From Halichondria panicea (lineage: Eukaryota; Porifera; Demospongiae; Suberitida; Halichondriidae): a stretch of 64,000 nt of DNA. This document shows positions 1 through 64,000 of the stretch, in pieces; position 1 is the first letter of the stretch, and every line of letters starts with the position of its first letter. The DNA is taken from assembly GCF_963675165.1 (NCBI RefSeq), contig NC_087377.1, positions 12,138,632 to 12,202,631 of the forward strand. Direction: 5' to 3'. The notes beneath the pieces are model-generated. The model was not told the DNA's origin. It was given only the letters and a program-made list of their open reading frames with translations, and searched no databases. The position numbers and the translations under genes are program-made.

Positions 1-34
1 AGCTTGCTACAATAACAACTCACAATTAATAAAG

Positions 35-1130
35 GAACTACCAATCTAAAGACGATCAATGGCTATACTCCCTTGCACATAGCATGCGTGTTTGGACACA
101 TACAATGCATAAAGCTTCTTCTCGAAAGTTGTATCTGCAATACAGGTAATTTTGTATGAAAAAGGTTGTTTTATCTACAAAAGAGACCTCCATTATCCTG
201 CATGCATGCTTGGAAAATGCGTTGACCATGCAAAGGCCTAACTCCATTGACTCGTGCACTCACTGCGTTTCTGAATCTGATTCACTATTATACTTGGCTA
301 TATATATAATTGCTGTTGAAATTCTAGTAATGCCATGCATGTTTGTGGTAAAATTAATGTTGCATGCATGCATGTACATTGTATATTTGTCATTTGCATC
401 GTATAAATTATCCACTTATTTCACTGCCAGAAGTGAAAAATAACGAAGATAAAACACCCTTGGATCTGGTAAAAGCAAAAGCAAAAGGTGAACTAAAATT
501 AATGGAAAATTCAACAAAATCCAGAAGTACATGGAATGTTTTCTTGCTAACAGCCCACCTAGCAATACCTTTATGACAAGTAAGCTCGTCCATGCATGTT
601 TTTATACTCATGCAGTCTGCTGCATACATGAATGATATAATTGGCTACATGTCATGAGTTCATGCATGCATGTGTATATAATTATATACAGTCTGCTGCA
701 AGCTATGCTCAAAATTAACAGTGTCTTCATTGTATATACCAGTATAACTGCTTATACATGCAGGTTCTGACGTGTTTTCCCATCTTATTGATATTGGCAA
801 GCACCTGCGTTCACTTTTGGAGGTCTTATCTGAAGTGTTTTGTAAATGGTTTGAATTTGGAGTTGAACTTCAAATTGAAGGCTCTGAGCTAGAGGTATAT
901 ATAAGATAATTTATTATCAATCAATGTATATAACAATGTATACGATTCAGCGATTCAGTATGGAAAATCAAGGAGTCCAACAGTGTTTCACAGCTATGCT
1001 GGTACATTTTTTCTCTCATGATACAACTTCTACTTGGTCAAGCATCATTAGGGTAGTGCAGTCACGTACTGTTAACTGTCCACATTTAGTGAAGCAACTT
1101 ATCAATTTGGCCGAAAAATTTGCTAAGTAA
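35..1130 (+). CDS. Ankyrin-Death domain protein, 3' end (partial)
   Basis: Only the last exons lie in the window. An exon ending at 145 (start uncertain, after an AG near 34) carries an ankyrin repeat with the typical GYTPLHIAC signature and a KLLLE helix. An exon from about 431 continues with NNEDKTPLDLV, the start of another repeat; its donor is uncertain. Exon 764-894 and exon 951-1130 join in phase 0 and make one Death domain: the first half has KWFEFGVEL and ends in ELE, the second has VQQCFTAML, TSTWSSII and CPHLVKQL. The stop is TAA at 1128-1130. Ankyrin-Death proteins are usually cytoplasmic adaptors that use the Death fold to bind another Death domain. Receptor F in this window also has a Death domain, so a shared pathway is possible but only inferred. 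The gene start lies left of the window. Confidence 0.72.
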
Positions 1131-2929
1131 TTTCTTTATTATTTTCATTCCGTTAAAATTACTACATGTACTATTTCCTCATGCAGCACAATACTCAAGC
1201 GCACCTATTTTACCTATAATTATGCTAGCCTATAATTATATATACAGTGGAATCTCCATTAACGACCACCTCCGAAGAGCAACCACACGCTATATAACCG
1301 CCAAGAGCTCAGGTCCGGATTGAAACACAATGACTTCAATGTAAAGCAACCTCTCAGGAGTGACCACCTCTCTACTCCGTATAACGAGCAGTTTTCTAGT
1401 CTCTGATCAGCTTTAGTAATGGAAAATAAACCTCCCAGAATGGACAGCCACACTCAGCTATACTCATCTATCTATAGGTGCGCTTGAGCATATCTGCAAA
1501 ATTATATAGTCATTAGATTCGAGGTAAGGTCGTTTTTAAGCCGCGGCTATTCCCGAAATATAGCCACCTCGCTATTCCGGCCAAGCTGCATGGTCCCAAG
1601 GGTGACCGGATTAACAAGAGTCTACTGAACCAATGAAATACTGCGTTCTCTCTGATAATGATTTGTGTTGACTATAATAGTTATGTTAGCAACATAATAA
1701 GTGCTTAGATTCAGACAGCGTGGTTGACAGCTTATAATTATTAGCCTCGATCCCATGCCGCACTATCTATAAGGCCTGTGAAGGAGGCTATAATCATAGA
1801 TAATAGAAATTTCCTATTATAATTATGCCCTATTATATCTATGATTCCATGCATACATAAATACTCCATTGTATATAGTACGAGAGGAGACCGCATAGAA
1901 TAATTTTATTATGAGGTGTGTCTGAGTTGGCATGTGCTGCCACACCGGCGTCCATTAGCTGCCGCCATTTGTCTAGTATGTTAATTATAATAAAGTCTTC
2001 AATTAACATGGGAGAGGCAGTGCCATTACTTTATAAGGAACGAGTGTTTATGCTGTCAATAGCATTATCTCTGACAGACGTGAGAGCGTGTGTGTGTTGA
2101 TGAAGTAAGGCATAATTATAATTATACGTATTTCAACCCCATCCCAAAGCAATGTGATTTGCTCGGCTAACACTGATTCGATTGATGTCAGCCGAGTTCA
2201 GAGTCGTGCCGAGTGTTGTACTACTGGTGGGGGAGTGGCTGGTGGGGGAGTGGCTTTCATAGACAATGCAGAAAGATGTTTCCGATTAAGTCTTTAAATA
2301 CTCCACTTAACTACTCCATAATAGTTTCATAGACAAAACACATTATGTTTACTGCATATGGTTGCTAAGGTTTTAAAGTTGTGGTAACTAATTAAATTAA
2401 TGTGCTACTCAGGGATATGCATGCCCACTGGTCTGTGTTGGTCCATACTAACCAACTCTCAGCAGCCACTGTTGGCTTGCATCAGAATCTTTTTTCCAAT
2501 TCTTTTACTCATAGACAAGAACGTTCTTTGAGAGACTATGATTATCGTTATGATCCAAGATGCTTATAATCGAACTATGTGTATATAAGGCGTATAATTG
2601 CAAACGGCGACTTTCACTCGAATATACCCCCACCCGCGGCCTCAAATTGAGGCTTACACATGTGGCTATGATAATTGGAATAATAGGCAGAACCATGAGC
2701 ATGCATGCCATGGCAAATTTTTTAGCAAAATTGGTCAATGCATAATTATATGCATGCATGCCTAGTAACCATGCTGTCCCTAGGAACATGTGAGTTATAG
2801 CCAGTAACAATCCTTATAGAATTATAATGAATGGCATTTTCTTGAACTCCATCCAACATTATAATGGGTGTACTCCAAAACTACATTAATTCCTGTATAA
2901 TTATAGTGACACCCGAATCTAAGTGAGGT
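1131..2929. other. Intergenic, repeats only
   Basis: No convincing exon was seen. The stretch holds an imperfect inverted-terminal element about 1255-1627 (ends resembling CAGTGGAATCTCC and its complement CAGTAGACTC), a TAGCCTCGATCCCA-type repeat near 1742-1795, and many TATAATTATA and CATGCATG palindromes that recur all over the window. Confidence 0.5.
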
Positions 2930-3588
2930 GTTTACGTGCCAGAATCGTCCTAAATATCTCCCCTACACTCACCATGTACAGTCTCAGACAATCGTTGTTC
3001 ACCTGTGTGTGCGTGTGTGTGTGTGTGTGCATGTTTGGGGGGGGGGGATATTGCTGAGCTGTATATAAGGTGTAAACATAAGTATAATAATGTGCTACTA
3101 CTAAAGAAGTAGCCATGACAGAGTTTAGGGGATATATATGTAAACTCCAGTAGGTTACACAGGCACCATTATCACATGGCCACCCACCCACCTTAGTGCC
3201 CAGCTCTGCAGTACAGATGCAGGCTGCATGCCTCTCTCTCACTGCATGGTTGGCCGCCTGGCTCTGGGAGATGTAGAAGTCCACCTGCACACACACACAT
3301 AAATTATACACACATCAACATCACAACAACATTGAGTAATAATAGGATAACATAAAATGTATCTTAAGATAGTCCACATATTTTTGCACAAGATCGTTAG
3401 TCTAAGCACACCGTCCATAAGCATCTTTTTTAGGCACTCAAGTAACAATCTAACACTTTACAAAAGATTGCAAAAATCCCATCACCCACTCACCACTTTG
3501 TGGATGTGCTGCTCGACCAGCTGCACTCTCCTGGTCTGTGTGACCACCCTCGAGTAGAGCCTCACACCATTAGTCCCATGCATAGTAC
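2930..3588 (-). pseudogene. HEAT-like gene fragment, copy 1
   Basis: Two exon-like blocks on the minus strand are clear: 3588-3494 (reading VRLYSRVVTQTRRVQLVEQ) and 3284-3192 (VDFYISQSQAANHAV, then AELGTK). Both have AG/GT boundaries, and a poorer third block lies near 2970. The amphipathic helices suggest an alpha-solenoid (HEAT/ARM) protein, but I do not recognise the family. The same exons recur at 35.5-37.2 kb. This copy has an insertion (RERH) inside the second block, and I could not find a complete frame, so it may be a truncated copy. It could also be two exons of a live gene whose other exons are outside my recognition. Confidence 0.4.
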
Positions 3589-4390
3589 CTGAGGGGGAGG
3601 GAGAGACAGTGAAATACAGTGGGACAAACAAAGGACGTTAACAGAGAACCTTGAGAAAAGGGACACTGTAATAATAACTTCCGTCCTCGAACTTTCCTCC
3701 AAAAACTATAATTATAACCTTCGAAAAAAATAAACCTCTCTATCATATCAAGTGCCTTAAATCAATAACAATAGTACAGTATGTAAAATGGTAAGCATCA
3801 GTCAACTAATAAACACATCCTGTAGTAGAGTGCATGGGTAGATTTGGTAAAGACTTCAGATTGAATGAAAGCACCTGGTGCTGATGCCTTGGTGCATGGA
3901 GATGCCAAAGCTACATAACATAAAGCTACTAATAGCTTATTTTTGCAATAATTATTTTGCTGCATGCTAACTCAAACTGAGCCATGCAGCCATATAATAG
4001 TCAATAAGTTCCTTCTTTCTAGTTCAGCAATCAATAATGCCTATATGGCCCATGAGCATCACTGTAGCGATCCCTGCAGGCAGAGCCCTGCAGGCTTGTT
4101 GTAGTGCTATAGTCCACTCCCAGCATACCAGTGAGTGATGTGTATTACCAAGAGTTCATGGTATGGCCCTCGGGCCTAAGTCACTACTGGAGCCAATAAT
4201 TATATCCCATGTGGCACTCGTGCATGTGTCACAACTGCATTGCATGTGTCACAACTGCATTCCTTGTGCATTCCTTTCCGTGTACACATCACTCCTTTTA
4301 TAAGACAACTAGTTTCAACTACTTGTGGTGGCTGTGGAATGCTCCAGACGCATGAAAAATGTTTTCTGCCTACCACTGAATCTGTTTAAC

Positions 4391-5157
4391 CATAGATAGA
4401 ACAGTAGGAGGGATTGGAAACGAAAATTTTTGCGTGAAACACTCCGCATTATAGGGTGTGGCTAAAACTACAAAGGATTATTTTTATAGTCAGCATGCTC
4501 ATTACCTGTCTTGCTGCCATACAATGTGTTGTACATAGAAATGGTGAAATTGATCACTTTTAATGTTGATTATTCTAAAAAGTAAAGAGAATCTAGCTCT
4601 AAAAAGTCGACTAAGCCACTCAGCCACTATCACTAAACAAATAAATGCTATAAAAAAAGGAATAGCTCTTACTATGAAGTCGTGAGAGGTCAAGGCCCGT
4701 GGTGTGTCTAAAAGTATACTAAAAGTATACTAAAGCAGTTTGAAGGACTATACTGCAAACGTTTATGAACAGTATAGCTTATCCATAGCATGAAGCCATT
4801 CTATGTAGCACTTAGATACATAATAACCAAGTCAAGCAATGTACTTTGCTGTTTTGACTCCACAGCAGGGAAAGAGAAAAGTTGACATAGAGTAACTCAA
4901 GCTTAACTCAACAAAAATTGGAAACAGAGTAAAGACAACGGACTTAGAGCTTGTCAGTGGTATAAACTTACTTCTCTAGAGTACCTCCCAGCTTCTGAGT
5001 GATCGCTAGTGGATAGGAGAGCTAGAAACAGTTAAAATACAACACAGAACGATCAACCACGAAAATATTTGCGAGCGCGAAATATAACGCGGAGTGTTTC
5101 AACCTTTTACACAGGGGGGCCTGGTCGTTTCCAATCCCTCTTACTGTTCTATCTATG
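4391..5157. mobile_element. TIR transposon, family with 7-bp duplication (copy 1)
   Basis: The ends are inverted: CATAGATAGAACAGTAGGAG at the left and its complement at the right, continuing into GGATTGGAAACGA. It is flanked on both sides by GTTTAAC (4384-4390 and 5158-5164), a 7-bp target-site duplication. It is 767 bp long. The inside is homologous to the copies at 5243-6020 and 39220-39983. No transposase was seen, so it is non-autonomous. Confidence 0.85.
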
Positions 5158-5242
5158 GTTTAACAGTGTTATACTATAAAAGGGACCGTTTCAGGACCGT
5201 TTCAGGTTACTGGGTGGAGGGTGGGCTTTAGGTAACTTTAGC

Positions 5243-6020
5243 CAGGGATACAAAAGAAAGGGGATTGGAAACGAAATTTTTGCGAAATTTTTGCGTGAAG
5301 CATTCCGCGTTATAGGGCGTGGCTAAAACTACAAAGGATTATATTTATAGTCAGCATGCTCATTACCTGTCTTGACTCCTCTACAATGTGTTGTACATAG
5401 AAACAGTGAAATTGATCATTTTTAATGTTGAAAAGTAAAGAGGATTTAGCTCTAAAACAATGAAAAAGTCCACTAAGCCACGCAGCCACTATCACTAGAC
5501 AAATAAATGCTATACAAGAAGGAATAGCCCTTACTATGAAGTCGTGGGAGGGACAGGCCTGTGGTGTGTCTAAAAGTATACTAAAGCAGTTTGAAGGACT
5601 ATACTGCAAACGTTTATGAACAGTACAGCTCATCTATAGCATGAAACCATCCTATATAGCACTTAGATACATAATAACCAAGTCAAGCAATGTCCTTTGC
5701 TGTTTTGACTTCACAGGAGGGGCAGAGAAAACTTGACATAGAGTAATTTAAGCTAAACTCAACAAAAATTGGAAACAGAGTAAAGACAACGGACTTAGAG
5801 CTTGTCAGTGGTATAAGCTTACTTTTCTTGAGTACCTCCCAGCCCCTGAGTGATCGCTAGTGGATAGGAGAGCTAGAAACAGTTGAAATACAACCAGAGT
5901 ACAGTCAAAACAAAAATAATCGCGAGTGCGAAATCATAACGCGGAGTGCTTCACCGGATGTCAGTCCTTTTACACAGGGCGTGGGCGGTAGTTTCCAATC
6001 CCCTTTCTTTTGTATCCCTG
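5243..6020. mobile_element. TIR transposon, family with 7-bp duplication (copy 2)
   Basis: It starts with CAGGGATACAAAAGAAAGGG and ends with the complement of that sequence, flanked by CTTTAGC on both sides (5236-5242 and 6021-6027). It is 778 bp long. An internal minus-strand ORF (about 5310-5633) encodes a short hydrophobic stretch (AFICLVIVAAWLS) that is also readable in the two relatives. This may be chance conservation of a repeat rather than a protein. Confidence 0.87.
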
Positions 6021-6341
6021 CTTTAGCCATACTATGCCAGTATCTAGATAGTGGCACAGTTCAAGGCTTGACCTGTGCCATATGGCAGATATTGGCACAG
6101 TGTTTCCTTTGATCTGCCCACTCAAAATGCAACAAGCCTGCATATATACAATAAGTAAAAAATTAATGTTCAGCATGATTATTATCATGTGTGTATGTTA
6201 TTATTTATTAATTTAGTTTATATTTATGTTATGTATTATATAGCTTTGACACGTACATGTTGAGGCATCAGCACCCGCAGGCAGTGCTTTCATTACAAAA
6301 GTTTTCGGCAAATATTTAATCTTTATTCCTTCACAATCACT

Positions 6342-7457
6342 TCAACTGATGTATATTTCCATGAGCTGAAGTCCAATATTAGCGTGTACGCTGGGATTAT
6401 AGAAGCACATTTGTAGCTCAATGTCATCAGTAGTTGGAGTTGATAGAGTTTTCGTAAACCACGGAGGATTGTTGTTATTGTAACATGTGTTGAGGCTAGA
6501 TTGACCATCCCACAACGCATTATCGGGATGCAAACGAAACGGGTTTACATTATAGTTATTAGATGTGGCCACACTATCACAAAAGTAGTCATTTCCGACA
6601 AATGGAGGAGAACCAAAAGTGTTCCCCTCATCACAAGGACAGCGCACGTGAGCGTCAGTATCACCAGGTTCCATTAAAATAACCACTAGCAAACGTCCAG
6701 ATATGTGTGCGTGGAGATTGTCCATGCGTGACACTGAGTCCATCGACATATGCAACATTGATAGTATTCCTACCTGCAGAATGGTATCCAGCGAATGCGT
6801 ATAGTTGTGTACAAACCGATAACCTATTGCTCTCCCACATACTTGCCTGTATTGGACACCACCCACTGGAAACATGACAGATGAGCAAAGACCAGCAGAC
6901 AATTGTGTACGACCACATGATCTTATCGAATAGTCTATCAGTTGAAGTCCTTGAGGGCATTGTTGGTTGGGATTGGTTATATTAATGTAGGCCACTCACG
7001 CCCATCCTGGTCCACCACAAGTGTCAGAAGCACTTGGTGGGTCTGTGGTCATTGTTATTGGTTTGCTGGTAGCAGCAGTTGCTGCTTCGATGGTTGATGT
7101 GGCTGCTGTTGGCATGCTGGTAGTTGGCACCGATGCACTTGCATTTCCTTCAGCATCTGTACTGTCTAGTGAGAGAGACAGATTATTGTAGTTAGCGTGC
7201 ATGGATAGCACACACACTCTTTAAGCTTTTTGCTGTGAGCATAATTGTTACTTACTTACCCTGTAATCTGTCGGCAATAGTTTCCAGTGCTTTACGAATG
7301 TGTTCCAGCTCTGATAGATATTCGAGTGATTCTCTAATCTTGTCAGCTCTGTCTCGGTTCCACTGGAGCAGGTTTGGCTCCTAACACAGGTGCTCGGTTG
7401 ATTCCAGGCTGACCCCAGACCAAGGAGGCAGCAAAATATTAAGAGTACAAAAGACAT
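6342..7457 (-). pseudogene. Secreted GGPGW-domain protein, broken
   Basis: The gene reads right to left. It opens with a good signal peptide (MSFVLLIFCCLLGLGSAW, ATG at 7457), then a predicted helix or coiled coil (SLEYLSELEHIRKALETI) that lies in a different frame from the signal peptide, then a Ser/Thr-rich linker, then the domain starting CGGPGW and containing NQQCPQG, VCGRA, THIWTFASG, CPCDEG, GNDYFCDS, LWDGQ and PPWFTK. I know this domain layout as a common sponge secreted or surface module; that is recollection, not a search. Breaks: a frameshift near 7380, an in-frame TGA at 6998-6996 between GGPGWA and VAYIN, a frameshift near 6810 and a compensating one near 6665. The last two swap the middle of the domain into another frame. 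Confidence 0.7.
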
Positions 7458-8734
7458 ATAGCTAGTATAATTATAGTCTCCACGGGAATAGGTGACAGTA
7501 GTGTCGTAAGTGTGGTGATAATCAGTCGGATACGGTTTGCTGTAGCTGTGCAATTTACGATTTATAGACTTAATTTGCACTTTGAAACACCCACACGTAA
7601 CATGACACGTAGAGGTAATACATGCACAGGACAATTCAAATTAAGATTTTTGTGTTTGTATAATAATTTAACACTAAACAATTACAGATTTCCCTGTTTG
7701 GTGACATTTTACGACAAAAATGAAAGAATTCTGTAGAATGTTTTGTGAGCATTGCATTGTTATTTTGCAATAATAAAATCATAAACCAAAAGTGGTACTG
7801 GCACACGATCCACACGATATGGGGAGGACGTGGCCAGATCCCAAACAGAGGTGAAGCGACAGGCGCGGTGCAGCCTTTGATTGAGCACTAATTATCCGCC
7901 CACACCCCTCCCACGTCGTATGTTATTGCTGAGTGTAATCAGAGCCTATAATTGGTTGAGCTGCACCGCATCGCGCCTGTCAGACCAGAGCAGAGGTATA
8001 TACCAGAGGAGGTACAACAACATCACGTGCGTGGACTATGCATGGAATTTCAATCAACAGCAGTAAAAACTACTGTAGGTGTGGTCTAAATGAAAACTGT
8101 CACGCTCACCATCAGTATCTTTGCTGCACATTAATTTTTTACATATGTCATATGCAGTGTAAAACATGTATCAAATGAATCACTAATCATTGTGAGGGTC
8201 ATACACACAGCCACATTCAGAACTCACGAGGTCCTCCTACCTGAGACTAATGAAATTAATATTCTGGGTGCGAGTGTGCTCCTCTGATGCAGCGAATGTA
8301 ATATATTGATGATCTCAACAGGGAGAAGGTGAGGCGACATCTCAGCCAGGACTGGGATCACCTCTCTTGGATGCAAGGAGACAGGCGAGAAGCTTGTCCG
8401 CTGAGTCAGCACTTTTTATCTATATTATCGATCTTGTATACAGATTCTCCTGTTACGTTATGAAGTCGTAAGTAGTCGTAAGTAGTTAACACTATATAAT
8501 TTGTAGGCAAAGAGCATCCCGCGTGGTAGCCAAGTAGGCATAACCCAAGAACGAAGCATTATTTTGCAAATCCATGAATTAAAACATTAATAGAAACTCT
8601 TACTTGGCAGCTGTAGCAGTCTACACACACACACACACACACACAATCACACTACCGTATACCTCGCTTGCGCATGCGCACCGAGGAATAATAACTTTTA
8701 CAGTAACAGTATATTCAAGACAATTCACTCACCC

Positions 8735-9838
8735 ATGCAGGTTAGCACAGAGGCTCAGATAGGGTCATATCTCCTCCATGTAGTTGGTACAGTACAACAG
8801 TAGGACCCGGTTGGAGTGAGCTAGGGGTTGCATGGTCACTCTGTAGTTTAGTCTGATGATCTGAGAACCATTCCTGTTAATGTAGAACTGCTGTCCTGGT
8901 CCACCACCATTGTTCAGTATCACACTCCCACCATGCAGGATATGTCCACTGTCCTAATGGTCCATTACCATTGTTGTCAGCACCATTTCTACAGAAGGTA
9001 GTGAGGTCAGTGCGACAGGTGAGAGAAGGGAGACCACCAATGATTATGTAACTCTCTCCAATGTCAGTGATGAAGATCTCAGAATTGTTAGTCTAGTATG
9101 TTAGGACCATATCCCATGCAGATCACAGGGGCGTAGCCAGGATTTAAGAGAGGGGGCTTGATGAACGAATTACCAGTGGGGGTGGGGCACTCCCCCAGAA
9201 AATTTTTGTTATTACATGCTCTGAGATTGATTCTAACGCAATCTGGCTAAAGAAATGAGGGTACTGCTGCTTGAGGGTACTGGTGGTTAAGCCACATCTT
9301 CATTTGAAGATGTCCTAGGTTTTGAGTTGTGACAATTAAATCATGCAGCTGCTAACCAGGTTCTGCTTGTGAATTAGCAGGACAGGGTGGGCAAGCCACT
9401 TGCAGTTGCAGTGCTGCTCTGTGAACTGGGCTCAACAGAAAAATACTCATGATGATGATGGTGATAGCTGCTGAACATTAACAGTCTGCAACTCTGTGGG
9501 GGACCTTGGTCTGCTCAGCACGTGGCTTTGCGCATGTGCACTGACTGGAATGAATATTTGGAGGTGGAGCTAGATAGTTAGAGGTGGAGTTTTGAGTTGA
9601 TCGTGCAATTATAGAGCTCTAGTACTCTCGATCTCATATCAGCTAGCTAGCTTAGCTAGTTACTTGTGGAGCAGAGTCGGAGGCCAGAGGGGGGTGCTGG
9701 AGCACCCTCTGCACCCCTCTGGCTACGCCACTGGATCAGGTATAGACTGTTCAGTGATTTATAGCTTCTACCACAGGATTACCTTGCTGTCCCAAGCAGG
9801 TGGACACAACACACAGTAGCAGAAGCTGAACAACACCT
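8735..9838 (-). pseudogene. Ig-like domain gene, broken and split by a transposon
   Basis: A minus-strand exon (about 9118 to 8735) encodes an Ig-like fold with SEIFITDIGESY, LTCRTDLTTFC, ADNNGNGPLGQW and SNRVLLLYC, ending at a GTGAG donor. It has an in-frame TAG just before the NNSEIF strand and a frameshift after QWTYP. A hydrophobic leader-like piece (VVQLLLLCVVSTCLG) lies at about 9830-9783 and ends at a GTAAT donor, but I see no ATG for it. The transposon at 9126-9733 sits between the two pieces. This Ig type differs from the Ig exons of the main receptor family. Confidence 0.55.
9126..9733. mobile_element. TIR element with CAGGGGCGTAG ends
   Basis: It begins CAGGGGCGTAGCCAGG and ends CTGGCTACGCCACTG, imperfect inverted ends. 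It is flanked by GATCA on both sides (9121-9125 and 9734-9738). It is 608 bp with no transposase. It belongs with the elements at 42258-42567 and 60847-61603, which also show about 5-bp duplications. Confidence 0.8.
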
Positions 9839-9839
9839 T

Positions 9840-11027
9840 GAGTATTCTCTATTGCATGCTGCAGTATCTCAGAGGCATCAAGATAATCTACGTTTTCTCA
9901 AGCAAAATTTAATTGAGTCACGAGTTGGCTAGAATCAGAGAAGTCCAGCAGCCTGCTAAATCTTTTTGAAACGTAATTTGAAGGCATTCAATCATCCTGA
10001 AGTTGCCCTGGGTCACTGTAATCGTGCTGCAGCACAACTGGCAACTCCCCAGGCCTTTGTGAAGCAGCTCCCTATGTGCATCTTTTGTGTACTCACTCTG
10101 TGCATTTTCATTTCAAATATTTTTGCCGACCACAAATACAATGAAAATTTGACGCATGCGCAGACAACTAGTACCACCAGGCCTAGCCTCCTTCACAAGG
10201 CCTCTTGCCTAGCCTCCTTCACAAGGCCTCTCTTCGAGGAAGAGCGGCCTGGGATCGAGGCTACACCGGCCTAGTTGTTTGCCTAACCGTTATAAAAGCG
10301 AAAACTCGGCCTTGGATCGAGGCTAGTCTGGCCCCCAGACCAGCCCAGAACACGCAGCAAGATCTTGGTCCACACCACTCCTCTGAGTCCTCAGAGACAC
10401 CATCACTGTCCCTCAACCATTGTCCTGCAGGTAGTATCTCCATGCACGGCAGCTCAGGCTCCGCCGGATTGGTTTAATAGGTCGGAACTGTCCTCTTGTG
10501 ACTTGTCACATTCATGCGCATCTTCATACTTATGGCATTCTCTTATATATACATAGCAATAGAAATATATAGTAGTACAACAATTAGATCTTTGAACCTG
10601 CAAAAGAGAAAATGCTGAAAAAATAAAAACTCGTGAATATTTATTTATGAGGGACCACAATACGATTAAATTAATAGTTAATGCTCACTGAAGCATGTAA
10701 CAATGTATGCATCGAATCCGAATTTTAGCCCAGTGACAGGAGAAGTCTTAGAGGAGCCAGTGCTAACGCACAGGTGGGAGCACGACTGGACATCGCTGCT
10801 AACGGTGTTTGGGGAGGTACGTACATTTTTTAAATCAGAAGCTGGTGCAGTGATCACAATGTTGTACAGCTGAGAGTGTGAGGAAGAAGTCAGACTGCTC
10901 ATTTCCTTGATGCCAGTAGGCGGCCACTGCCCAGTAGCTATTTTCTGAAACTGCTGACTAGACACAATAATAGAGCCGACTCAGCACATTTATAGCTTCT
11001 CTGTGTCGGCGTGGCAGCTACACCGAC
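9840..11027. repeat. Repeat-rich intergenic stretch
   Basis: No gene was supported. Several partial copies of the TAGCCTCGATCCC/TAGCCTCCTTCACAAGGCC repeat lie at about 10180-10335, including an internal duplication of a TAGCCTCCTTCACAAGGCCTC unit at about 10184 and 10211. ORFs across this stretch follow repeats and show no domain. Confidence 0.5.
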
Positions 11028-11719
11028 CAGAGATAAAGTAATTGGCAACGGTCTAAAAAATGTGACTATCTGTGATGCGCTACGTCATCGACTTTTTTCA
11101 TCTTTTGTAGCCTACATTTATAGCTAAAAGTAAAAAAAAACATGCTTAAGAAAATCAAAATCAAGAATTTATGCAGCCTAGTTGATCAACAGAGACACAA
11201 CAAAACAAGTAGGTAAAACATCATAGGCTTACAGCAGTGCTTCTTAAAAGGGGCACAAACTAATAATTATCTAACACTTTCTCGTCTTTTACAGCCTCAT
11301 TTTAGCATTTTTGGTTATAAATGTAAAAAACATACAAAAGAGATTTAACCAAGGAAATGTATGCAGGCCAGTTCGTCAACATAGACACAAATAACCAGGA
11401 TCTGTAGGTAAAACATCATTTGGCTACGGCAGTGCTTCTTAAAAGGGGGCACAGCCCAATAATAACTAGTTTTCAAGCTCTAGAGCACCACAGTCAATTC
11501 TTCCACGCTTGGACTTCACTTTAAATAAAGCACAGGACACGTGTAGCCTTACTATACGCAATTCTAAAGTCTCATGAGACTCTAAAAGTAATATTACTTC
11601 GTTTCGCGGGCGTTGTGCCGGGAAATAATGCGCATCAAGGATGGTTGAGAGGAAATCATCAATGTGAAATGATCACGTGAGTTACTCCCGTTGCCAATCC
11701 CTCTATTACTCTATCTCTG
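11028..11719. mobile_element. TIR transposon, family with 7-bp duplication (diverged member)
   Basis: Ends CAGAGATAAAGTAATTGGCA and an imperfect complement ending CTATCTCTG. The flanks are CACCGAC on both sides (11021-11027 and 11720-11726). Inside is a direct repeat of about 170 bp (roughly 11100-11275 and 11290-11470), each ending in CAGTGCTTCTTAAAAGGGG. It is 692 bp, without a transposase. Confidence 0.8.
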
Positions 11720-12390
11720 CACCGACCTTGAGCTAATGCCGATGGGAGAAATGGAATTTCTTGTCCAAAGGTGTCTCCTGCTTTGTCTCTACACAATATC
11801 AGCTCTATAGGTGTTGCAGGTAAGTTCATGTGATTGCATGTGTATGAGGCTAAATCTTGAGGCCTAGATTCTATAGCTTTAACTTAATTAATTAGCAATA
11901 GCATGTCAGGCATGTACATGCATGATTGTACATGTATAGAGTTGGGAGGCAAATAATAGTGATTGGAAGCATGCAGGTAGTGACAGTTAAATTTGAGGCA
12001 TCAGGCTTGAAAGGTAATGTTAGCATCAGTAAGGAGTTGATGATTTGATGATCTTGTCCCACGGTAGCCTCGGTCCCACGCCGATTTTTTTTAATAGAAC
12101 GAAGTTGAAAAATACGGCCTGGTATTGATTGTATCTGGGTGTGGCAGGAACCGGAAACAAAAGCAGAGATTCTTCACACTTTGTTTCCTGTCATATTTAT
12201 TTCCCCATATATAAGTTTAGTACCGTAATTTAGCTCTGTGCATGTATGCTCTTGAGCAACTAAAATCTAACCATAGATTGTCTATATAGCTAGCTAGCTA
12301 GCTATGGCAAGTTTAAGTTGTTCAGATTAACGTATACATTGCCTTGCTTCACAAGAAGGCCCCACTCTCATTGCAGAACAGGCCCAGCTC

Positions 12391-12680
12391 TAGCCTCGAT
12401 TCAAGGCCGATTAAAATACGGCCTGGTACCTATTGCAGGGGTGATAGTGCGCATGCGCTTCAAATTACCCAGAATATGGGTAATCGTACTACGAACGTAA
12501 AACCTTAGTAAATTATGCCGGAAATTAGTCCGTTTACTAAGAATATGTTCCGTAATACTTTATCTCTATGACTGAGTTCTGTGAAGCTGTGGCTTATGCC
12601 GTCTATTGCGTTGGTCTAGAAGGCTTGAAAACTAGTTTTAAGACAGAAGAGGCTCTCATCTATGTCTAGGCTAATTTTAG
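12391..12680. repeat. Fragment of the TAGCCTCGATTC transposon
   Basis: Sequence from TAGCCTCGATTCAAGGCCG through GCCTGGTACCTATTGCAGG and GGTAATCGTACTACGAACG closely matches, in reverse, the right end of the complete element at 56489-58206. Only one end is present here. It lies between a possible leader exon and the Ig exon of pseudogene A. Confidence 0.7.
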
Positions 12681-14555
12681 AAGAAAACTATATCTCAGAT
12701 CATATTTTTCGGTATAAATTATACTATGTTTAATTTGCTGTTATTTTCTCTACCAAAAAGAGGCGTCTCTAATGTCCAACACGAGTGTAGCATGTCCTGG
12801 TGAGGCTGTTTTGTTCACATGCTCTTCGCCTGGTACTGCATTGATATGGCAAGTGGATCTACTATCACCATCAGCAGGGATGTCACTGCAAAGTATCTTT
12901 CTTCCCTCACAAATTGGTGTTCGAAGGACACTTGGATCTAGAGTGATCATGCTTGAGGCTGTTAATTCTTGTGATCAATGATGGTGAAACTCTGACTTCC
13001 ACTCTCATCAACCTCAATGACGTGTCTGTACTGGATGATAGCAATGTCACCTGTACTGTTACTAACAATGGTCCTATGTCACAGCAGCACACCATCATGG
13101 TTGCTGGTGAGTATTTATACTTCATATAAGCCTGTTGAGATATTTGTATAACTTTCAGTTGTCCCAACACGTCCACTCAATCCAAGCGTATATCCTTCAT
13201 TCAAAACCAGCCCAGTTCGTCCATTATCACTCTGGAGTGGGACCCTCCCTCCTCTACTGGTGGTGTGTCTGTCAGCTATATCCTCACCGTCTCCCCAACA
13301 CATCAGATCTCTCCGGGTCACCAGTCACCATGGATACCACCTCCACACAGATCACTATCTCCTACAACACACCCTACAATGTGACCATCAGAGCTGAAAA
13401 CTGTGCTGGAATGAGTCAAGAAAGTTCAATTGTGGATCTATAAGTAAGCTATGGTGACTGCTGTCATTGATTATAGGCTGCAATTGTATATAAGTATAGG
13501 CTATTTATGGTCATAAAACATATACATAATTATTCCTTCCTTATCAATCAATGCAGTTGTGTGCCCCACTCCATTTACTGCTGCTGGTGTGACCATCACC
13601 AACACACCTCCTTTCACTATTGGTGGATCCATGCTCACCTTCACTTGTAGTAGAGACAATGAAGTGAGAACCTCAACCTGTGGCAGTAGTGGATGGTCTC
13701 CTGACCCTGGGACCTTTGAATGCAGAACAGGTATCCTATATATATGTAGCGGATTAACTGTGTAATGTTGACCTCATTATATCTCCAAGTTACCTGTGGC
13801 TCTCCTGCCACACCGTCCAGAGGTAGTGTGGACGTCAATAGTGGGACACCACCCTTCTCACTAAGCTCAGAAGTCATCTATCGCTGTGATGAGGGACTGT
13901 TCCCCCCTGATGTGAGGACCAGCACATGCACTGATGTGGGGGGTAGGGGAGAGTGGGTGGAGAATCCTGGGAGCTTGGTGTGCAGGGAGAGGCAAGGTGA
14001 AATGTAGCTGTTTAGAGGCAATGTCCTTCGAAAAAGCTTATTTTGTAATTTCTGTGACGTACAGTTGTATTAGCTTACGTATATACCACCCCACCTTTGT
14101 TCCACATTTTCAATGGCAGGTTATTGGTTGCTCGTATTAAGCTGATTGAGATCAATACAACATATCTTTTCTGACCGTCCATATAGCCAACTGCTCTCTT
14201 CCTCTTGAGCTGTGCAATGGTGCTATAGTGGACTATGAGAGGTTGAATGAGACAGTGTTGGAGGGAACAGTGCTGACCTACCAGTGTGACAATGGATTCT
14301 CACTGACTGGACCCAACTGTACCATCACTTGCACTAATGCTGGTGTCTGGAGCACTGAGCCTGAGGCAATCATGTGTATAGTTAATACTAAAGGTCAGTA
14401 ATTGTTTGCTATCCCAAAATACAGTCATACATACTCTATCTCACAGTTTCTACCTTGTTCTCCACTTACAACTGTCGCTATCAGTGTGGTCATCACTTTC
14501 ATTGTCACTCTAGTCATTGGATTCCTCACTGGACTGCTGGTGATGCATCTTTTCT

Positions 14556-15395
14556 GGCCTCGATCCCAGCCCCTCTCACTAGAGGGCCTGGTAACCACCG
14601 TTTGCGTGTGGGTGGATTCAATAGTTAATACCAACCATAAAGCTCTTTGTAAAATATCAATTAACCTTTTGTACTATGGTCACCCATGTGGTTGATTAAA
14701 CTATTAGTGTCAAGAGAGAGAGAAATCGCCATCACAACTCTAGGCTCATACGAGGAGCACTGATCTTACTGAGATGGCATCAAACAAGCGTCTGGAAGCA
14801 AGTAGATTTGCCAGAGCCGGTCGGTACTGACAGAAAAACGCCTACCACTCTACCACAGTACAAAAGAAGACAAAATCTGATTTTTCAACACTGAAGAGAG
14901 CTTGAGCAAGAGCAGAACAGAAGTAGAAGCCATTACAACAAAACTAGTCACTAGTCTAGGCCGTAAATGTTGTAGCCTCGAGACCAGCCGTTCGTTATCT
15001 GAAAGAACGCCTGGTCAAGTTCCAATGTAGCACTCGTTCTATGGTCCAGGAATTTCTTGGACCGGTAATTGCCCGCAAAGGTCCGCCCAAGGTGTATTAC
15101 CAATGAATATCATTATGATGCTATAAAATGCTGACTCAGCTAGAACGAGTGCTACATTGGAACTTGACCAGGCGTTCTTTCAGATAACGAACGGCTGGTC
15201 TCGAGGCTATAAATGTTGTAAGTAGCTGTGTTATTCTGCTGTGATTTGTGCAATGACATCATTGTAAAATATACAATATACTGACTAATTTACTAAGATA
15301 TCTCGATCCCCAAGATCTTGGGGCAACTGACACATGCGCAGACAGTGTATACCAGGCCGTCTTTCTCAACTGAGAGCGGCCTGGAATCGAGGCTA
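14556..15395. mobile_element. Insertion splitting the TM/tail exon of pseudogene A
   Basis: The receptor sequence CATCTTTTCT is present on both sides (14546-14555 and 15396-15405), a 10-bp (or 9-bp plus chance match) target-site duplication. The insert begins GGCCTCGATCCCAG and ends GGAATCGAGGCTA, the same ends as other TAGCCTCGATCC repeats here. Removing it restores the uninterrupted exon order seen in genes B and C. It contains a second, nested element. Confidence 0.87.
14973..15209. mobile_element. Nested MITE with long inverted arms
   Basis: Left arm from TAGCCTCGAGACCAGCCG (14973) to about 15040 and right arm about 15141-15209 are near-perfect inverted copies of almost 70 bp. TAAATGTTG occurs on both flanks (14964-14972 and 15210-15218), a 9-bp duplication. 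A related core, with TTCTTGGACCGGTAATTGCC, recurs at 54170-54290. Confidence 0.9.
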
Positions 15396-15661
15396 CATCT
15401 TTTCTTTTGTAAGAAGGCGGTGTACTTCCCGGCAACTGAAGGACAAGCTAACGTAGCACCCACTGCACCACAGCTGTTCTTGTTTATGAGGTGTCACCCA
15501 AAGAGGAGATTGAACTGAACACCAACCAGGCGTATGGACCATTAGGACTGTAAAACTTAATACCAACAACTAATAGACATCTAGATAGATCTAGTTGTTA
15601 TATGGTTGACTTTAACATAACATGTATATTTTTGGCTGTAAAACCTATTGTCACATTCTGA

Positions 15662-15682
15662 TGTGGTTTTTCTGACTTCCTC
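15662..15682 (+). promoter_or_regulatory. RUNX-like plus ETS-like composite site upstream of gene B
   Basis: TGTGGTTT (15662-15669) is followed after 5 bp by ACTTCCTC (15675-15682), whose complement GAGGAAGT is the PU.1/ETS core. The site lies 73-93 bp before the ATG of gene B. The same pair with identical spacing precedes gene C. Function is inferred from motif similarity only. Confidence 0.5.
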
Positions 15683-15754
15683 ATGATCAATATATAGAAA
15701 GAGGTGTGTTTCATCATAGATCAATAAACTTAAGTTGTAGCTATAGCTCCTGCA

Positions 15755-17780
15755 ATGCAAGTACAGACAGTTATTATTATCAGCATCCAGCTGTTTTCTC
15801 TTGCTGCAGGTAAGTTTTATATACATAGATCATCATAATATACAATGTTCACTGGAGCACACAATTTTTCTCAGCCACACTGACATCCACCCCCCCTGTG
15901 GCCTGTCCTGATGACACTGTCACTTTCACCTGCACTCTGCCTGGTATCTTCATACGATGGGACGTCACTCCACCACAAGGCCAAAGGTTTAGCATATCAT
16001 TAAGTATCAGCAACACTGATAGCACACGAGGTAATCCAGCATTCCATGGTGTTCTCACTGACTCCAGTGGAGGAATGCTCACTGCCACTCTCACCTCACA
16101 GTCTGAGGCCTCAACTGCGGAGGGTACTATGGTGGAGTGTGTGGGAGAGAACTCACGAGAGGGTCCTCTCACCATCACTGTGGCTGGTGAGTGACTGATG
16201 GAGTTCTATTATTAATCATTATACCCACAGATCCACCGTCCCCTACTCTCAACGCAAGAGTGTCCTCCACTCAAAACCAGCCTAACTCATCAGATATCTC
16301 TCTGGACTGGGACCCTCCCTCCTCTACTGGTGGTGTATCTGTCAGCTATGTCCTCACCATCTCCCCAACACCTCTCTCCGGGTCACCAGTCACCGTGGAG
16401 ACCACCTCAGCACAGATAACTGTCTCCTACAACACACCCTACAATGTGACCATCAGAGCTGTCAACTGTGTTGGAATGAGTCAAGAAACTTCAATTATTG
16501 ATCTGAGTAAGCCATTTCATGGGGAATGACGTAATTGATTCTAAGTTTTATTTGACTGCAACTGTAAGGTCATAAAACATACGTACTTGGTTATCATACT
16601 ATTAAATCAATGCAGTGGTATGCTCCACACCGTCTACTGCTGCTGGTGTGATCATCACTAACACACCTCCTGTCACTATTGGTGGGTCCATGCTCACCTT
16701 CACTTGTAGTGGAGACAGTGAAGTGAGAACCTCAACCTGTGGCAGTAATGGGTGGTCTCCTGACCCTGGGACCTTTGACTGCAGCAGTCCAGTTACAGGT
16801 ATCATACATGGTCAATTAACTCTCTAAAAGGAATGTTGATCTCATGCATTAGATCCCCAAGTCAGCTGTGGTTCTCTTGCTGCACCGTCTAGAGGTAGTG
16901 TGGACATCAGTAGTAGGACACCACCCTTCTCACTGGGTTCAGAGGTCATCTATCGCTGTGACGATGGACTGTTCCCCCTTGATGTGAAGACCAGCACATG
17001 CACTGATGTGGGGGGTAGGGGAGAGTGGGTGGAGAATCCTGGGAGCTTGGTGTGCAGAGAGAGGCCAGGTGAAACGTAGCTGTTTAGAAGCAATGTTTTT
17101 GATTTCCTTCGAAAAAGTTCATATTATAGATGTACAATATTAGCTTACGTACACCACCTTTGTTCCACATTTCTTAAGTATTCAATGGCAGGTTATTGGG
17201 TGCTCGTATGGATCATTACAAACATATCATTTCTGACCATCCCTATATAGCCAACTGCTCTCTTCCTTCTGAGCCCTGCAACGGCGCTATAGTGGACTAT
17301 GAGAGGTTGAACGAGACAGTGTTTGAGGGAACAGTCCTGACTTACCAGTGTGACAATGGACTCTCACTGACAGGACCCAACACCATCACTTGCACTATTG
17401 CTGGAGTGTGGAGCATTGGGCCTGGGGCAATTAAGTGTGTACTTGTGACTGAAGGTGATGGATGAGCTTTGTAATTGTTTGCTTATCTACTACCGGTATC
17501 CCATCTCACAGTTTCTACTGTCGCTCCTTTGTTCTCCACTTCTGCAACTGTCGCTATCAGTGTGGTCATCACTTTCATTGTCAGTCTAGTCTTTGGATTC
17601 CTCATTGGACTCCTAGTGATGCATGTTTTCTCTCATAAGAAGGCAGTGTTCTCCCCGGCAACTGAAGGACAATCTAACGTAGGACCCACTGCACCAGCTG
17701 TTTCTGTTTATGAAGAGGTGTCACCCAAAGAGGAGATTGAACTTAACACTAACCAGGCGTATGGACCAGTAGGATTGTGA
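15755..17780 (+). CDS. Gene B: Ig-FN3-CCP3 transmembrane receptor
   Basis: Exons: 15755-15809, 15875-16186, 16231-16506, 16616-16798, 16853-17068, 17251-17454, 17512-17780. All introns are GT-AG and phase 1; the total is 1515 nt, 504 residues plus TGA. Order: signal peptide (1-18, MQVQTVIIISIQLFSLAA), V-like Ig (about 19-122, CPDDTVTFTC, IRW, VEC), FN3 (123-214, WDPPSSTGGVSVSY, NTPYNVTIRAVN), three Sushi/CCP modules (215-415, four canonical cysteines each), TM (about 428-450), then a basic HKK stop and a cytoplasmic tail of about 50 residues. The tail has SVYEEV, which fits the ITIM consensus, and QAYGPVGL at the end. It probably binds an extracellular ligand and signals through phosphotyrosine. 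Its intron positions match those of gene C. Confidence 0.9.
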
Positions 17781-18175
17781 AGCATGAATTTTGTTTTCGT
17801 ACCCAAAACTGTCAGTATAATTATAGCTTGCTATAATTATTTTATGGTCAGCATGCTCATTTAAGCTAGATTTATAGTACAAGTACGTTGTATAGTCTGA
17901 GTTACGTATTAATCAATAATTATACATCTGTTCATTAAAACCATCACATGTTTTGTATCAACAAAAAGCAATAATCAAACTTGTCCTAAAGGAAATGCAT
18001 CACAGCACATACATAAATATTGGTACTGAAACAGCATAATTATCAAGAAGTTAGGATAATAAGTGACTACATGTATATACATACAGTGAAACCTCCAGGT
18101 TTCAATAGAGTAATCTACATGTATAGATATATAATATTATGCTTTATGAGTCAATTTATGCTACAAGTTAGTATT

Positions 18176-18260
18176 GGAGCATTGCTATTGTTAGCCTCGA
18201 TCCCAGGCCGCTCTTTCTCGAAGAGAGGCCTGGGATCGAGGCTAACAATAGCAATGCTCC
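18176..18260. repeat. Perfect hairpin around a TAGCCTCGATCC repeat
   Basis: Arms 18176-18209 and 18227-18260 are perfect inverted copies (34 bp) separated by 17 bp. Only the inner part (TAGCCTCGATCCCAGGCC) belongs to the window-wide repeat; the outer 16 bp (GGAGCATTGCTATTGT) are also mirrored. Confidence 0.9.
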
Positions 18261-18740
18261 AGAAGGCCAGTGAAGGAGGCTATGCTATTGTATACTTAGT
18301 CTAGTTTATAGTTAGTTTTGAAAGGACGTGCGAGACTATCTATAATAACAAGTTGAGGTCGATGGTTGGAGGTGTTGCCCATTGAACATCAAACATACAA
18401 AAGATATACAGCTAGCTACTTTATAAATAGTAAAGGGGTGAAGGGATTGCACAACACAATGGGGGAATTGCAATACATGGAAAGTGACCTAATTAAAATT
18501 GCACTGTAAGTAAATATTCACTATATACATCTGTTCCTGTACACTTAATTGCACGGAGTGAGCGAAGTGAGTACGTCCCTTGTACCTATAGTGTTCAACG
18601 TCGCAATTTGTACGTATGTTGTTTGTCATAAACCATCGGCACACGATATGGGACTCGAGACCAATTCTACATGATTTTATTGCGCATGCATGCGCACAAC
18701 AATAATGTTGAATGAAAGTTAAATTTTGATTCCTCTGCTG

Positions 18741-19030
18741 CTGTGTGTCCCACACTATGTGTTTTAACCATCACAAACACATGCACCTCCTGTCACAATT
18801 CATGGATCCATGCTCACCATTAGTCACTTGCCATGGGTTGGAGACAGGAATGAAGTCTCCTTAACACTGGGACTTATGATTTACTGCTACATTATCATCT
18901 ATTCAGCTCTAGGTGGCAGGGCTGCTGCCTTTGGACCTACAGTATAGCTATATAGTTGGCTGTTGGAGGTGTTGTTGGCGGTCTGTGTGTGCATGGTGGT
19001 ACTGATTGTTGTAGAGCTCATAGTTTCACC
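18741..19030 (+). pseudogene. Decayed CCP1/TM relic of the receptor family
   Basis: The stretch 18741-18900 aligns by eye with the CCP1 exon of genes B and C (GTGTGTCCCACAC, CACCTCCTGTCAC, GGATCCATGCTCACC) but has many indels and no open frame. A glycine/valine-rich block at about 18955-19015 recalls the TM exon of gene F. No function is expected. Confidence 0.6.
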
Positions 19031-19589
19031 AAGAAAAGAGTTTATGTTTTATGATACATTTGATTTTTCATTATGACAAGTGAGGCAATGATCTGTCAAT
19101 GAGATTGTCCTAGAGGCCACACTGAGTTGCAGTCAATCAGGTTTATAAGAATCGAAACCGATATGCAGAGTAGCTATAGCTACTTGTTTGCACTAAACTG
19201 TTTGTTTGCATTCATCTCTATTGTCAACAGTTTGCTTTCAAAAGAATGTATCCTTCAGCATCTGGCTAAACAAACACCAACATGTAGTAATACTATTCTC
19301 TTCAGCCCACAAAGTAAGCAATTTAGTCATTAACGATCTTTACTTTGACATGGTAGAGCTAGCTGCAGGAAAAGTCAACTCCATATTGGAAGTCTGGGAC
19401 AACAGCAGCACCATGCATACATGGGTAAACATAATTTATTGCTTCTTTTAGTGCTAGATCTAGGTCCCACTTGCATGGAGAGGTATCAGACTATTAATCT
19501 ATTATAATTATGTATGTCACATTTTGCTTTTGCTAATCATTTGCCCTGTTAAATATTGTGAACTTGTTGGTGAGCATCTTCTGTTAGCA

Positions 19590-20965
19590 GTGATGGTTGC
19601 ATGTCTCTCACTGACAGGTAGGAGGTATGAATGCATGACAAGATTGTACTTCATGTGTGATTGAACCTGTTCCATTTCAATACAGAGGCCTCTCTAGTAT
19701 TGATTCAACACAAGTGTGGTGTGTCCTGGAGGGAGAGGCAGTTCTGTTCACATGCTCCGGTGTGCCCGGTATTGCATTGAGATGGAGAGTATTATCTGTA
19801 ATTAGTAGGTCCTCCAGCAGAGTCTGGGTGTGTATGTCAGTACAATTCTGTAGTTGATAGAAGGGACACATTTGGATCTGTAGTGATTGTTTGAGGCTGT
19901 TCTTGTGATCAGTGATGGTGGAACTCTAATGTCCACTCTCATCAACATCAGTGAGGTGAAGTCAGTCTGTACATACTGCATGCATAATGATAGCAATGTT
20001 ACCTCTTAATCTCTCCATTAAACCCAAGAATATCCCCCACTCAAAACCAGCTCAGCTCCCTCCTCCTACTGGTGGTGAGTCTGTCAGCTATATATCCTCG
20101 TAATTTCTCCAACCATCTCTTCAGGTCACTAGTCACCGTGGAGACCACCTCGGCACACTTCAATATATCAAACATTCCATGTTGGACATGACCATCAGAC
20201 ATGACCATCAGAGCAGTTAACTGTGCAATAGCCGTGACAACATGGTGATGATCCGTTCTATTGATTAGTTCTTAATGCTTCTGGAACCAAGGTGTCCGGA
20301 TAATCGAGGTTCTACTGTATATACATTTGGTGCATGGGTGTTTTAATGTGGCGGTTTGGCAGATTTTATCGAAAAATCGCCTAGTTAAAAACCGTACGCC
20401 AACTGCAGGGTGTCATACAGAGTAGAGGGGGGGAAAATATAAAGGAGCGGATCCAGGAACTTCAAACAGGAGGGTCTAAATCCAAACATTGCTAAAAAAT
20501 GTTTTTCAAGACTCTGTTACAACATCGCTGATCCAGGACATGGGGAAAAAGTTTGATTGAGGTGTATTCTGATTGGTTTTCCATGGGATTGCCTAAGCGT
20601 TCTGATTATACACAACTAGTACCTGAATGCACATTTTAGGGGGGGGATTTCAACCAGAGGATATCTCCTTTCCCCCTTGCATGTATGAAACCCTGACAAG
20701 TCAGTTCAAATGGCTCATTCACCAAATAATTATAATGACCCGCCAAATTTTCCAGTTCTACGGTATAGTTTCTCCTGGCGCCCCCCTATCGATTTCCTCA
20801 CTCGGCTCCTACATGTAGTTTACGTTGTCGTAAGAAACCAAAGTATACTTCCCGGCAACTGAAAGACAAGCTAACGTAGGGTCCACTCCACCAGCTGGTC
20901 CTATTTATGAGGGGGTGTCACCCAAAGAGGAAATTGAACTGAATCAATACTAACCATGGGCTGAA
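19590..20965 (+). pseudogene. Decayed Ig-FN3-tail relic of the receptor family
   Basis: A short leader-like piece ends at a GTAGG donor near 19617. The Ig exon (about 19685-20010) resembles that of pseudogene A, with frame breaks. The FN3 exon follows without an intron (about 20020-20230) and is eroded. A tail fragment (20838-20960, ACTTCCCGGCAACTGAA, then GTGTCACCCAAAGAGGA) follows; the CCP exons are missing. A pogo-like transposon end (CGAGGTTCTACTGTA) lies at 20305-20320. Confidence 0.7.
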
Positions 20966-20986
20966 ACTCGTATAGCATTCAATTAT

Positions 20987-21480
20987 TATGCCTCGAGGCG
21001 TATAGCCACACGAGGGATACGGTAAAGCTGACTGTGTGTGTGTGTATGTGTGTGTGTGCGTGTGTGTGTCTATTCTAGCTGCAACTGCCCAACAGCTACA
21101 ATGAACAACATATAACAGGCCTGTCATGTTTTCTTGGATTTTGATTCATAGATTTGCAAACTAAAAAGCATCTTTCTCGACCAGGCTCAAAAATAGGGTC
21201 TGTCCAATTTCACCGTACAGAGTTGTTTTGTCTGCGCCACACGTTTTTATAGTGGTGCTCGAAGTAGCTGATGAGTGTTGTATAAGCCGGCTGTGAAACC
21301 ACACACTGTCGACACAGCTGCATCTTTTAGAATTATCTGGTTTCGCACATTGTTAATTCTAACCACTAACCACTGTAAACAGTCACTGAGACCACTGCAC
21401 AATAGCTATTTGTTAGCTACAAGAGTCAGAGAAACAGCTGAAAGCTGCATGTGTGTACTGCCAGAAGCAAGCCCTTGTGA
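20987..21480. repeat. Dispersed repeat with CCTCGAGGCGTA end and internal TG run
   Basis: It starts near GCCTCGAGGCGTATAGCC, continues GAGGGATACGGTAAAGCTGACTG, then a TG microsatellite, then a block with TCTTGGATTTTGATTC. The same order is found at 53186-53520, and partly reversed at 33820-34150 and 38095-38400. It is an interspersed repeat of unknown class. Confidence 0.7.
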
Positions 21481-21836
21481 ACTCTGACTTCATTTCAGAT
21501 ACACCCCTTTTCGAATTCATTGAGCGGAAATGCAAAATACTATTTGTACATTGTAGATCTACTTGTTTCAGTTCTATCCTTGAAGAGATTATTAATTATT
21601 CATCAAGCCATATCAGATATAATTATCTGTGCTGCTCAAAGTGTGTATGCGTTCAACAATAATTACATGATTATACAAAGAAAACTCTTTTCTAATACTT
21701 TTTGAGCGAAAGTAAATCATGGCGAGAGGCATTAGCTATAGCCTAGCACAGTTTACAACATTCGTTATTCTGGAATTTTGTTTTTTTATAGTTGTATAAT
21801 TATGGTTGACTTCTTCAACATTAATCAACATTCTGA

Positions 21837-21857
21837 TGTGGTTTTTCTGACTTCCTC
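21837..21857 (+). promoter_or_regulatory. RUNX-like plus ETS-like composite site upstream of gene C
   Basis: TGTGGTTT (21837-21844) and ACTTCCTC (21850-21857), again separated by 5 bp, lie 77-97 bp before the ATG. A downstream block (GATCAATAAACTT) is also shared with gene B, so the whole proximal promoter was copied with the gene. Confidence 0.5.
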
Positions 21858-21933
21858 AATAGAGGGTGTGTTCAATCATAGGTGATCAATAAACTTGTTG
21901 TTGTACCAGCTAGTTATATATATAGCTCCTGCA

Positions 21934-23937
21934 ATGCAAGTACAGACAGTTATTATCAGCATCCAGCTGTTTAGTCTTGCTACAGGTAAGTTATATCATA
22001 GATCTGTACGTGTTAATCACTGGATCGAACACACAATTTGTTTCAGCCACTTTAATATCCACCCCCCCTGTGTCCTGTCCTGATGACACTGTCACTTTCA
22101 CCTGCACTCTGCCTGGTATCTTCATACGGTGGACGGCTACTGATACACAAGGCCTAGTATCTTTGTTCAGTATCACATTGAGTTCCAGCAACACTGATGA
22201 GACACAAGGTAACCCAGCATTCCGAGGTGTTCTCACTGACTCCAGTGGACCTCTCACTGCCACTCTCACCTCACTGTCTGAGTCCTCCATTGTAGAAGGT
22301 ACTACAGTGGAGTGTGTGGGAGACAACTCACGAGAGGGTCCTCTCACTATCACTGTGGCTGGTGAGTTCTTTGTTTGTAACATAACAGTGCGGAACAAGT
22401 ATCACTGATTATAATACACCCATAGATCCACCCTCTCCTCCACTCAACCTAATAGTGTCCTCCATTCTAAATCAACCCAGCTCCTCTAATATCACTCTGG
22501 AGTGGGACCCTCCCTCCTCTACTGGTGGTGTGTCTGTCAGGTATGTCCTCGTTATCTCCCCAACACCTCTCTCCGGGTCACCAGTAACCGTGGATATCAC
22601 CTCGGTACAGATAACTGTCTCCTACAACACACCCTACAATGTGTCTATCAGAGCTGTCAACTGTGTTGGAACAGATGAAAGTTCAATTGTGGATTTGAGT
22701 AAGCTAATGTACTCCTTTATACGATATTGATTGCTTCTCTTTAATACAGTTGTGTGCCCCACACCGTCTACTGCTGCTATGGTGACCATCACCAACACAC
22801 CTCCTGTTACAATTGGTGGATCCATGCTCACCTTCACTTGCAGTGGAGACAATGAAGTGAGAACCTCAACCTGTGGCAGTAGTGGATGGTCTCCTGACCC
22901 TGGGACCTTTGACTGCAGCAGTCCGATTACAGGTATATAATCTTAATTACATAAATTTGTACATGCTTCTTTTCATTGGTGTCCTCATTAGATCCCCCAG
23001 TCACCTGTGGCTCTCCTGATGCACCATCTAGAGGTAGTGTGGGCATCAGTGGTGGGACACCACCCTTCTCACTGGGTTCAGAGGTCACCTATCGCTGTGA
23101 CGAGGGATTGTTCCCCTTTGATGTGAGGACCAGCACATGCACTGATGTGGGGAGTATGGGAGAGTGGGTGGAGAATCCTGGGAGCTTGATGTGCAGGGAG
23201 AGACCAGGTGAAATGTAAATGATCAGAAAAAAATTTTCCGCGAAAAATAATTTCTGTCGATCTGCATGGTCTGTCTACAATTGTATTCAATGGCAGGTCA
23301 TATAATATTGGGTGCTCATGTTGAGCTGATGACATACAAACATCTGTCATGTGCTATAGTCATAGTATAATCATATTATATTTTCTAACCGTCCATATAA
23401 TTATAGTCAACTGCACTGTACCTGTTGAGCCCTGCAACGGTGCTATAGTGGACCATGAGAGGTTGAACGAGACAGTGTTGGAGGGAACAGTGCTGACTTA
23501 CCAGTGTGACAATGGACTCTCATTGACTGGACCCAACACCATTACTTGCACTAATGCTGGAGTGTGGAGCACTGAGCCTGAGGCAATCATGTGTGTGCCA
23601 CCAACTGAAGGTGATATATATATAGATGAGCTTTGTAATTGTTCGCTATTTACCGGTATCTCATCTCACAGTTTCTACTGTCGCTTCCTTGTCCACTTCT
23701 GCAACTGTCGCTATCAGTGTAGTCATCACTTTCATTGTCACTCTAGTCATTGGGTTCCTCACTGGATTGCTGGCGATGCATCTTTTCTCTCGTAAGAAGG
23801 CAGTGTACTTCCCGGCAACTGAAGGACAATCTAATGTAGGACCCACTGCACCAGCTGGTCCTGTTTATGAGGAGGTGTCACCTAAAGAGGAGATTGAACT
23901 CAACACAAACCAAGCATACGGACCAGTAGGACTGTGA
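21934..23937 (+). CDS. Gene C: Ig-FN3-CCP3 transmembrane receptor
   Basis: Exons: 21934-21985, 22047-22361, 22426-22698, 22750-22932, 22992-23207, 23407-23610, 23672-23937. The total is 1509 nt, 502 residues plus TGA. All introns are phase 1 and GT-AG. Signal peptide MQVQTVIISIQLFSLATG; Ig about 18-122 with CPDDTVTFTC and VECVGDN; FN3 123-213; CCP1 214-274; CCP2 275-346; CCP3 347-414; TM about 424-448; tail with SRKKAVYFPATEGQ and GPVYEEV, ending NQAYGPVGL. The closest relative in the window is gene B, but the Ig region between the two cysteines differs clearly (TATDTQGLVSLF here versus DVTPPQGQRF in B). The proximal promoter resembles that of gene B. The intact frame argues for a live gene. 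Confidence 0.9.
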
Positions 23938-25173
23938 AACTCATTCACTTTAATATTCAACGAGTTATAATTAATTGTGATCATTCTGGCATTTCATTTG
24001 TTCTACAGACTATCATGATAGAGGCTATAGTGTTTTACCCTTCGTATATTATAATTATATAACTATACGTAGAGATTGTCTCAATATAATAATTTATATT
24101 GCATTCCCTAATACAGGCAGGAGGTTATTTTTTGCTGTAAATTTGTCATTATTATAACGTGGTGTTTTTGACTTCCTCAATCAGAAATAGAATAAAGTGG
24201 TGTGTTTCTTTATGAATCAAGTGATTAAACTCGACAGTTATTATAACTACGCCTCGGTGTGTGGTAGTATGCGCATTATATATACCTATAGTATAATCTG
24301 TTGTTTTCCTTGCAGCTTTCATTATTCAGTATGAGGTACGTAATGTTGACAATGTAAACAATATAGCACTGCATCTGTTCATATAATTATTTAAACTGAT
24401 GAACAAAGAGTTAGAAAAAACAACAACAATTAAGAGAATTAAGCTACATTAATTATACAACAGTTACTGTTCTGTCAGATTCCTGCAGCAAATATAACAT
24501 TGTAATTTTCTTACCAGCACTAAAGCTTGTCAGAAAATAAGCCAGAAGAAATCTCAAAAAGATACTCACCCATTTTAGCTTTCAGTACAATATTCCTCCC
24601 ACTTGTAATCAATTATCTATTACTGAATTGCACCTCATATCATAATTATTGTCATCCGGAATTTGAACTCCTCTCTGTTATATAGCAACGTACATTTGCA
24701 TGTATGTGCTTTTTGATTCTTTACAACTGTTAGACAGTCTAATCAATTCAATTCAACTTCAATTAATTCAACAGAAACACCATCATTCATGGTGTTTCTC
24801 TTGTTTCCTATGCAAACAATTTTATATTGAGTATATATAGTGAGAAGCTGAATGTATAGACATACAGTTCATTGTGTTGGTTTAATTGGGACTGAACTGA
24901 TTGAACACTGAGAATAATTATTATAATTTATAGGGCATGTAGCTGTACACATCATAATAATATATAATTATTGTCATGCACCTGCAGTTTCCCCAACCAA
25001 AGGAATTGGTATAACATGCATGCAATATTATTCTCTGTGACACTGAGACATCTATGTAATAATCAAAATTACATACCAAAATTGTTTTAATTATATAGTC
25101 CTATGAATCGACATGTACAACAACAAACTGTATATATAGAGTGCAGCAACATAAAAACGCTAAATGGCAATTC
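23938..25173. other. Tail-to-tail spacer between genes C and E
   Basis: No exon was seen. GTGGTGTTTTTGACTTCCTC at 24160-24178 resembles the promoter composite of genes B and C and is followed by AAGTGGTGTGTTTC, suggesting the relic of a lost gene copy. The rest is AT-rich with no further structure noted. Confidence 0.45.
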
Positions 25174-27452
25174 TTACAGTCCAACTGGTCCATATGCTTG
25201 GTTAGTGTTCAGTTCAATCTCCTCTTTGGGTGACATCTCCTCATAAACAGGACCAGCTGGTACAGTGGGTCTTACGTTAGCTTGTCCATCAGCTGATGGG
25301 GAGTATACTGCTGCCTTCTTATGAGAGCAAAGATACATCACTAGGACTCCAGTGAGGAATCCAATGATCATAAGCAGAACTGCCGTGACAACCACACTAA
25401 CGGAAACAGCAATTCCAAGGTCAGTACCAGTGAATAGAGTTGGGGATTGAGCTGTATATAGGTGGTTCAATATAGATGTGAATACATGCAAGTAACGGAA
25501 ACACTAGCCTTTGCAGACAATTTCCCCTGGATTTTTGTCCCACTCTCCTGTAGCTAGACAGGTGACAGTCATTATTCCTTCAGAGAACAATCCATCGTCA
25601 CACTGAAAGGTCACTTGTGTACCAGGAGTAGCTGGTACTGAATGATCACTGATGGTGCCATTCCTTGGTGGGTACAGTTGAGTTGTGCACCTCATCGGAG
25701 GAGCTGGAATTATCGTGAGAAGTAAGCATATATACACTTACAAGCAAATTGACTCACGAGTTGTGGGGGGAGATTGGGTAAGTTGGCTACACTCAGTAGT
25801 CTCAGGATCTGGACTCCACATCAGTGTACTCTCACATGTAACCACTGTAACAGCAGATACATACCCAGCGTCACACTGGATGGTTACTATGGATTCTGGC
25901 AATCTGCTGGACACCTGTACAAAGGCTCTGTTTGTAGAGTTGGTCAACATAGGACAGCCGCCTGAGAGGAAATCAGAAATTAATGTGACTGTATGTGTGT
26001 TTAATAATATTGATACTTGGCAGCTTACCAATCAAAAAGTTATACTCAGCAGTTGTACTGTTCCCAGCACAGTTGGTAGCCACAACACTGACAGTGTAGT
26101 TCAAATTGTATTGAGCTGTCACAGTGACGGAGGTGGATGTGAGGACAGTAGCAGAGAGCTGGGCCAGAGGTGAAATAATCACTGTGTAGGTTCGATCACC
26201 AGTCTCAGTAGGAGGGTTCCAACCAACAGTTACACTAACTTTATTGGCTGAGCTACTCAGAATTGAGTCACTGAATCCATTTGGTGGTGTGTTAGCTGTA
26301 GAAAAGTATTATGCTTTGCAAAACTTGCTATGCATGCATATAATCTCACTTGCTGTCAGTATGGTTAGTTCTTCCCTCAACTCAGGCTGCAATAAAGAAA
26401 GACAACTAATAGTGATTCCCTCCACCGCAGGGAAACTCAAACTTGAGGTGATCACTGAACTGGTAGAATTAAACATGATAAATGTAACGGTGTACTGATC
26501 TCGTTGGAATGGAAGTTCTGTTATTCTATCAAGTATCAAGTCCCTTGTTGGATCAGGTACGTCCCATTCCAGCAAAGCCCCAGGCACTGTACAAGTGAGT
26601 GAGATCACATCTCCAGCACAGGGGGTCTCAGTGTAGTCACGAGTCAGACCACCTAGCACCAAGGGTACACCTTTAGGAAGGAGATCTAGAATCAGATTTA
26701 GATATTTGCAAACATAGACACTATAGACTCTAGTATAGGCAGGACACACACATTTATTTTCTCTCAATTTCAAGCTACCTTAATAACTATAATTATTCTC
26801 AGAAATCTGGGGAATTTGGATAACAACGTAAATGATCCAGTGCATGACGTTTTATTTCTTCAATCACGTATCTATACTAATATTATACAGTATCTACAGT
26901 TCAGGCCCTACTGTTAACAGTGAAGATGACCATCTATAGCCTTGGCAAAGCCGAAGAAAAATAGCTCATAGAGTGAAGTGTTACAACAAACCTACATCAA
27001 TTTTACTATTCTTTTGTGCAGCTATAGCTCTGCATGTGTACATGCATGCACACTGACTTATATGAATTTGTACTCTGATTGTTTGGATTAATGTTCAGTT
27101 GTACGGAACATGTTACAAGATAAGTTTGCACATGCGCAGCAAACAGTCAGTAGCCCTTTTTTCACTCAAGACTTGTGGAGGAGGCTAATTGCATCTCTGA
27201 TAAGCTAAAAGAAAATCTTCCCTCAGACTCCCTTACTTAATTCATCTTCCCCAATAGCCATTAATCCTACAGTCATATTCATTTGCAAAATAATGATTTC
27301 ATAAGATGAAACATGCAACGTGATTGTTCATTTGAGGGTACTTTCTCTCTGTTCTCACAATGAATATTAATACCTATACACTACAGTGACTTACCAACCA
27401 CTAAAACCCAAATAGTTCTAGATATAGCCTCAGCTTGTGTCATCAGAGTCAT
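25174..27452 (-). CDS. Gene E: divergent Ig-FN3-CCP2 transmembrane receptor
   Basis: Minus-strand exons: 27452-27395, 26685-26350, 26295-26029, 25961-25758, 25703-25509, 25451-25174. The total is 1338 nt, 445 residues plus stop. Leader MTLMTQAEAISRTIWVLVVG; Ig (20-131, GDVISLTCTVPG, LEWDV, ISCLSL); FN3 (132-220, VGWNPPTETGDRTYTV, NLNYTVSVVATNCAG); two CCP modules (221-288 and 289-353, each with four cysteines); TM (about 364-389); tail with HKKAAVYSPSADGQ, GPVYEEM and the invariant ending NQAYGPVGL. The intron after CCP2 has a GC rather than GT donor (AAAG/GCTAGT), yet the frame closes exactly. The ectodomain is far from genes B and C, while the tail is nearly the same. It is head-to-head with pseudogene D. 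Confidence 0.87.
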
Positions 27453-27655
27453 TATGAAGATGGGGAGGATCTAAAGGTTACTGTGACTGACTTGACTGAC
27501 CAGTTCACCATCAGATCTATAACCTATAGAAGGTAGAAGATGGGCTCTTTAATGTTTCTCTAGATCTAGACTACACCCACAAATTTAACACAAGCAATTT
27601 AGTGGTGTTTGTGTTCTTAAAATGTTATTGATCTAGATTCTGCAATAGATCTAAA
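27453..27655. promoter_or_regulatory. Shared divergent promoter of gene E and pseudogene D
   Basis: Only 203 bp separate the two start codons, which point away from each other. No clear TATA box was found. GATCTAGATTCTGCAATAGA lies just before the pseudogene D start. Bidirectional promoter activity is inferred from spacing alone. Confidence 0.4.
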
Positions 27656-29846
27656 ATGCAAGTAAAAGCAGTTACTATTATTCAGTTGTTTGCTGTTGCT
27701 GCAGGTAGGACTTAGGTATAATTGTGTGTTCATGCACTAGAACCTTGACTTTAGCTAAAATTATTTTTGTATGCAGCCACACTGACATCCACCTCCACTG
27801 TGTCCTGTCCTGATGACACTGTCACCTTCACCTGCACTCTGCCTGGTAGTGTCATACGATGGACGGTCACTTCTCCACAACTACAAGTATTCACCATAAC
27901 TTTAGACACCAGCAACATTGATGTCACACGAGGTAATCCAGCATTCCGTGGTGTTCTCACTGACTCCAGTGGAGGAATTAATGCTCACTGCCACTCTCAC
28001 CTCACTGTCTGAGGCCTCCATTGTAGAGGGTACTATGGTGGAGTGCTTGCATGGGAGCGAGCTCACGAGAGGGTCCTCATACCATCACTATGGCTGGTGA
28101 GTTGACTGCTCTTTGTTTTGTAACATTATATAAAAGTGTGGAACAAGTGATTAATATACCCACATGCAGATCCACCCTCACGTCCACTCAATTCAAGAGT
28201 ATCCTCCACTCTAAACCAACTCAGCTCCTCTATTATCACTCTGGACTAGGACCCTCCCTCCTCTACTGGTGGTGTGTCAGTCAGCTATGTCGTCACCATC
28301 TCCCCAACACCTCTCTCCGGGTCACCAGTCACCGTGGAGACCACCTCAGCACAGATATAACTGTTCCTACAACACTCCCTACAATATGACCATCAGAGCT
28401 GTCAACTGTGTTGGAATGAGTCAAGAGAGTTTAATTGAGGATATGAGTAAGCCATTTCATGGTCATATACAACAATCAGGTATACTTTTAACGCAGTTGT
28501 GTGTCCCACACCGTCTACTGCTGCTGGTGTGACCATCACCAACACACCTCTTGTCACTATTGGTGGATCCATGTTCACCTTCACTTGTAGTAGAGATAGT
28601 GAAGTGAGAACCTCAACCTGTGGCAGTAGCGGGTGGTCTCCTAACCCTGGGACCTTTGACTGCAGCAGTCCGATTACAGGTATCATATAGGGGCAATTAA
28701 CTCTCTAAAAGGAATCATATCCCCAAGTCAGCTGTGGTTCTCCTGCTGCACCGTCTAGAGGCAGTTTGGACATCAATGGTGGGACACCACCCTTCTCACT
28801 GGGTTCACAGGTAATCTATCGCTGTGATGAGGGACTGTTCCCTCCTGATGTGAGAACCAGTACATGCACTGATGTGGGGGATAGGGGAGAGTGGGTGGAC
28901 ACTCCTGGGAGCTTGGTGTGCATAGAGAGGCCAGGTGAAATGTAGTTGGGCCAAGCCAACTTCTAGGCAGGCCGGTAAAAAAATTCTGAAGAGTGGGAGT
29001 TTTTAGACTCTTAAATTGTTAGGCTTCCTAAACCACACTGAGTTTTATGGTAACCTTATGGAGTGGGTGGTTGTGGGTGTTTTTCTAGCAAAAAGTGACT
29101 CGCTTACATTCGTGAAGCGTGTAATTAAGTTGGCTTGGCCTTGTTCAGAGGATTTTTGATTTCCTTCATTCTATAATTTCTGTGAATTGTATTAGCTTAC
29201 GTACACCGCTTTCATTCCACACTTTCTTAACTATTCAATGGCAGGTTATTGGATGCTCGTGTTGAGCTGATTGAGATACAAACATGTACTCATAGTCATT
29301 ATCTGACCGTCCCTATAGTCAACTGCTCTCTTCCTCTTGAGCCCTGCAACGGTGGTATAGTGGACTATGAGAGGTGGTTGAACGAGATAGTGTCAGAGGG
29401 AACAGTGCTGACTTACCAGTGTGACAGTAGACTCTCACTGACTGGACCCAACAACGTCACTTGCACTAATGCTGGAGTCTGGAGCACAGAGCCTGAGGCA
29501 ATCATTTGTGTACTTATAACTGAAGGTGATGAGCTTTGTAATTGTTTGCTATCTACTATATATCCCATCTCACAGTTTCTACTGTCGCTCCTTTGTTCTC
29601 CACTTCTGCAACTGTCGCTATCAGTGTGGTCATCACTTTCATTGTCACTCTAGTCATTGGATTCCTCACTGGGCTCCTAGTGATGCATGTTTTCTCTCGT
29701 AAGAAGACGGTGTACTTCCCGGCAACTGAAGGACAAGCTAACGTAGGACCCACTATACACTAGCTGGTCCTGTTTATGAAGAGGTGTCACCCACAGAGGA
29801 GATTGAACTGAACACTAACCAGGCGTATGGACCAGTAGGACTGTGA
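27656..29846 (+). pseudogene. Pseudogene D: Ig-FN3-CCP3-TM receptor
   Basis: Exons: leader 27656-27704 (MQVKAVTIIQLFAVAA), Ig 27777-28096, FN3 28170-28446, CCP1 28497-28679, CCP2 about 28719-28934, CCP3 29319-29525, TM/tail 29576-29846. Breaks: two 4-base insertions in the Ig exon (27978-27981 and near 28050), an in-frame TAG in FN3 where relatives have the codon for W (LD*DPPSS, near 28248), a lost AG before CCP2 (the intron end reads ATCAT), and a 2-base insertion in the tail that creates a stop at 29761. CCP1, CCP3 and the TM segment stay open. The intron before CCP3 carries a TIR element. It lies next to gene E, head-to-head. Confidence 0.85.
28946..29142. mobile_element. Small TIR element in pseudogene D intron
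   Basis: The ends GGCCAAGCCAACTT and AAGTTGGCTTGGCC are inverted copies about 195 bp apart. The same intron in genes B and C lacks this sequence, so it is an insertion. The target duplication is not clear. Confidence 0.7.
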
Positions 29847-30577
29847 ACCTCGTTCACTCTTTATTTTAATATTCAATAGCAATAAAACTTTCATTATTAT
29901 ACCGTGGTTTTTCTGACTTCCTCAATCGAGTAATAAAATCTTTTGAACCAAACTCGAAAGTTGTTATAACTACGGTGCATGTGTGGTAGTATGTGCATTA
30001 TATATACCCTATAGCTTTCAATAATCTATTGCAGCTTTCATTACAATGTAAACAATACATGTAGCACTGCATCTGTTCACATAACAAAGAGTAAGAAAAA
30101 CAACAGAATTTATTGTCAGACTTGTCCAGATTCCTGCAGCAAATATAAATCACAGCACATAAAGCATTTTAAATTATTATTAACGAGTCTCGCTATGTTT
30201 TGCTTCACTCAAACAGTATTAGATGGTACATGTATCATAAGAGGTTTTAGTTTTTTGACAATGAACCCACACTCATTACAGTAGACTATCGTTAATCCGG
30301 CCACCCTTAGGACAGTGCAGCTTGGCCGGTTAGTTACAATAGCCGTGGCTTAAAACTTAGTGGTGGAAAAGGGGGAGAGAGTGGGTGGAGCAACAAGGAT
30401 AAATAGTGGTGGAGAGAGTGGCTGAAGTGACCGAATGTACATAATTATAGGTAAAGTCATCCTAAACCTAAACTTAAAGCAGGGCTTTGAGTTTAATGTT
30501 CATATATAATAATATAAATAATAATAATAGAAACTGTTATGCAGTAAACAACTATAGATATCATTACGCAGACTCAC
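29847..30577. other. Intergenic, 3' of pseudogene D
   Basis: GTGGTTTTTCTGACTTCCTC at 29904-29923 again matches the B/C promoter composite, suggesting a promoter copy left from a tandem duplication. A transposon-end-like sequence (CAGTAGACTATCGTTAATCC) lies at 30281-30300. No exons were seen. Confidence 0.45.
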
Positions 30578-31795
30578 GTTGGATCATGTTGTTCTATTCT
30601 CCCTCTGAGGATCATTCTCCCCAGAAGCTGACAGAGTGAGGTGAGACAGTCCACTCCAGCAGACTGCACTAGGGCATTGTCACTGCTCTGTGACATGGGT
30701 GGAGGGAGATGCATGTAAATTAATAACTGGAGTGTATACATTACATATTGAAATTGTTTAAACAATGGACACAAAAGTGTTTTGGAGCAAACGTTAACCT
30801 GTGCTATTGTAAATAATGTCTTCTATACGTTCTATACAGTCTCATTAATATAGTGTTAGAGCGACATTGAACGCACTCAAAGAAATGATCATGAAAGAGA
30901 AAGAGAGTATTAGAGCAACATTGAACACATGCACTCAAAATAAATGTAGCGTACAACAAAAATACAAATACAAATACAAGCAATTAAATGTTCTGTGCAA
31001 TCCACTACTCTGTTTCAGTGAAGCACTTTACTGTAGTGACGACCATTGCCTATTCACCTCGGAAAAAGTGGTCAGGTTGAAACCTGACTAACCTGACTGG
31101 TGGCTACGGCCCTGCACTACTCTGTTTCAGTGAAGCACTGGTGTCTAAGAAATTTCAACCCATACACTTGTACTATCACTAAAGCAACTGGAGAGTTTAT
31201 ATCTTACTTATCTCACCCGTTTGAGCAGTGTCTCCAGGAGGTTGATGTGTTGAGGGTAGTGTCTGTGTTGTAGTGTCTCAGCACAGAGGAGGAGGAGGGA
31301 GGACACTCGGTCACCACACCCACTTACATCACTCAGCTCTCCAAGCAGGAGAATGAAACTGGAGAGGGGGGTACAAGATTAGTAAAACTGCCTCAATTTA
31401 CATCACACAACACATTCACAAGCTGTACTCAACCCTTGGATCCACTAGTGACCAGTGACCACCACCTTTATACCACATGCACATGTACAAAGTACCTTAT
31501 CAAACACATCTTTGTACATGATCAGTACACCTAATCTACACAACATCAACATACCTTTATCCCATACCCCACTACACCCTCAATCACATAGCATATCCAC
31601 ACATATCACACACCCTCACCCTTCACTCTTCTCCTACAGCTCTCCCAGCTTGTGATAGTGTGAGTCCATACATCCTCCCTTCCTCATTTTGGGGGCCAGG
31701 GAACCACACGAGTACATCTGCTGGTCTGGATTGTCATGAATACGATGCACCACGCCAAATACAGCCGGTCCATGATCAATATCAGAGGAGCTGAG
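30578..31795 (-). pseudogene. HEAT-like gene fragment, copy 2
   Basis: Minus-strand exon-like blocks: about 31795-31670 (SSDIDHGPAVFGVVHRI, then QQMYSCGSLAPKM), about 31362-31219 (LLLGELSDVSGCGDRVSSL, then HYPQHINLLETLLK) and about 30690-30578 (NALVQSAGVDCLTSLCQLLG). Each is bounded by plausible AG and GT sites. They look like helical-repeat segments but I cannot name the family. Parts recur at 35.5-36.3 kb and 34.2-34.45 kb. Whether this is a live gene with missing exons or a duplicated fragment cannot be told by eye. Confidence 0.42.
31490..31635. repeat. Segmental repeat, three local copies
   Basis: A block with GATCAGTACACCTAATCTAC and ATACCTTTATCCCATACC, then CACTACACCCTCAATCACAT, occurs here and again at about 33705-33815 and 34217-34355. 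In the third copy it is followed by a truncated version of the 31.65-31.8 kb exon-like block. This points to duplication of the HEAT-like gene region. Confidence 0.75.
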
Positions 31796-31876
31796 GAATG
31801 GGGAGGAAGAACAGTAATTGAATAATAAATTGCTTCTAATCCCAAAATGTATACTGACTATAATTATACATACTCA

Positions 31877-31990
31877 CTAGCCTCAGGAGTTCCTTTGCCA
31901 TGCAGTTGATCCTATCTTACATGGTCTGCCAGCTCCTCTAGGTTAATTAATTGGTCTTCCAGAGTAATTAACTCTTCATCATCCATTAAT
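31877..31990 (-). pseudogene. Death-domain C-terminal exon relic 1
   Basis: The minus strand reads LEELADH, then AKELLRL before a GTGAG donor, matching the second Death exon of gene F (WRELAGHL, EEQLAKELI). Frame breaks and a stop lie between the two motifs. Confidence 0.5.
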
Positions 31991-32766
31991 AGTCAATCAA
32001 GCAGCTGCAATGAGACAAAACAGGTGGTAAAGATCCACTACACAATAAACATCAAGTGAGACAGGGATTTAGCTCTGATAAAGGGTCATGCAATCTATAA
32101 CCATTATTTGATGGACATAAATGATAAAGGGTCATGCAATGTACATAATCATTACTGGTTGGCTGGTCTCTGGGAGGAACTCCCTCATAACCACGGAGGC
32201 TGACATACACAAAATATGCTCATGTAAATTGTATCTAGAAAGTGAAAGCACTAGCGAATGCAGTGATGTCATTGTAATGACGTAATAAAACGTCTCATGC
32301 TTCACATGGAGGCTAGGTATCACTGGTCAACTATAGACATGGTTCAAACACTAATAGACAACACTTCATGGCAATTGGTAGAAGAGCTTCCTCCCCTCTA
32401 CGAGTTTTGCATGTATCTGGTGTTCCTCAAGTTAAGGAAGCATCTTGGGGCCTATGCTTTTCTTAGTCTATATCAATGATCTACCAGAAAAATTAACTTT
32501 GAAACTTGTGCAGATGATGCCAAACTAGTTGCCCCCAATAACGTCTTGCAGTGATCATACAATTATACTATTTTCGTTTATCTATGGTCCGTCCAACAAA
32601 GGGAAACCAAGTTTATCCTAGGAGGCTACATGTCCCAGAACAACAGACTACAAAACTCGCCTCACTAAACTCAATATGCTCCATGGTTTGAGCTCCAAGA
32701 CATTAGTGAAGTGTCTTAAATATACCCGCCAGATAATGTAGAGCTGAGTACACGTCTATGTACTCA

Positions 32767-32915
32767 CCTCCAATCTAGTTCGTAGCTGGTCAAGACCAAT
32801 TGCTCCTCTCCGAGATGATCAGTCAGCTCCTTCCATGTTGAGCAACTCTTCATCCATTGGTAAATCACTCCCATTAAGCATCCAGCATTGTCATTGCAAC
32901 ACGTATCTTCAATCT
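32767..32915 (-). pseudogene. Death-domain C-terminal exon relic 2
   Basis: The minus strand reads IEDTCCNDNAGCLMGVIYQW, then MKSCSTWKELTDHLGEEQL, and ends at a GTGAG donor. It is collinear with the second Death exon of gene F (IEDSCGVNHGGCLTEVIDQW). The frame is open, so it could still be a usable exon, but no matching first half was found nearby. Confidence 0.55.
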
Positions 32916-32979
32916 ATAGTGGTCCAGGAGAAAATGAGATTAAAGTGGGTAGTATGATTAAATTAACTAATAACGTATT

Positions 32980-35100
32980 TATTACTAGCACTTATACATT
33001 GCAAGTATAAAGCTTAAGGTGTGACAAAACAATGGTTAATCACATCAGCACAATGTAACAGGATTGCAAAATAAAACCACAGCCAGCTAGGTTCATAATA
33101 CAGTCAAAGGTTTCTTACTGGGTATGTGTAGTGTAAATTGTTTTTGCGTTAGAATAATGAGCACGTCTTTTCTCCACATACAAAAACAAACAAGTAACAA
33201 TCTTGACAACATCAACAAATATATAGTAAATTATCAGTACAGGCACTAATCATGTTCAGTGCTGTTAGTCAGGAGACTCTATGATGAGGAATTGGAGGAT
33301 ACACAATCTTTGACCAGCCAAGTCCATGAGCTACTGAAGGCACACGTAATGAAACCACTCAAAGTAGGCAATGAAATAGCAAATCTAAGATCCACTCACC
33401 ACTTTTGGTACAGACTTTAAGAGTGGACAAGTAATAACAAAAAACAGATGGTAAAGATCTGCTAGAGACGATAAACATTAACAATGACGACGCATGTCCA
33501 GCCTCCTCTGTATTTCAGTGAAGCACTGGTGTCTAAGAAATTTCAAACCATACACTAGCTAGCTATCAATCACTAAAGCAACTGGAGAGCTACTTTCATA
33601 TCTTGCCTCAATTTACACATTCACAAGCTGTACTCAACACTTAGACACTTGGATCTTTGTGTATACCACATGCACATCTACAAAAGTAAGTGACCCCTTA
33701 TCACACACATGATCAGTACACCTAATCTACAACATCAACATACCTTTATCCCATACCCCACTACACCCTCAATCACATAGCATATCCACACACACCACAC
33801 ACCCTCATCTAGTAGAGCCTTGCAGTTCTCTTCTCACTCTTGCAGCTACCAATAGCTAGCGTTCTAGTGCAGAGCTAACTACTTAGTAGAGTGGCAACAC
33901 TCCATGGACAAGTTTTGCTACACACTCTTCTGAAAAGGCTGCAATGGCATTCCAAGCAAAAGTAGGCATAACTCGAGAACGAAGCATTATATTGCAATCC
34001 ACTAATTAAAATCCAAGTAAACATGACTAGAAGCCTATAGAAACTCATACTTACAGTTCATTGATCCTTGAGCAGCTATATAGCAGTCTACACACACAAA
34101 CACACTACCATATACCTCGCTTGCACATGCGCACCGATGCATAATTATTATACTCCGCCTCAATTTACATGACACAACACATTCACAAGCTGTACTCAAC
34201 AATTGGACACTGTGTTACCCTTATCAAACACATCTTTGTACATGATCAGTACACCTAATCTACACAACATCAACATACCTTTATCCCATACCTCACTACA
34301 CCCTCAATCACATAGCACATCCACACACAACACACACCCTTACCCCTCACTCTTCTCCCACGGCTCTCCTGGCTTGTGATGGTGTGAGTCCATACATCCT
34401 CCCCTCAGGATCAATACCAGAGGATCTAAGGAAGGAGCAGAAGAATATAATTCACCTGATTTGCTTCTTACGACACAACATCAAAGAATATTACACAATC
34501 TTTCAAACAGCTGTTCAGATAGTAACATGGTCAAAAGAGCTTTAAGCGCTCAATGTACAACAATATTGATTGCCAAGCAGCAGCTTACAAGGTTAGAGAA
34601 AGAGATAGAGAAACTTTGAGTGCTGTCAGGAGTGCATGAATATTCATGCACTCCTAGACTGGTACATGGTGCTGTACATACAAGATGGAGATAAGACAAG
34701 GAATGTAGTGGTCACCCACAACTTGGTGATCTGTTACAGAACACAAAAGGATTCGGAAGGTGATATAATATTATACCGTAGTGAAAAAAATTTGTGATAC
34801 ACTCCACACTAGCTAAACTGTAACATAATTGCAAAATAAAACTAACCAGTTAGGTCTCATAATACAGTGCAACTATCTTCAAAGGTTTCTTAATGGAGCT
34901 TTCATACTTGTAGTGTTGTTTTCACACGGTCAGCTAGTGAACAAATTAGAAAATAACTATTCTCCACACACAATGAATGAGCTGAGCAAACAATACAATC
35001 TTAACAGTTACACGTCAAATTATCAGCACAGCCTATATAATCTAGCTAGCTGTACAGTGTCTCACCATATATAGGCCTTGGTGACGTTGGTGAGAGCAGC
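32980..35100. repeat. Duplicated intergenic sequence without a gene
   Basis: It holds copies of the segmental repeat (33705-33815, 34217-34445) and part of the dispersed repeat with CTACACACACA and GCTTGCACATGCGCACCGA (about 33820-34150, also at 8600-8690). No supported exon was found. Confidence 0.5.
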
Positions 35101-35546
35101 AGCTTTCCCTTGTCTAACTGAGGGTATGCCCAAGGTTGGCAAAGAATAGTGTGAACAGTTCATCTAGCCACGATCTGAGGAGACCAGCAGTCACTCAGTT
35201 ACAAGTCACTAACAAAGCTCCAAATCAAAAACTTAATACAATAGTTATAATTATAGTGTAGTGATATCTACAGATAAAGGAAGTGAGAGCACAGTGCCAT
35301 ACACTTGATTGAATAAAAGTTGACAGATAAGCTTTTTGGATTGTCACTAATCAATTAACATGGCAATTGTACTAAAATTAGTTACAGTGTTTTTCTCTTC
35401 TTGGAAGCATCTCAGGAAGTTACCACAGGCGACTAAAGAAGGGGGCGGGATATGAACTGATTTAAGTTGTTGGCCTAAGTCATAATTATTATTTATACAA
35501 GCCTAGGTCATGTAGCTACGTATTATTATAGTCAATGACTCACATT

Positions 35547-36587
35547 GGATTGTGTTGTTCTATTCTCCCTCTGAGGATCATTCTCCCCAGCAGCTGATAG
35601 AAGAGTGAGGTGAGACAGTCCACTTCAGCAGACTGCACCAGGCATTGTCACTGCTCTGAGGGGTGGGGGGGGGTACATGTAATTAAGTGGAGTATGCAGA
35701 TCTCGTTATCCATTGAAATAACGGAAACAAGGACAGAGCAACATTGAACACTCAAAGTAGTTAGATACATGTAGTCACAGTACAATTACACAAATACAAG
35801 AAAATGTTCTGTGGAACCTACTTTGAAAGTTTCTTACAGTGTCCGCTTTTGAGGAAATTTAGGTGATCTAGCTGGCTAAGAAATTTCAACCCATGCTAGC
35901 TATCGATAGTACAACATACGTACATCACTAAATTAACTTTATAGACTTAAGAGATTATATAAATAGGGTCACCACAAGAGGACGCCCGACATATGTGCGC
36001 CTGGATATTATCACACAATGACATCAATGTACTGAACTTATAGTGATTCGTGCACGCATGTCAGACCTCCACTGGGGTCATACTGAATGACAAAATGAGT
36101 ATATCACAAAACATAATTCAACTACTTTTATATCTTTCTCATCTCACCAGTTTGAGCAGTGTCTCCAGGAGGTTGATGTGTTGAGGATAGTGTCTGTGTT
36201 GTAGTGTCTCAGCACAGAGGGGGAGGAGGGAGGACACTCGGTCAACACACCTACAAGTAGTAGAATGAAACTGGAGGGGGTTTACAAGATTAGATTTGGT
36301 TAAAATTGCTATTACGTAAACTCTGCAGTGCCTTGATTTACACCACACAAAACATTCACAAGCTCATGCACCTATGTATATAAGAAATCTCTTGTGTACA
36401 TTGGCATATTTACCACAACATCACATAAGCATGTATGTACCCTTATCACAAACACTTATGTACATAATATATAAGCTAGCATACCTTTATCCCCATACCC
36501 CACTACACCATAAAGTTCCACACATTGTCATGGAGACACTACAACAGTATGCTCACCAGTCGTCTCACGTACGGTTTCAGACAATCC

Positions 36588-36650
<63 letters not shown>

Positions 36651-37160
36651 GTGTGTGGTGGGTGGTTGAAGCTGTAATGTGTAAACATACTGATTATATC
36701 TGCTATTAATACTGAACACATGATACCGGACTTTAGGGGATATGGTTACACAGGCACAACTATCACATGACCACCCACTCACCTTAGTGCCCAGCTCTGC
36801 AGTACAGATGCAGGCTGCCTCACTGCATGGTTGGACGCCTGGCTCTGGGAGATGTAGAAGCCAACCTGGTTTGGATTACTGAGCTCTGTATATATTTTTA
36901 TATGTGTGCTACTGAAGACCCCCAAAAGTAGTATTTTCCTACACAAACGTGGCTCTGGGATATGTATGACTATATACCTGCACAGCATCACAACAATTTA
37001 GTTATTATAGATTCGGCTAGCTCGTCTAATGTTTTGTTCTAAACACAGAAACTCACCACTTTGTGGATGTGCTGCTCTACCAGCTGCACTCCCCTGGTCT
37101 GTGTGACCGCCCTCCAGGTCTTGAGAGTAGATCCTCACACCCTCAGCCACATAGTACCTG
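35547..37160 (-). pseudogene. HEAT-like gene fragment, copy 3
   Basis: Minus-strand blocks in order: about 37157-37060 (VTQTRGVQLVEQHIHKV), about 36867-36784 (FYISQSQASNHAV, then AELGTK), about 36585-36556 (CLKPYVRRL), about 36272-36149 (DRVSSLLPLCAETL, then HYPQHINLLETLLK) and about 35660-35547 (similar to NALVQSAGVDCL of copy 2 but shifted by a missing base). This is the most complete set and gives the exon order of the parent gene. The first block has a frameshift compared with copy 1. The mixture suggests partial duplicates. Confidence 0.42.
36591..36656. repeat. (GT)n microsatellite
   Basis: A run of about 30 TG units with one C interruption. ORFs on both strands here are pure repeat and not genes. 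Confidence 0.95.
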
Positions 37161-37459
37161 AGGGGAGGGAGAGATAGTGAAACACAGTGAATAATAAACA
37201 AAGAACCCTCAGAGAAATGAGACACTGTAATAATAAAGACAGTGCGTCCGTCCCGAAATTTCCTACTCAAACTATATTACCTCCAAACAAAGGAAAACCT
37301 CTCTATCATATCAAGTGCCGTAAATATCTAGACAGAACAAAAGTAAATGGTAAGTATCAGTCAACCAATATTTCTGTACTAGGGTGGGTAGATTTGGTAA
37401 TTAAAGACTTCAGAATCGATAATAAGCAACAATCACACTGAGCCAAAACAGATGGTAAA

Positions 37460-39040
37460 GACCCACTATTCCCATACAAAAATGTCAAGGTTGTAACAAG
37501 CTTGCTACAAGGTGGTTTGGTTGCAGAAAGGTTGTTACAATCTAGAAAACAGGTTGTAACAACCTTGCATTGTGGTTGTCATTCAGTACAATTGATTTAC
37601 AACCTTGTAAAATAGTTGCAGCAACATTGCGTTCTGGTTGCTCATTTTGTAACAACCTGTTTACAACCTTGTAAAAGACATGGCAAGTGCACCCCAATTG
37701 GAATTATTTTCATATCTTGAATGTCAGCTGTCTAGCTAAGAGCAGGACAGTAGGAATCATGCCCTCCTCCAATGTGCACCAAGTTGCTGTAGCTGTCGTG
37801 AGACTGCAATGGTTGGCCAAGAAGTACTATGATGCCAACATTTTAAAGATGTCCAGTAAGTAGCTTTCATGATATTTAAAAGTAAGACAAACGAGTGCTG
37901 CAAATTGCGCTGTGTTAATGCCTAGCCTCGCTATGTCATGTTTTCTATCAAAAGTATTAGAGTGCTATATATAGTACTAGAGACTTAGTATAGGGGGAAT
38001 TTGAATTTGAAAGTGAATAATCTCTATCTATATATAGGCCGGGGTATGTCTGCAAGAGCTCACACAATTAATGGCTACTAAATAGCAGCTGCTCTTTTCT
38101 GACTCTTGTAGCTAATAAAAAGCTAGCGCTTTAGTGCAGGACTATAACTCATAAGCTGAATAGAAACTTTTGTGCAAACAAAATTAATGATGCTACGAAA
38201 GCTGCAACAGCTTTCAATGTAGCCATAACTCAAGAAAGAAACTTTAGTTTGTAATCTACGAATCAAAATCCAAGAGAACGTGGCAAGAAGCCTATATATA
38301 GAAACTGTTAGTTTTCGTCGCATTGCAGCATTTACAGCCACAGTCACTGTCAGCTTTACCGTATCCCTCATGCGGCTACGACTGAGGCATAACAATGTTG
38401 AATGTATGTCTCTAAGATTTTGTACAAATCATCATCCCCTATACCTCTATACGTCCACCCCTCTTGCTTATCACGAAGCATAAATAATTAGTGATAGATA
38501 TGGTCCTATAATTATGACACTTATAATTATGTACAGGCCGCCAGCACGCAGAGAAAGCTGTGTAGTAAACCATGCACTGGTTAATCGATGCAGTAAACGA
38601 CAAATGTGCATCATGTCGCCGTGTCATGCCATGAGAAGGCAGCGTAGTGGTGTATACTGTTTGGAACTCAATCAATCTCTCATCATTAATCGGTACTCGA
38701 AGAGACTATAATAATATTATAGCTTGCTTAACACATTATACTTTGTAATACTATACTTTGTTCTGTTATTTATTTTGTATCTCACTCTTAATGGATTTCA
38801 CTGTTTAACTACCTTGAAACTACCTTGAAACTACCTTGTTGCAACCCTGTTAGTAACCAGGTTGAAACCACCTTGTTGCAACCGTAATAACCAGGTTAAA
38901 ACCACCTGGCTACAACCTTGAAACAAGCTTGAAACAATTTCAAATCCATGGTTCTGGCAAGGTTGCTGCAACCTTGCCACAACCTTGTAAGACTTGCTTG
39001 TTTCAACCTTGCCACAAGGTAGTTATTTCTGAATGGGTAC
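37460..39040. mobile_element. Element with inverted subterminal GGTTGTAACAA repeats
   Basis: The left part (37480-37690) is full of degenerate GGTTGTAACAACCTTG units; the right part (38805-39025) carries them in the opposite orientation (CAACCTTGTTGCAACC). The outermost ends CCCATACAAAAATGTCAAGG (37472) and the complement of CACAAGGTAGTTATTTCTGA...GGG (about 39037) are similar. A dispersed repeat (38095-38400) lies inside. Clustered subterminal repeats are typical of DNA transposons; no transposase was found. Confidence 0.6.
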
Positions 39041-39219
39041 GTGTATACAAGTGAGACAACAATTAAGCTGATAACTGCGCTTTGTGTGTGTGTACCCCCC
39101 CCCCCGAGACACAGTTATCAGAGCTACAACCGTTAGTTTTAAAATAGTCAATGACAACTTAAAATGAAACCAGGGATGATTCATGCATGCAGGTGAATCT
39201 TACTGGACATGTACTCTAC

Positions 39220-39983
39220 CAGGGATACAAAAGAAAGAGGGATTGGAAACGAACATTTTTGCGAAACACTCCACGTTATAGGGCGTGGCTAAAACTACAA
39301 AGGATTATATTTATAGTCAGCATGCTCATTACCTGTCTTGACTGCTCTACAATGTGTTGTAAATACAAACAGTGAAATTATCATTTTTAATGTTGATTTT
39401 TCTAAAAAGTAAAGAGAATTTAGCTCTAAAAAGTCGACTAAGCCATGCAGCCACTATTACTAGACAAATAAATGCTATACAAGAAGGAATAGCCTTTACT
39501 ATGAAGTCGTAGGAGGGACAGGCCCGTGGTGTGCCTAAAAGTATACTGAAGCAGTTTGAAGGACTATACTGCAAACGTTTATGAACAGTACAGCTTATTT
39601 ATAGCATGAAGCCATTCTATGTAGCACTTAGATACATAATAACCAAGTCAAGCAATGTCCTTTGCTGTTTTGACTTCAGGAGGGACACAGAAAAGTTGAC
39701 ATAGAGTAATTCAAGCTAAACTCAACAAAAATTGGAAACAAAGTAAAGACAACATACTTAGAGCTTGTCAGTGGTATAAGCTTACTTCTCTCGAGTATCT
39801 CCCAGGCCCTGAGTGATCGCTAGTGGATAGGAGAGCTAGAAACCAGGGATACAAAACCATAGCGCAGTCCTCCATGTAATTATTTGCGAGCGCGATTAAT
39901 TACATGGAGTGCTTCACCGGATGTCAGTCCTTTTACACAGGCATGGGCGGTCGTTTCCAATCCCTCTTTCTTTTGTATCCCTG
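39220..39983. mobile_element. TIR transposon, family with 7-bp duplication (copy 3)
   Basis: It begins CAGGGATACAAAAGAAAGAG and ends with the complement. Flanks are ACTCTAC on both sides (39213-39219 and 39984-39990). It is 764 bp and similar to 5243-6020 along its length. Confidence 0.87.
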
Positions 39984-40112
39984 ACTCTACTGTGGTGCTT
40001 ACGTAGATGTACGTACATGTACGTTTGAATGAAAGTTTTTATACAGTCCCACTTACTCATTACCACTAGATCTACCACATGCCACTATCTATTAATGTAC
40101 TGATGCATACTC

Positions 40113-40290
40113 ACCAGCCTCAAGATTTCCTTTGCAAGTTGTTCCTCCAGATCTTACTGAGATAATTATGATCTGCCAGCTCCCTCCATGTTGGTCGTCC
40201 AGAACAACTCTTAGGCAAACCAGCCGTTACAATGTATCTTTCAGGGTCTGGGTCCGCAAGACTACTCTTCCATCATCCATTAGTCAACCA
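40113..40290 (-). pseudogene. Death-domain C-terminal exon relic 3
   Basis: The minus strand shows WRELADH and, after a frame change, EEQLAKEILRL before a GTGAG donor: the second Death exon pattern of gene F with an indel. Upstream residues are also shifted. Confidence 0.5.
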
Positions 40291-40299
40291 CTTCAGTCA

Positions 40300-42250
40300 A
40301 ACAGCAGCTGAGACAAAACAGGGGTAAAGACCCACTACACAATAAACATGAAGTGAGACAAGTGATAAGGGTCTGATAAAGGGTCATGCAATCTACAACC
40401 ATTATTTGATGGACAGATAAAGGGTCATACAATCTACAACCGTGGTACGTAATTCAACGACTGGTTGGGTAGCAGTGACTGTGTAGTTGTCTCTCCTCTG
40501 GGAGGAACTCCCTCGTAACCACGAAGGCTAACATACACAATATAACGTATCATGCTTGACATGATACAAGGAACCTCTCGATTCCAGGTCTTTTGTATTG
40601 GTGTATTGCAACTTGGAATCGAGGCTAGAGAACCTCTAGACTAATTAACTGAGACTGTGATAAAGAGGTGGATGCATGGTTGAAGCGTTTGGTTGTACAT
40701 AACTTCTTACTGCATGGACGTTTAATTTAATCCCTTAAGGCTTTGCGATCGTGCAAATATATGAGTTTCCAGTGCTAAAACAATTTGGATTTAAAAAAAA
40801 CAAGTCTTGTCTCTCACAGATGCTCGCTTTATTTGCTTATAATATCTATGAAAAGGATTGGCTATGGACACAATAATTAGATTTTAAGAAAGCTTTGTCC
40901 TAAAGCTATGCAGTGGAACATGAGAATTACACAGGCTCTTTGTGGTATACACCGTATACTGGTATAGGTCTTACCTATATCGAACAGATATCATTTTTTG
41001 TATCAATTACTGATGGTACCAAGTCTGCACTTCTTCCTTTTCGTTCAGGTGTACCACAGAGGAGCATTCTTGGACGATACCAAGCTTATTAAATCAGTTT
41101 CAAGTGTAAATGATGGCCTGCTAATGCAATCAGATATTGCATCATTTTTTGTTGTAGTCACAGTATCTTGCACCATGTTATAATTATTGTATCACTTAAA
41201 TTAGTTTCATTTTGTACACTTGCTGTGAAGTTCATAAATTATTGATGGTATACCGGTATGTACGACACTTTATGCCAAAATAATTCATCTTGTGTATGTT
41301 CACGAGTGAATGTACATACTTGATCAGACACTACGGTATTGACTTCGAAGCTGATTAGGTAAAGAGTGTTAACTAAACATATACATAGTAAGCATCTTAC
41401 AATCTGGACAAGGGTGTCCACATTTAAACATCACACATAATTACATTGCTAAACTAGTGATTCTTACCACAAGCCAATCGAATAGGTTAATAGCCATGAG
41501 CAGGTAATGTGTTCAAAGGCCCAATGCATTATTGCCCTATGGTATGGTAAAGTCGGAGTGTGTAGCATTCTTTATTCTTTTCAACTTTTCCTGTTCCTCC
41601 CTATAGTTTCGTTATCATAGTCTCTCGTTTGTGTTTTGTTTTGCTTTCTCTAGTGCCTTAAGTTTCCCATAAAGGGCACTATGACAGGAGCAACTACCCT
41701 GCTTGTCCTGCTCTACTCAATTCATTTTGCTAAATGACCCTTTTGGGATTGGTTATAGACACACCACCTTAAGTAGGGGAAATATTTAGTGCAAGATATC
41801 TGCGGAGCTGACCTACTCTTGAATTACAATCATGCATAATCAAGTTTCAACCAGTGTTGGTTATAAATGTGAAAAATTCAAGGAGGAAAAAGGAGGGAAC
41901 TAAATGAATATCTATAGAGTTACTCCCCCCTCGTGGTCAAATGAATACACTTAAAGTGTTGACAGTTGAGACTACATGTATTAAAAACCACCAAATGTTA
42001 TTATATAGACACTGAAAGATAAACTAAGCCATCTACCACAAACAGACAATCATCTTCCTATAATAACTCAACATTTCAATGCACTAGCACCAGGTACACA
42101 ATGTATGTGTGTGAACGTACTTATATTATATATACCTACACAGCTGCTGGCATCACATGAATGTATAACCGACCAGGAAAGTAAACGGGAATTCATAGCC
42201 TAACATGGTCATACTAATAAACTGCTTTCATAACAGGAAAAACCAACATG
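40300..42250. other. Intergenic, no gene seen
   Basis: It contains a small inverted repeat around CGATTCCAGG/CTTGGAATCGAGG (40570-40630). No exon-like conserved segment was recognised. Confidence 0.4.
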
Positions 42251-42257
42251 CATTAAT

Positions 42258-42567
42258 CAGTGGCATAGGAAGATTTTTTGCAAGGGGGGGCTAATAGTAG
42301 TCTGGCCACGCCCTCCCCAACTTCAAAAACTGAAAGAGGCTGGAATTCGAGACGCAGGCTCACAGATCAATCATTATCTCTGCGGTAGATCTATCACTTT
42401 GCACTTTAGACTTTTGAAACCACGCCCATCATTGAAATAATCACATAATTTACAGTTTTAGCTAGCTGGCTGCAGCCAGCATGCTGTAGCTAAGCTAGCT
42501 CAACAGTTCAAGCTAAACATTGCTCTCCAACAAGGGGGCTGGAGCCACCCCACTTCCTACGCCACTG
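42258..42567. mobile_element. TIR element with CAGTGGCATAG ends
   Basis: Starts CAGTGGCATAGGAAG and ends CTTCCTACGCCACTG, flanked by TTAAT on both sides (42253-42257 and 42568-42572). It is 310 bp and belongs with the elements at 9126-9733 and 60847-61603. Confidence 0.83.
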
Positions 42568-43281
42568 TTAATGCATGCATGCCCACCTATAGAGATACAT
42601 GCTACAGCACTAATACAACATTTATTTATAGGATAATGACCTAATGTAGGGAACAATAATTATACAGACAGTTGGCATTGTATCTAGTGTGTTGATGTCT
42701 GCATGAAAGCCTTGTCATGTACGTGTACAAATAAGCTGTTAAAGAACAATTAGGGGTTATAATTATATAGCATTCTATTATTAAGTTTCTGTGTAGAGTC
42801 CAACGATGCATTACGGAAACATTAAAAGTACACCATAAAAGCAACCAAGCTTCCTACACATGTCTGAAGCCAGAGTACAAAATTTCAGTTCAGATACACA
42901 AATAATATTCATGATATTGATACCGTTAAGATTTACTATGGAAACACCAATCAGTGAGTAGACCATAATCACAGGGGCTCTGGGTGAATTCCAGACACAC
43001 CCAACAATAAGAGGAAATGACATAAGCAAGCAGGAAATGACAGGCCTTAAAGGATTATCGTTAAAGCCAGTAGGCTTAACTTGGATTGGCACTACTCTTG
43101 GAGCTTTTTATCACTTTTCATATAATTATAGGATTGGCCACAAAACCACACAATTAATCCATAGCAACAAGTGAGGGCTATAAATTATTTAATCTCACAA
43201 CGCCATGACTATGAACAGTGAAAATCAGATTATGTTAACAGCACTATACATAGTGGATATAATTATATCTATACACATCAC

Positions 43282-43536
43282 CAAGGAGCCCATAAATAAG
43301 AGAAGGAGCGGCTAACTTCAACGTATACTCGGGGATCACGTTTCGTAATTGCCGGTGAAACTGCACTTCCTTGTATAGAAGCGACTAAGTGCTTGCAAAC
43401 CGCAGCCCAGTTGCATATAACACATGTAGGGATTCAACCACTAAGTGACTCTGCATATATGGAAGTGTGGTCATAGCCACTTACGAAACATAATCCCTGT
43501 AGTCAGCCGCTCCTTCTTTTATTTATGGGCTCCTGG
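43282..43536. mobile_element. MITE with inverted GGAGCCCATAAAT ends
   Basis: The left end CAAGGAGCCCATAAATAAG and AAGGAGCGGCT are mirrored at the right (AGCCGCTCCTT, ATTTATGGGCTCCTGG). CATCAC flanks both sides (43276-43281 and 43537-43542). It is 255 bp. Confidence 0.8.
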
Positions 43537-44102
43537 CATCACATAAGTGCAATTTAACAATAATCCGGAGGACACTTCCTATAGAGCTACAAACCAACAT
43601 CATCACATACATGTACATGTACGCACCCGAGTGTGCACGATTCCATATAGAACACAACATGCAATACCTATGCACTGCTTGGCTCAATACAAGTTTTCTT
43701 TGTTGTTGCCTGGTATATGGTTGGTACGCCTTTAAGGCCTATGGCAGAGGAGGTCCGACAACCATGGGCCTAACTTTAATTTAGCATTTTTATAACTTGT
43801 GCTTAGAGGTACATGTTGCACTCCTCTTAGACTTAGTCCTCTGTCTTGTATTGTTAGGTATAGTTTTAGTAATATAGGAGCTCTAACACTCTCAATAACA
43901 TCTGTAAAGGCAATCAAGTTTCATGATTTGCTGATTCAGCAAAAAATTAATGCTAGGCACACAGTTGTCGAACCTCCTCTGGGCCTATGGTTTGAGGTAT
44001 TATAACAAAACAGTTAATTTATGGACTTAGAATTGGTAATGAGTGGTTGAAATGAGCTACATGTACATGTATATTCTATAGTTGCTCAACATGTTACTAT
44101 TA

Positions 44103-44386
44103 CAGTAGAACCTCCATTATCCGGAACCTCGATTATCCGGCTTGGCAGTTTTCTTGTTACCAGATTAGAAAATGGGCGTGTCCCTCAAACGCGCATGTGC
44201 GTTGCAGCTGTTACCATGGAGACATGCCTGTTTATCTTCTGCGCATGCGCAGACAACCATGTGGCACTGCTGTTTATCAATAAAGTGGGTGGATCAAGAC
44301 GTGGTTTATCTATTCGATTATCCGGCATATTCACTTATCCGGCCTGCTTCTGGAACCAAGGTGTCCGGATAATCGAGGTTCTACTG
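44103..44386. mobile_element. pogo/Tc1-like MITE with TA flanks
   Basis: Starts CAGTAGAACCTCCATTATCC and ends GGATAATCGAGGTTCTACTG, flanked by TA. The ends resemble pogo/Tigger-type termini; that assignment is from memory. It is 284 bp. A half copy lies at 20285-20320. Confidence 0.8.
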
Positions 44387-44647
44387 TACATGTATTATGT
44401 CAATCAACCAACACTAGCGGAGACTAAGTTTCTTGATAAACATTAATTAAGTGATCAAAAAATTCTTGGGTAAAAAGTGAATTGAGAGGAAACAACCTAT
44501 CTTGAATAAAACTTTCCTGACATGTTAAACATGTAAGCTGACAATTAAATGATTGTGGCTAAAATCCGGGGTAAACTAACAAAAATGATTTCATGTATTG
44601 AGAGTTTATTCTTGTACTAAAAATAGTTTTAATTCCGTACCACACAC

Positions 44648-45352
44648 CTAGTGCTTGGTGTAGTGCTTAGAAGGGAGTGGAGGTGCCGGGGGTTCGTTGT
44701 TAGGGGCTGGTTTAGGGGGACGGGCTGGAACTATCTCAATAGTTCTGCATGGGAAAAGTGATCAAGATAAGAACCGTTAACACTACTAAATGATACAAGG
44801 GTAAAGTTATGATGACAGAACCACAGTTTATAATTATTTGTATAGCTCAAACATGGGAGACACGTACATGTATTTGATGCATCTGTGGACCCATTATCCC
44901 AACCCAGAGGAGGTACGACACGCGTGCCTCGATGAGGCTAATTACCTCTGCAATAACGTTGAGCGTGGGCGGATAATCAAGGCGTGGTTACGCCCACGTT
45001 CAACGTTATTGCAGAGGTAATTAGCCTAATCGAGGCACGCGTGTCGTACCTCCTCTGATCCCAACCTATACCAACCTATATGGACACCTCACCCTTTCGT
45101 TGGATTAAGGTTTACCTATAAAAACTTCGGTTGCTGACCACCATACAATTGCATTGGTAGTTATACATGGGAGCATTTTGTGGCACTCAACTTACGGTTT
45201 AGGAGGACGTGAGGGAGGCAGTGCCTTTGGTAATCCGGGGCCGTCATCTGTCATGGTGGGGGATCGAGAGGGGAGGGGAGGGGGAGGGGCTCGGTCGTAC
45301 TTGTACACGGTACTTGGTACTGCCTTCATGTTCAACTCCACTGGGAGGCGAC
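44648..45352 (-). other. Gene F proline-rich C-terminus
   Basis: The last two exons (45352-45196 and 44744-44648) join in phase 2. They contain DRAPPPPLPSRSP and PARPPKPAP, then PPAPPLPSKHY. PPLPSR and PPLPSK fit the class II SH3-ligand pattern PxxPx(R/K), so binding of SH3 proteins is plausible. Tyrosines also occur (VYKYD). The intron between them hosts the MITE at 44905-45057. Confidence 0.75.
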
Positions 45353-46480
45353 CTGTGAGTGAGTGTGACGAGTGGGGTAGTGTGGGTCATAATCATACTG
45401 TAGGGTGTATTTTGCTCCAGCAATTAAACTACTTGGATCGAGTTAACAGCTGTTAAACATACAAAGAGTCTCATTTTGGTAAACAGGGAAGCATAATTAT
45501 TATGTTATATACCACAGTTCTCAATGAATGGAGAGAAGAGCAAGAATGTGGCTTGTTGTAAAGTGAAGCAGTGTTGTGTCTAGTAGTTGGGTAGTTAGGA
45601 CACAACACAATACTGCCCACACAATCAAGGGAAGCCAGGTGTGGGCCCTTGGGATAAGTGGATACGTGTACGTGTGTACATACATGATGTACATGTACAT
45701 GATAATGACCTTTTTATGATGGCAGTTTAGTCGAGCTAAGGTAATTTGAGTACAATATTGTGACTGTCAATTAGAAAGGCTATTAGGGTTGCTTAAACAT
45801 AATATAATTATAGGTATAGCAATAACAACAATAATATTATGCTTTTCCAATAACGTACAGTCGATTGTGAGTATTTTTTTATACATGTATACGGACGGAC
45901 ACAATGACAGGCCACTATTACAGTTACCAGCTTATAGACTACCAACAGGGCCACAATTCAAGCAACACACATGAAACCACTACTCACCAGTTTCGTAGAT
46001 ATTTATGAGCTCCTTTGCTAGCTGCTCCTCTCCAATATTATGGAGATGACCAGCCAGCTCCCTCCAGGTTGGTCGCCCAGAACAGCCCCTCATCCATTGG
46101 TCGATCACCTCCGTTAGACAGCCACCATGGTTGACTCCACACGAATCCTCAATCTAAAATGAGATATTTGAGTGAGTAACGGGTTACACCAACAATAGAT
46201 GGCACTTCTATTTGTACGATTAAGGTGTGACCAAACAATGGGTTAATTATAGACTTTTAAGTTATCAACTTTCATCATTTACACATTCCTTCACACCACG
46301 TACAGAACAATGATTGACCCTTGATAGATTTAAGATTAGTAAGTACCTGTTCAATCATTGTTTTAGGCAGCCTCATAGTCTCAGCCAGCTCCCTCCATTT
46401 GTGGTCCATTGACCTGATCTGGACCAAGGCCTGGTCAATGTCCAGGAGCTTGTCCACATCAGGCAGGGCTGGGGCTGAGG

Positions 46481-46549
<69 letters not shown>

Positions 46550-47850
46550 GAGAGAGAGAACTGACCTTGCTAATGCAAAGAGGCCACCTAAAACATATTT
46601 CAGTAGGCTATGCTTCAGGGCAGCACTACAATTAGGCCACCTGTCACTGGAGGAAGCAATGAATGCTATACACTTTCTAACACCCAAGCCATGAATACCA
46701 TTGAGGGGAGTCTATACAGCAGCTATATCTTGCTGTACCAACTCATGATCAGTGTGTGAATCCACATAACAAGGTTAGCTCTCAATTGCAATATCCACAA
46801 AAAAGCGTTTTGCGTTGAGCGTTCCTTATAAGGTTATCTGTGGTCAACCATAAAGCTGTATCTTAGTCAACAATGCACTACATGTATTCTACAAACAGTT
46901 GATGGATCAACTTGAAGATTCTCAGCAACACTTTGATAAGACAGTCCAAGCAGCTCTGTCTGATGCACTATCTCCATCTTATATCCCAAATAATGCCTTG
47001 GTCAGCTTTTTTCACAAGAAAAATCCATATTTTGCTTCCTAATCAGACATGGCATTTCACCACAATGTGTTTATGAGACCACAATGTGTAAAGATTAGAT
47101 ATCCATATAAGGAACGCTCTACAATTTCAAAGATTCTGCAAAACCCTGTACCCACTGCCTTAAAAGGTAAGGGTAAAACCAGAAGCTTACGTAAACTTGA
47201 CAGCTTATCAAAGAACCACCACTGGTTCCTAATCAGCTGGTCAGGTGATGGGATTCTGCCATGATTAAGAAAGAGTGTGCTGTAATGTTGTCAACAACAC
47301 TATATGCAACTGAATCGGAAAAAATGGGGATCTCGCTAGATATCTCTAACTACCAGGAACGGACGCACTATGGTACATTCTAACATATCTGGTACACCTA
47401 TCAAAATCATTGACAAAGCCTCAAAGCCTATCACACAAACAGGCTCACCTGTTGGGCTGGCTGGGAGGGTGGCTGCTTTGGCTTGCTTCCTACTGGTGGC
47501 AGCAACATCCACAGTGGCGTAGGTGACCTGGTGTTGGTCCACTGTGGCAGTCGTGTTTTTGCCTTTCTTGTGGGACTGGCTGGAGCTAAGGGCAGCATAC
47601 ACCACTGGTTCCACTGTATCCTGGGGTGTCGGGAAACAAACAGAGTCAAGAATAGCTTTCAGTTACAGATCTGTACAATGTGACGCAGGATATTGTGGTA
47701 AAGTATTGTATTGGTGTATATGCATCACAGGACACATCAACATGCACAAACAGTTTCATTATGAACCAAAGATGATTTGTTTAACTTGAAGTATATAGTT
47801 ACAATGCCAACCAAAACAGACACCCATTAGTCACAATACTCTCACTAATG

Positions 47851-47890
<40 letters not shown>

Positions 47891-50348
47891 ACATTGCCGA
47901 GCTGTCCATAGCCGGGTAGTCTCTGAGTCTGCAGGAAAATGGAATGCAATGAACAATTGTGTCAAGATGAAATTACCTGTCCAGTGTTCATTGTACTGTA
48001 GCCTTCTGAGTTGATTCCTATCTTCTGTAAGGAGGAAAAATCAAAAATCAATGTTTTGTTCAATAGCTCTAGGTAGTGTTACGTACATTGTCTGAGTTGA
48101 GGACCACCTCATCGTAAGTCAGTGCCCCAGCATCCTGTATATAAATACATAGAAAGTGAGTGAACTGCAAATTTTTTATAATATGCCATAAACCAATTTG
48201 ACTAAATGTGAGGTACCATGGTCTACATGTATATAGTGTGAACTGACTGAGCTCTTCTCACCGGGCTACGATTAACTCTGCTGTAACCCTCAGAGTCACC
48301 CTCAGAGTCAGGAGGTTGGGCCTGACAGAGAGATAGATCAAGAGAAGGGGGGGGGGGGGGGGAGATTATTTGAGGCTTTTACTTTCCAGCATCATAATTA
48401 TGTACAACAGCAAAAAAGAATATAACTCACTTTCTTTGCATTCCTTGGGCCATCGTGCCTCAGCTCGCTGTAGTCTCCCTGAGCAGTGACACACAGGTAC
48501 ACACTACACACCGAGTTTATGATCTTACCTGAAGTCCCGACATCTCCACCACATCTTCTCTGAACTCGTCTGATTTCTGCCTCCTCAGTAAGAACAGGGC
48601 AACCACCACAATGACTATGAGACACACTACCACCAATATACCTACAACAACACCACCTACAATAGGTCCAATGCCAGTACCTGGGGGTGATATATGGACA
48701 GAGCAATGTAAAACTAAACAAGTTGTATATAAACATCACCTTCAGTCAGTACACACGTTATTTCCTCAGGCTCAATGCTCCACACTCCAGCATTAGTGCA
48801 AGTGATGGTGTTGGGTTCAGTCAGTGAGAGTCCATTGTTACACTGGTAAGTCAGCACTGTTCCTTCCAACACTGTCTCATTCAACATCTCATAGTTGAAT
48901 ACAATACCATTGACATTTGTTATTGTAATAGTATCGTTGAATGGTACAACAGGTACAGTGCAGTTGACTGTGAATGGCAGATACATATAATACCAATTTA
49001 AACATACATTCTCAAACATTACCTGGCCTCTCCCTGCACACCAAGCTCCCAGGATTCTCCACCCACTCTCCCCTACCCCCCACATCAGTGCATGTACTGG
49101 TCCTCACATCAGGGGGGAACAGTCCCTCGTCACAGCGGTAGATTACCTGTGAGCCTATTAAGAAGGGTGGTGTCCCACCATTGACGTCCACATTACCTCT
49201 GGATGGTGTGGCAGGAGAGCCACAGGTAACTTGGGGATATAATGAGGTCAACATTACACAGTTAATCCACTACGTAGGATATACCTGTTCTGCAGTCATA
49301 GGTCCCAGGATCAGGAGACCACCCACTACTGCCACAGGTTGAGGTTCTCACTTCATTGTCTCCACTACAAGTGAAGGAGAGCATGGATCCACCAATAGTG
49401 ACAGGAGGTGTGTTGGTGATGGTCACCCCAGCAGCAGTAAACGGTGTGGGGCACACAACTGTATAAAGAGAAGTAATACGTGCATGTGTTGTAGGCAAGA
49501 CATAATTATCGTACTTAGATCCACAATTGAAGTTTCATTCATTCCAGCACAGTTAACAGCTCTGATGGTCATATTGTAAGGAGTGTTGTAAGAGACGGTG
49601 ATCTGTCCAGAGGTGGTCCCCACGGTGACTGGTGACTTGGAGAGAGGTGTTAGGGAGATGGTGAGGACATAACTGACAGACACACCACCAGTAGAGGAGG
49701 GGGAGTCCCAGTCCAGAGTGATATTAGAGGAGCTGGGTTGATTTAGAGTGAAAGATACTCTCGGGTTGAGTGGACGTGAGGGTGGATCTGCATGTGGGTG
49801 TATCAAGTTGATCAAGGAATTTATTTATGAAAAGAACTCACCAGCCACAGTGATGGTGAGAGGACCTTCTTGTGAGCTCTCTCCATCACACTCCACCATA
49901 GTACCCTCCACAATGGAGGCCTCAGACAGTGAGGTGAGAGTGGCAGTGAGGGGTCCACTGGAGTCAGTGAGAACACCACGAAATGCTGGATCACCTCCTG
50001 TCTCATTAATATTGGTGTTGGGAATCAAATTGATTCTGAACAACTCTATCCGGCCTTGTGGAGCAGCCATTGCAGCAAACACCGTCCATCGTATGAGACT
50101 ACCAGGCAGAGTGCAGGTGAAGGTGACAGTGTCATCAGGACAAGCCACAGTGGATGGAGATGTTGTCAGTGAGGCTGCAAAAATTTACCTAGATCTAGAA
50201 TCCTGTACCAGGCTATCTCAATCTCCACAACCATTTAGCTCTAATACTTACCTTTCGCTTGCCATGAACAAGCTAGTAATATTATTAGTGTGACCGTAGC
50301 AAACACTAGACGGATACGTAGTAGACACCATATTCTTGAAGCTCCCAT
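44648..50348 (-). CDS. Gene F: Ig-FN3-CCP3 receptor with tyrosine/ITIM tail and Death domain
   Basis: Seventeen minus-strand exons: 50348-50252, 50174-49842, 49787-49515, 49458-49285, 49229-49023, 48967-48740, 48680-48529, 48478-48431, 48321-48262, 48134-48087, 48024-47977, 47928-47893 (or 3 nt longer), 47620-47449, 46480-46347, 46153-45988, 45352-45196, 44744-44648. The total is 2430 nt, about 809 residues plus TAG; every junction phase agrees. Order: long basic leader (MGASRIWCLLRIRL, then a hydrophobic run), Ig (33-143), FN3 (144-234), three CCP (235-437), glycine/valine-rich TM (about 441-469), tyrosine exons (489-568), ITIM exon (569-625), Death domain (about 630-725), proline-rich end (726-809). 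Plausible role: a surface receptor combining phosphotyrosine and Death-fold signalling. CCP3 lacks the second cysteine seen in genes B and C. No transcript evidence is available. Confidence 0.87.
44905..45057. mobile_element. Near-perfect MITE in the last intron of gene F
   Basis: The arms begin CAGAGGAGGTACGACACGCG and end with its exact complement; they extend about 67 bp each with a short centre. ATCCCAACC lies on both sides (44896-44904 and 45058-45066), a 9-bp target duplication. The near identity of the arms means a recent insertion. Confidence 0.93.
45988..46480 (-). other. Gene F Death-domain exons
   Basis: Exon 46480-46347 encodes PDVDKLLDIDQALVQI, then WRELAETMRLPKTMIEQ; exon 46153-45988 encodes IEDSC, CLTEVIDQWMRGC, TWRELAGHL and EEQLAKELI. 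Together they give the six-helix Death pattern with both conserved tryptophans. The split after the third helix is the same as in the ankyrin-Death gene at 764-1130. The acceptor of the first exon is preceded directly by a (CA)n run. Confidence 0.82.
46483..46549. repeat. (GT)n microsatellite at the Death exon acceptor
   Basis: About 33 TG units on the plus strand, i.e. (CA)n ending in CAG on the coding strand, immediately before the exon at 46480. It occupies the place of a normal polypyrimidine tract. Confidence 0.95.
47449..48478 (-). other. Gene F tyrosine-motif and ITIM exons
   Basis: Exon by exon: 48478-48431 GDYSELRH; 48321-48262 EGYSRV; 48134-48087 LTYDEVVL; 48024-47977 EGYSTM; 47928-47893 PGYGQL; 47620-47449 VVYAAL and VTYATV. 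LTYDEV, VVYAAL and VTYATV fit the ITIM consensus (S/I/V/L)xYxx(I/V/L); the others are looser YxxΦ or YxxM motifs. The first five exons are 48, 60, 48, 48 and 36-39 nt, each starting and ending in phase 0. Confidence 0.8.
47853..47890. repeat. (CA)n microsatellite after a gene F donor
   Basis: Nineteen or so CA units. On the coding strand the exon ends GGCAATGTGGTGTGTGTG, so the donor site merges with the repeat and its exact position is ambiguous (36- or 39-nt exon). Confidence 0.9.
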
Positions 50349-50479
50349 CCTGTCCTAGACATATAGGTACTAGGTAGGTAGGTAAGCCCTTGAACTTGTA
50401 ATTTATAGGGGTGCTGCTTCGCCACTTGTGAACACTTGCGCTACCCTAGCCTTGATCCCAGGCCGCACTTTGGCTGAAA

Positions 50480-50570
50480 GATCAGTGGACCAAAGTGGCC
50501 AACTTGAATTATGCACCAGGTTCTGTGGTCACAGTGCTAAATTCAAGTTGGCCACTTTGGTCCACTGATC
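50480..50570. repeat. 31-bp perfect inverted repeat upstream of gene F
   Basis: GATCAGTGGACCAAAGTGGC at 50480 continues to 50510 and is mirrored at 50540-50570. It lies beside two TAGCC(T)TGATCCCAGGCCGCACTT repeats (50450 and 50622). It sits in the gene F/gene H divergent interval. Confidence 0.9.
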
Positions 50571-51433
50571 ACCTCTGGGTTTCCCCCATGTGCTCCCCGG
50601 GGGGGGGAATATCATTGATTAGCCTCGATCCCAGGCCGCACTTCCCGCTAGGGAAGTGGGCCTGGTATCGACTGCTTACACATGCGCTAATATCCCCCGG
50701 TATCTGGGGGCTTTGGATAACATCGTTTATGCTCAGTAAAACTATGACATCACAACGAAAGGAAGTGGATTGAAGGAAGTAGATAGAAAGTTCGATTGAA
50801 GGTTTCTAGCCCATCGGATAGCATTCTGTGATAGCTACCCTTAGCCTGCTATGTTAACAAAAGACTCACAGCCTGCAACAGTGTGGATGACGATCGTCTG
50901 AAAGGAGTGACGGCTGATAAGAGCCTATATGGACAGGCCACGCCCATTTAACACTAACTTTGGTGAAAGTCTACTATACTACTGCTACTGATTCTATCAG
51001 AAGAAAATAGCAGTACAACAAACCTACACAGCTCTGTTTCTAGCTAGCTAGCTATATAGCTCTGTGTATGACTTTTAGAATATTTTCTCTGATGTATCCC
51101 CAGTATTATAGGAATATTTACGGGTAAAATAATCCAATATTATAGTATTATAGAAATATTTACGGGAAAAAATCCAATAATTTGGCGCATGCGCAAGCAG
51201 TCGATAGCAGGCCTTCTTTCAAAGGCCTGTGAAGGAGGCTAATCATTGATAGGTGCATTATTTACGGTGCTGAATCATTGTAATGATGTAATGTTTATAA
51301 TGACGTCACTGCTTCAAACACGGTGAACTTAGACAACCCCATAGGGAATAGAGAAAAGTGGGCGTGGGAAACCGGAATGTGAATCTAGTCTACAATTAAT
51401 ATTGGTTTTTATACTGTCAAGCAAAGAGCAAAG
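50571..51433. other. Divergent interval between genes F and H
   Basis: Repeat fragments (TAGCCTCGATCCCAGGCC at 50621, GGCCTGTGAAGGAGGCTA at 51224) and AT-rich DNA with a duplicated AATATTTACGGG block (51112 and 51155). No TATA-like or other promoter motif could be assigned. Confidence 0.4.
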
Positions 51434-52944
51434 ATGACTTTCGTAGCAAGAGTAAGTTATTTAGATGATAGTCTAGGGAGAGATCTATCTTAATTTCCTA
51501 CCGATTGTTTTCCCAGGTGAAGGTGTCCTATGTATTATTTTGTATAAACCTTCAGTACATTAATTATGATCAAATCTATATATTTTCTATTGAATAGGTA
51601 GTGTTGTTGCTTGCTCTTGCAATTCAAGCATCAGTTTTATATGGTAAGTAGCTACAGTGATTTTTGTCCCATCAAGAGATCGATTCTGATTTTGTTTTTA
51701 CATTTAGGTCAGGTGGTAGACATTGCTTCAGATTTAGACACAGCCGGTCGTAACTTTTCCTGTACTGGCGAAGTTGTCACATACACTTGCAGTGGTCAAG
51801 GAAACACTTTAACTATAAATTGTCCACCATTATTCACTTCGAATGTATTCCTCAGCAATGACCCTGTCCCTGATGCTGTTTCCACTGTTCCGAATGTTAT
51901 TCTTACCCTAACAAACAGAGTAATAAACGGGTCGCGTACATTTTATGCTGTAAACCTGCAAATCACAGTGTTGAATGATGCACGAATCGATGTTTCATGC
52001 TCTACTAACGCTACAAACAATGTTGCAATACCACTGATCCATGAGTGTAAGTTGTTCAGCTGTTCATAATTAAAAATTATAATTATATAAAACTTTAATT
52101 CATACAGCAAGTACAATCGAACCACCATCCATTGTGACATTTTCTGGAGACATGACACTATCATGGACCCCACCTTTGAACCCTCAGTTTGACATTGATT
52201 ATTATATTGTGAGAATTTACGTGGATGGAATTTTGAACACAACTAGGAGCTCTCGTGATAATAGTCTGGATATAGATGTCCCGGGAAATATCACTGCTAC
52301 TGTTAGTACTGTTAGCACTTGCGACAAAGTTAGTGACTCACAACCGTCTGATGGATTTATCATCATTGGAGAAAGCACCAATATACCAATACTAGTCCCT
52401 GATAATCAAGGTTTGTTCGAACTTTTAGTGCATGTGCTCACAAACATATATAGGAACAAAATTGTGCCGTATTATAGTTACGACACTTCCTTGTAAAATA
52501 ATACTTTTTCTGTAGGATTGATTGGTGGCATTGTGGTTCTCGCAATATTGTGTGCTGTCTTCCTCATCGCTTTTGTAACACTGGCATTGTTGTTCGCAAT
52601 GTTAAGGAAAACAGTAAGCATTCAATTTATGTATAATTATACTCTGCAGGAGCCAATGCATGTGGTTGAATGTGAGCCAAAAGGTTGTATTACCTTGTTT
52701 TTACACTTCCCTTGCAGATATCAAAGTTGAAACAAAATCAACGACAGGTGCGTTTAGTAACATTTATGTAAAGAGCTGTTGAATCTCCAAATAATACATT
52801 TTGGTTTTAGAAAAGTTTATTTGGGGATGGCACTGTCCCTCATTATTTACGTTATGCTCTGTAAAGTGTTAAGACTGATTTAGTAATGTCTAAGATTGGA
52901 ATGATTTTGCGTTATTTTTCTTTTTCTCACTGTAGGATTCTTGA
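51434..52944 (+). CDS. Gene H: short Ig-FN3 transmembrane receptor
   Basis: Exons: 51434-51451, 51598-51643, 51708-52046, 52108-52410, 52516-52613, 52718-52747, 52936-52944. The total is 843 nt, 280 residues plus stop. The leader is split over two exons (MTFVAR, then VVLLLALAIQASVLYG). The Ig domain (about 22-134) has FSCTGEVVTYTC and IDVSCSTN; FN3 (135-235) has LSWTPPLNPQFDIDYYIVRI; TM about 237-264 (GLIGGIVVLAILCAVFLIAF), followed by RK. It lacks CCP modules, and the tail is very short (KLKQNQRQDS) with no tyrosine. If the last junction were different, the alternative frame would read DIYQDSVVYVHSK; I could not find a junction that supports it. It may act as a decoy or partner receptor. Confidence 0.75.
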
Positions 52945-54065
52945 AGAAACTGACATTTATCAAGATAGTGTAGTGTATGTACATAGTAAATGTGTGCTGC
53001 CTTAAATTTGTATGTACCTGTTATTAGGCAAGTACCTTACCTAGTGTGCAACGTTGTGAGTGTACTCGTGACCCTTTAAAGTAGTCTATACTGTCAAGAC
53101 TATACTAAGTATAGACTCACTATTCCGGCATTGAAGTACAAACCAGGCAATCATACTAGTAGATCCAGGAATTGTCTGATCATTATGCCTCGAGGCGTAG
53201 CCGCACGAGGGATACGGTAAAGCTGACTGTGTTGTGTGTGTGTCTGTAACTGCTCAACGGTTGCAATGCGACGAAAGCTAACAGTTTCTATAGGTTTCTA
53301 GCCACGTTCTCTTGGATTTTGATTCGTGGATTAGCAAACTAAAGCTTCTTTCTCGAGTTATGGCTAGTTTGACTCACATTGAAGGCTGTTGCAGTCTCTT
53401 CAGAATCTTTCATAGCATCATCTGTCCGCACAAACTTTCTATTCAACATATGAGTTAGCCTTGCACTAAAGCGCTAGCTTTTTGTTAGCTACAATACTCA
53501 GATGAAAACAGCTAGCTAGCTAGCAGTAGTTATTTGTGAAATTGATCTCTTTGGACACACCTTTAATTATTCCTATGGATGTAATGCGCATGCGCGCTCA
53601 TTCCCTGTGTGAGAAAATAAGATCCAGATCCAGATCCTCCTGGCAGAATCATCTTTGTCTTGAGGGGCCTGGTAAGCCACAAAACACTACCATATAACAA
53701 TATAGATAACAATATGCATGTACACAGGTCTTTTCTTCTTAGATATTATATACACTGAACTACAGATCCTGGAAGAATCAATTTTCTTCTTTCTTGAGGT
53801 CCTGGTAAGCCACATAATACAATAAATAATAACAACAATAGATGCATGTAAATAAGTCTTTTCTTCTCAGTGACTTTATATAGATAAGCTAACTTTAATA
53901 TAAAATTCATTAATAGAAACTACTCTAATACTTTTAAGCGAAAGCAAAAACATGGCGAGAGGCATTAGCACAGCGCCAGCTTGAACACTAGTTCAAACTC
54001 ATGAGTACTGACATTCGCATGATGAGTTTCAATTGTAGGGGTTGGGCCTCAAGTTCAGCATTTAT
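52945..54065. repeat. Repeats downstream of gene H
   Basis: 53186-53520 is a second copy of the dispersed repeat of 20987-21480 (GCCTCGAGGCGTAGCCGCAC, GATACGGTAAAGCTGACTG). A local direct repeat around CAGATCC/TCCTGG and GTAAGCCACA lies at 53620-53830. No exon was seen. Confidence 0.6.
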
Positions 54066-54295
54066 CACAGGAAAGGGATTGGAAACGACCAGGCCGCCCT
54101 GTGTCAAAGCATAGATTGAAAAGGAAGGGGATTGGAAACGAACAGGCCTGGGATCGAGGCTAGTTCTAATGTAGCACTCGTTCTATGGTCCAGGAATTTC
54201 TTGGACCGGTAATTGCCCGCACAAGGTGTATTACCCATGAATATCATTATGATGCTACAAAACGCTGACTCAGCTAGATAAGTTGCACATTAGAA
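54066..54295. repeat. Overlapping transposon fragments
   Basis: Two copies of the 7-bp-family end core GGGATTGGAAACGA (54075, 54128), then GGCCTGGGATCGAGGCTA and a core with AATTTCTTGGACCGGTAATT matching the nested MITE at 14973-15209. Confidence 0.7.
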
Positions 54296-55036
54296 TTAGA
54301 AGCAGTAGCACTGGTAGCAGTAGTAGCACTGGTAGCAGCAGTAGTACTGGTAGCAGCAGTAGCACTGGTAGCGCTGGTAGCAGCAGTAGCACTGGTAGCA
54401 GTAGTAGCACTGGTAGCACTGGTAGCACTGGTAGCAGCAGTAGCACTGGTAGCAGCAGTAGCACTGGTAGCAGTAGTAGCGCTGGTAGCAGCAGTAGCAG
54501 TAGTAGCACTGGTAGCAGCAGTAGCACTGGTAGCAGCAGTAGCACTGGTAGCAGCAGTAGCACTGGTAGCAGCAGTAGCACTGGTATATCCATTTTTTAC
54601 GCTCCTGTTCCAACTGCCACTATTTTACATCAAGTGTTAACAGTACATTACAATATAGCACTGGTAGCAGCAGTAGCAGTAGCATTGGTAGCACTGGTAG
54701 CGCTGGTAGCAGCAGTAGCACTGGTAGCACTGGTAGCAGCAGTAGCACTGGTAGCAGCAGTAGCGCTGGTAGCAGCAGTGGCACTGGTAGCAGCAGTAGC
54801 ACTGGTAGCAGCAGTATAGCGCTGGTAGCAGTAGTAGCAGCAGTAGCACTGGTAGCACTGGTAGCGCTGGTAGCAGCAGTAGCACTGGTAGCACTGGTAG
54901 CGCTGGTAGCACTGGTAGCACTGGTAGCAGCAGTATAGCGCTGGTAGCAGTAGTATCACTGGTAGCACTGGTAGCACTGGTAGCAGCAGTAGCACTGGTA
55001 GCACTGGTAGCGCTGGTAGCAGCAGTAGCACTGGGG
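54296..55036. repeat. Minisatellite array, left (AGCACTGGT-type)
   Basis: Tandem 9-bp and 18-bp units made of AGCACTGGT and AGCAGCAGT, in two blocks (54296-54590 and 54655-55036) separated by a 65-bp unique spacer. The ORFs here (Gly-Ser-Thr, Leu-Pro-Val or Cys-Tyr runs) are products of the repeat in every frame, so I do not call genes. Confidence 0.95.
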
Positions 55037-55194
55037 GGAAATATCTTTCATTGAAAAAATTATATATAATGTTACAAAAATATTGCAATGAAAGTAGTAG
55101 TCTATCTATCAATAGATAAAGAAATGTACCTAGGACTCATACACTTAAAACATACAAAACCATAACAAAATGGTTTTGCAATGTATGTTCAAGC

Positions 55195-55390
55195 CAAACT
55201 CCACTCCCGAGCCAGAGAATCCAAACTCCACTACCGAGCGGCCAGAGAACCCAAACTCCACTCCCGAGCCAGATAACTCGAACTCCACTCTTGAGCCAGA
55301 GAAGAACCCAAACTCCACTCCCGAGCCAGAGAACCCGAACTCCACTCCAGAGCTACAGAATAACCCGAACTCCAGAACCCAAACTCCACT
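55195..55390 (+). repeat. 24-27 bp tandem repeat between the arrays
   Basis: About seven copies of a unit like CCAAACTCCACTCCCGAGCC, then AGAGAA, encoding (N)PNSTPEPE. The frame is kept over most units despite length variation in multiples of three, up to a changed end. It may be a fragment of a low-complexity secreted protein, but no leader or splice context was found. Confidence 0.75.
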
Positions 55391-55785
55391 CATCCTCATG
55401 AGCCGCCACCGGAGAGTGCTAAGCAACGGATTCCCCGGAAACGATATTATACGAGATCAAAAGCCGAGGCTCCCCCAATTTCGAAGAGGCTGCTGTGCAA
55501 GGGTGACTCTTCATTCTCACAGTAACTATTGTGGTTACTCTATATAATTATGACTTGGACTTCGCATTGCTATACTGATTATTATGTGATTGTTTTGCTA
55601 TGTTTTTTTCATGATCATCACGCCTTATAGTTTGTCAGTTGTCACTGCATGTAAATTTTACGCGGTGTCTGCGGCCTACTGTGTAGAGAGAGTGCCCATG
55701 CATGTTACATAAATGTGAATAATAGGCTAAGAAATGTTGCTGATAATACCATTGTGTATATAGTAGATAAAAGAAAACTCTTTCA

Positions 55786-56478
55786 CTGCTGCTATACCAG
55801 CGCTATACCAGCGCTATACCAGCGCTATACCAGTAGTGCTACTGTTGCTATACTGCTGCTACTAGTGCTACCAGTGCATGCTGCTACCAGCGCTACCAGT
55901 ACGTGCTACTGGTGCTACTGCTACTACTAGTGGTACCAGTGCTACTGCTGCTACCAGCGTTATACCAGTGCTACCAGTGCTACTACTGCTACCAGTGCTA
56001 CTGCTGCTACCAGTGCTCCTACTGCTACCAGCGCTACCAGTGATACTACTGCTACCAATGCTACTGTTGCTACCAGCGCTACCAGTGCTACTACTGCTAT
56101 CAGCGCTACCAGAGCTACCAGTGCTACTGCTGCTACCAGCGCTACCAGTGCTACTACTGCTACCAGTGCTACCAGTGCTACTATTGCTACCAGTGCTACT
56201 ACTGCTACCAATGCTACTGCTGCTACCAGTGCTACCAGTGCTACTGCTGCTACCAGCGCTACCATTGCTACCAGTGCTACTAGTGCTACTACTGCTACCT
56301 ATGCTACTGCTGCTACCAGTGCTACTGCTGCTACCAGCGCTACCAGTGATACTACTGCTACCAATGCTACTGCTGCTACTGCTGCTACCAGTGCTACCAG
56401 CGCTACCAGTGCTACTACTGCTACCAGTGCTACTGCTGCTACCAGTGCTACCAGTGCTACTATAGTGCTACTGCTACT
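55786..56478. repeat. Minisatellite array, right (reverse orientation)
   Basis: Units ACCAGTGCT and ACTGCTGCT, the reverse complement of the left array, over about 690 bp. Together the two arrays form a giant inverted repeat with a roughly 750-bp centre. Confidence 0.95.
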
Positions 56479-56488
56479 ACTAGTTACC

Positions 56489-58206
56489 TAGCCTCGATTC
56501 CAGGCCGATTAAAATACGGCCTGGTACCTATTGCAGGGTAATGCGCATGCGTTAGTTTATTCACCAAAATCTGGGGAATCCCCTTTTGCTTCCCTCAACT
56601 ATTTTCTATCTTTGTAAACATCAGCTTAGCTCTCTATTGCGTTGTTCCAGAAGGCTTTCACACTAGTCTGAAGCCAGGAGAGGCTCTCATCTACCTCTAT
56701 GACGGTTGTATGGTCAGGATGTCTTACCATGGATCTGTACAGGCTATGGGAAGTGTAGAGTTAGACTGGAAACCACGCCCCTTTCTTTAGGGAAAGAGAC
56801 TGGCCAGGTGACTATCAACGACTCGTCTTCATTGCGTACTGAATTTTGCGGAAGTGGTTCAGGGAAAAGGGTGTGGTCACCAGTGTTGCGGTTTAGTATA
56901 CTTTGGCTAGATCGAGCTAGATCTACTGTACTCTAGCAAGCTAGCTAGCTAGCTCAGCCACCTACCAAACTTAATTTCAATCACAAGTCAACTGCTGCAA
57001 AACTATGTCCAAGTCTGGAGCTAGCTGTCACCTGGATGTACCTAGTTCTTGTCCTGTCTGTGGCAATGATACCGCTGTAATAGAAACTCAAATGTTGCTG
57101 GCAATAGGGCAAAGCAAAGGGACTTTCCATAAACCAGTTGGCAGAGAGACAAATATATCTACTGACTTCTGTCTGTTATTTTTTGCAGTGGCCTTGTAGC
57201 TATCCAGGTTATAGCAACTTTAGAATTGCTTCATTGGAGAAGTACTGATAGACAACTTATATCCAAACAGCTAGCTAAGTAGACATAACATTTATACTGC
57301 AACTGTACAGCTAAAAATATTAATACTCACATAATAATAAAATTTATGCAATATTGTGGTTTAGATATCTCCCACGTATTCATGCACACACTACATTCCA
57401 AGCATTCCGTTGGGACGAGTCGTTGATAGTCACCTGGCCAGTCTCTTTCCCTAAAGAAAGGGGCGTGGTTTCCAGTCTAGTGTAGAGTACAAGGGGGTAT
57501 TATGAGACCTCTAAATGTTTCTGACCCCCCTGTCTTGCAGTAATCTTGAGGGAGCTAAATAGCCTGTTCACTAACTACTATGGTCAATAGGCTTGCATGC
57601 AAGCAAAAAAAAAATTAGTGACAGTGCTTTGTTCGCAGCTAATGCTAGCATTTAGTGTTCAAAGTGATTCGGGTATTATGAGACAGGGGGGGGTATTATG
57701 AGACACCATTGCAATTAATTAATTTTAACGCTAATTGGCTGTTATAACATAATGGGGAACTTTCTGATATATAATATAGTGATTATTCTTCCTATAAAAA
57801 CAGTTACTCCTGTTTTAACAGATACCTAGTGAATTTTACTACAAAACATTTGGCACCCACTTAAATTTGGTCACTTAAAATGTTTTTTCCAATTAAACTG
57901 CTACTCGCGAAGACAACCCGGCTATAGGACAGTCCTAGACGTAGATGAGAGCATCTTTTGTCTTAAAACTAGTGTTCAAGCCTTCTAGACCAACGCAATA
58001 GACGGCATAAGCCACAGCTTCACAGAACTCAGTCATAGAGATAAAGTATTACGGAACATATTGGACTAATTTCTGGTATAATTTACTAAGGTTTTACGTT
58101 CGTGGTACGATTACCCATATTCTGGGTAATTTGAAGCGCATGCGCACTATCACCCCTGCAATAGGTACCAGGCGGCCGTATTTTAATCGGCCTTGAATCG
58201 AGGCTA
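56489..58206. mobile_element. Complete 1.7-kb transposon with TAGCCTCGATTC ends
   Basis: Begins TAGCCTCGATTCCAGGCCG and ends with TTGAATCGAGGCTA; the arms carry GCCTGGTACCTATTGCAGG and its complement. CTAGTTACC lies on both sides (56480-56488 and 58207-58215), a 9-bp duplication. It contains a 66-bp perfect internal inverted repeat (56762-56827 and 57414-57479). No transposase was recognised; ORFs inside are short. Long arms and a 9-bp duplication suggest a Mutator-like class, by inference. Confidence 0.88.
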
Positions 58207-60032
58207 CTAGTTACCTAATGCTTCTATTGTACACCTACCAGCTACTATGACGTCATTAGGAAGGTATATAGATGATGTAATCTAGGATTGGTTACTTGGA
58301 GAAACAACCCTAGACTAGGTAGCTTAGCTAGCTGCGGTTACCAACAAACCACACCCATATCATAGGTCAAAGGTCGTCAACTATCAAAGACTCAACTAGC
58401 GATCACTCAACTAGCGAAGGCTCAACTAGCGAAGCTCAACTGCAGAACACCAAGTTGAGAACACAACTGTTGAGTGACCTTCAGGGCCACCGTACAGTTG
58501 TCTCCTCAACCATTCCCAGCCTGTGCTTTACTCGAGGCTGTCTTCCTACGTTGAAGTAGACAGCCTCGAGTAACGCCGGGGCAACACGGATGGTTATTCG
58601 AGGTCGATTTTGTTGCCAATCCCTCTTTGCTCTATCTATGCCTCGAGGCAGCACAATGAAAATACCACGTGAAAGAGCAGCTCATGGTACCTACAGCGTG
58701 TGCATAGCTCAAACACAGCCCGCACAATCATTTTTTGAAAATTAGCAGTAGCCATGCATGCCGCCTATAGGCGGCTAAAGTGGGGAAAGGGTTAATGTAC
58801 TTGGGCGGGACTTATAAAATTTGTTGTTAATACCGGAAATGATCTTAAAGTTATATAGCATATCTGCTGAACCGCTTGGTCTCTTTTAAAAAAGTATGAA
58901 ATGGACACTCAGGACTCAGGAGTTAACATTGTGATATCTATTATGAAGTTTAGAATGTTTCTGTAATGCATATCTTTATGATGTCCCTATAATAGTATGA
59001 TGTCTCCTGCTTCAGAGAGTTCTTTTGGATTTAAAGTAACCATGCTATCTTTTCTTTCGTACAGTATAATTATTGTATCATGTTTCAGAACTCTCATCAA
59101 TGTTCACCTTACGCTTGTATCTGTTTCTTGATCTTTAAAAGCTGTTAATTTCTATATAATTCGTTTTTAGTGTGATGTAGATTTAAGGCTATACAACTAT
59201 AAATCTATGATACAACTCTGTTTACAGCTTCTAATTAATACAGTAGATTACTCTTGTCTTGTTTCGTGTGCAAATTGAATCAGTTCTTGCAATTTAATAG
59301 TTTTGGTAGATTACATTGTTGTCCCTGGAATTCTCTCCAATCTTTCTTCAACAGAGGCTTTCAGATTGCTTCAATAATTACTTTCAGTAACTTCTAAAAA
59401 CTTCTAAGAAATAAATACAGCTATATTGGTACACTTGGCTTGATTTTACTGCATTTCTATTCTCAGCTCCTATCTATCCATGCAATATGTGATTCCGCAA
59501 GAAATAAAAGCTTATTGTAGCAACTTTTTGCATAATCTGGAGAGAGTTAGAGATGAAAGACATGCTCACTTGTGTTTTTGTTCATTTTCATGTTTGGTTG
59601 ACAAAATAACGATCACCCTTGAGAAAAAATCACACACAGAACAAGCATTAAATGCTAAAATCATAAAAAACTGTTATAAAAATCAAATTCTACGCTATTT
59701 TTTACCCCTGTGGGAACAGCTGTTGTTTGCTAGACTCTTCCAGGGCTTGCGGAAAGCCCTTCTTGTTCACTCACTTTCTGAAGATTTTACAGTACATTAT
59801 AGCTTGACTTAGGTCACGCCCAGATACAATCAACACCAGGCCGAGGAGGAGACCGGATCGAGGCTAGTTCTGATGCATAACCACAATTACATCATTTGAA
59901 GCCAAATTTGGAGTCTTAGTGTAGACTGGGAATCAAAATTCTAGGCTCATTCCTCTCACTACTCTATCTATGTTTCATTGAGATACTGCAAGCTGAATAA
60001 GAGCATAGATAGTTCTAGTTCCTCTACTATCT
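58207..60032. other. Intergenic upstream of gene G
   Basis: Holds a short tandem repeat of CTCAACTAGCGA (58388-58440), a perfect 14-bp hairpin (58530-58543 with 58558-58571) and a transposon-end-like CCAATCCCTCTTTGCTC (58615). An open frame at 59480-59812 has no recognisable domain or splice context. CAACACCAGGCCGAGG and GGATCGAGGCTAG repeats lie at 59830-59867. Confidence 0.45.
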
Positions 60033-63001
60033 ATGATGAGAGCAATGCAACTGTTTACAGCAAATACCCTGCAGTTGTTTGCTTTTACTGCAGGTAATTA
60101 TAAGAACTATAGCTACACATTATAGACGTCTGTCTTCACTAGCCTAAGTTTACATGTTTTGCAGCCTCACTGACAACATCTCCATCCACTGTGGCTTGTC
60201 CTGATGACACTGTCACCTTCACCTGCACTCTGCCTGGTAGTCTCATACGATGGACGGTGTTTGCTGCAATGGCTGCTCCACAAGGCCGGATAGAGTTGTT
60301 CAGAATCAATTTGATTCCCAACACCAATATTAATGAGACAGGAGGTGATCCAGCATTTCGTGGTGTTCTCACTGACTCCAGTGGACCCCTCACTGCCACT
60401 CTCACCTCACTGTCTGAGGCCTCCATTGTGGAGGGTACTATGGTGGAGTGTGATGGAGAGAGCTCACAAGAAGGTCCTCTCACCATCACTGTGCATGTGG
60501 CTGGTAGGTTCTTTTCATAAATAAATTTCTTGATCAACTTGATACACCCACATGCAGATCCACCCTCACGTCCACTCAACCCGAGAGTATCTTTCACTCT
60601 AAATCAACCCAGCTCCTCTAATATCACTCTGGACTGGGACTCCCCCTCCTCTACTGGTGGTGTGTCTGTCAGTTATGTCCTCACCATCTCCCCAACACCT
60701 CTCTCTGGGTCACCAGTAACCATGGAGACCACCTCTGCACAGATCACCGTTTTCTTTAACACACCCTACAATGTGATCATCAGAGCTGTCAACTGTGCTG
60801 GAATGAGCGACACCTCAATATTTACTGTACCATCCATAGGTCAGTGCAGGGGCGTAGCCAGGGGGGGGGGGCTCATGGTGCTCAAGCACCCCCTTTCTAT
60901 CTGAGATTGTACAAAAAGTGTACCTGATTGTCTAGCTGAGCACACCCTTCTCTTCCAGATCTTGCTGCAGTTAACTAGCTAGTAGGCAAGCAAAACAAAT
61001 TGGTCTTTAAACTGTGAGCTATTCTAGCTTAGATCTATAGACTAGTAGTCTGTTCTCTTTCATAGCTAAATAGGCTTCTCTAATGCACCTATCAATGTCA
61101 GTCCCCACTACCCCCCCTGCGGGGCATAGTGGGGACATAGTGGGGTTTTTTGGGGTTTTGATTCAGCAAGTAACCCCGAGGTGCGGGATAGGGTGGGGAA
61201 TTTGATTTCCTCAATATACAAACTTATAGCAGTAATATCCGGAAAAGTATAGCACATGCACACGTGTAGTCAAATCCCGGGGTTGTTAAGTGGGGGTATG
61301 GGAGGAGAAGTGGGGATTTGATTTCAACCAGGCCCCCTGGGGTGGGGCAATTGATATTGATGTAATCAAATCCCCACTAAACCCCGACATAGCCCGCATG
61401 GGGGGTAGTGGGGACTGGAATTGATAGGTGCATAAGCAAATAGAAGATTGGGCCACACCCAACTATTAATTACGACAGCATTAATTAGAGGTGTGGCTTC
61501 CGGTCAACCAAATATCGGCACTGCGTGGCTAAAAATCGGCCGCTTTGCGCCCTCTTCTTTCTATGATAGCACCCCCTTCCTCAAAATCCTGGCTACGCCC
61601 CTGCAGTATTATTAACCCGAGGTGCGCTGCGGTGCCACGGGTTATAGTAGTCGGTCATGCAGTCAGTCTGTCTGTCTGTCTGTCTGTCTGTTTGAGTCTA
61701 CTCACCTAGATGCAATAACACTGTGTTTGTACTATATTATGGGATAGCCTCAACGCAACAAGGTACATAGTTTGGCAGATTTTGATTTAAAGCTTCGTTG
61801 TCGAATAAAAGCTAGCAAAAGCTATAAGAAGCTAATAAGCTCGAACCTGTGCATGTTGGCCTAGATGTACACGCGGCTTTGCCTCTATAGACTCGCTAAT
61901 CCTGAAATTAACACTGAGGGTTTGCACTTCAGTGCTCTAGTTTACAATTATAAGCACTAAATTAGCGTCTTAGTTCATGTATACTCTTTCTCTACTCAGT
62001 TTCCTGTCCCTCCTCCCTCTCTGCTGCTAGTGGTGTGGTCATTGTCCAGATACCCAGTGTACCGACTGTGGGCTCCACACTGACCTTCACTTGTTTTGAA
62101 AGTAATCAAATGATACCCTCTACCTGTGGCAGTGATGGACAGTGGAGTCCTAACCCTGAGGATTTCATGTGCCCAACAATAGGTGAGTATAATTATAGAT
62201 GTGCAGTTTGCTTGCATTCAAGTTATGCATGGTATTTGACTGTATTGTTAAATACCAATAATTATAGTGACATGTGATGTTCCTGCGGCCCCCTCTATGG
62301 GTAGTGTGAACACTAATGGTCAGTCTTACACAGAGGGGTCACAGGTAACTTATCAGTGCAATGATGGACTGTTCCCCATGTGTGTTCTGACTGCCACTTG
62401 CACAAGAGATGGACAAAATGGAGTGTGGGAGCCTGATCCTAGTGTTGTGGTGTGCAGGACATCTCCAGGTAATGTAATTCTTCTCTAAACAAGATGTTCA
62501 TAGAGCATTCACTCCATGCGTTAAGCTTCATTGCGCAGCGGCAAAACGGATACTTTATAATATTATGGGTGAATCTATAAAGCAACAATTAGAAAACAGT
62601 GTTTTTGTCGCATTCGAAGATCGCCTACTATAATTATGAACTAGCCTATTATTTTTCAATTATTGTCTCATTAGCAGCCAGTCCAGTTCGCTCACACAGC
62701 TCATTTTTATGTCCACACACACACCAATCACTTTACCCCTGCTCCGCACGCACGGGGTAATTTATAATTAACTATGTGTATGCATGCACTGTCACAGTTA
62801 ACTGCTTTCTACCTGAGGAGCCCTCAAACAGAACTATAGTAAACTATGAAAGGTTGAATGTAACAGTGTTGGAGGGAACAGTGCTGACTTACCAGTGTGA
62901 CAATGGACTCTCACTGACTGGACCCAACACCATCACTTGCACTAATGCTGGAGTCTGGAGCACTGAGCCTGAGGCAATCAAGTGTGTGTCACCAACTGAA
63001 G
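60033..63001 (+). CDS. Gene G: Ig-FN3-CCP3 receptor, 3' end beyond window
   Basis: Exons: 60033-60093, 60165-60503, 60558-60839, 62000-62182, 62268-62468, 62798-63001; all phase 1, frame open throughout (423 residues so far). Leader MMRAMQLFTANTLQLFAFTA; Ig (21-133, same residues as gene F apart from a 2-residue insertion near its end); FN3 (134-227); CCP1 (228-288, FTCFESNQM, CGSDGQWSPNP); CCP2 (289-355, YQCNDGLFP); CCP3 (356-423, NETV-like NVTV, LTYQCDNGLSLTG). The TM/tail exon was not found before the window end, so the tail type is unknown. The Ig donor is GTAGG, weaker than the GTGAG of relatives. The FN3-CCP1 intron holds a 757-bp transposon. Confidence 0.8.
60847..61603. mobile_element. 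TIR element with CAGGGGCGTAG ends in gene G intron
   Basis: Starts CAGGGGCGTAGCCAGG, ends CCTGGCTACGCCCCTG; flanks CAGTG and CAGTA (60842-60846 and 61604-61608), close to a 5-bp duplication. It has a nested element inside. Confidence 0.83.
61084..61432. mobile_element. Nested TIR element with TGCACCTATCAA ends
   Basis: TGCACCTATCAATGTCAGTC at the left and GACTGGAATTGATAGGTGCA at the right are imperfect inverted copies, flanked by TAA on both sides. The TAA duplication fits PIF/Harbinger-type elements (inference). The same end (TTGATAGGTGCA) appears alone at 51247. Confidence 0.75.
61613..61999. repeat. Dispersed repeat with CTGT tetranucleotide run
   Basis: From CCGAGGTGCGCTGCGG, with a (GTCT)n run at 61665-61692, to GCACTTCAGTGCTCTAG (61926). 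Its layout resembles the CCTCGAGGCGTA repeat (end, short tandem run, body). It ends just before the CCP1 exon of gene G. Confidence 0.55.
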
Positions 63002-64000
63002 GTGAGAGTATAATTAACCTGAGGCACGTAGGCAACCACAGGAGTTATGGTAATCCCTTGGTTTGTTTGTGTGTGTATTTTAAGTATGCTCACCTGCATA
63101 TGGCTGCCATAGCGCCTTCGTTTACAGCATGGATATGTAATTATAATAGCCTCAACAAGTTATAATTATTTAAGCGGTAGATTTTGTAGCTTTGGATTAA
63201 AAGCAAGCAAAAAAAAGCTAAGAGAAGCTTATAACCTTAGGTACAATAATGTACGTGGCTTTAATTTTGGGTACGCCATTATACACATGCACGATATACA
63301 TCCATGTGGAGCCTTAGTTTTTCATGAGAAGAATTAATGGTCCGGGACTCCCAGAGCATGCCAGATGCCCCCATTTTCAGGGTGTGGCTTAGCAGGTGAT
63401 ATTTCACCTGCTTAAAATGTTCTAATATGTCCCACTTGGAGCATGTACATTTAGCACCTATATAAATTACCCCCTCACCCCCTCAACATTTGCACTATAT
63501 ACTTAATTAAAACTATTACTTTCATCGCGTCTACTATCCTTGGAGGTGGTTCCAAAGCTACATAACATAAAGCTACTAATAGCTAGCTTTTATACACCAT
63601 AATTATCATGATGAATTTTATTAGTCACAATTAATACTAGAGCACTGAAGTGCAAACCCTCGGCTGGTGACATGATTATAAAGAAACCAGAAGAGTGATA
63701 TAATGCAATGCATGTAGTGATGTATGACTGGCACAGCAACTCAGGAGCAATGAAACTAAACCAGACTAGAGGCATGCAGTGGTAATGAGGCATGCCCAGT
63801 GGACTAGGATCACAGCAAAGATGCCTGGAGTCTCAGAGAAGTATGATATGACTCCTGGGATCCTGGAGTCAGCTAACAGAGCAACAAACAAGTCACAATT
63901 CTAGCTTTCTATTGTAGTGACCCTTTTCCACTGTATTTGGTACGGGATCACTTCAGCTGTAAATACGGAGGATACCTCGAATAAAGGCCGCGTGTAGTTA
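63002..64000. other. Window end, no exon seen
   Basis: This should contain, or lead to, the transmembrane exon of gene G, but I found neither a TM-type hydrophobic frame with an AG acceptor nor the conserved tail sequence. A GCACTGAAGTGCAAACCCTC repeat (63643) resembles 61917-61935 reversed. Confidence 0.4.

Follow-up and report, generated by a model that had tools for sequence, protein, structure and literature searches.

Does a single gene of the sponge Halichondria panicea encode a cell-surface receptor that unites an inhibitory-type signalling tail with a cell-death docking (Death) domain and, if so, to what kind of receptor system would it belong? The question is raised by the LOC135347988 region, on the minus strand of the 64,000-nucleotide stretch of DNA analysed here (the window), for which such a receptor is predicted from the sequence.

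Gene model, domains and tail motifs

Seventeen exons (50348-44648) could be joined in the window into a single 809-codon frame, which runs from an ATG at 50348 to a TAG at 44650-44648 and specifies 809 aa. All of them have GT donors and AG acceptors, the outermost ends being the start and the stop, and their phases are consistent. The exons are as follows.

50252..50348, minus strand: exon 1, start codon and signal peptide; identical in NCBI P0001
49842..50174, minus strand: exon 2, Ig-like domain, fold weakly supported
49515..49787, minus strand: exon 3, fibronectin type III (FN3) domain
49285..49458, minus strand: exon 4, Sushi-like domain 1; 100% aa identity with short-tailed P0004
49023..49229, minus strand: exon 5, Sushi-like domain 2; 100% aa identity with short-tailed P0004
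48740..48967, minus strand: exon 6, Sushi domain 3; best Pfam stretch
48529..48680, minus strand: exon 7, transmembrane helix and juxtamembrane segment; top 21-residue window KD 3.69
48431..48478, minus strand: exon 8, YSEL; 16 codons, phase 0-0
48262..48321, minus strand: exon 9, YSRV; 20 codons, phase 0-0
48087..48134, minus strand: exon 10, canonical ITIM LTYDEV; 16 codons, phase 0-0
47977..48024, minus strand: exon 11, YSTM; 16 codons, phase 0-0
47890..47928, minus strand: exon 12, YGQL; 13 codons, phase 0-0; end per NCBI protein
47449..47620, minus strand: exon 13, canonical ITIMs VVYAAL (Y577) and VTYATV (Y603)
46347..46480, minus strand: exon 14, Death domain, first half
45988..46153, minus strand: exon 15, Death domain, second half
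45196..45352, minus strand: exon 16, proline-rich, SH3-ligand-like segment
44648..44744, minus strand: exon 17, proline-rich C-terminus and stop codon TAG

The initial annotation had proposed this 17-exon frame, from leader to TAG, and the same protein was predicted separately by NCBI (P0001, LOC135347988, 810 aa; 100% identity over 100% of the query). As that prediction is for Halichondria panicea, the match also bears out the sponge origin suggested in the annotation, and the junctions that it had named, 47449/46480 and 45988/45352, are those used in the gene model. The sole difference between P0001 and our frame is one extra valine in P0001, because exon 12 ends at 47890 in the NCBI model and not at 47893, as in the exon joining.

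When the predicted protein was searched against Pfam, Sushi was matched at E 1.8e-11. Death was matched at E 9.3e-4 on the whole protein (19.7 bits, under the Pfam cut-off of 22.6) and at E 2.8e-5 on a 120-aa segment alone (24.6 bits, over the cut-off). A single-sequence PDB search with this segment placed FADD, at 0.77, after two unrelated chains; for a profile of eight family Death domains compared with solved structures, FADD was the top match (5.5e-5). Eight of the ten long-tailed proteins described below match Pfam Death at E<=0.01. The FN3 match is weak in P0001 (2.2e-3, under the cut-off) and is found at E<=0.01 in 21 of 26 family members. No Pfam match to an Ig-like domain was obtained in P0001 or in the family members, and the best matches of the Ig-like family profile, antibody light chains, reached an E of only 0.011; the Ig-like call therefore rests on a conserved C..W..C pattern. 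The domains that had been read from the letters hold up family-wide for Sushi, FN3 and Death, the Ig-like domain being the one that is weakly supported. The proposed architecture and single gene model are borne out, and the order of ITIMs and then a Death domain is found again in nine further predicted proteins.

The ITIM consensus is [S/I/V/L/T]xYxx[I/V/L], located on the cytoplasmic side of a membrane-spanning receptor or other transmembrane protein. By this consensus the tail of the predicted receptor has three canonical ITIMs (LTYDEV, VVYAAL and VTYATV), and it has seven YxxPhi motifs; when this tail was shuffled 20,000 times, the observed counts were reached 339 times for ITIMs and 35 times for YxxPhi. 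The ITIMs at Y577 and Y603 are spaced 26 residues apart, directly ahead of the Death domain. Both tyrosines are invariant in the ten long-tailed predicted proteins, all of which carry two to four ITIMs, and the strict consensus is found at both positions in nine of them, the divergent P0027 having PVYSEV at the first. The C-terminus after the ITIMs contains four PxxPx[K/R] motifs, a number reached in 215 of 20,000 shuffles. The Pfam model of SIT, an SHP2-interacting adaptor, was matched by one of the ten long proteins (6.9e-4).

A cluster of related loci with two tail classes

The predicted receptor gene sits in a cluster of about 2.6 Mb with at least 52 related ectodomain loci and with 15 loci that match both Death exons. 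Two tail classes were found among the predicted proteins, long tails with ITIMs and Death domain (10 proteins) and short tails with YEEV (17 proteins). YEEV is present in every short-tailed protein, usually together with YGPL/V, and a strict ITIM in none of the 17. In the long class, P0026 has the first Death half only and lacks the proline-rich end; the Death domain is doubled in P0027, which has a single PxxPx[K/R] motif. At seven of ten Death loci examined exon 13 lies upstream of exons 14-15; at the other three it was not found within 1.2 kb upstream of exon 14. Relatives of the predicted receptor outside Halichondria panicea were absent from the approximately 8,000 best candidates scored per protein search.

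The ITAM consensus is YxxL/I-x(6-12)-YxxL/I. The short tail, YEEV-x13-YGPL/V, was rejected as an ITAM on account of its spacer of 13 and the V at the first +3 position. The predicted transmembrane windows of the short class contain no charged residue that could serve pairing with an adaptor. The short-tailed genes in the window are as follows.

60034..63022, plus strand: short-tailed paralogue P0011; signal exon, Ig, FN3, Sushi 1-3
25177..26650, minus strand: short-tailed gene of the second ectodomain subfamily (P0019/P0006 type); YEEM...YGPV tail
12721..15550, plus strand: short-tailed paralogue
15755..17777, plus strand: short-tailed paralogue
22037..23934, plus strand: short-tailed paralogue
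27656..29843, plus strand: short-tailed paralogue

The transmembrane segment and YEEV tail of P0011 lie about 1.8-2.0 kb past the window end. Two other segments of the window, 3189-3287 and 36803-36868, were considered as Death fragments and rejected as weak matches to the non-Death end of P0026.

Between the predicted long gene and short-tailed P0011, which lies 10 kb away on the opposite strand, the Ig exons differ at 2 of 333 bases. DNA identity to the long gene is 95.3% over 663 bases for P0011, intron included, and 94.6% over 1177 bases for a locus at 11.606 Mb, introns included; both of these terminate in a short tail. At the protein level, the Ig domain of P0001 is 100% identical to that of short P0011 but only 37% to that of the best long relative, and its Sushi 1 and 2 are both 100% identical to those of short P0004, as against 52 and 83% for the best long relative. 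P0002 resembles short P0020 in Ig and FN3 (97 and 98%, versus 37 and 64% for long proteins), and P0003 resembles short P0023 in Sushi 1 and 2 (85 and 88%, versus 72 and 60%); Sushi 3 barely distinguishes the classes. Near-identical ectodomains on two tail classes are clear for the first subfamily (P0001-P0003) but not for the second, of which the five long proteins compared (P0006, P0007, P0019, P0021 and P0024) have best short matches of only 31-46% in a comparison drawn from proteins all retrieved by similarity to P0001. For these, the analysis suggests a possible short partner only in the gene at 25177-26650.

Among paralogous loci, pN/pS was 0.15 for exon 13, with the ITIMs (7 loci), 0.22 and 0.23 for exons 14 and 15, with the two halves of the Death domain (10 loci each), and 0.22 for the proline-rich exon 16 (8 loci). 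These tail values of 0.15-0.23 compare with 0.41-0.60 for the ectodomain exons. Purifying selection acts on the exons for the ITIMs and the Death domain. There was no support for strong diversifying selection of the ectodomain, dN exceeding dS in only one of 65 Ig pairs.

A candidate paired-receptor system and its alternatives

On balance, we favour a paired-receptor system of the sponge, with this gene as its long-tailed member and with a Death domain on the inhibitory-type arm. For the long tail, inhibitory and Death-signalling roles are suggested from motif and domain only, and for the system as a whole we infer ligand sharing, the sign of each signal, the docking of kinases and phosphatases and the Death-domain output. 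Long and short genes of one chromosomal cluster share, and on this reading exchange, their ectodomain exons (Ig-like, FN3 and three Sushi), so that both classes probably recognise ligands of one kind. The short class, through YEEV and usually YGPL/V, probably docks Src- and Syk-type kinases; the phosphorylated tandem ITIMs of the long class would probably recruit an SHP-2-like phosphatase that damps the kinase signal. A further output may come from the Death domain, through homotypic contacts with a FADD-like adaptor or with other long receptors, and SH3 proteins may bind at the proline-rich end. Such a fusion would wire phosphotyrosine inhibition directly to Death-fold signalling within one chain.

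Candidate partners are encoded in the genome. Two SH2 and PTP exons are found at C3:8402500-8408499, where the SH2 part is nearest SHP-2 (tandem SH2, E 1.2e-76, with the phosphatase exons at the same locus). A Syk-like SH2 domain is also encoded (2.9e-35), with no kinase motif in the 7.5 kb around it, and on C7 DED and partial Death matches lie about 450 bases apart. Several observations weigh against the paired reading: the low short-tailed matches of the second subfamily, the poor separation of the classes by Sushi 3, an ectodomain with no pervasive positive selection, the three Death loci at which exon 13 was not found within 1.2 kb upstream of exon 14, the truncated P0026, the spacing and uncharged transmembrane windows of the short class, and the missing kinase motif in the 7.5 kb around the Syk-like SH2 domain. 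Clustered, shuffling receptors with ITIM or YEEV tails, together with an SHP-2-like phosphatase and a Syk-like SH2 domain, make a testable candidate for cell-surface recognition in a sponge. A more specific proposal, that the 2.6 Mb cluster is a sponge histocompatibility or allorecognition complex whose paired activating and inhibitory receptors, through an inhibitory arm with a Death domain, restrain or trigger killing, is tentative and unlikely. If it were true, paired-receptor logic would be present in a sponge, physically joined to Death-fold signalling, and one receptor would either restrain or trigger killing at the contact zone.

It is unlikely that the cluster was diversified by unequal crossing-over and gene conversion without opposed signalling, ectodomain sharing being a by-product of recombination and both tails serving ordinary adhesion or pathogen sensing. 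The crowding of at least 52 loci into 2.6 Mb, several copies being near-identical, would fit this history, as would the Death-exon fragments contained in the window and an ectodomain pN/pS of 0.41-0.60 in the absence of pervasive positive selection; however, the tails are of two discrete kinds, ITIMs being present in all 10 long proteins and in none of the 17 short ones, and the low pN/pS of the ITIM exon (0.15) also argues against it.

UNC5 netrin receptors have TSP-1 and ZU5 domains, and the ectodomain of Fas/CD95 is of the TNFR type. In P0001, no TNFR match was obtained with Pfam up to E 10 (filters remove most matches above 0.1), nor any TSP-1 or ZU5 match. These results make it quite unlikely that the gene encodes a Death or dependence receptor like Fas or UNC5, with the Death domain as the main output and tyrosines that merely tune it (for example, a docked kinase or phosphatase that blocks adaptor binding), although the family Death profile matches FADD best and Fas has an ITAM/ITIM-like motif in its own Death domain (PMC4572867). 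Moreover, the YxxPhi motifs, which number up to seven and of which five have small exons to themselves, go beyond simple tuning.

We consider it similarly doubtful that the YxxPhi motifs serve endocytosis or the binding of PTB/SH2 adaptors, in a receptor for scavenging or adhesion that is tied to the cytoskeleton by its proline-rich end. YxxPhi is compatible with AP-2 sorting signals as well, and the four PxxPx[K/R] motifs are in keeping with such a link, but three of the sites conform to the stricter ITIM consensus, and two of these are conserved and 26 residues apart.

The open reading frame continues from exon 13 to 47336 within the 968-base intron 13, so that a read-through short form could be produced. 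This frame, and the three Death loci with no exon 13 found nearby, would suit a merger by prediction of two genes, the first for a receptor that stops after exon 13 and the second for the Death and proline-rich parts. Such a merger is nevertheless very improbable and was set aside as the principal reading, because ten predicted proteins combine ITIMs with at least half a Death domain in a single chain and exon 13 precedes exons 14-15 at seven of ten loci; exon 14, moreover, starts in phase 1, within a split codon.

Comparison with known receptor systems

The vertebrate paired immunoreceptors KIR, LILR and SIRP are clustered and have near-identical ectodomains on two tails, with tandem ITIMs. 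The predicted sponge receptors are like them in clustering, in having two kinds of tail, in the tandem ITIMs and in the exchange of exons across classes. They differ in their Ig-FN3-Sushi ectodomain, in an ITIM tail that carries a Death domain and has a proline-rich end, and in a short tail that has tyrosines of its own and follows a predicted transmembrane window with no charged residue. Neither an ITIM-Death receptor nor the Halichondria receptor family was found in the open-licence literature, as judged by titles and abstract openings.

Fas/CD95 is likewise a transmembrane receptor that combines a Death domain with an ITAM/ITIM-like tyrosine motif, but that motif, at Tyr291, is inside the Death domain (PMC4572867, citing Daigle 2002), whereas the sponge receptor has a string of motifs ahead of it. 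Sponge Ig-TIR and Ig-CARD genes also fuse Ig domains to an innate signalling domain, TIR or CARD rather than ITIM-Death, and a paired class is not described in the available part of that report (PMC6208332).

The mechanisms of invertebrate allorecognition have been called a 'mystery', with candidate proteins that are said not to be conserved between sponges, cnidarians and ascidians (PMC12065747). Protein searches gave only Halichondria panicea among the approximately 8,000 best candidates scored in each, with no sequence relative from the Alr or FcoR families among them. The Hydractinia Alr family, in the allorecognition complex, comprises at least 41 clustered IgSF-type loci, including pseudogenes; it shares with the sponge family the clustering of loci and the presence of ITAM/ITIM motifs, which occur on Alr candidate genes, but Sushi and Death domains are not mentioned for it in the accessible text (PMC11067881, PMC12065747). 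The fester co-receptors (FcoR) of the Botryllus fuhc locus have a V-Ig, Sushi and two C2-Ig domains and are paired with fester genes (PMC12065747). Their domain order differs from that of the sponge receptor, and the portion of the source at hand does not mention a Death domain; they are like it in joining an Ig or, in the sponge, Ig-like domain to Sushi in the ectodomain, in having ITIM or hemITAM/core tyrosine tails and in forming clustered families, in a system in which ITIM-pathway genes are present (PMC12065747).

The gene model and its domains

On the minus strand, seventeen exons, all bordered by GT/AG, can be spliced into a single reading frame of 809 amino acids, from an ATG at 50348 to a TAG at 44648. 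In a protein search, the NCBI prediction P0001 (LOC135347988, 810 aa) from Halichondria panicea, a demosponge of the order Suberitida, was identical across the entire 809-aa query; the single difference is one added valine closing exon 12, whose end is thereby placed at 47890. Our exon joining and the NCBI protein agree, and the model has therefore been arrived at twice from the sequence. The initial annotation had described 17 exons in one frame of about 809 codons encoding an ITIM-Death receptor; that observation is confirmed, and its interpretation is supported as regards the predicted anatomy.

In the profile-HMM check proposed there, Sushi was found in P0001 (E 1.8e-11); Death scored 19.7 bits in the whole protein, under the Pfam cut-off of 22.6 bits, and 24.6 bits, over it, when a 120-aa segment was searched alone; FN3 (2.2e-3) stayed under the cut-off, and the Ig-like exon had no Pfam match. 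A profile of that exon gave sub-significant matches only, with antibody light chains on top (best 0.011), and the name Ig-like is retained only because of the conserved C..W..C pattern. Across the family (P0001-P0025 and P0027), Pfam matched Sushi in 25 of 26 proteins, whereas FN3 was matched in 21 of them and Death in eight. When the 10 proteins with a long, ITIM-Death tail were searched, Death was matched in 8. Against the PDB, a single Death sequence matched FADD only at 0.77, with two unrelated chains ranking above; with a profile built from eight family Death domains FADD was the top match (5.5e-5).

Tail motifs and constraint

The ITIM-like tail claimed initially stands: YxxPhi occurs seven times in P0001, and at three of these sites the ITIM consensus is matched as well (LTYDEV, VVYAAL, VTYATV), against means of 2.15 YxxPhi and 0.59 ITIM in shuffles of its tail. 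The observed counts were reached in 35 of 20,000 shuffles for YxxPhi and 339 of 20,000 for ITIM. In the SH3-ligand-like C-terminus PxxPx[K/R] occurs four times, where shuffles average 1.0. Exons 8-12 are short, phase 0 at both ends and hold one tyrosine motif apiece, so exon skipping could set the number of tail motifs; the predicted proteins P0021 and P0026 lack the exon 8-12 motifs. Exon 13 supplies the last two ITIMs, spaced 26 residues and immediately N-terminal to the Death domain, and the tyrosines of both are invariant in 10/10 long proteins. P0027 is divergent and contains two Death domains; the earlier of its two exon 13-type motifs, PVYSEV, falls outside the strict ITIM. Parts of intron 13 (window 47150-47448) are about 86-91% identical among several long-tailed loci, and the reading frame runs on into it from exon 13; read-through may possibly yield an isoform with ITIMs and no Death domain.

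Pooled pairwise pN/pS was calculated over the window and 37 of the loci most similar to the P0001 gene, matches with stop codons or less than 90% coverage having been removed beforehand, so that intact copies are favoured in the values. These were 0.15 for exon 13 (n=7 sequences), 0.22 and 0.23 for the Death exons (n=10 each) and 0.22 for exon 16 (n=8), and the tail is thus coding and constrained. The ectodomain exons gave 0.41-0.60 (n=12-21 sequences), and dN exceeded dS in 1 of 65 Ig pairs; the ectodomain is thus less constrained than the tail, without pervasive positive selection. Exon 13 lay upstream of the Death exons, in the right order and strand, at 7 of 10 Death loci examined, and at the other three it was not found in the roughly 1.2 kb of sequence preceding exon 14.

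A clustered family with two tail classes

Matches to the full-length query numbered 137 and fell exclusively on C1, the contig that holds the window (at 12,138,632-12,202,631). Grouped by position, they give at least 52 loci for the ectodomain, spread from 11.31 to 13.90 Mb (45 plus, 7 minus), a lower bound since 56 of 1,234 candidates were scored, although assembly duplicates may inflate the count, as some locus pairs score identically. Such pairs on C1 (for example 11694448 and 12412008; 11798276 and 13225034), 0.7-1.4 Mb apart, would be either recent duplications or assembly duplicates. Both Death exons were matched at 15 loci in the same stretch, some with internal stop codons. Among the 26 proteins listed by the first protein search, nine are long-tailed and 17 have a short tail of 49-68 residues, mostly terminating in GPVYEEVSPKEEIELNTNQAYGPLGL or a near variant; P0027, from a separate search, is the tenth long-tailed protein, and P0026 has the first Death half only. 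Strict ITIMs occur in 10/10 long and 0/17 short proteins, and YEEV in 17/17 short ones. Tandem single-exon Death domains related to that of P0001 lie in two places on the minus strand (C1:14428613-14429690 and 14506614-14507741). P0027 (LOC135351151) combines two Death domains of this type with Sushi and ITIM-like motifs, and probably derives from one of these places.

Further features of the window
32776-32913 and 40081-40309, minus strand: short Death-exon fragments (sequence match), probably relics of more long-tailed genes
3189-3287 and 36803-36868, minus strand: sequence matching P0026 in its unusual non-Death C-terminus, either a repeat or a piece of another gene
51602-52496, plus strand: another open stretch, in which patterns of Ig-like and FN3-like type are visible by eye, divergent from the family and directed away from the P0001 gene
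54250-56490: long low-complexity tracts, SSTG-type codons abundant, several frames open

Ectodomains are shared across the two classes. P0001 matched its closest short proteins at 100% (Ig), 91% (FN3), 100% (Sushi 1) and 100% (Sushi 2), against 37, 64, 52 and 83% for its best long relative. Long-tailed P0002 gave 97, 98, 92 and 91% with short P0020, against 37, 64, 72 and 83%. In the model of long-tailed P0003 the Ig exon and much of FN3 are missing, and it was compared through Sushi 1 and 2 (85 and 88% with short P0023; 72 and 60% with the best long protein). Sushi 3 barely splits the classes (long/short 80/79% for P0001, 81/84% for P0002, 81/90% for P0003). The second-subfamily long proteins P0006, P0007, P0019, P0021 and P0024 are nearest to each other, their best short matches reaching 31-46% among proteins that were all collected by similarity to P0001; a gene at window 25177-26650 places a second-subfamily ectodomain on a short YEEM...YGPV tail. 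P0027 has no close partner in either class.

In DNA, the P0001 gene matches the neighbouring plus-strand gene (P0011) at 95.3% over 663 bases, one intron included, with 2 of 333 Ig-exon bases differing, and locus L044 (P0004, 11.606 Mb) at 94.6% over 1,177 bases. Both are short-tailed, the P0011 tail lying 1.8-2.0 kb past the window and that of P0004 at 11.608 Mb, and no long-tail match was found in the 6 kb and 5 kb examined, respectively. The 3' end instead has its match, 99.3% over 305 bases, at L011, a long locus distinct from these. By these matches the P0001 gene is thus a mosaic. Vertebrate paired receptors likewise behave as mosaics.

Proposed signalling and known relatives

From the anatomy, the most likely scheme is that ligand binding would bring long and short receptors together and kinases working via the short tail would phosphorylate the ITIMs. 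Exon 13 would then recruit an SHP-2-like phosphatase and damp the signal, while the adjoining Death domain would bind a Death adaptor or other receptors as a second output. Fas, in which an ITAM/ITIM-like motif at Tyr291 is described, is an earlier example of a Death receptor under tyrosine control (PMC4572867).

Present in the genome are a gene whose two SH2 domains are nearest to SHP-2 (1.2e-76), with PTP exons alongside; an SH2 exon nearest to Syk (2.9e-35) with a second SH2 4 kb upstream, no kinase motif being seen in the 7.5 kb around it; and a further locus with SH2, ankyrin-like repeats (by eye), SH2 and kinase exons. DED gave 21 matches, one of them on contig C7 about 450 bases from a partial Death match on the same strand. 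We infer that all of these may be functional partners of the receptor. Contig C4 carries, at about 0.04-2.6 Mb, dozens of tandem protein tyrosine phosphatase (PF00102) exon matches, a large expansion.

LPS-responsive genes in the H. panicea immune transcriptome include Sushi, Ig and DEATH domains; the words ITIM and allorecognition are absent from the main text of that paper (PMC8242945). The earlier statement that no described family was known with this exact domain order agrees with our search of open-licence literature by titles and abstract openings, which found none described. No sequence relative of Botryllus FcoR or Hydractinia Alr appeared among the protein matches listed. In anatomy both are alike: FcoR combines an Ig and Sushi ectodomain with ITIM or hemITAM tails in a cluster (PMC12065747), and Alr comprises at least 41 loci (PMC11067881). 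The Death domain of the H. panicea long tail, in contrast, is unmentioned for either in the parts of those accounts consulted (PMC12065747, PMC11067881). The predicted family is best read as a sponge variant of the paired ITIM receptors, one whose ITIM-bearing class also has a Death domain.
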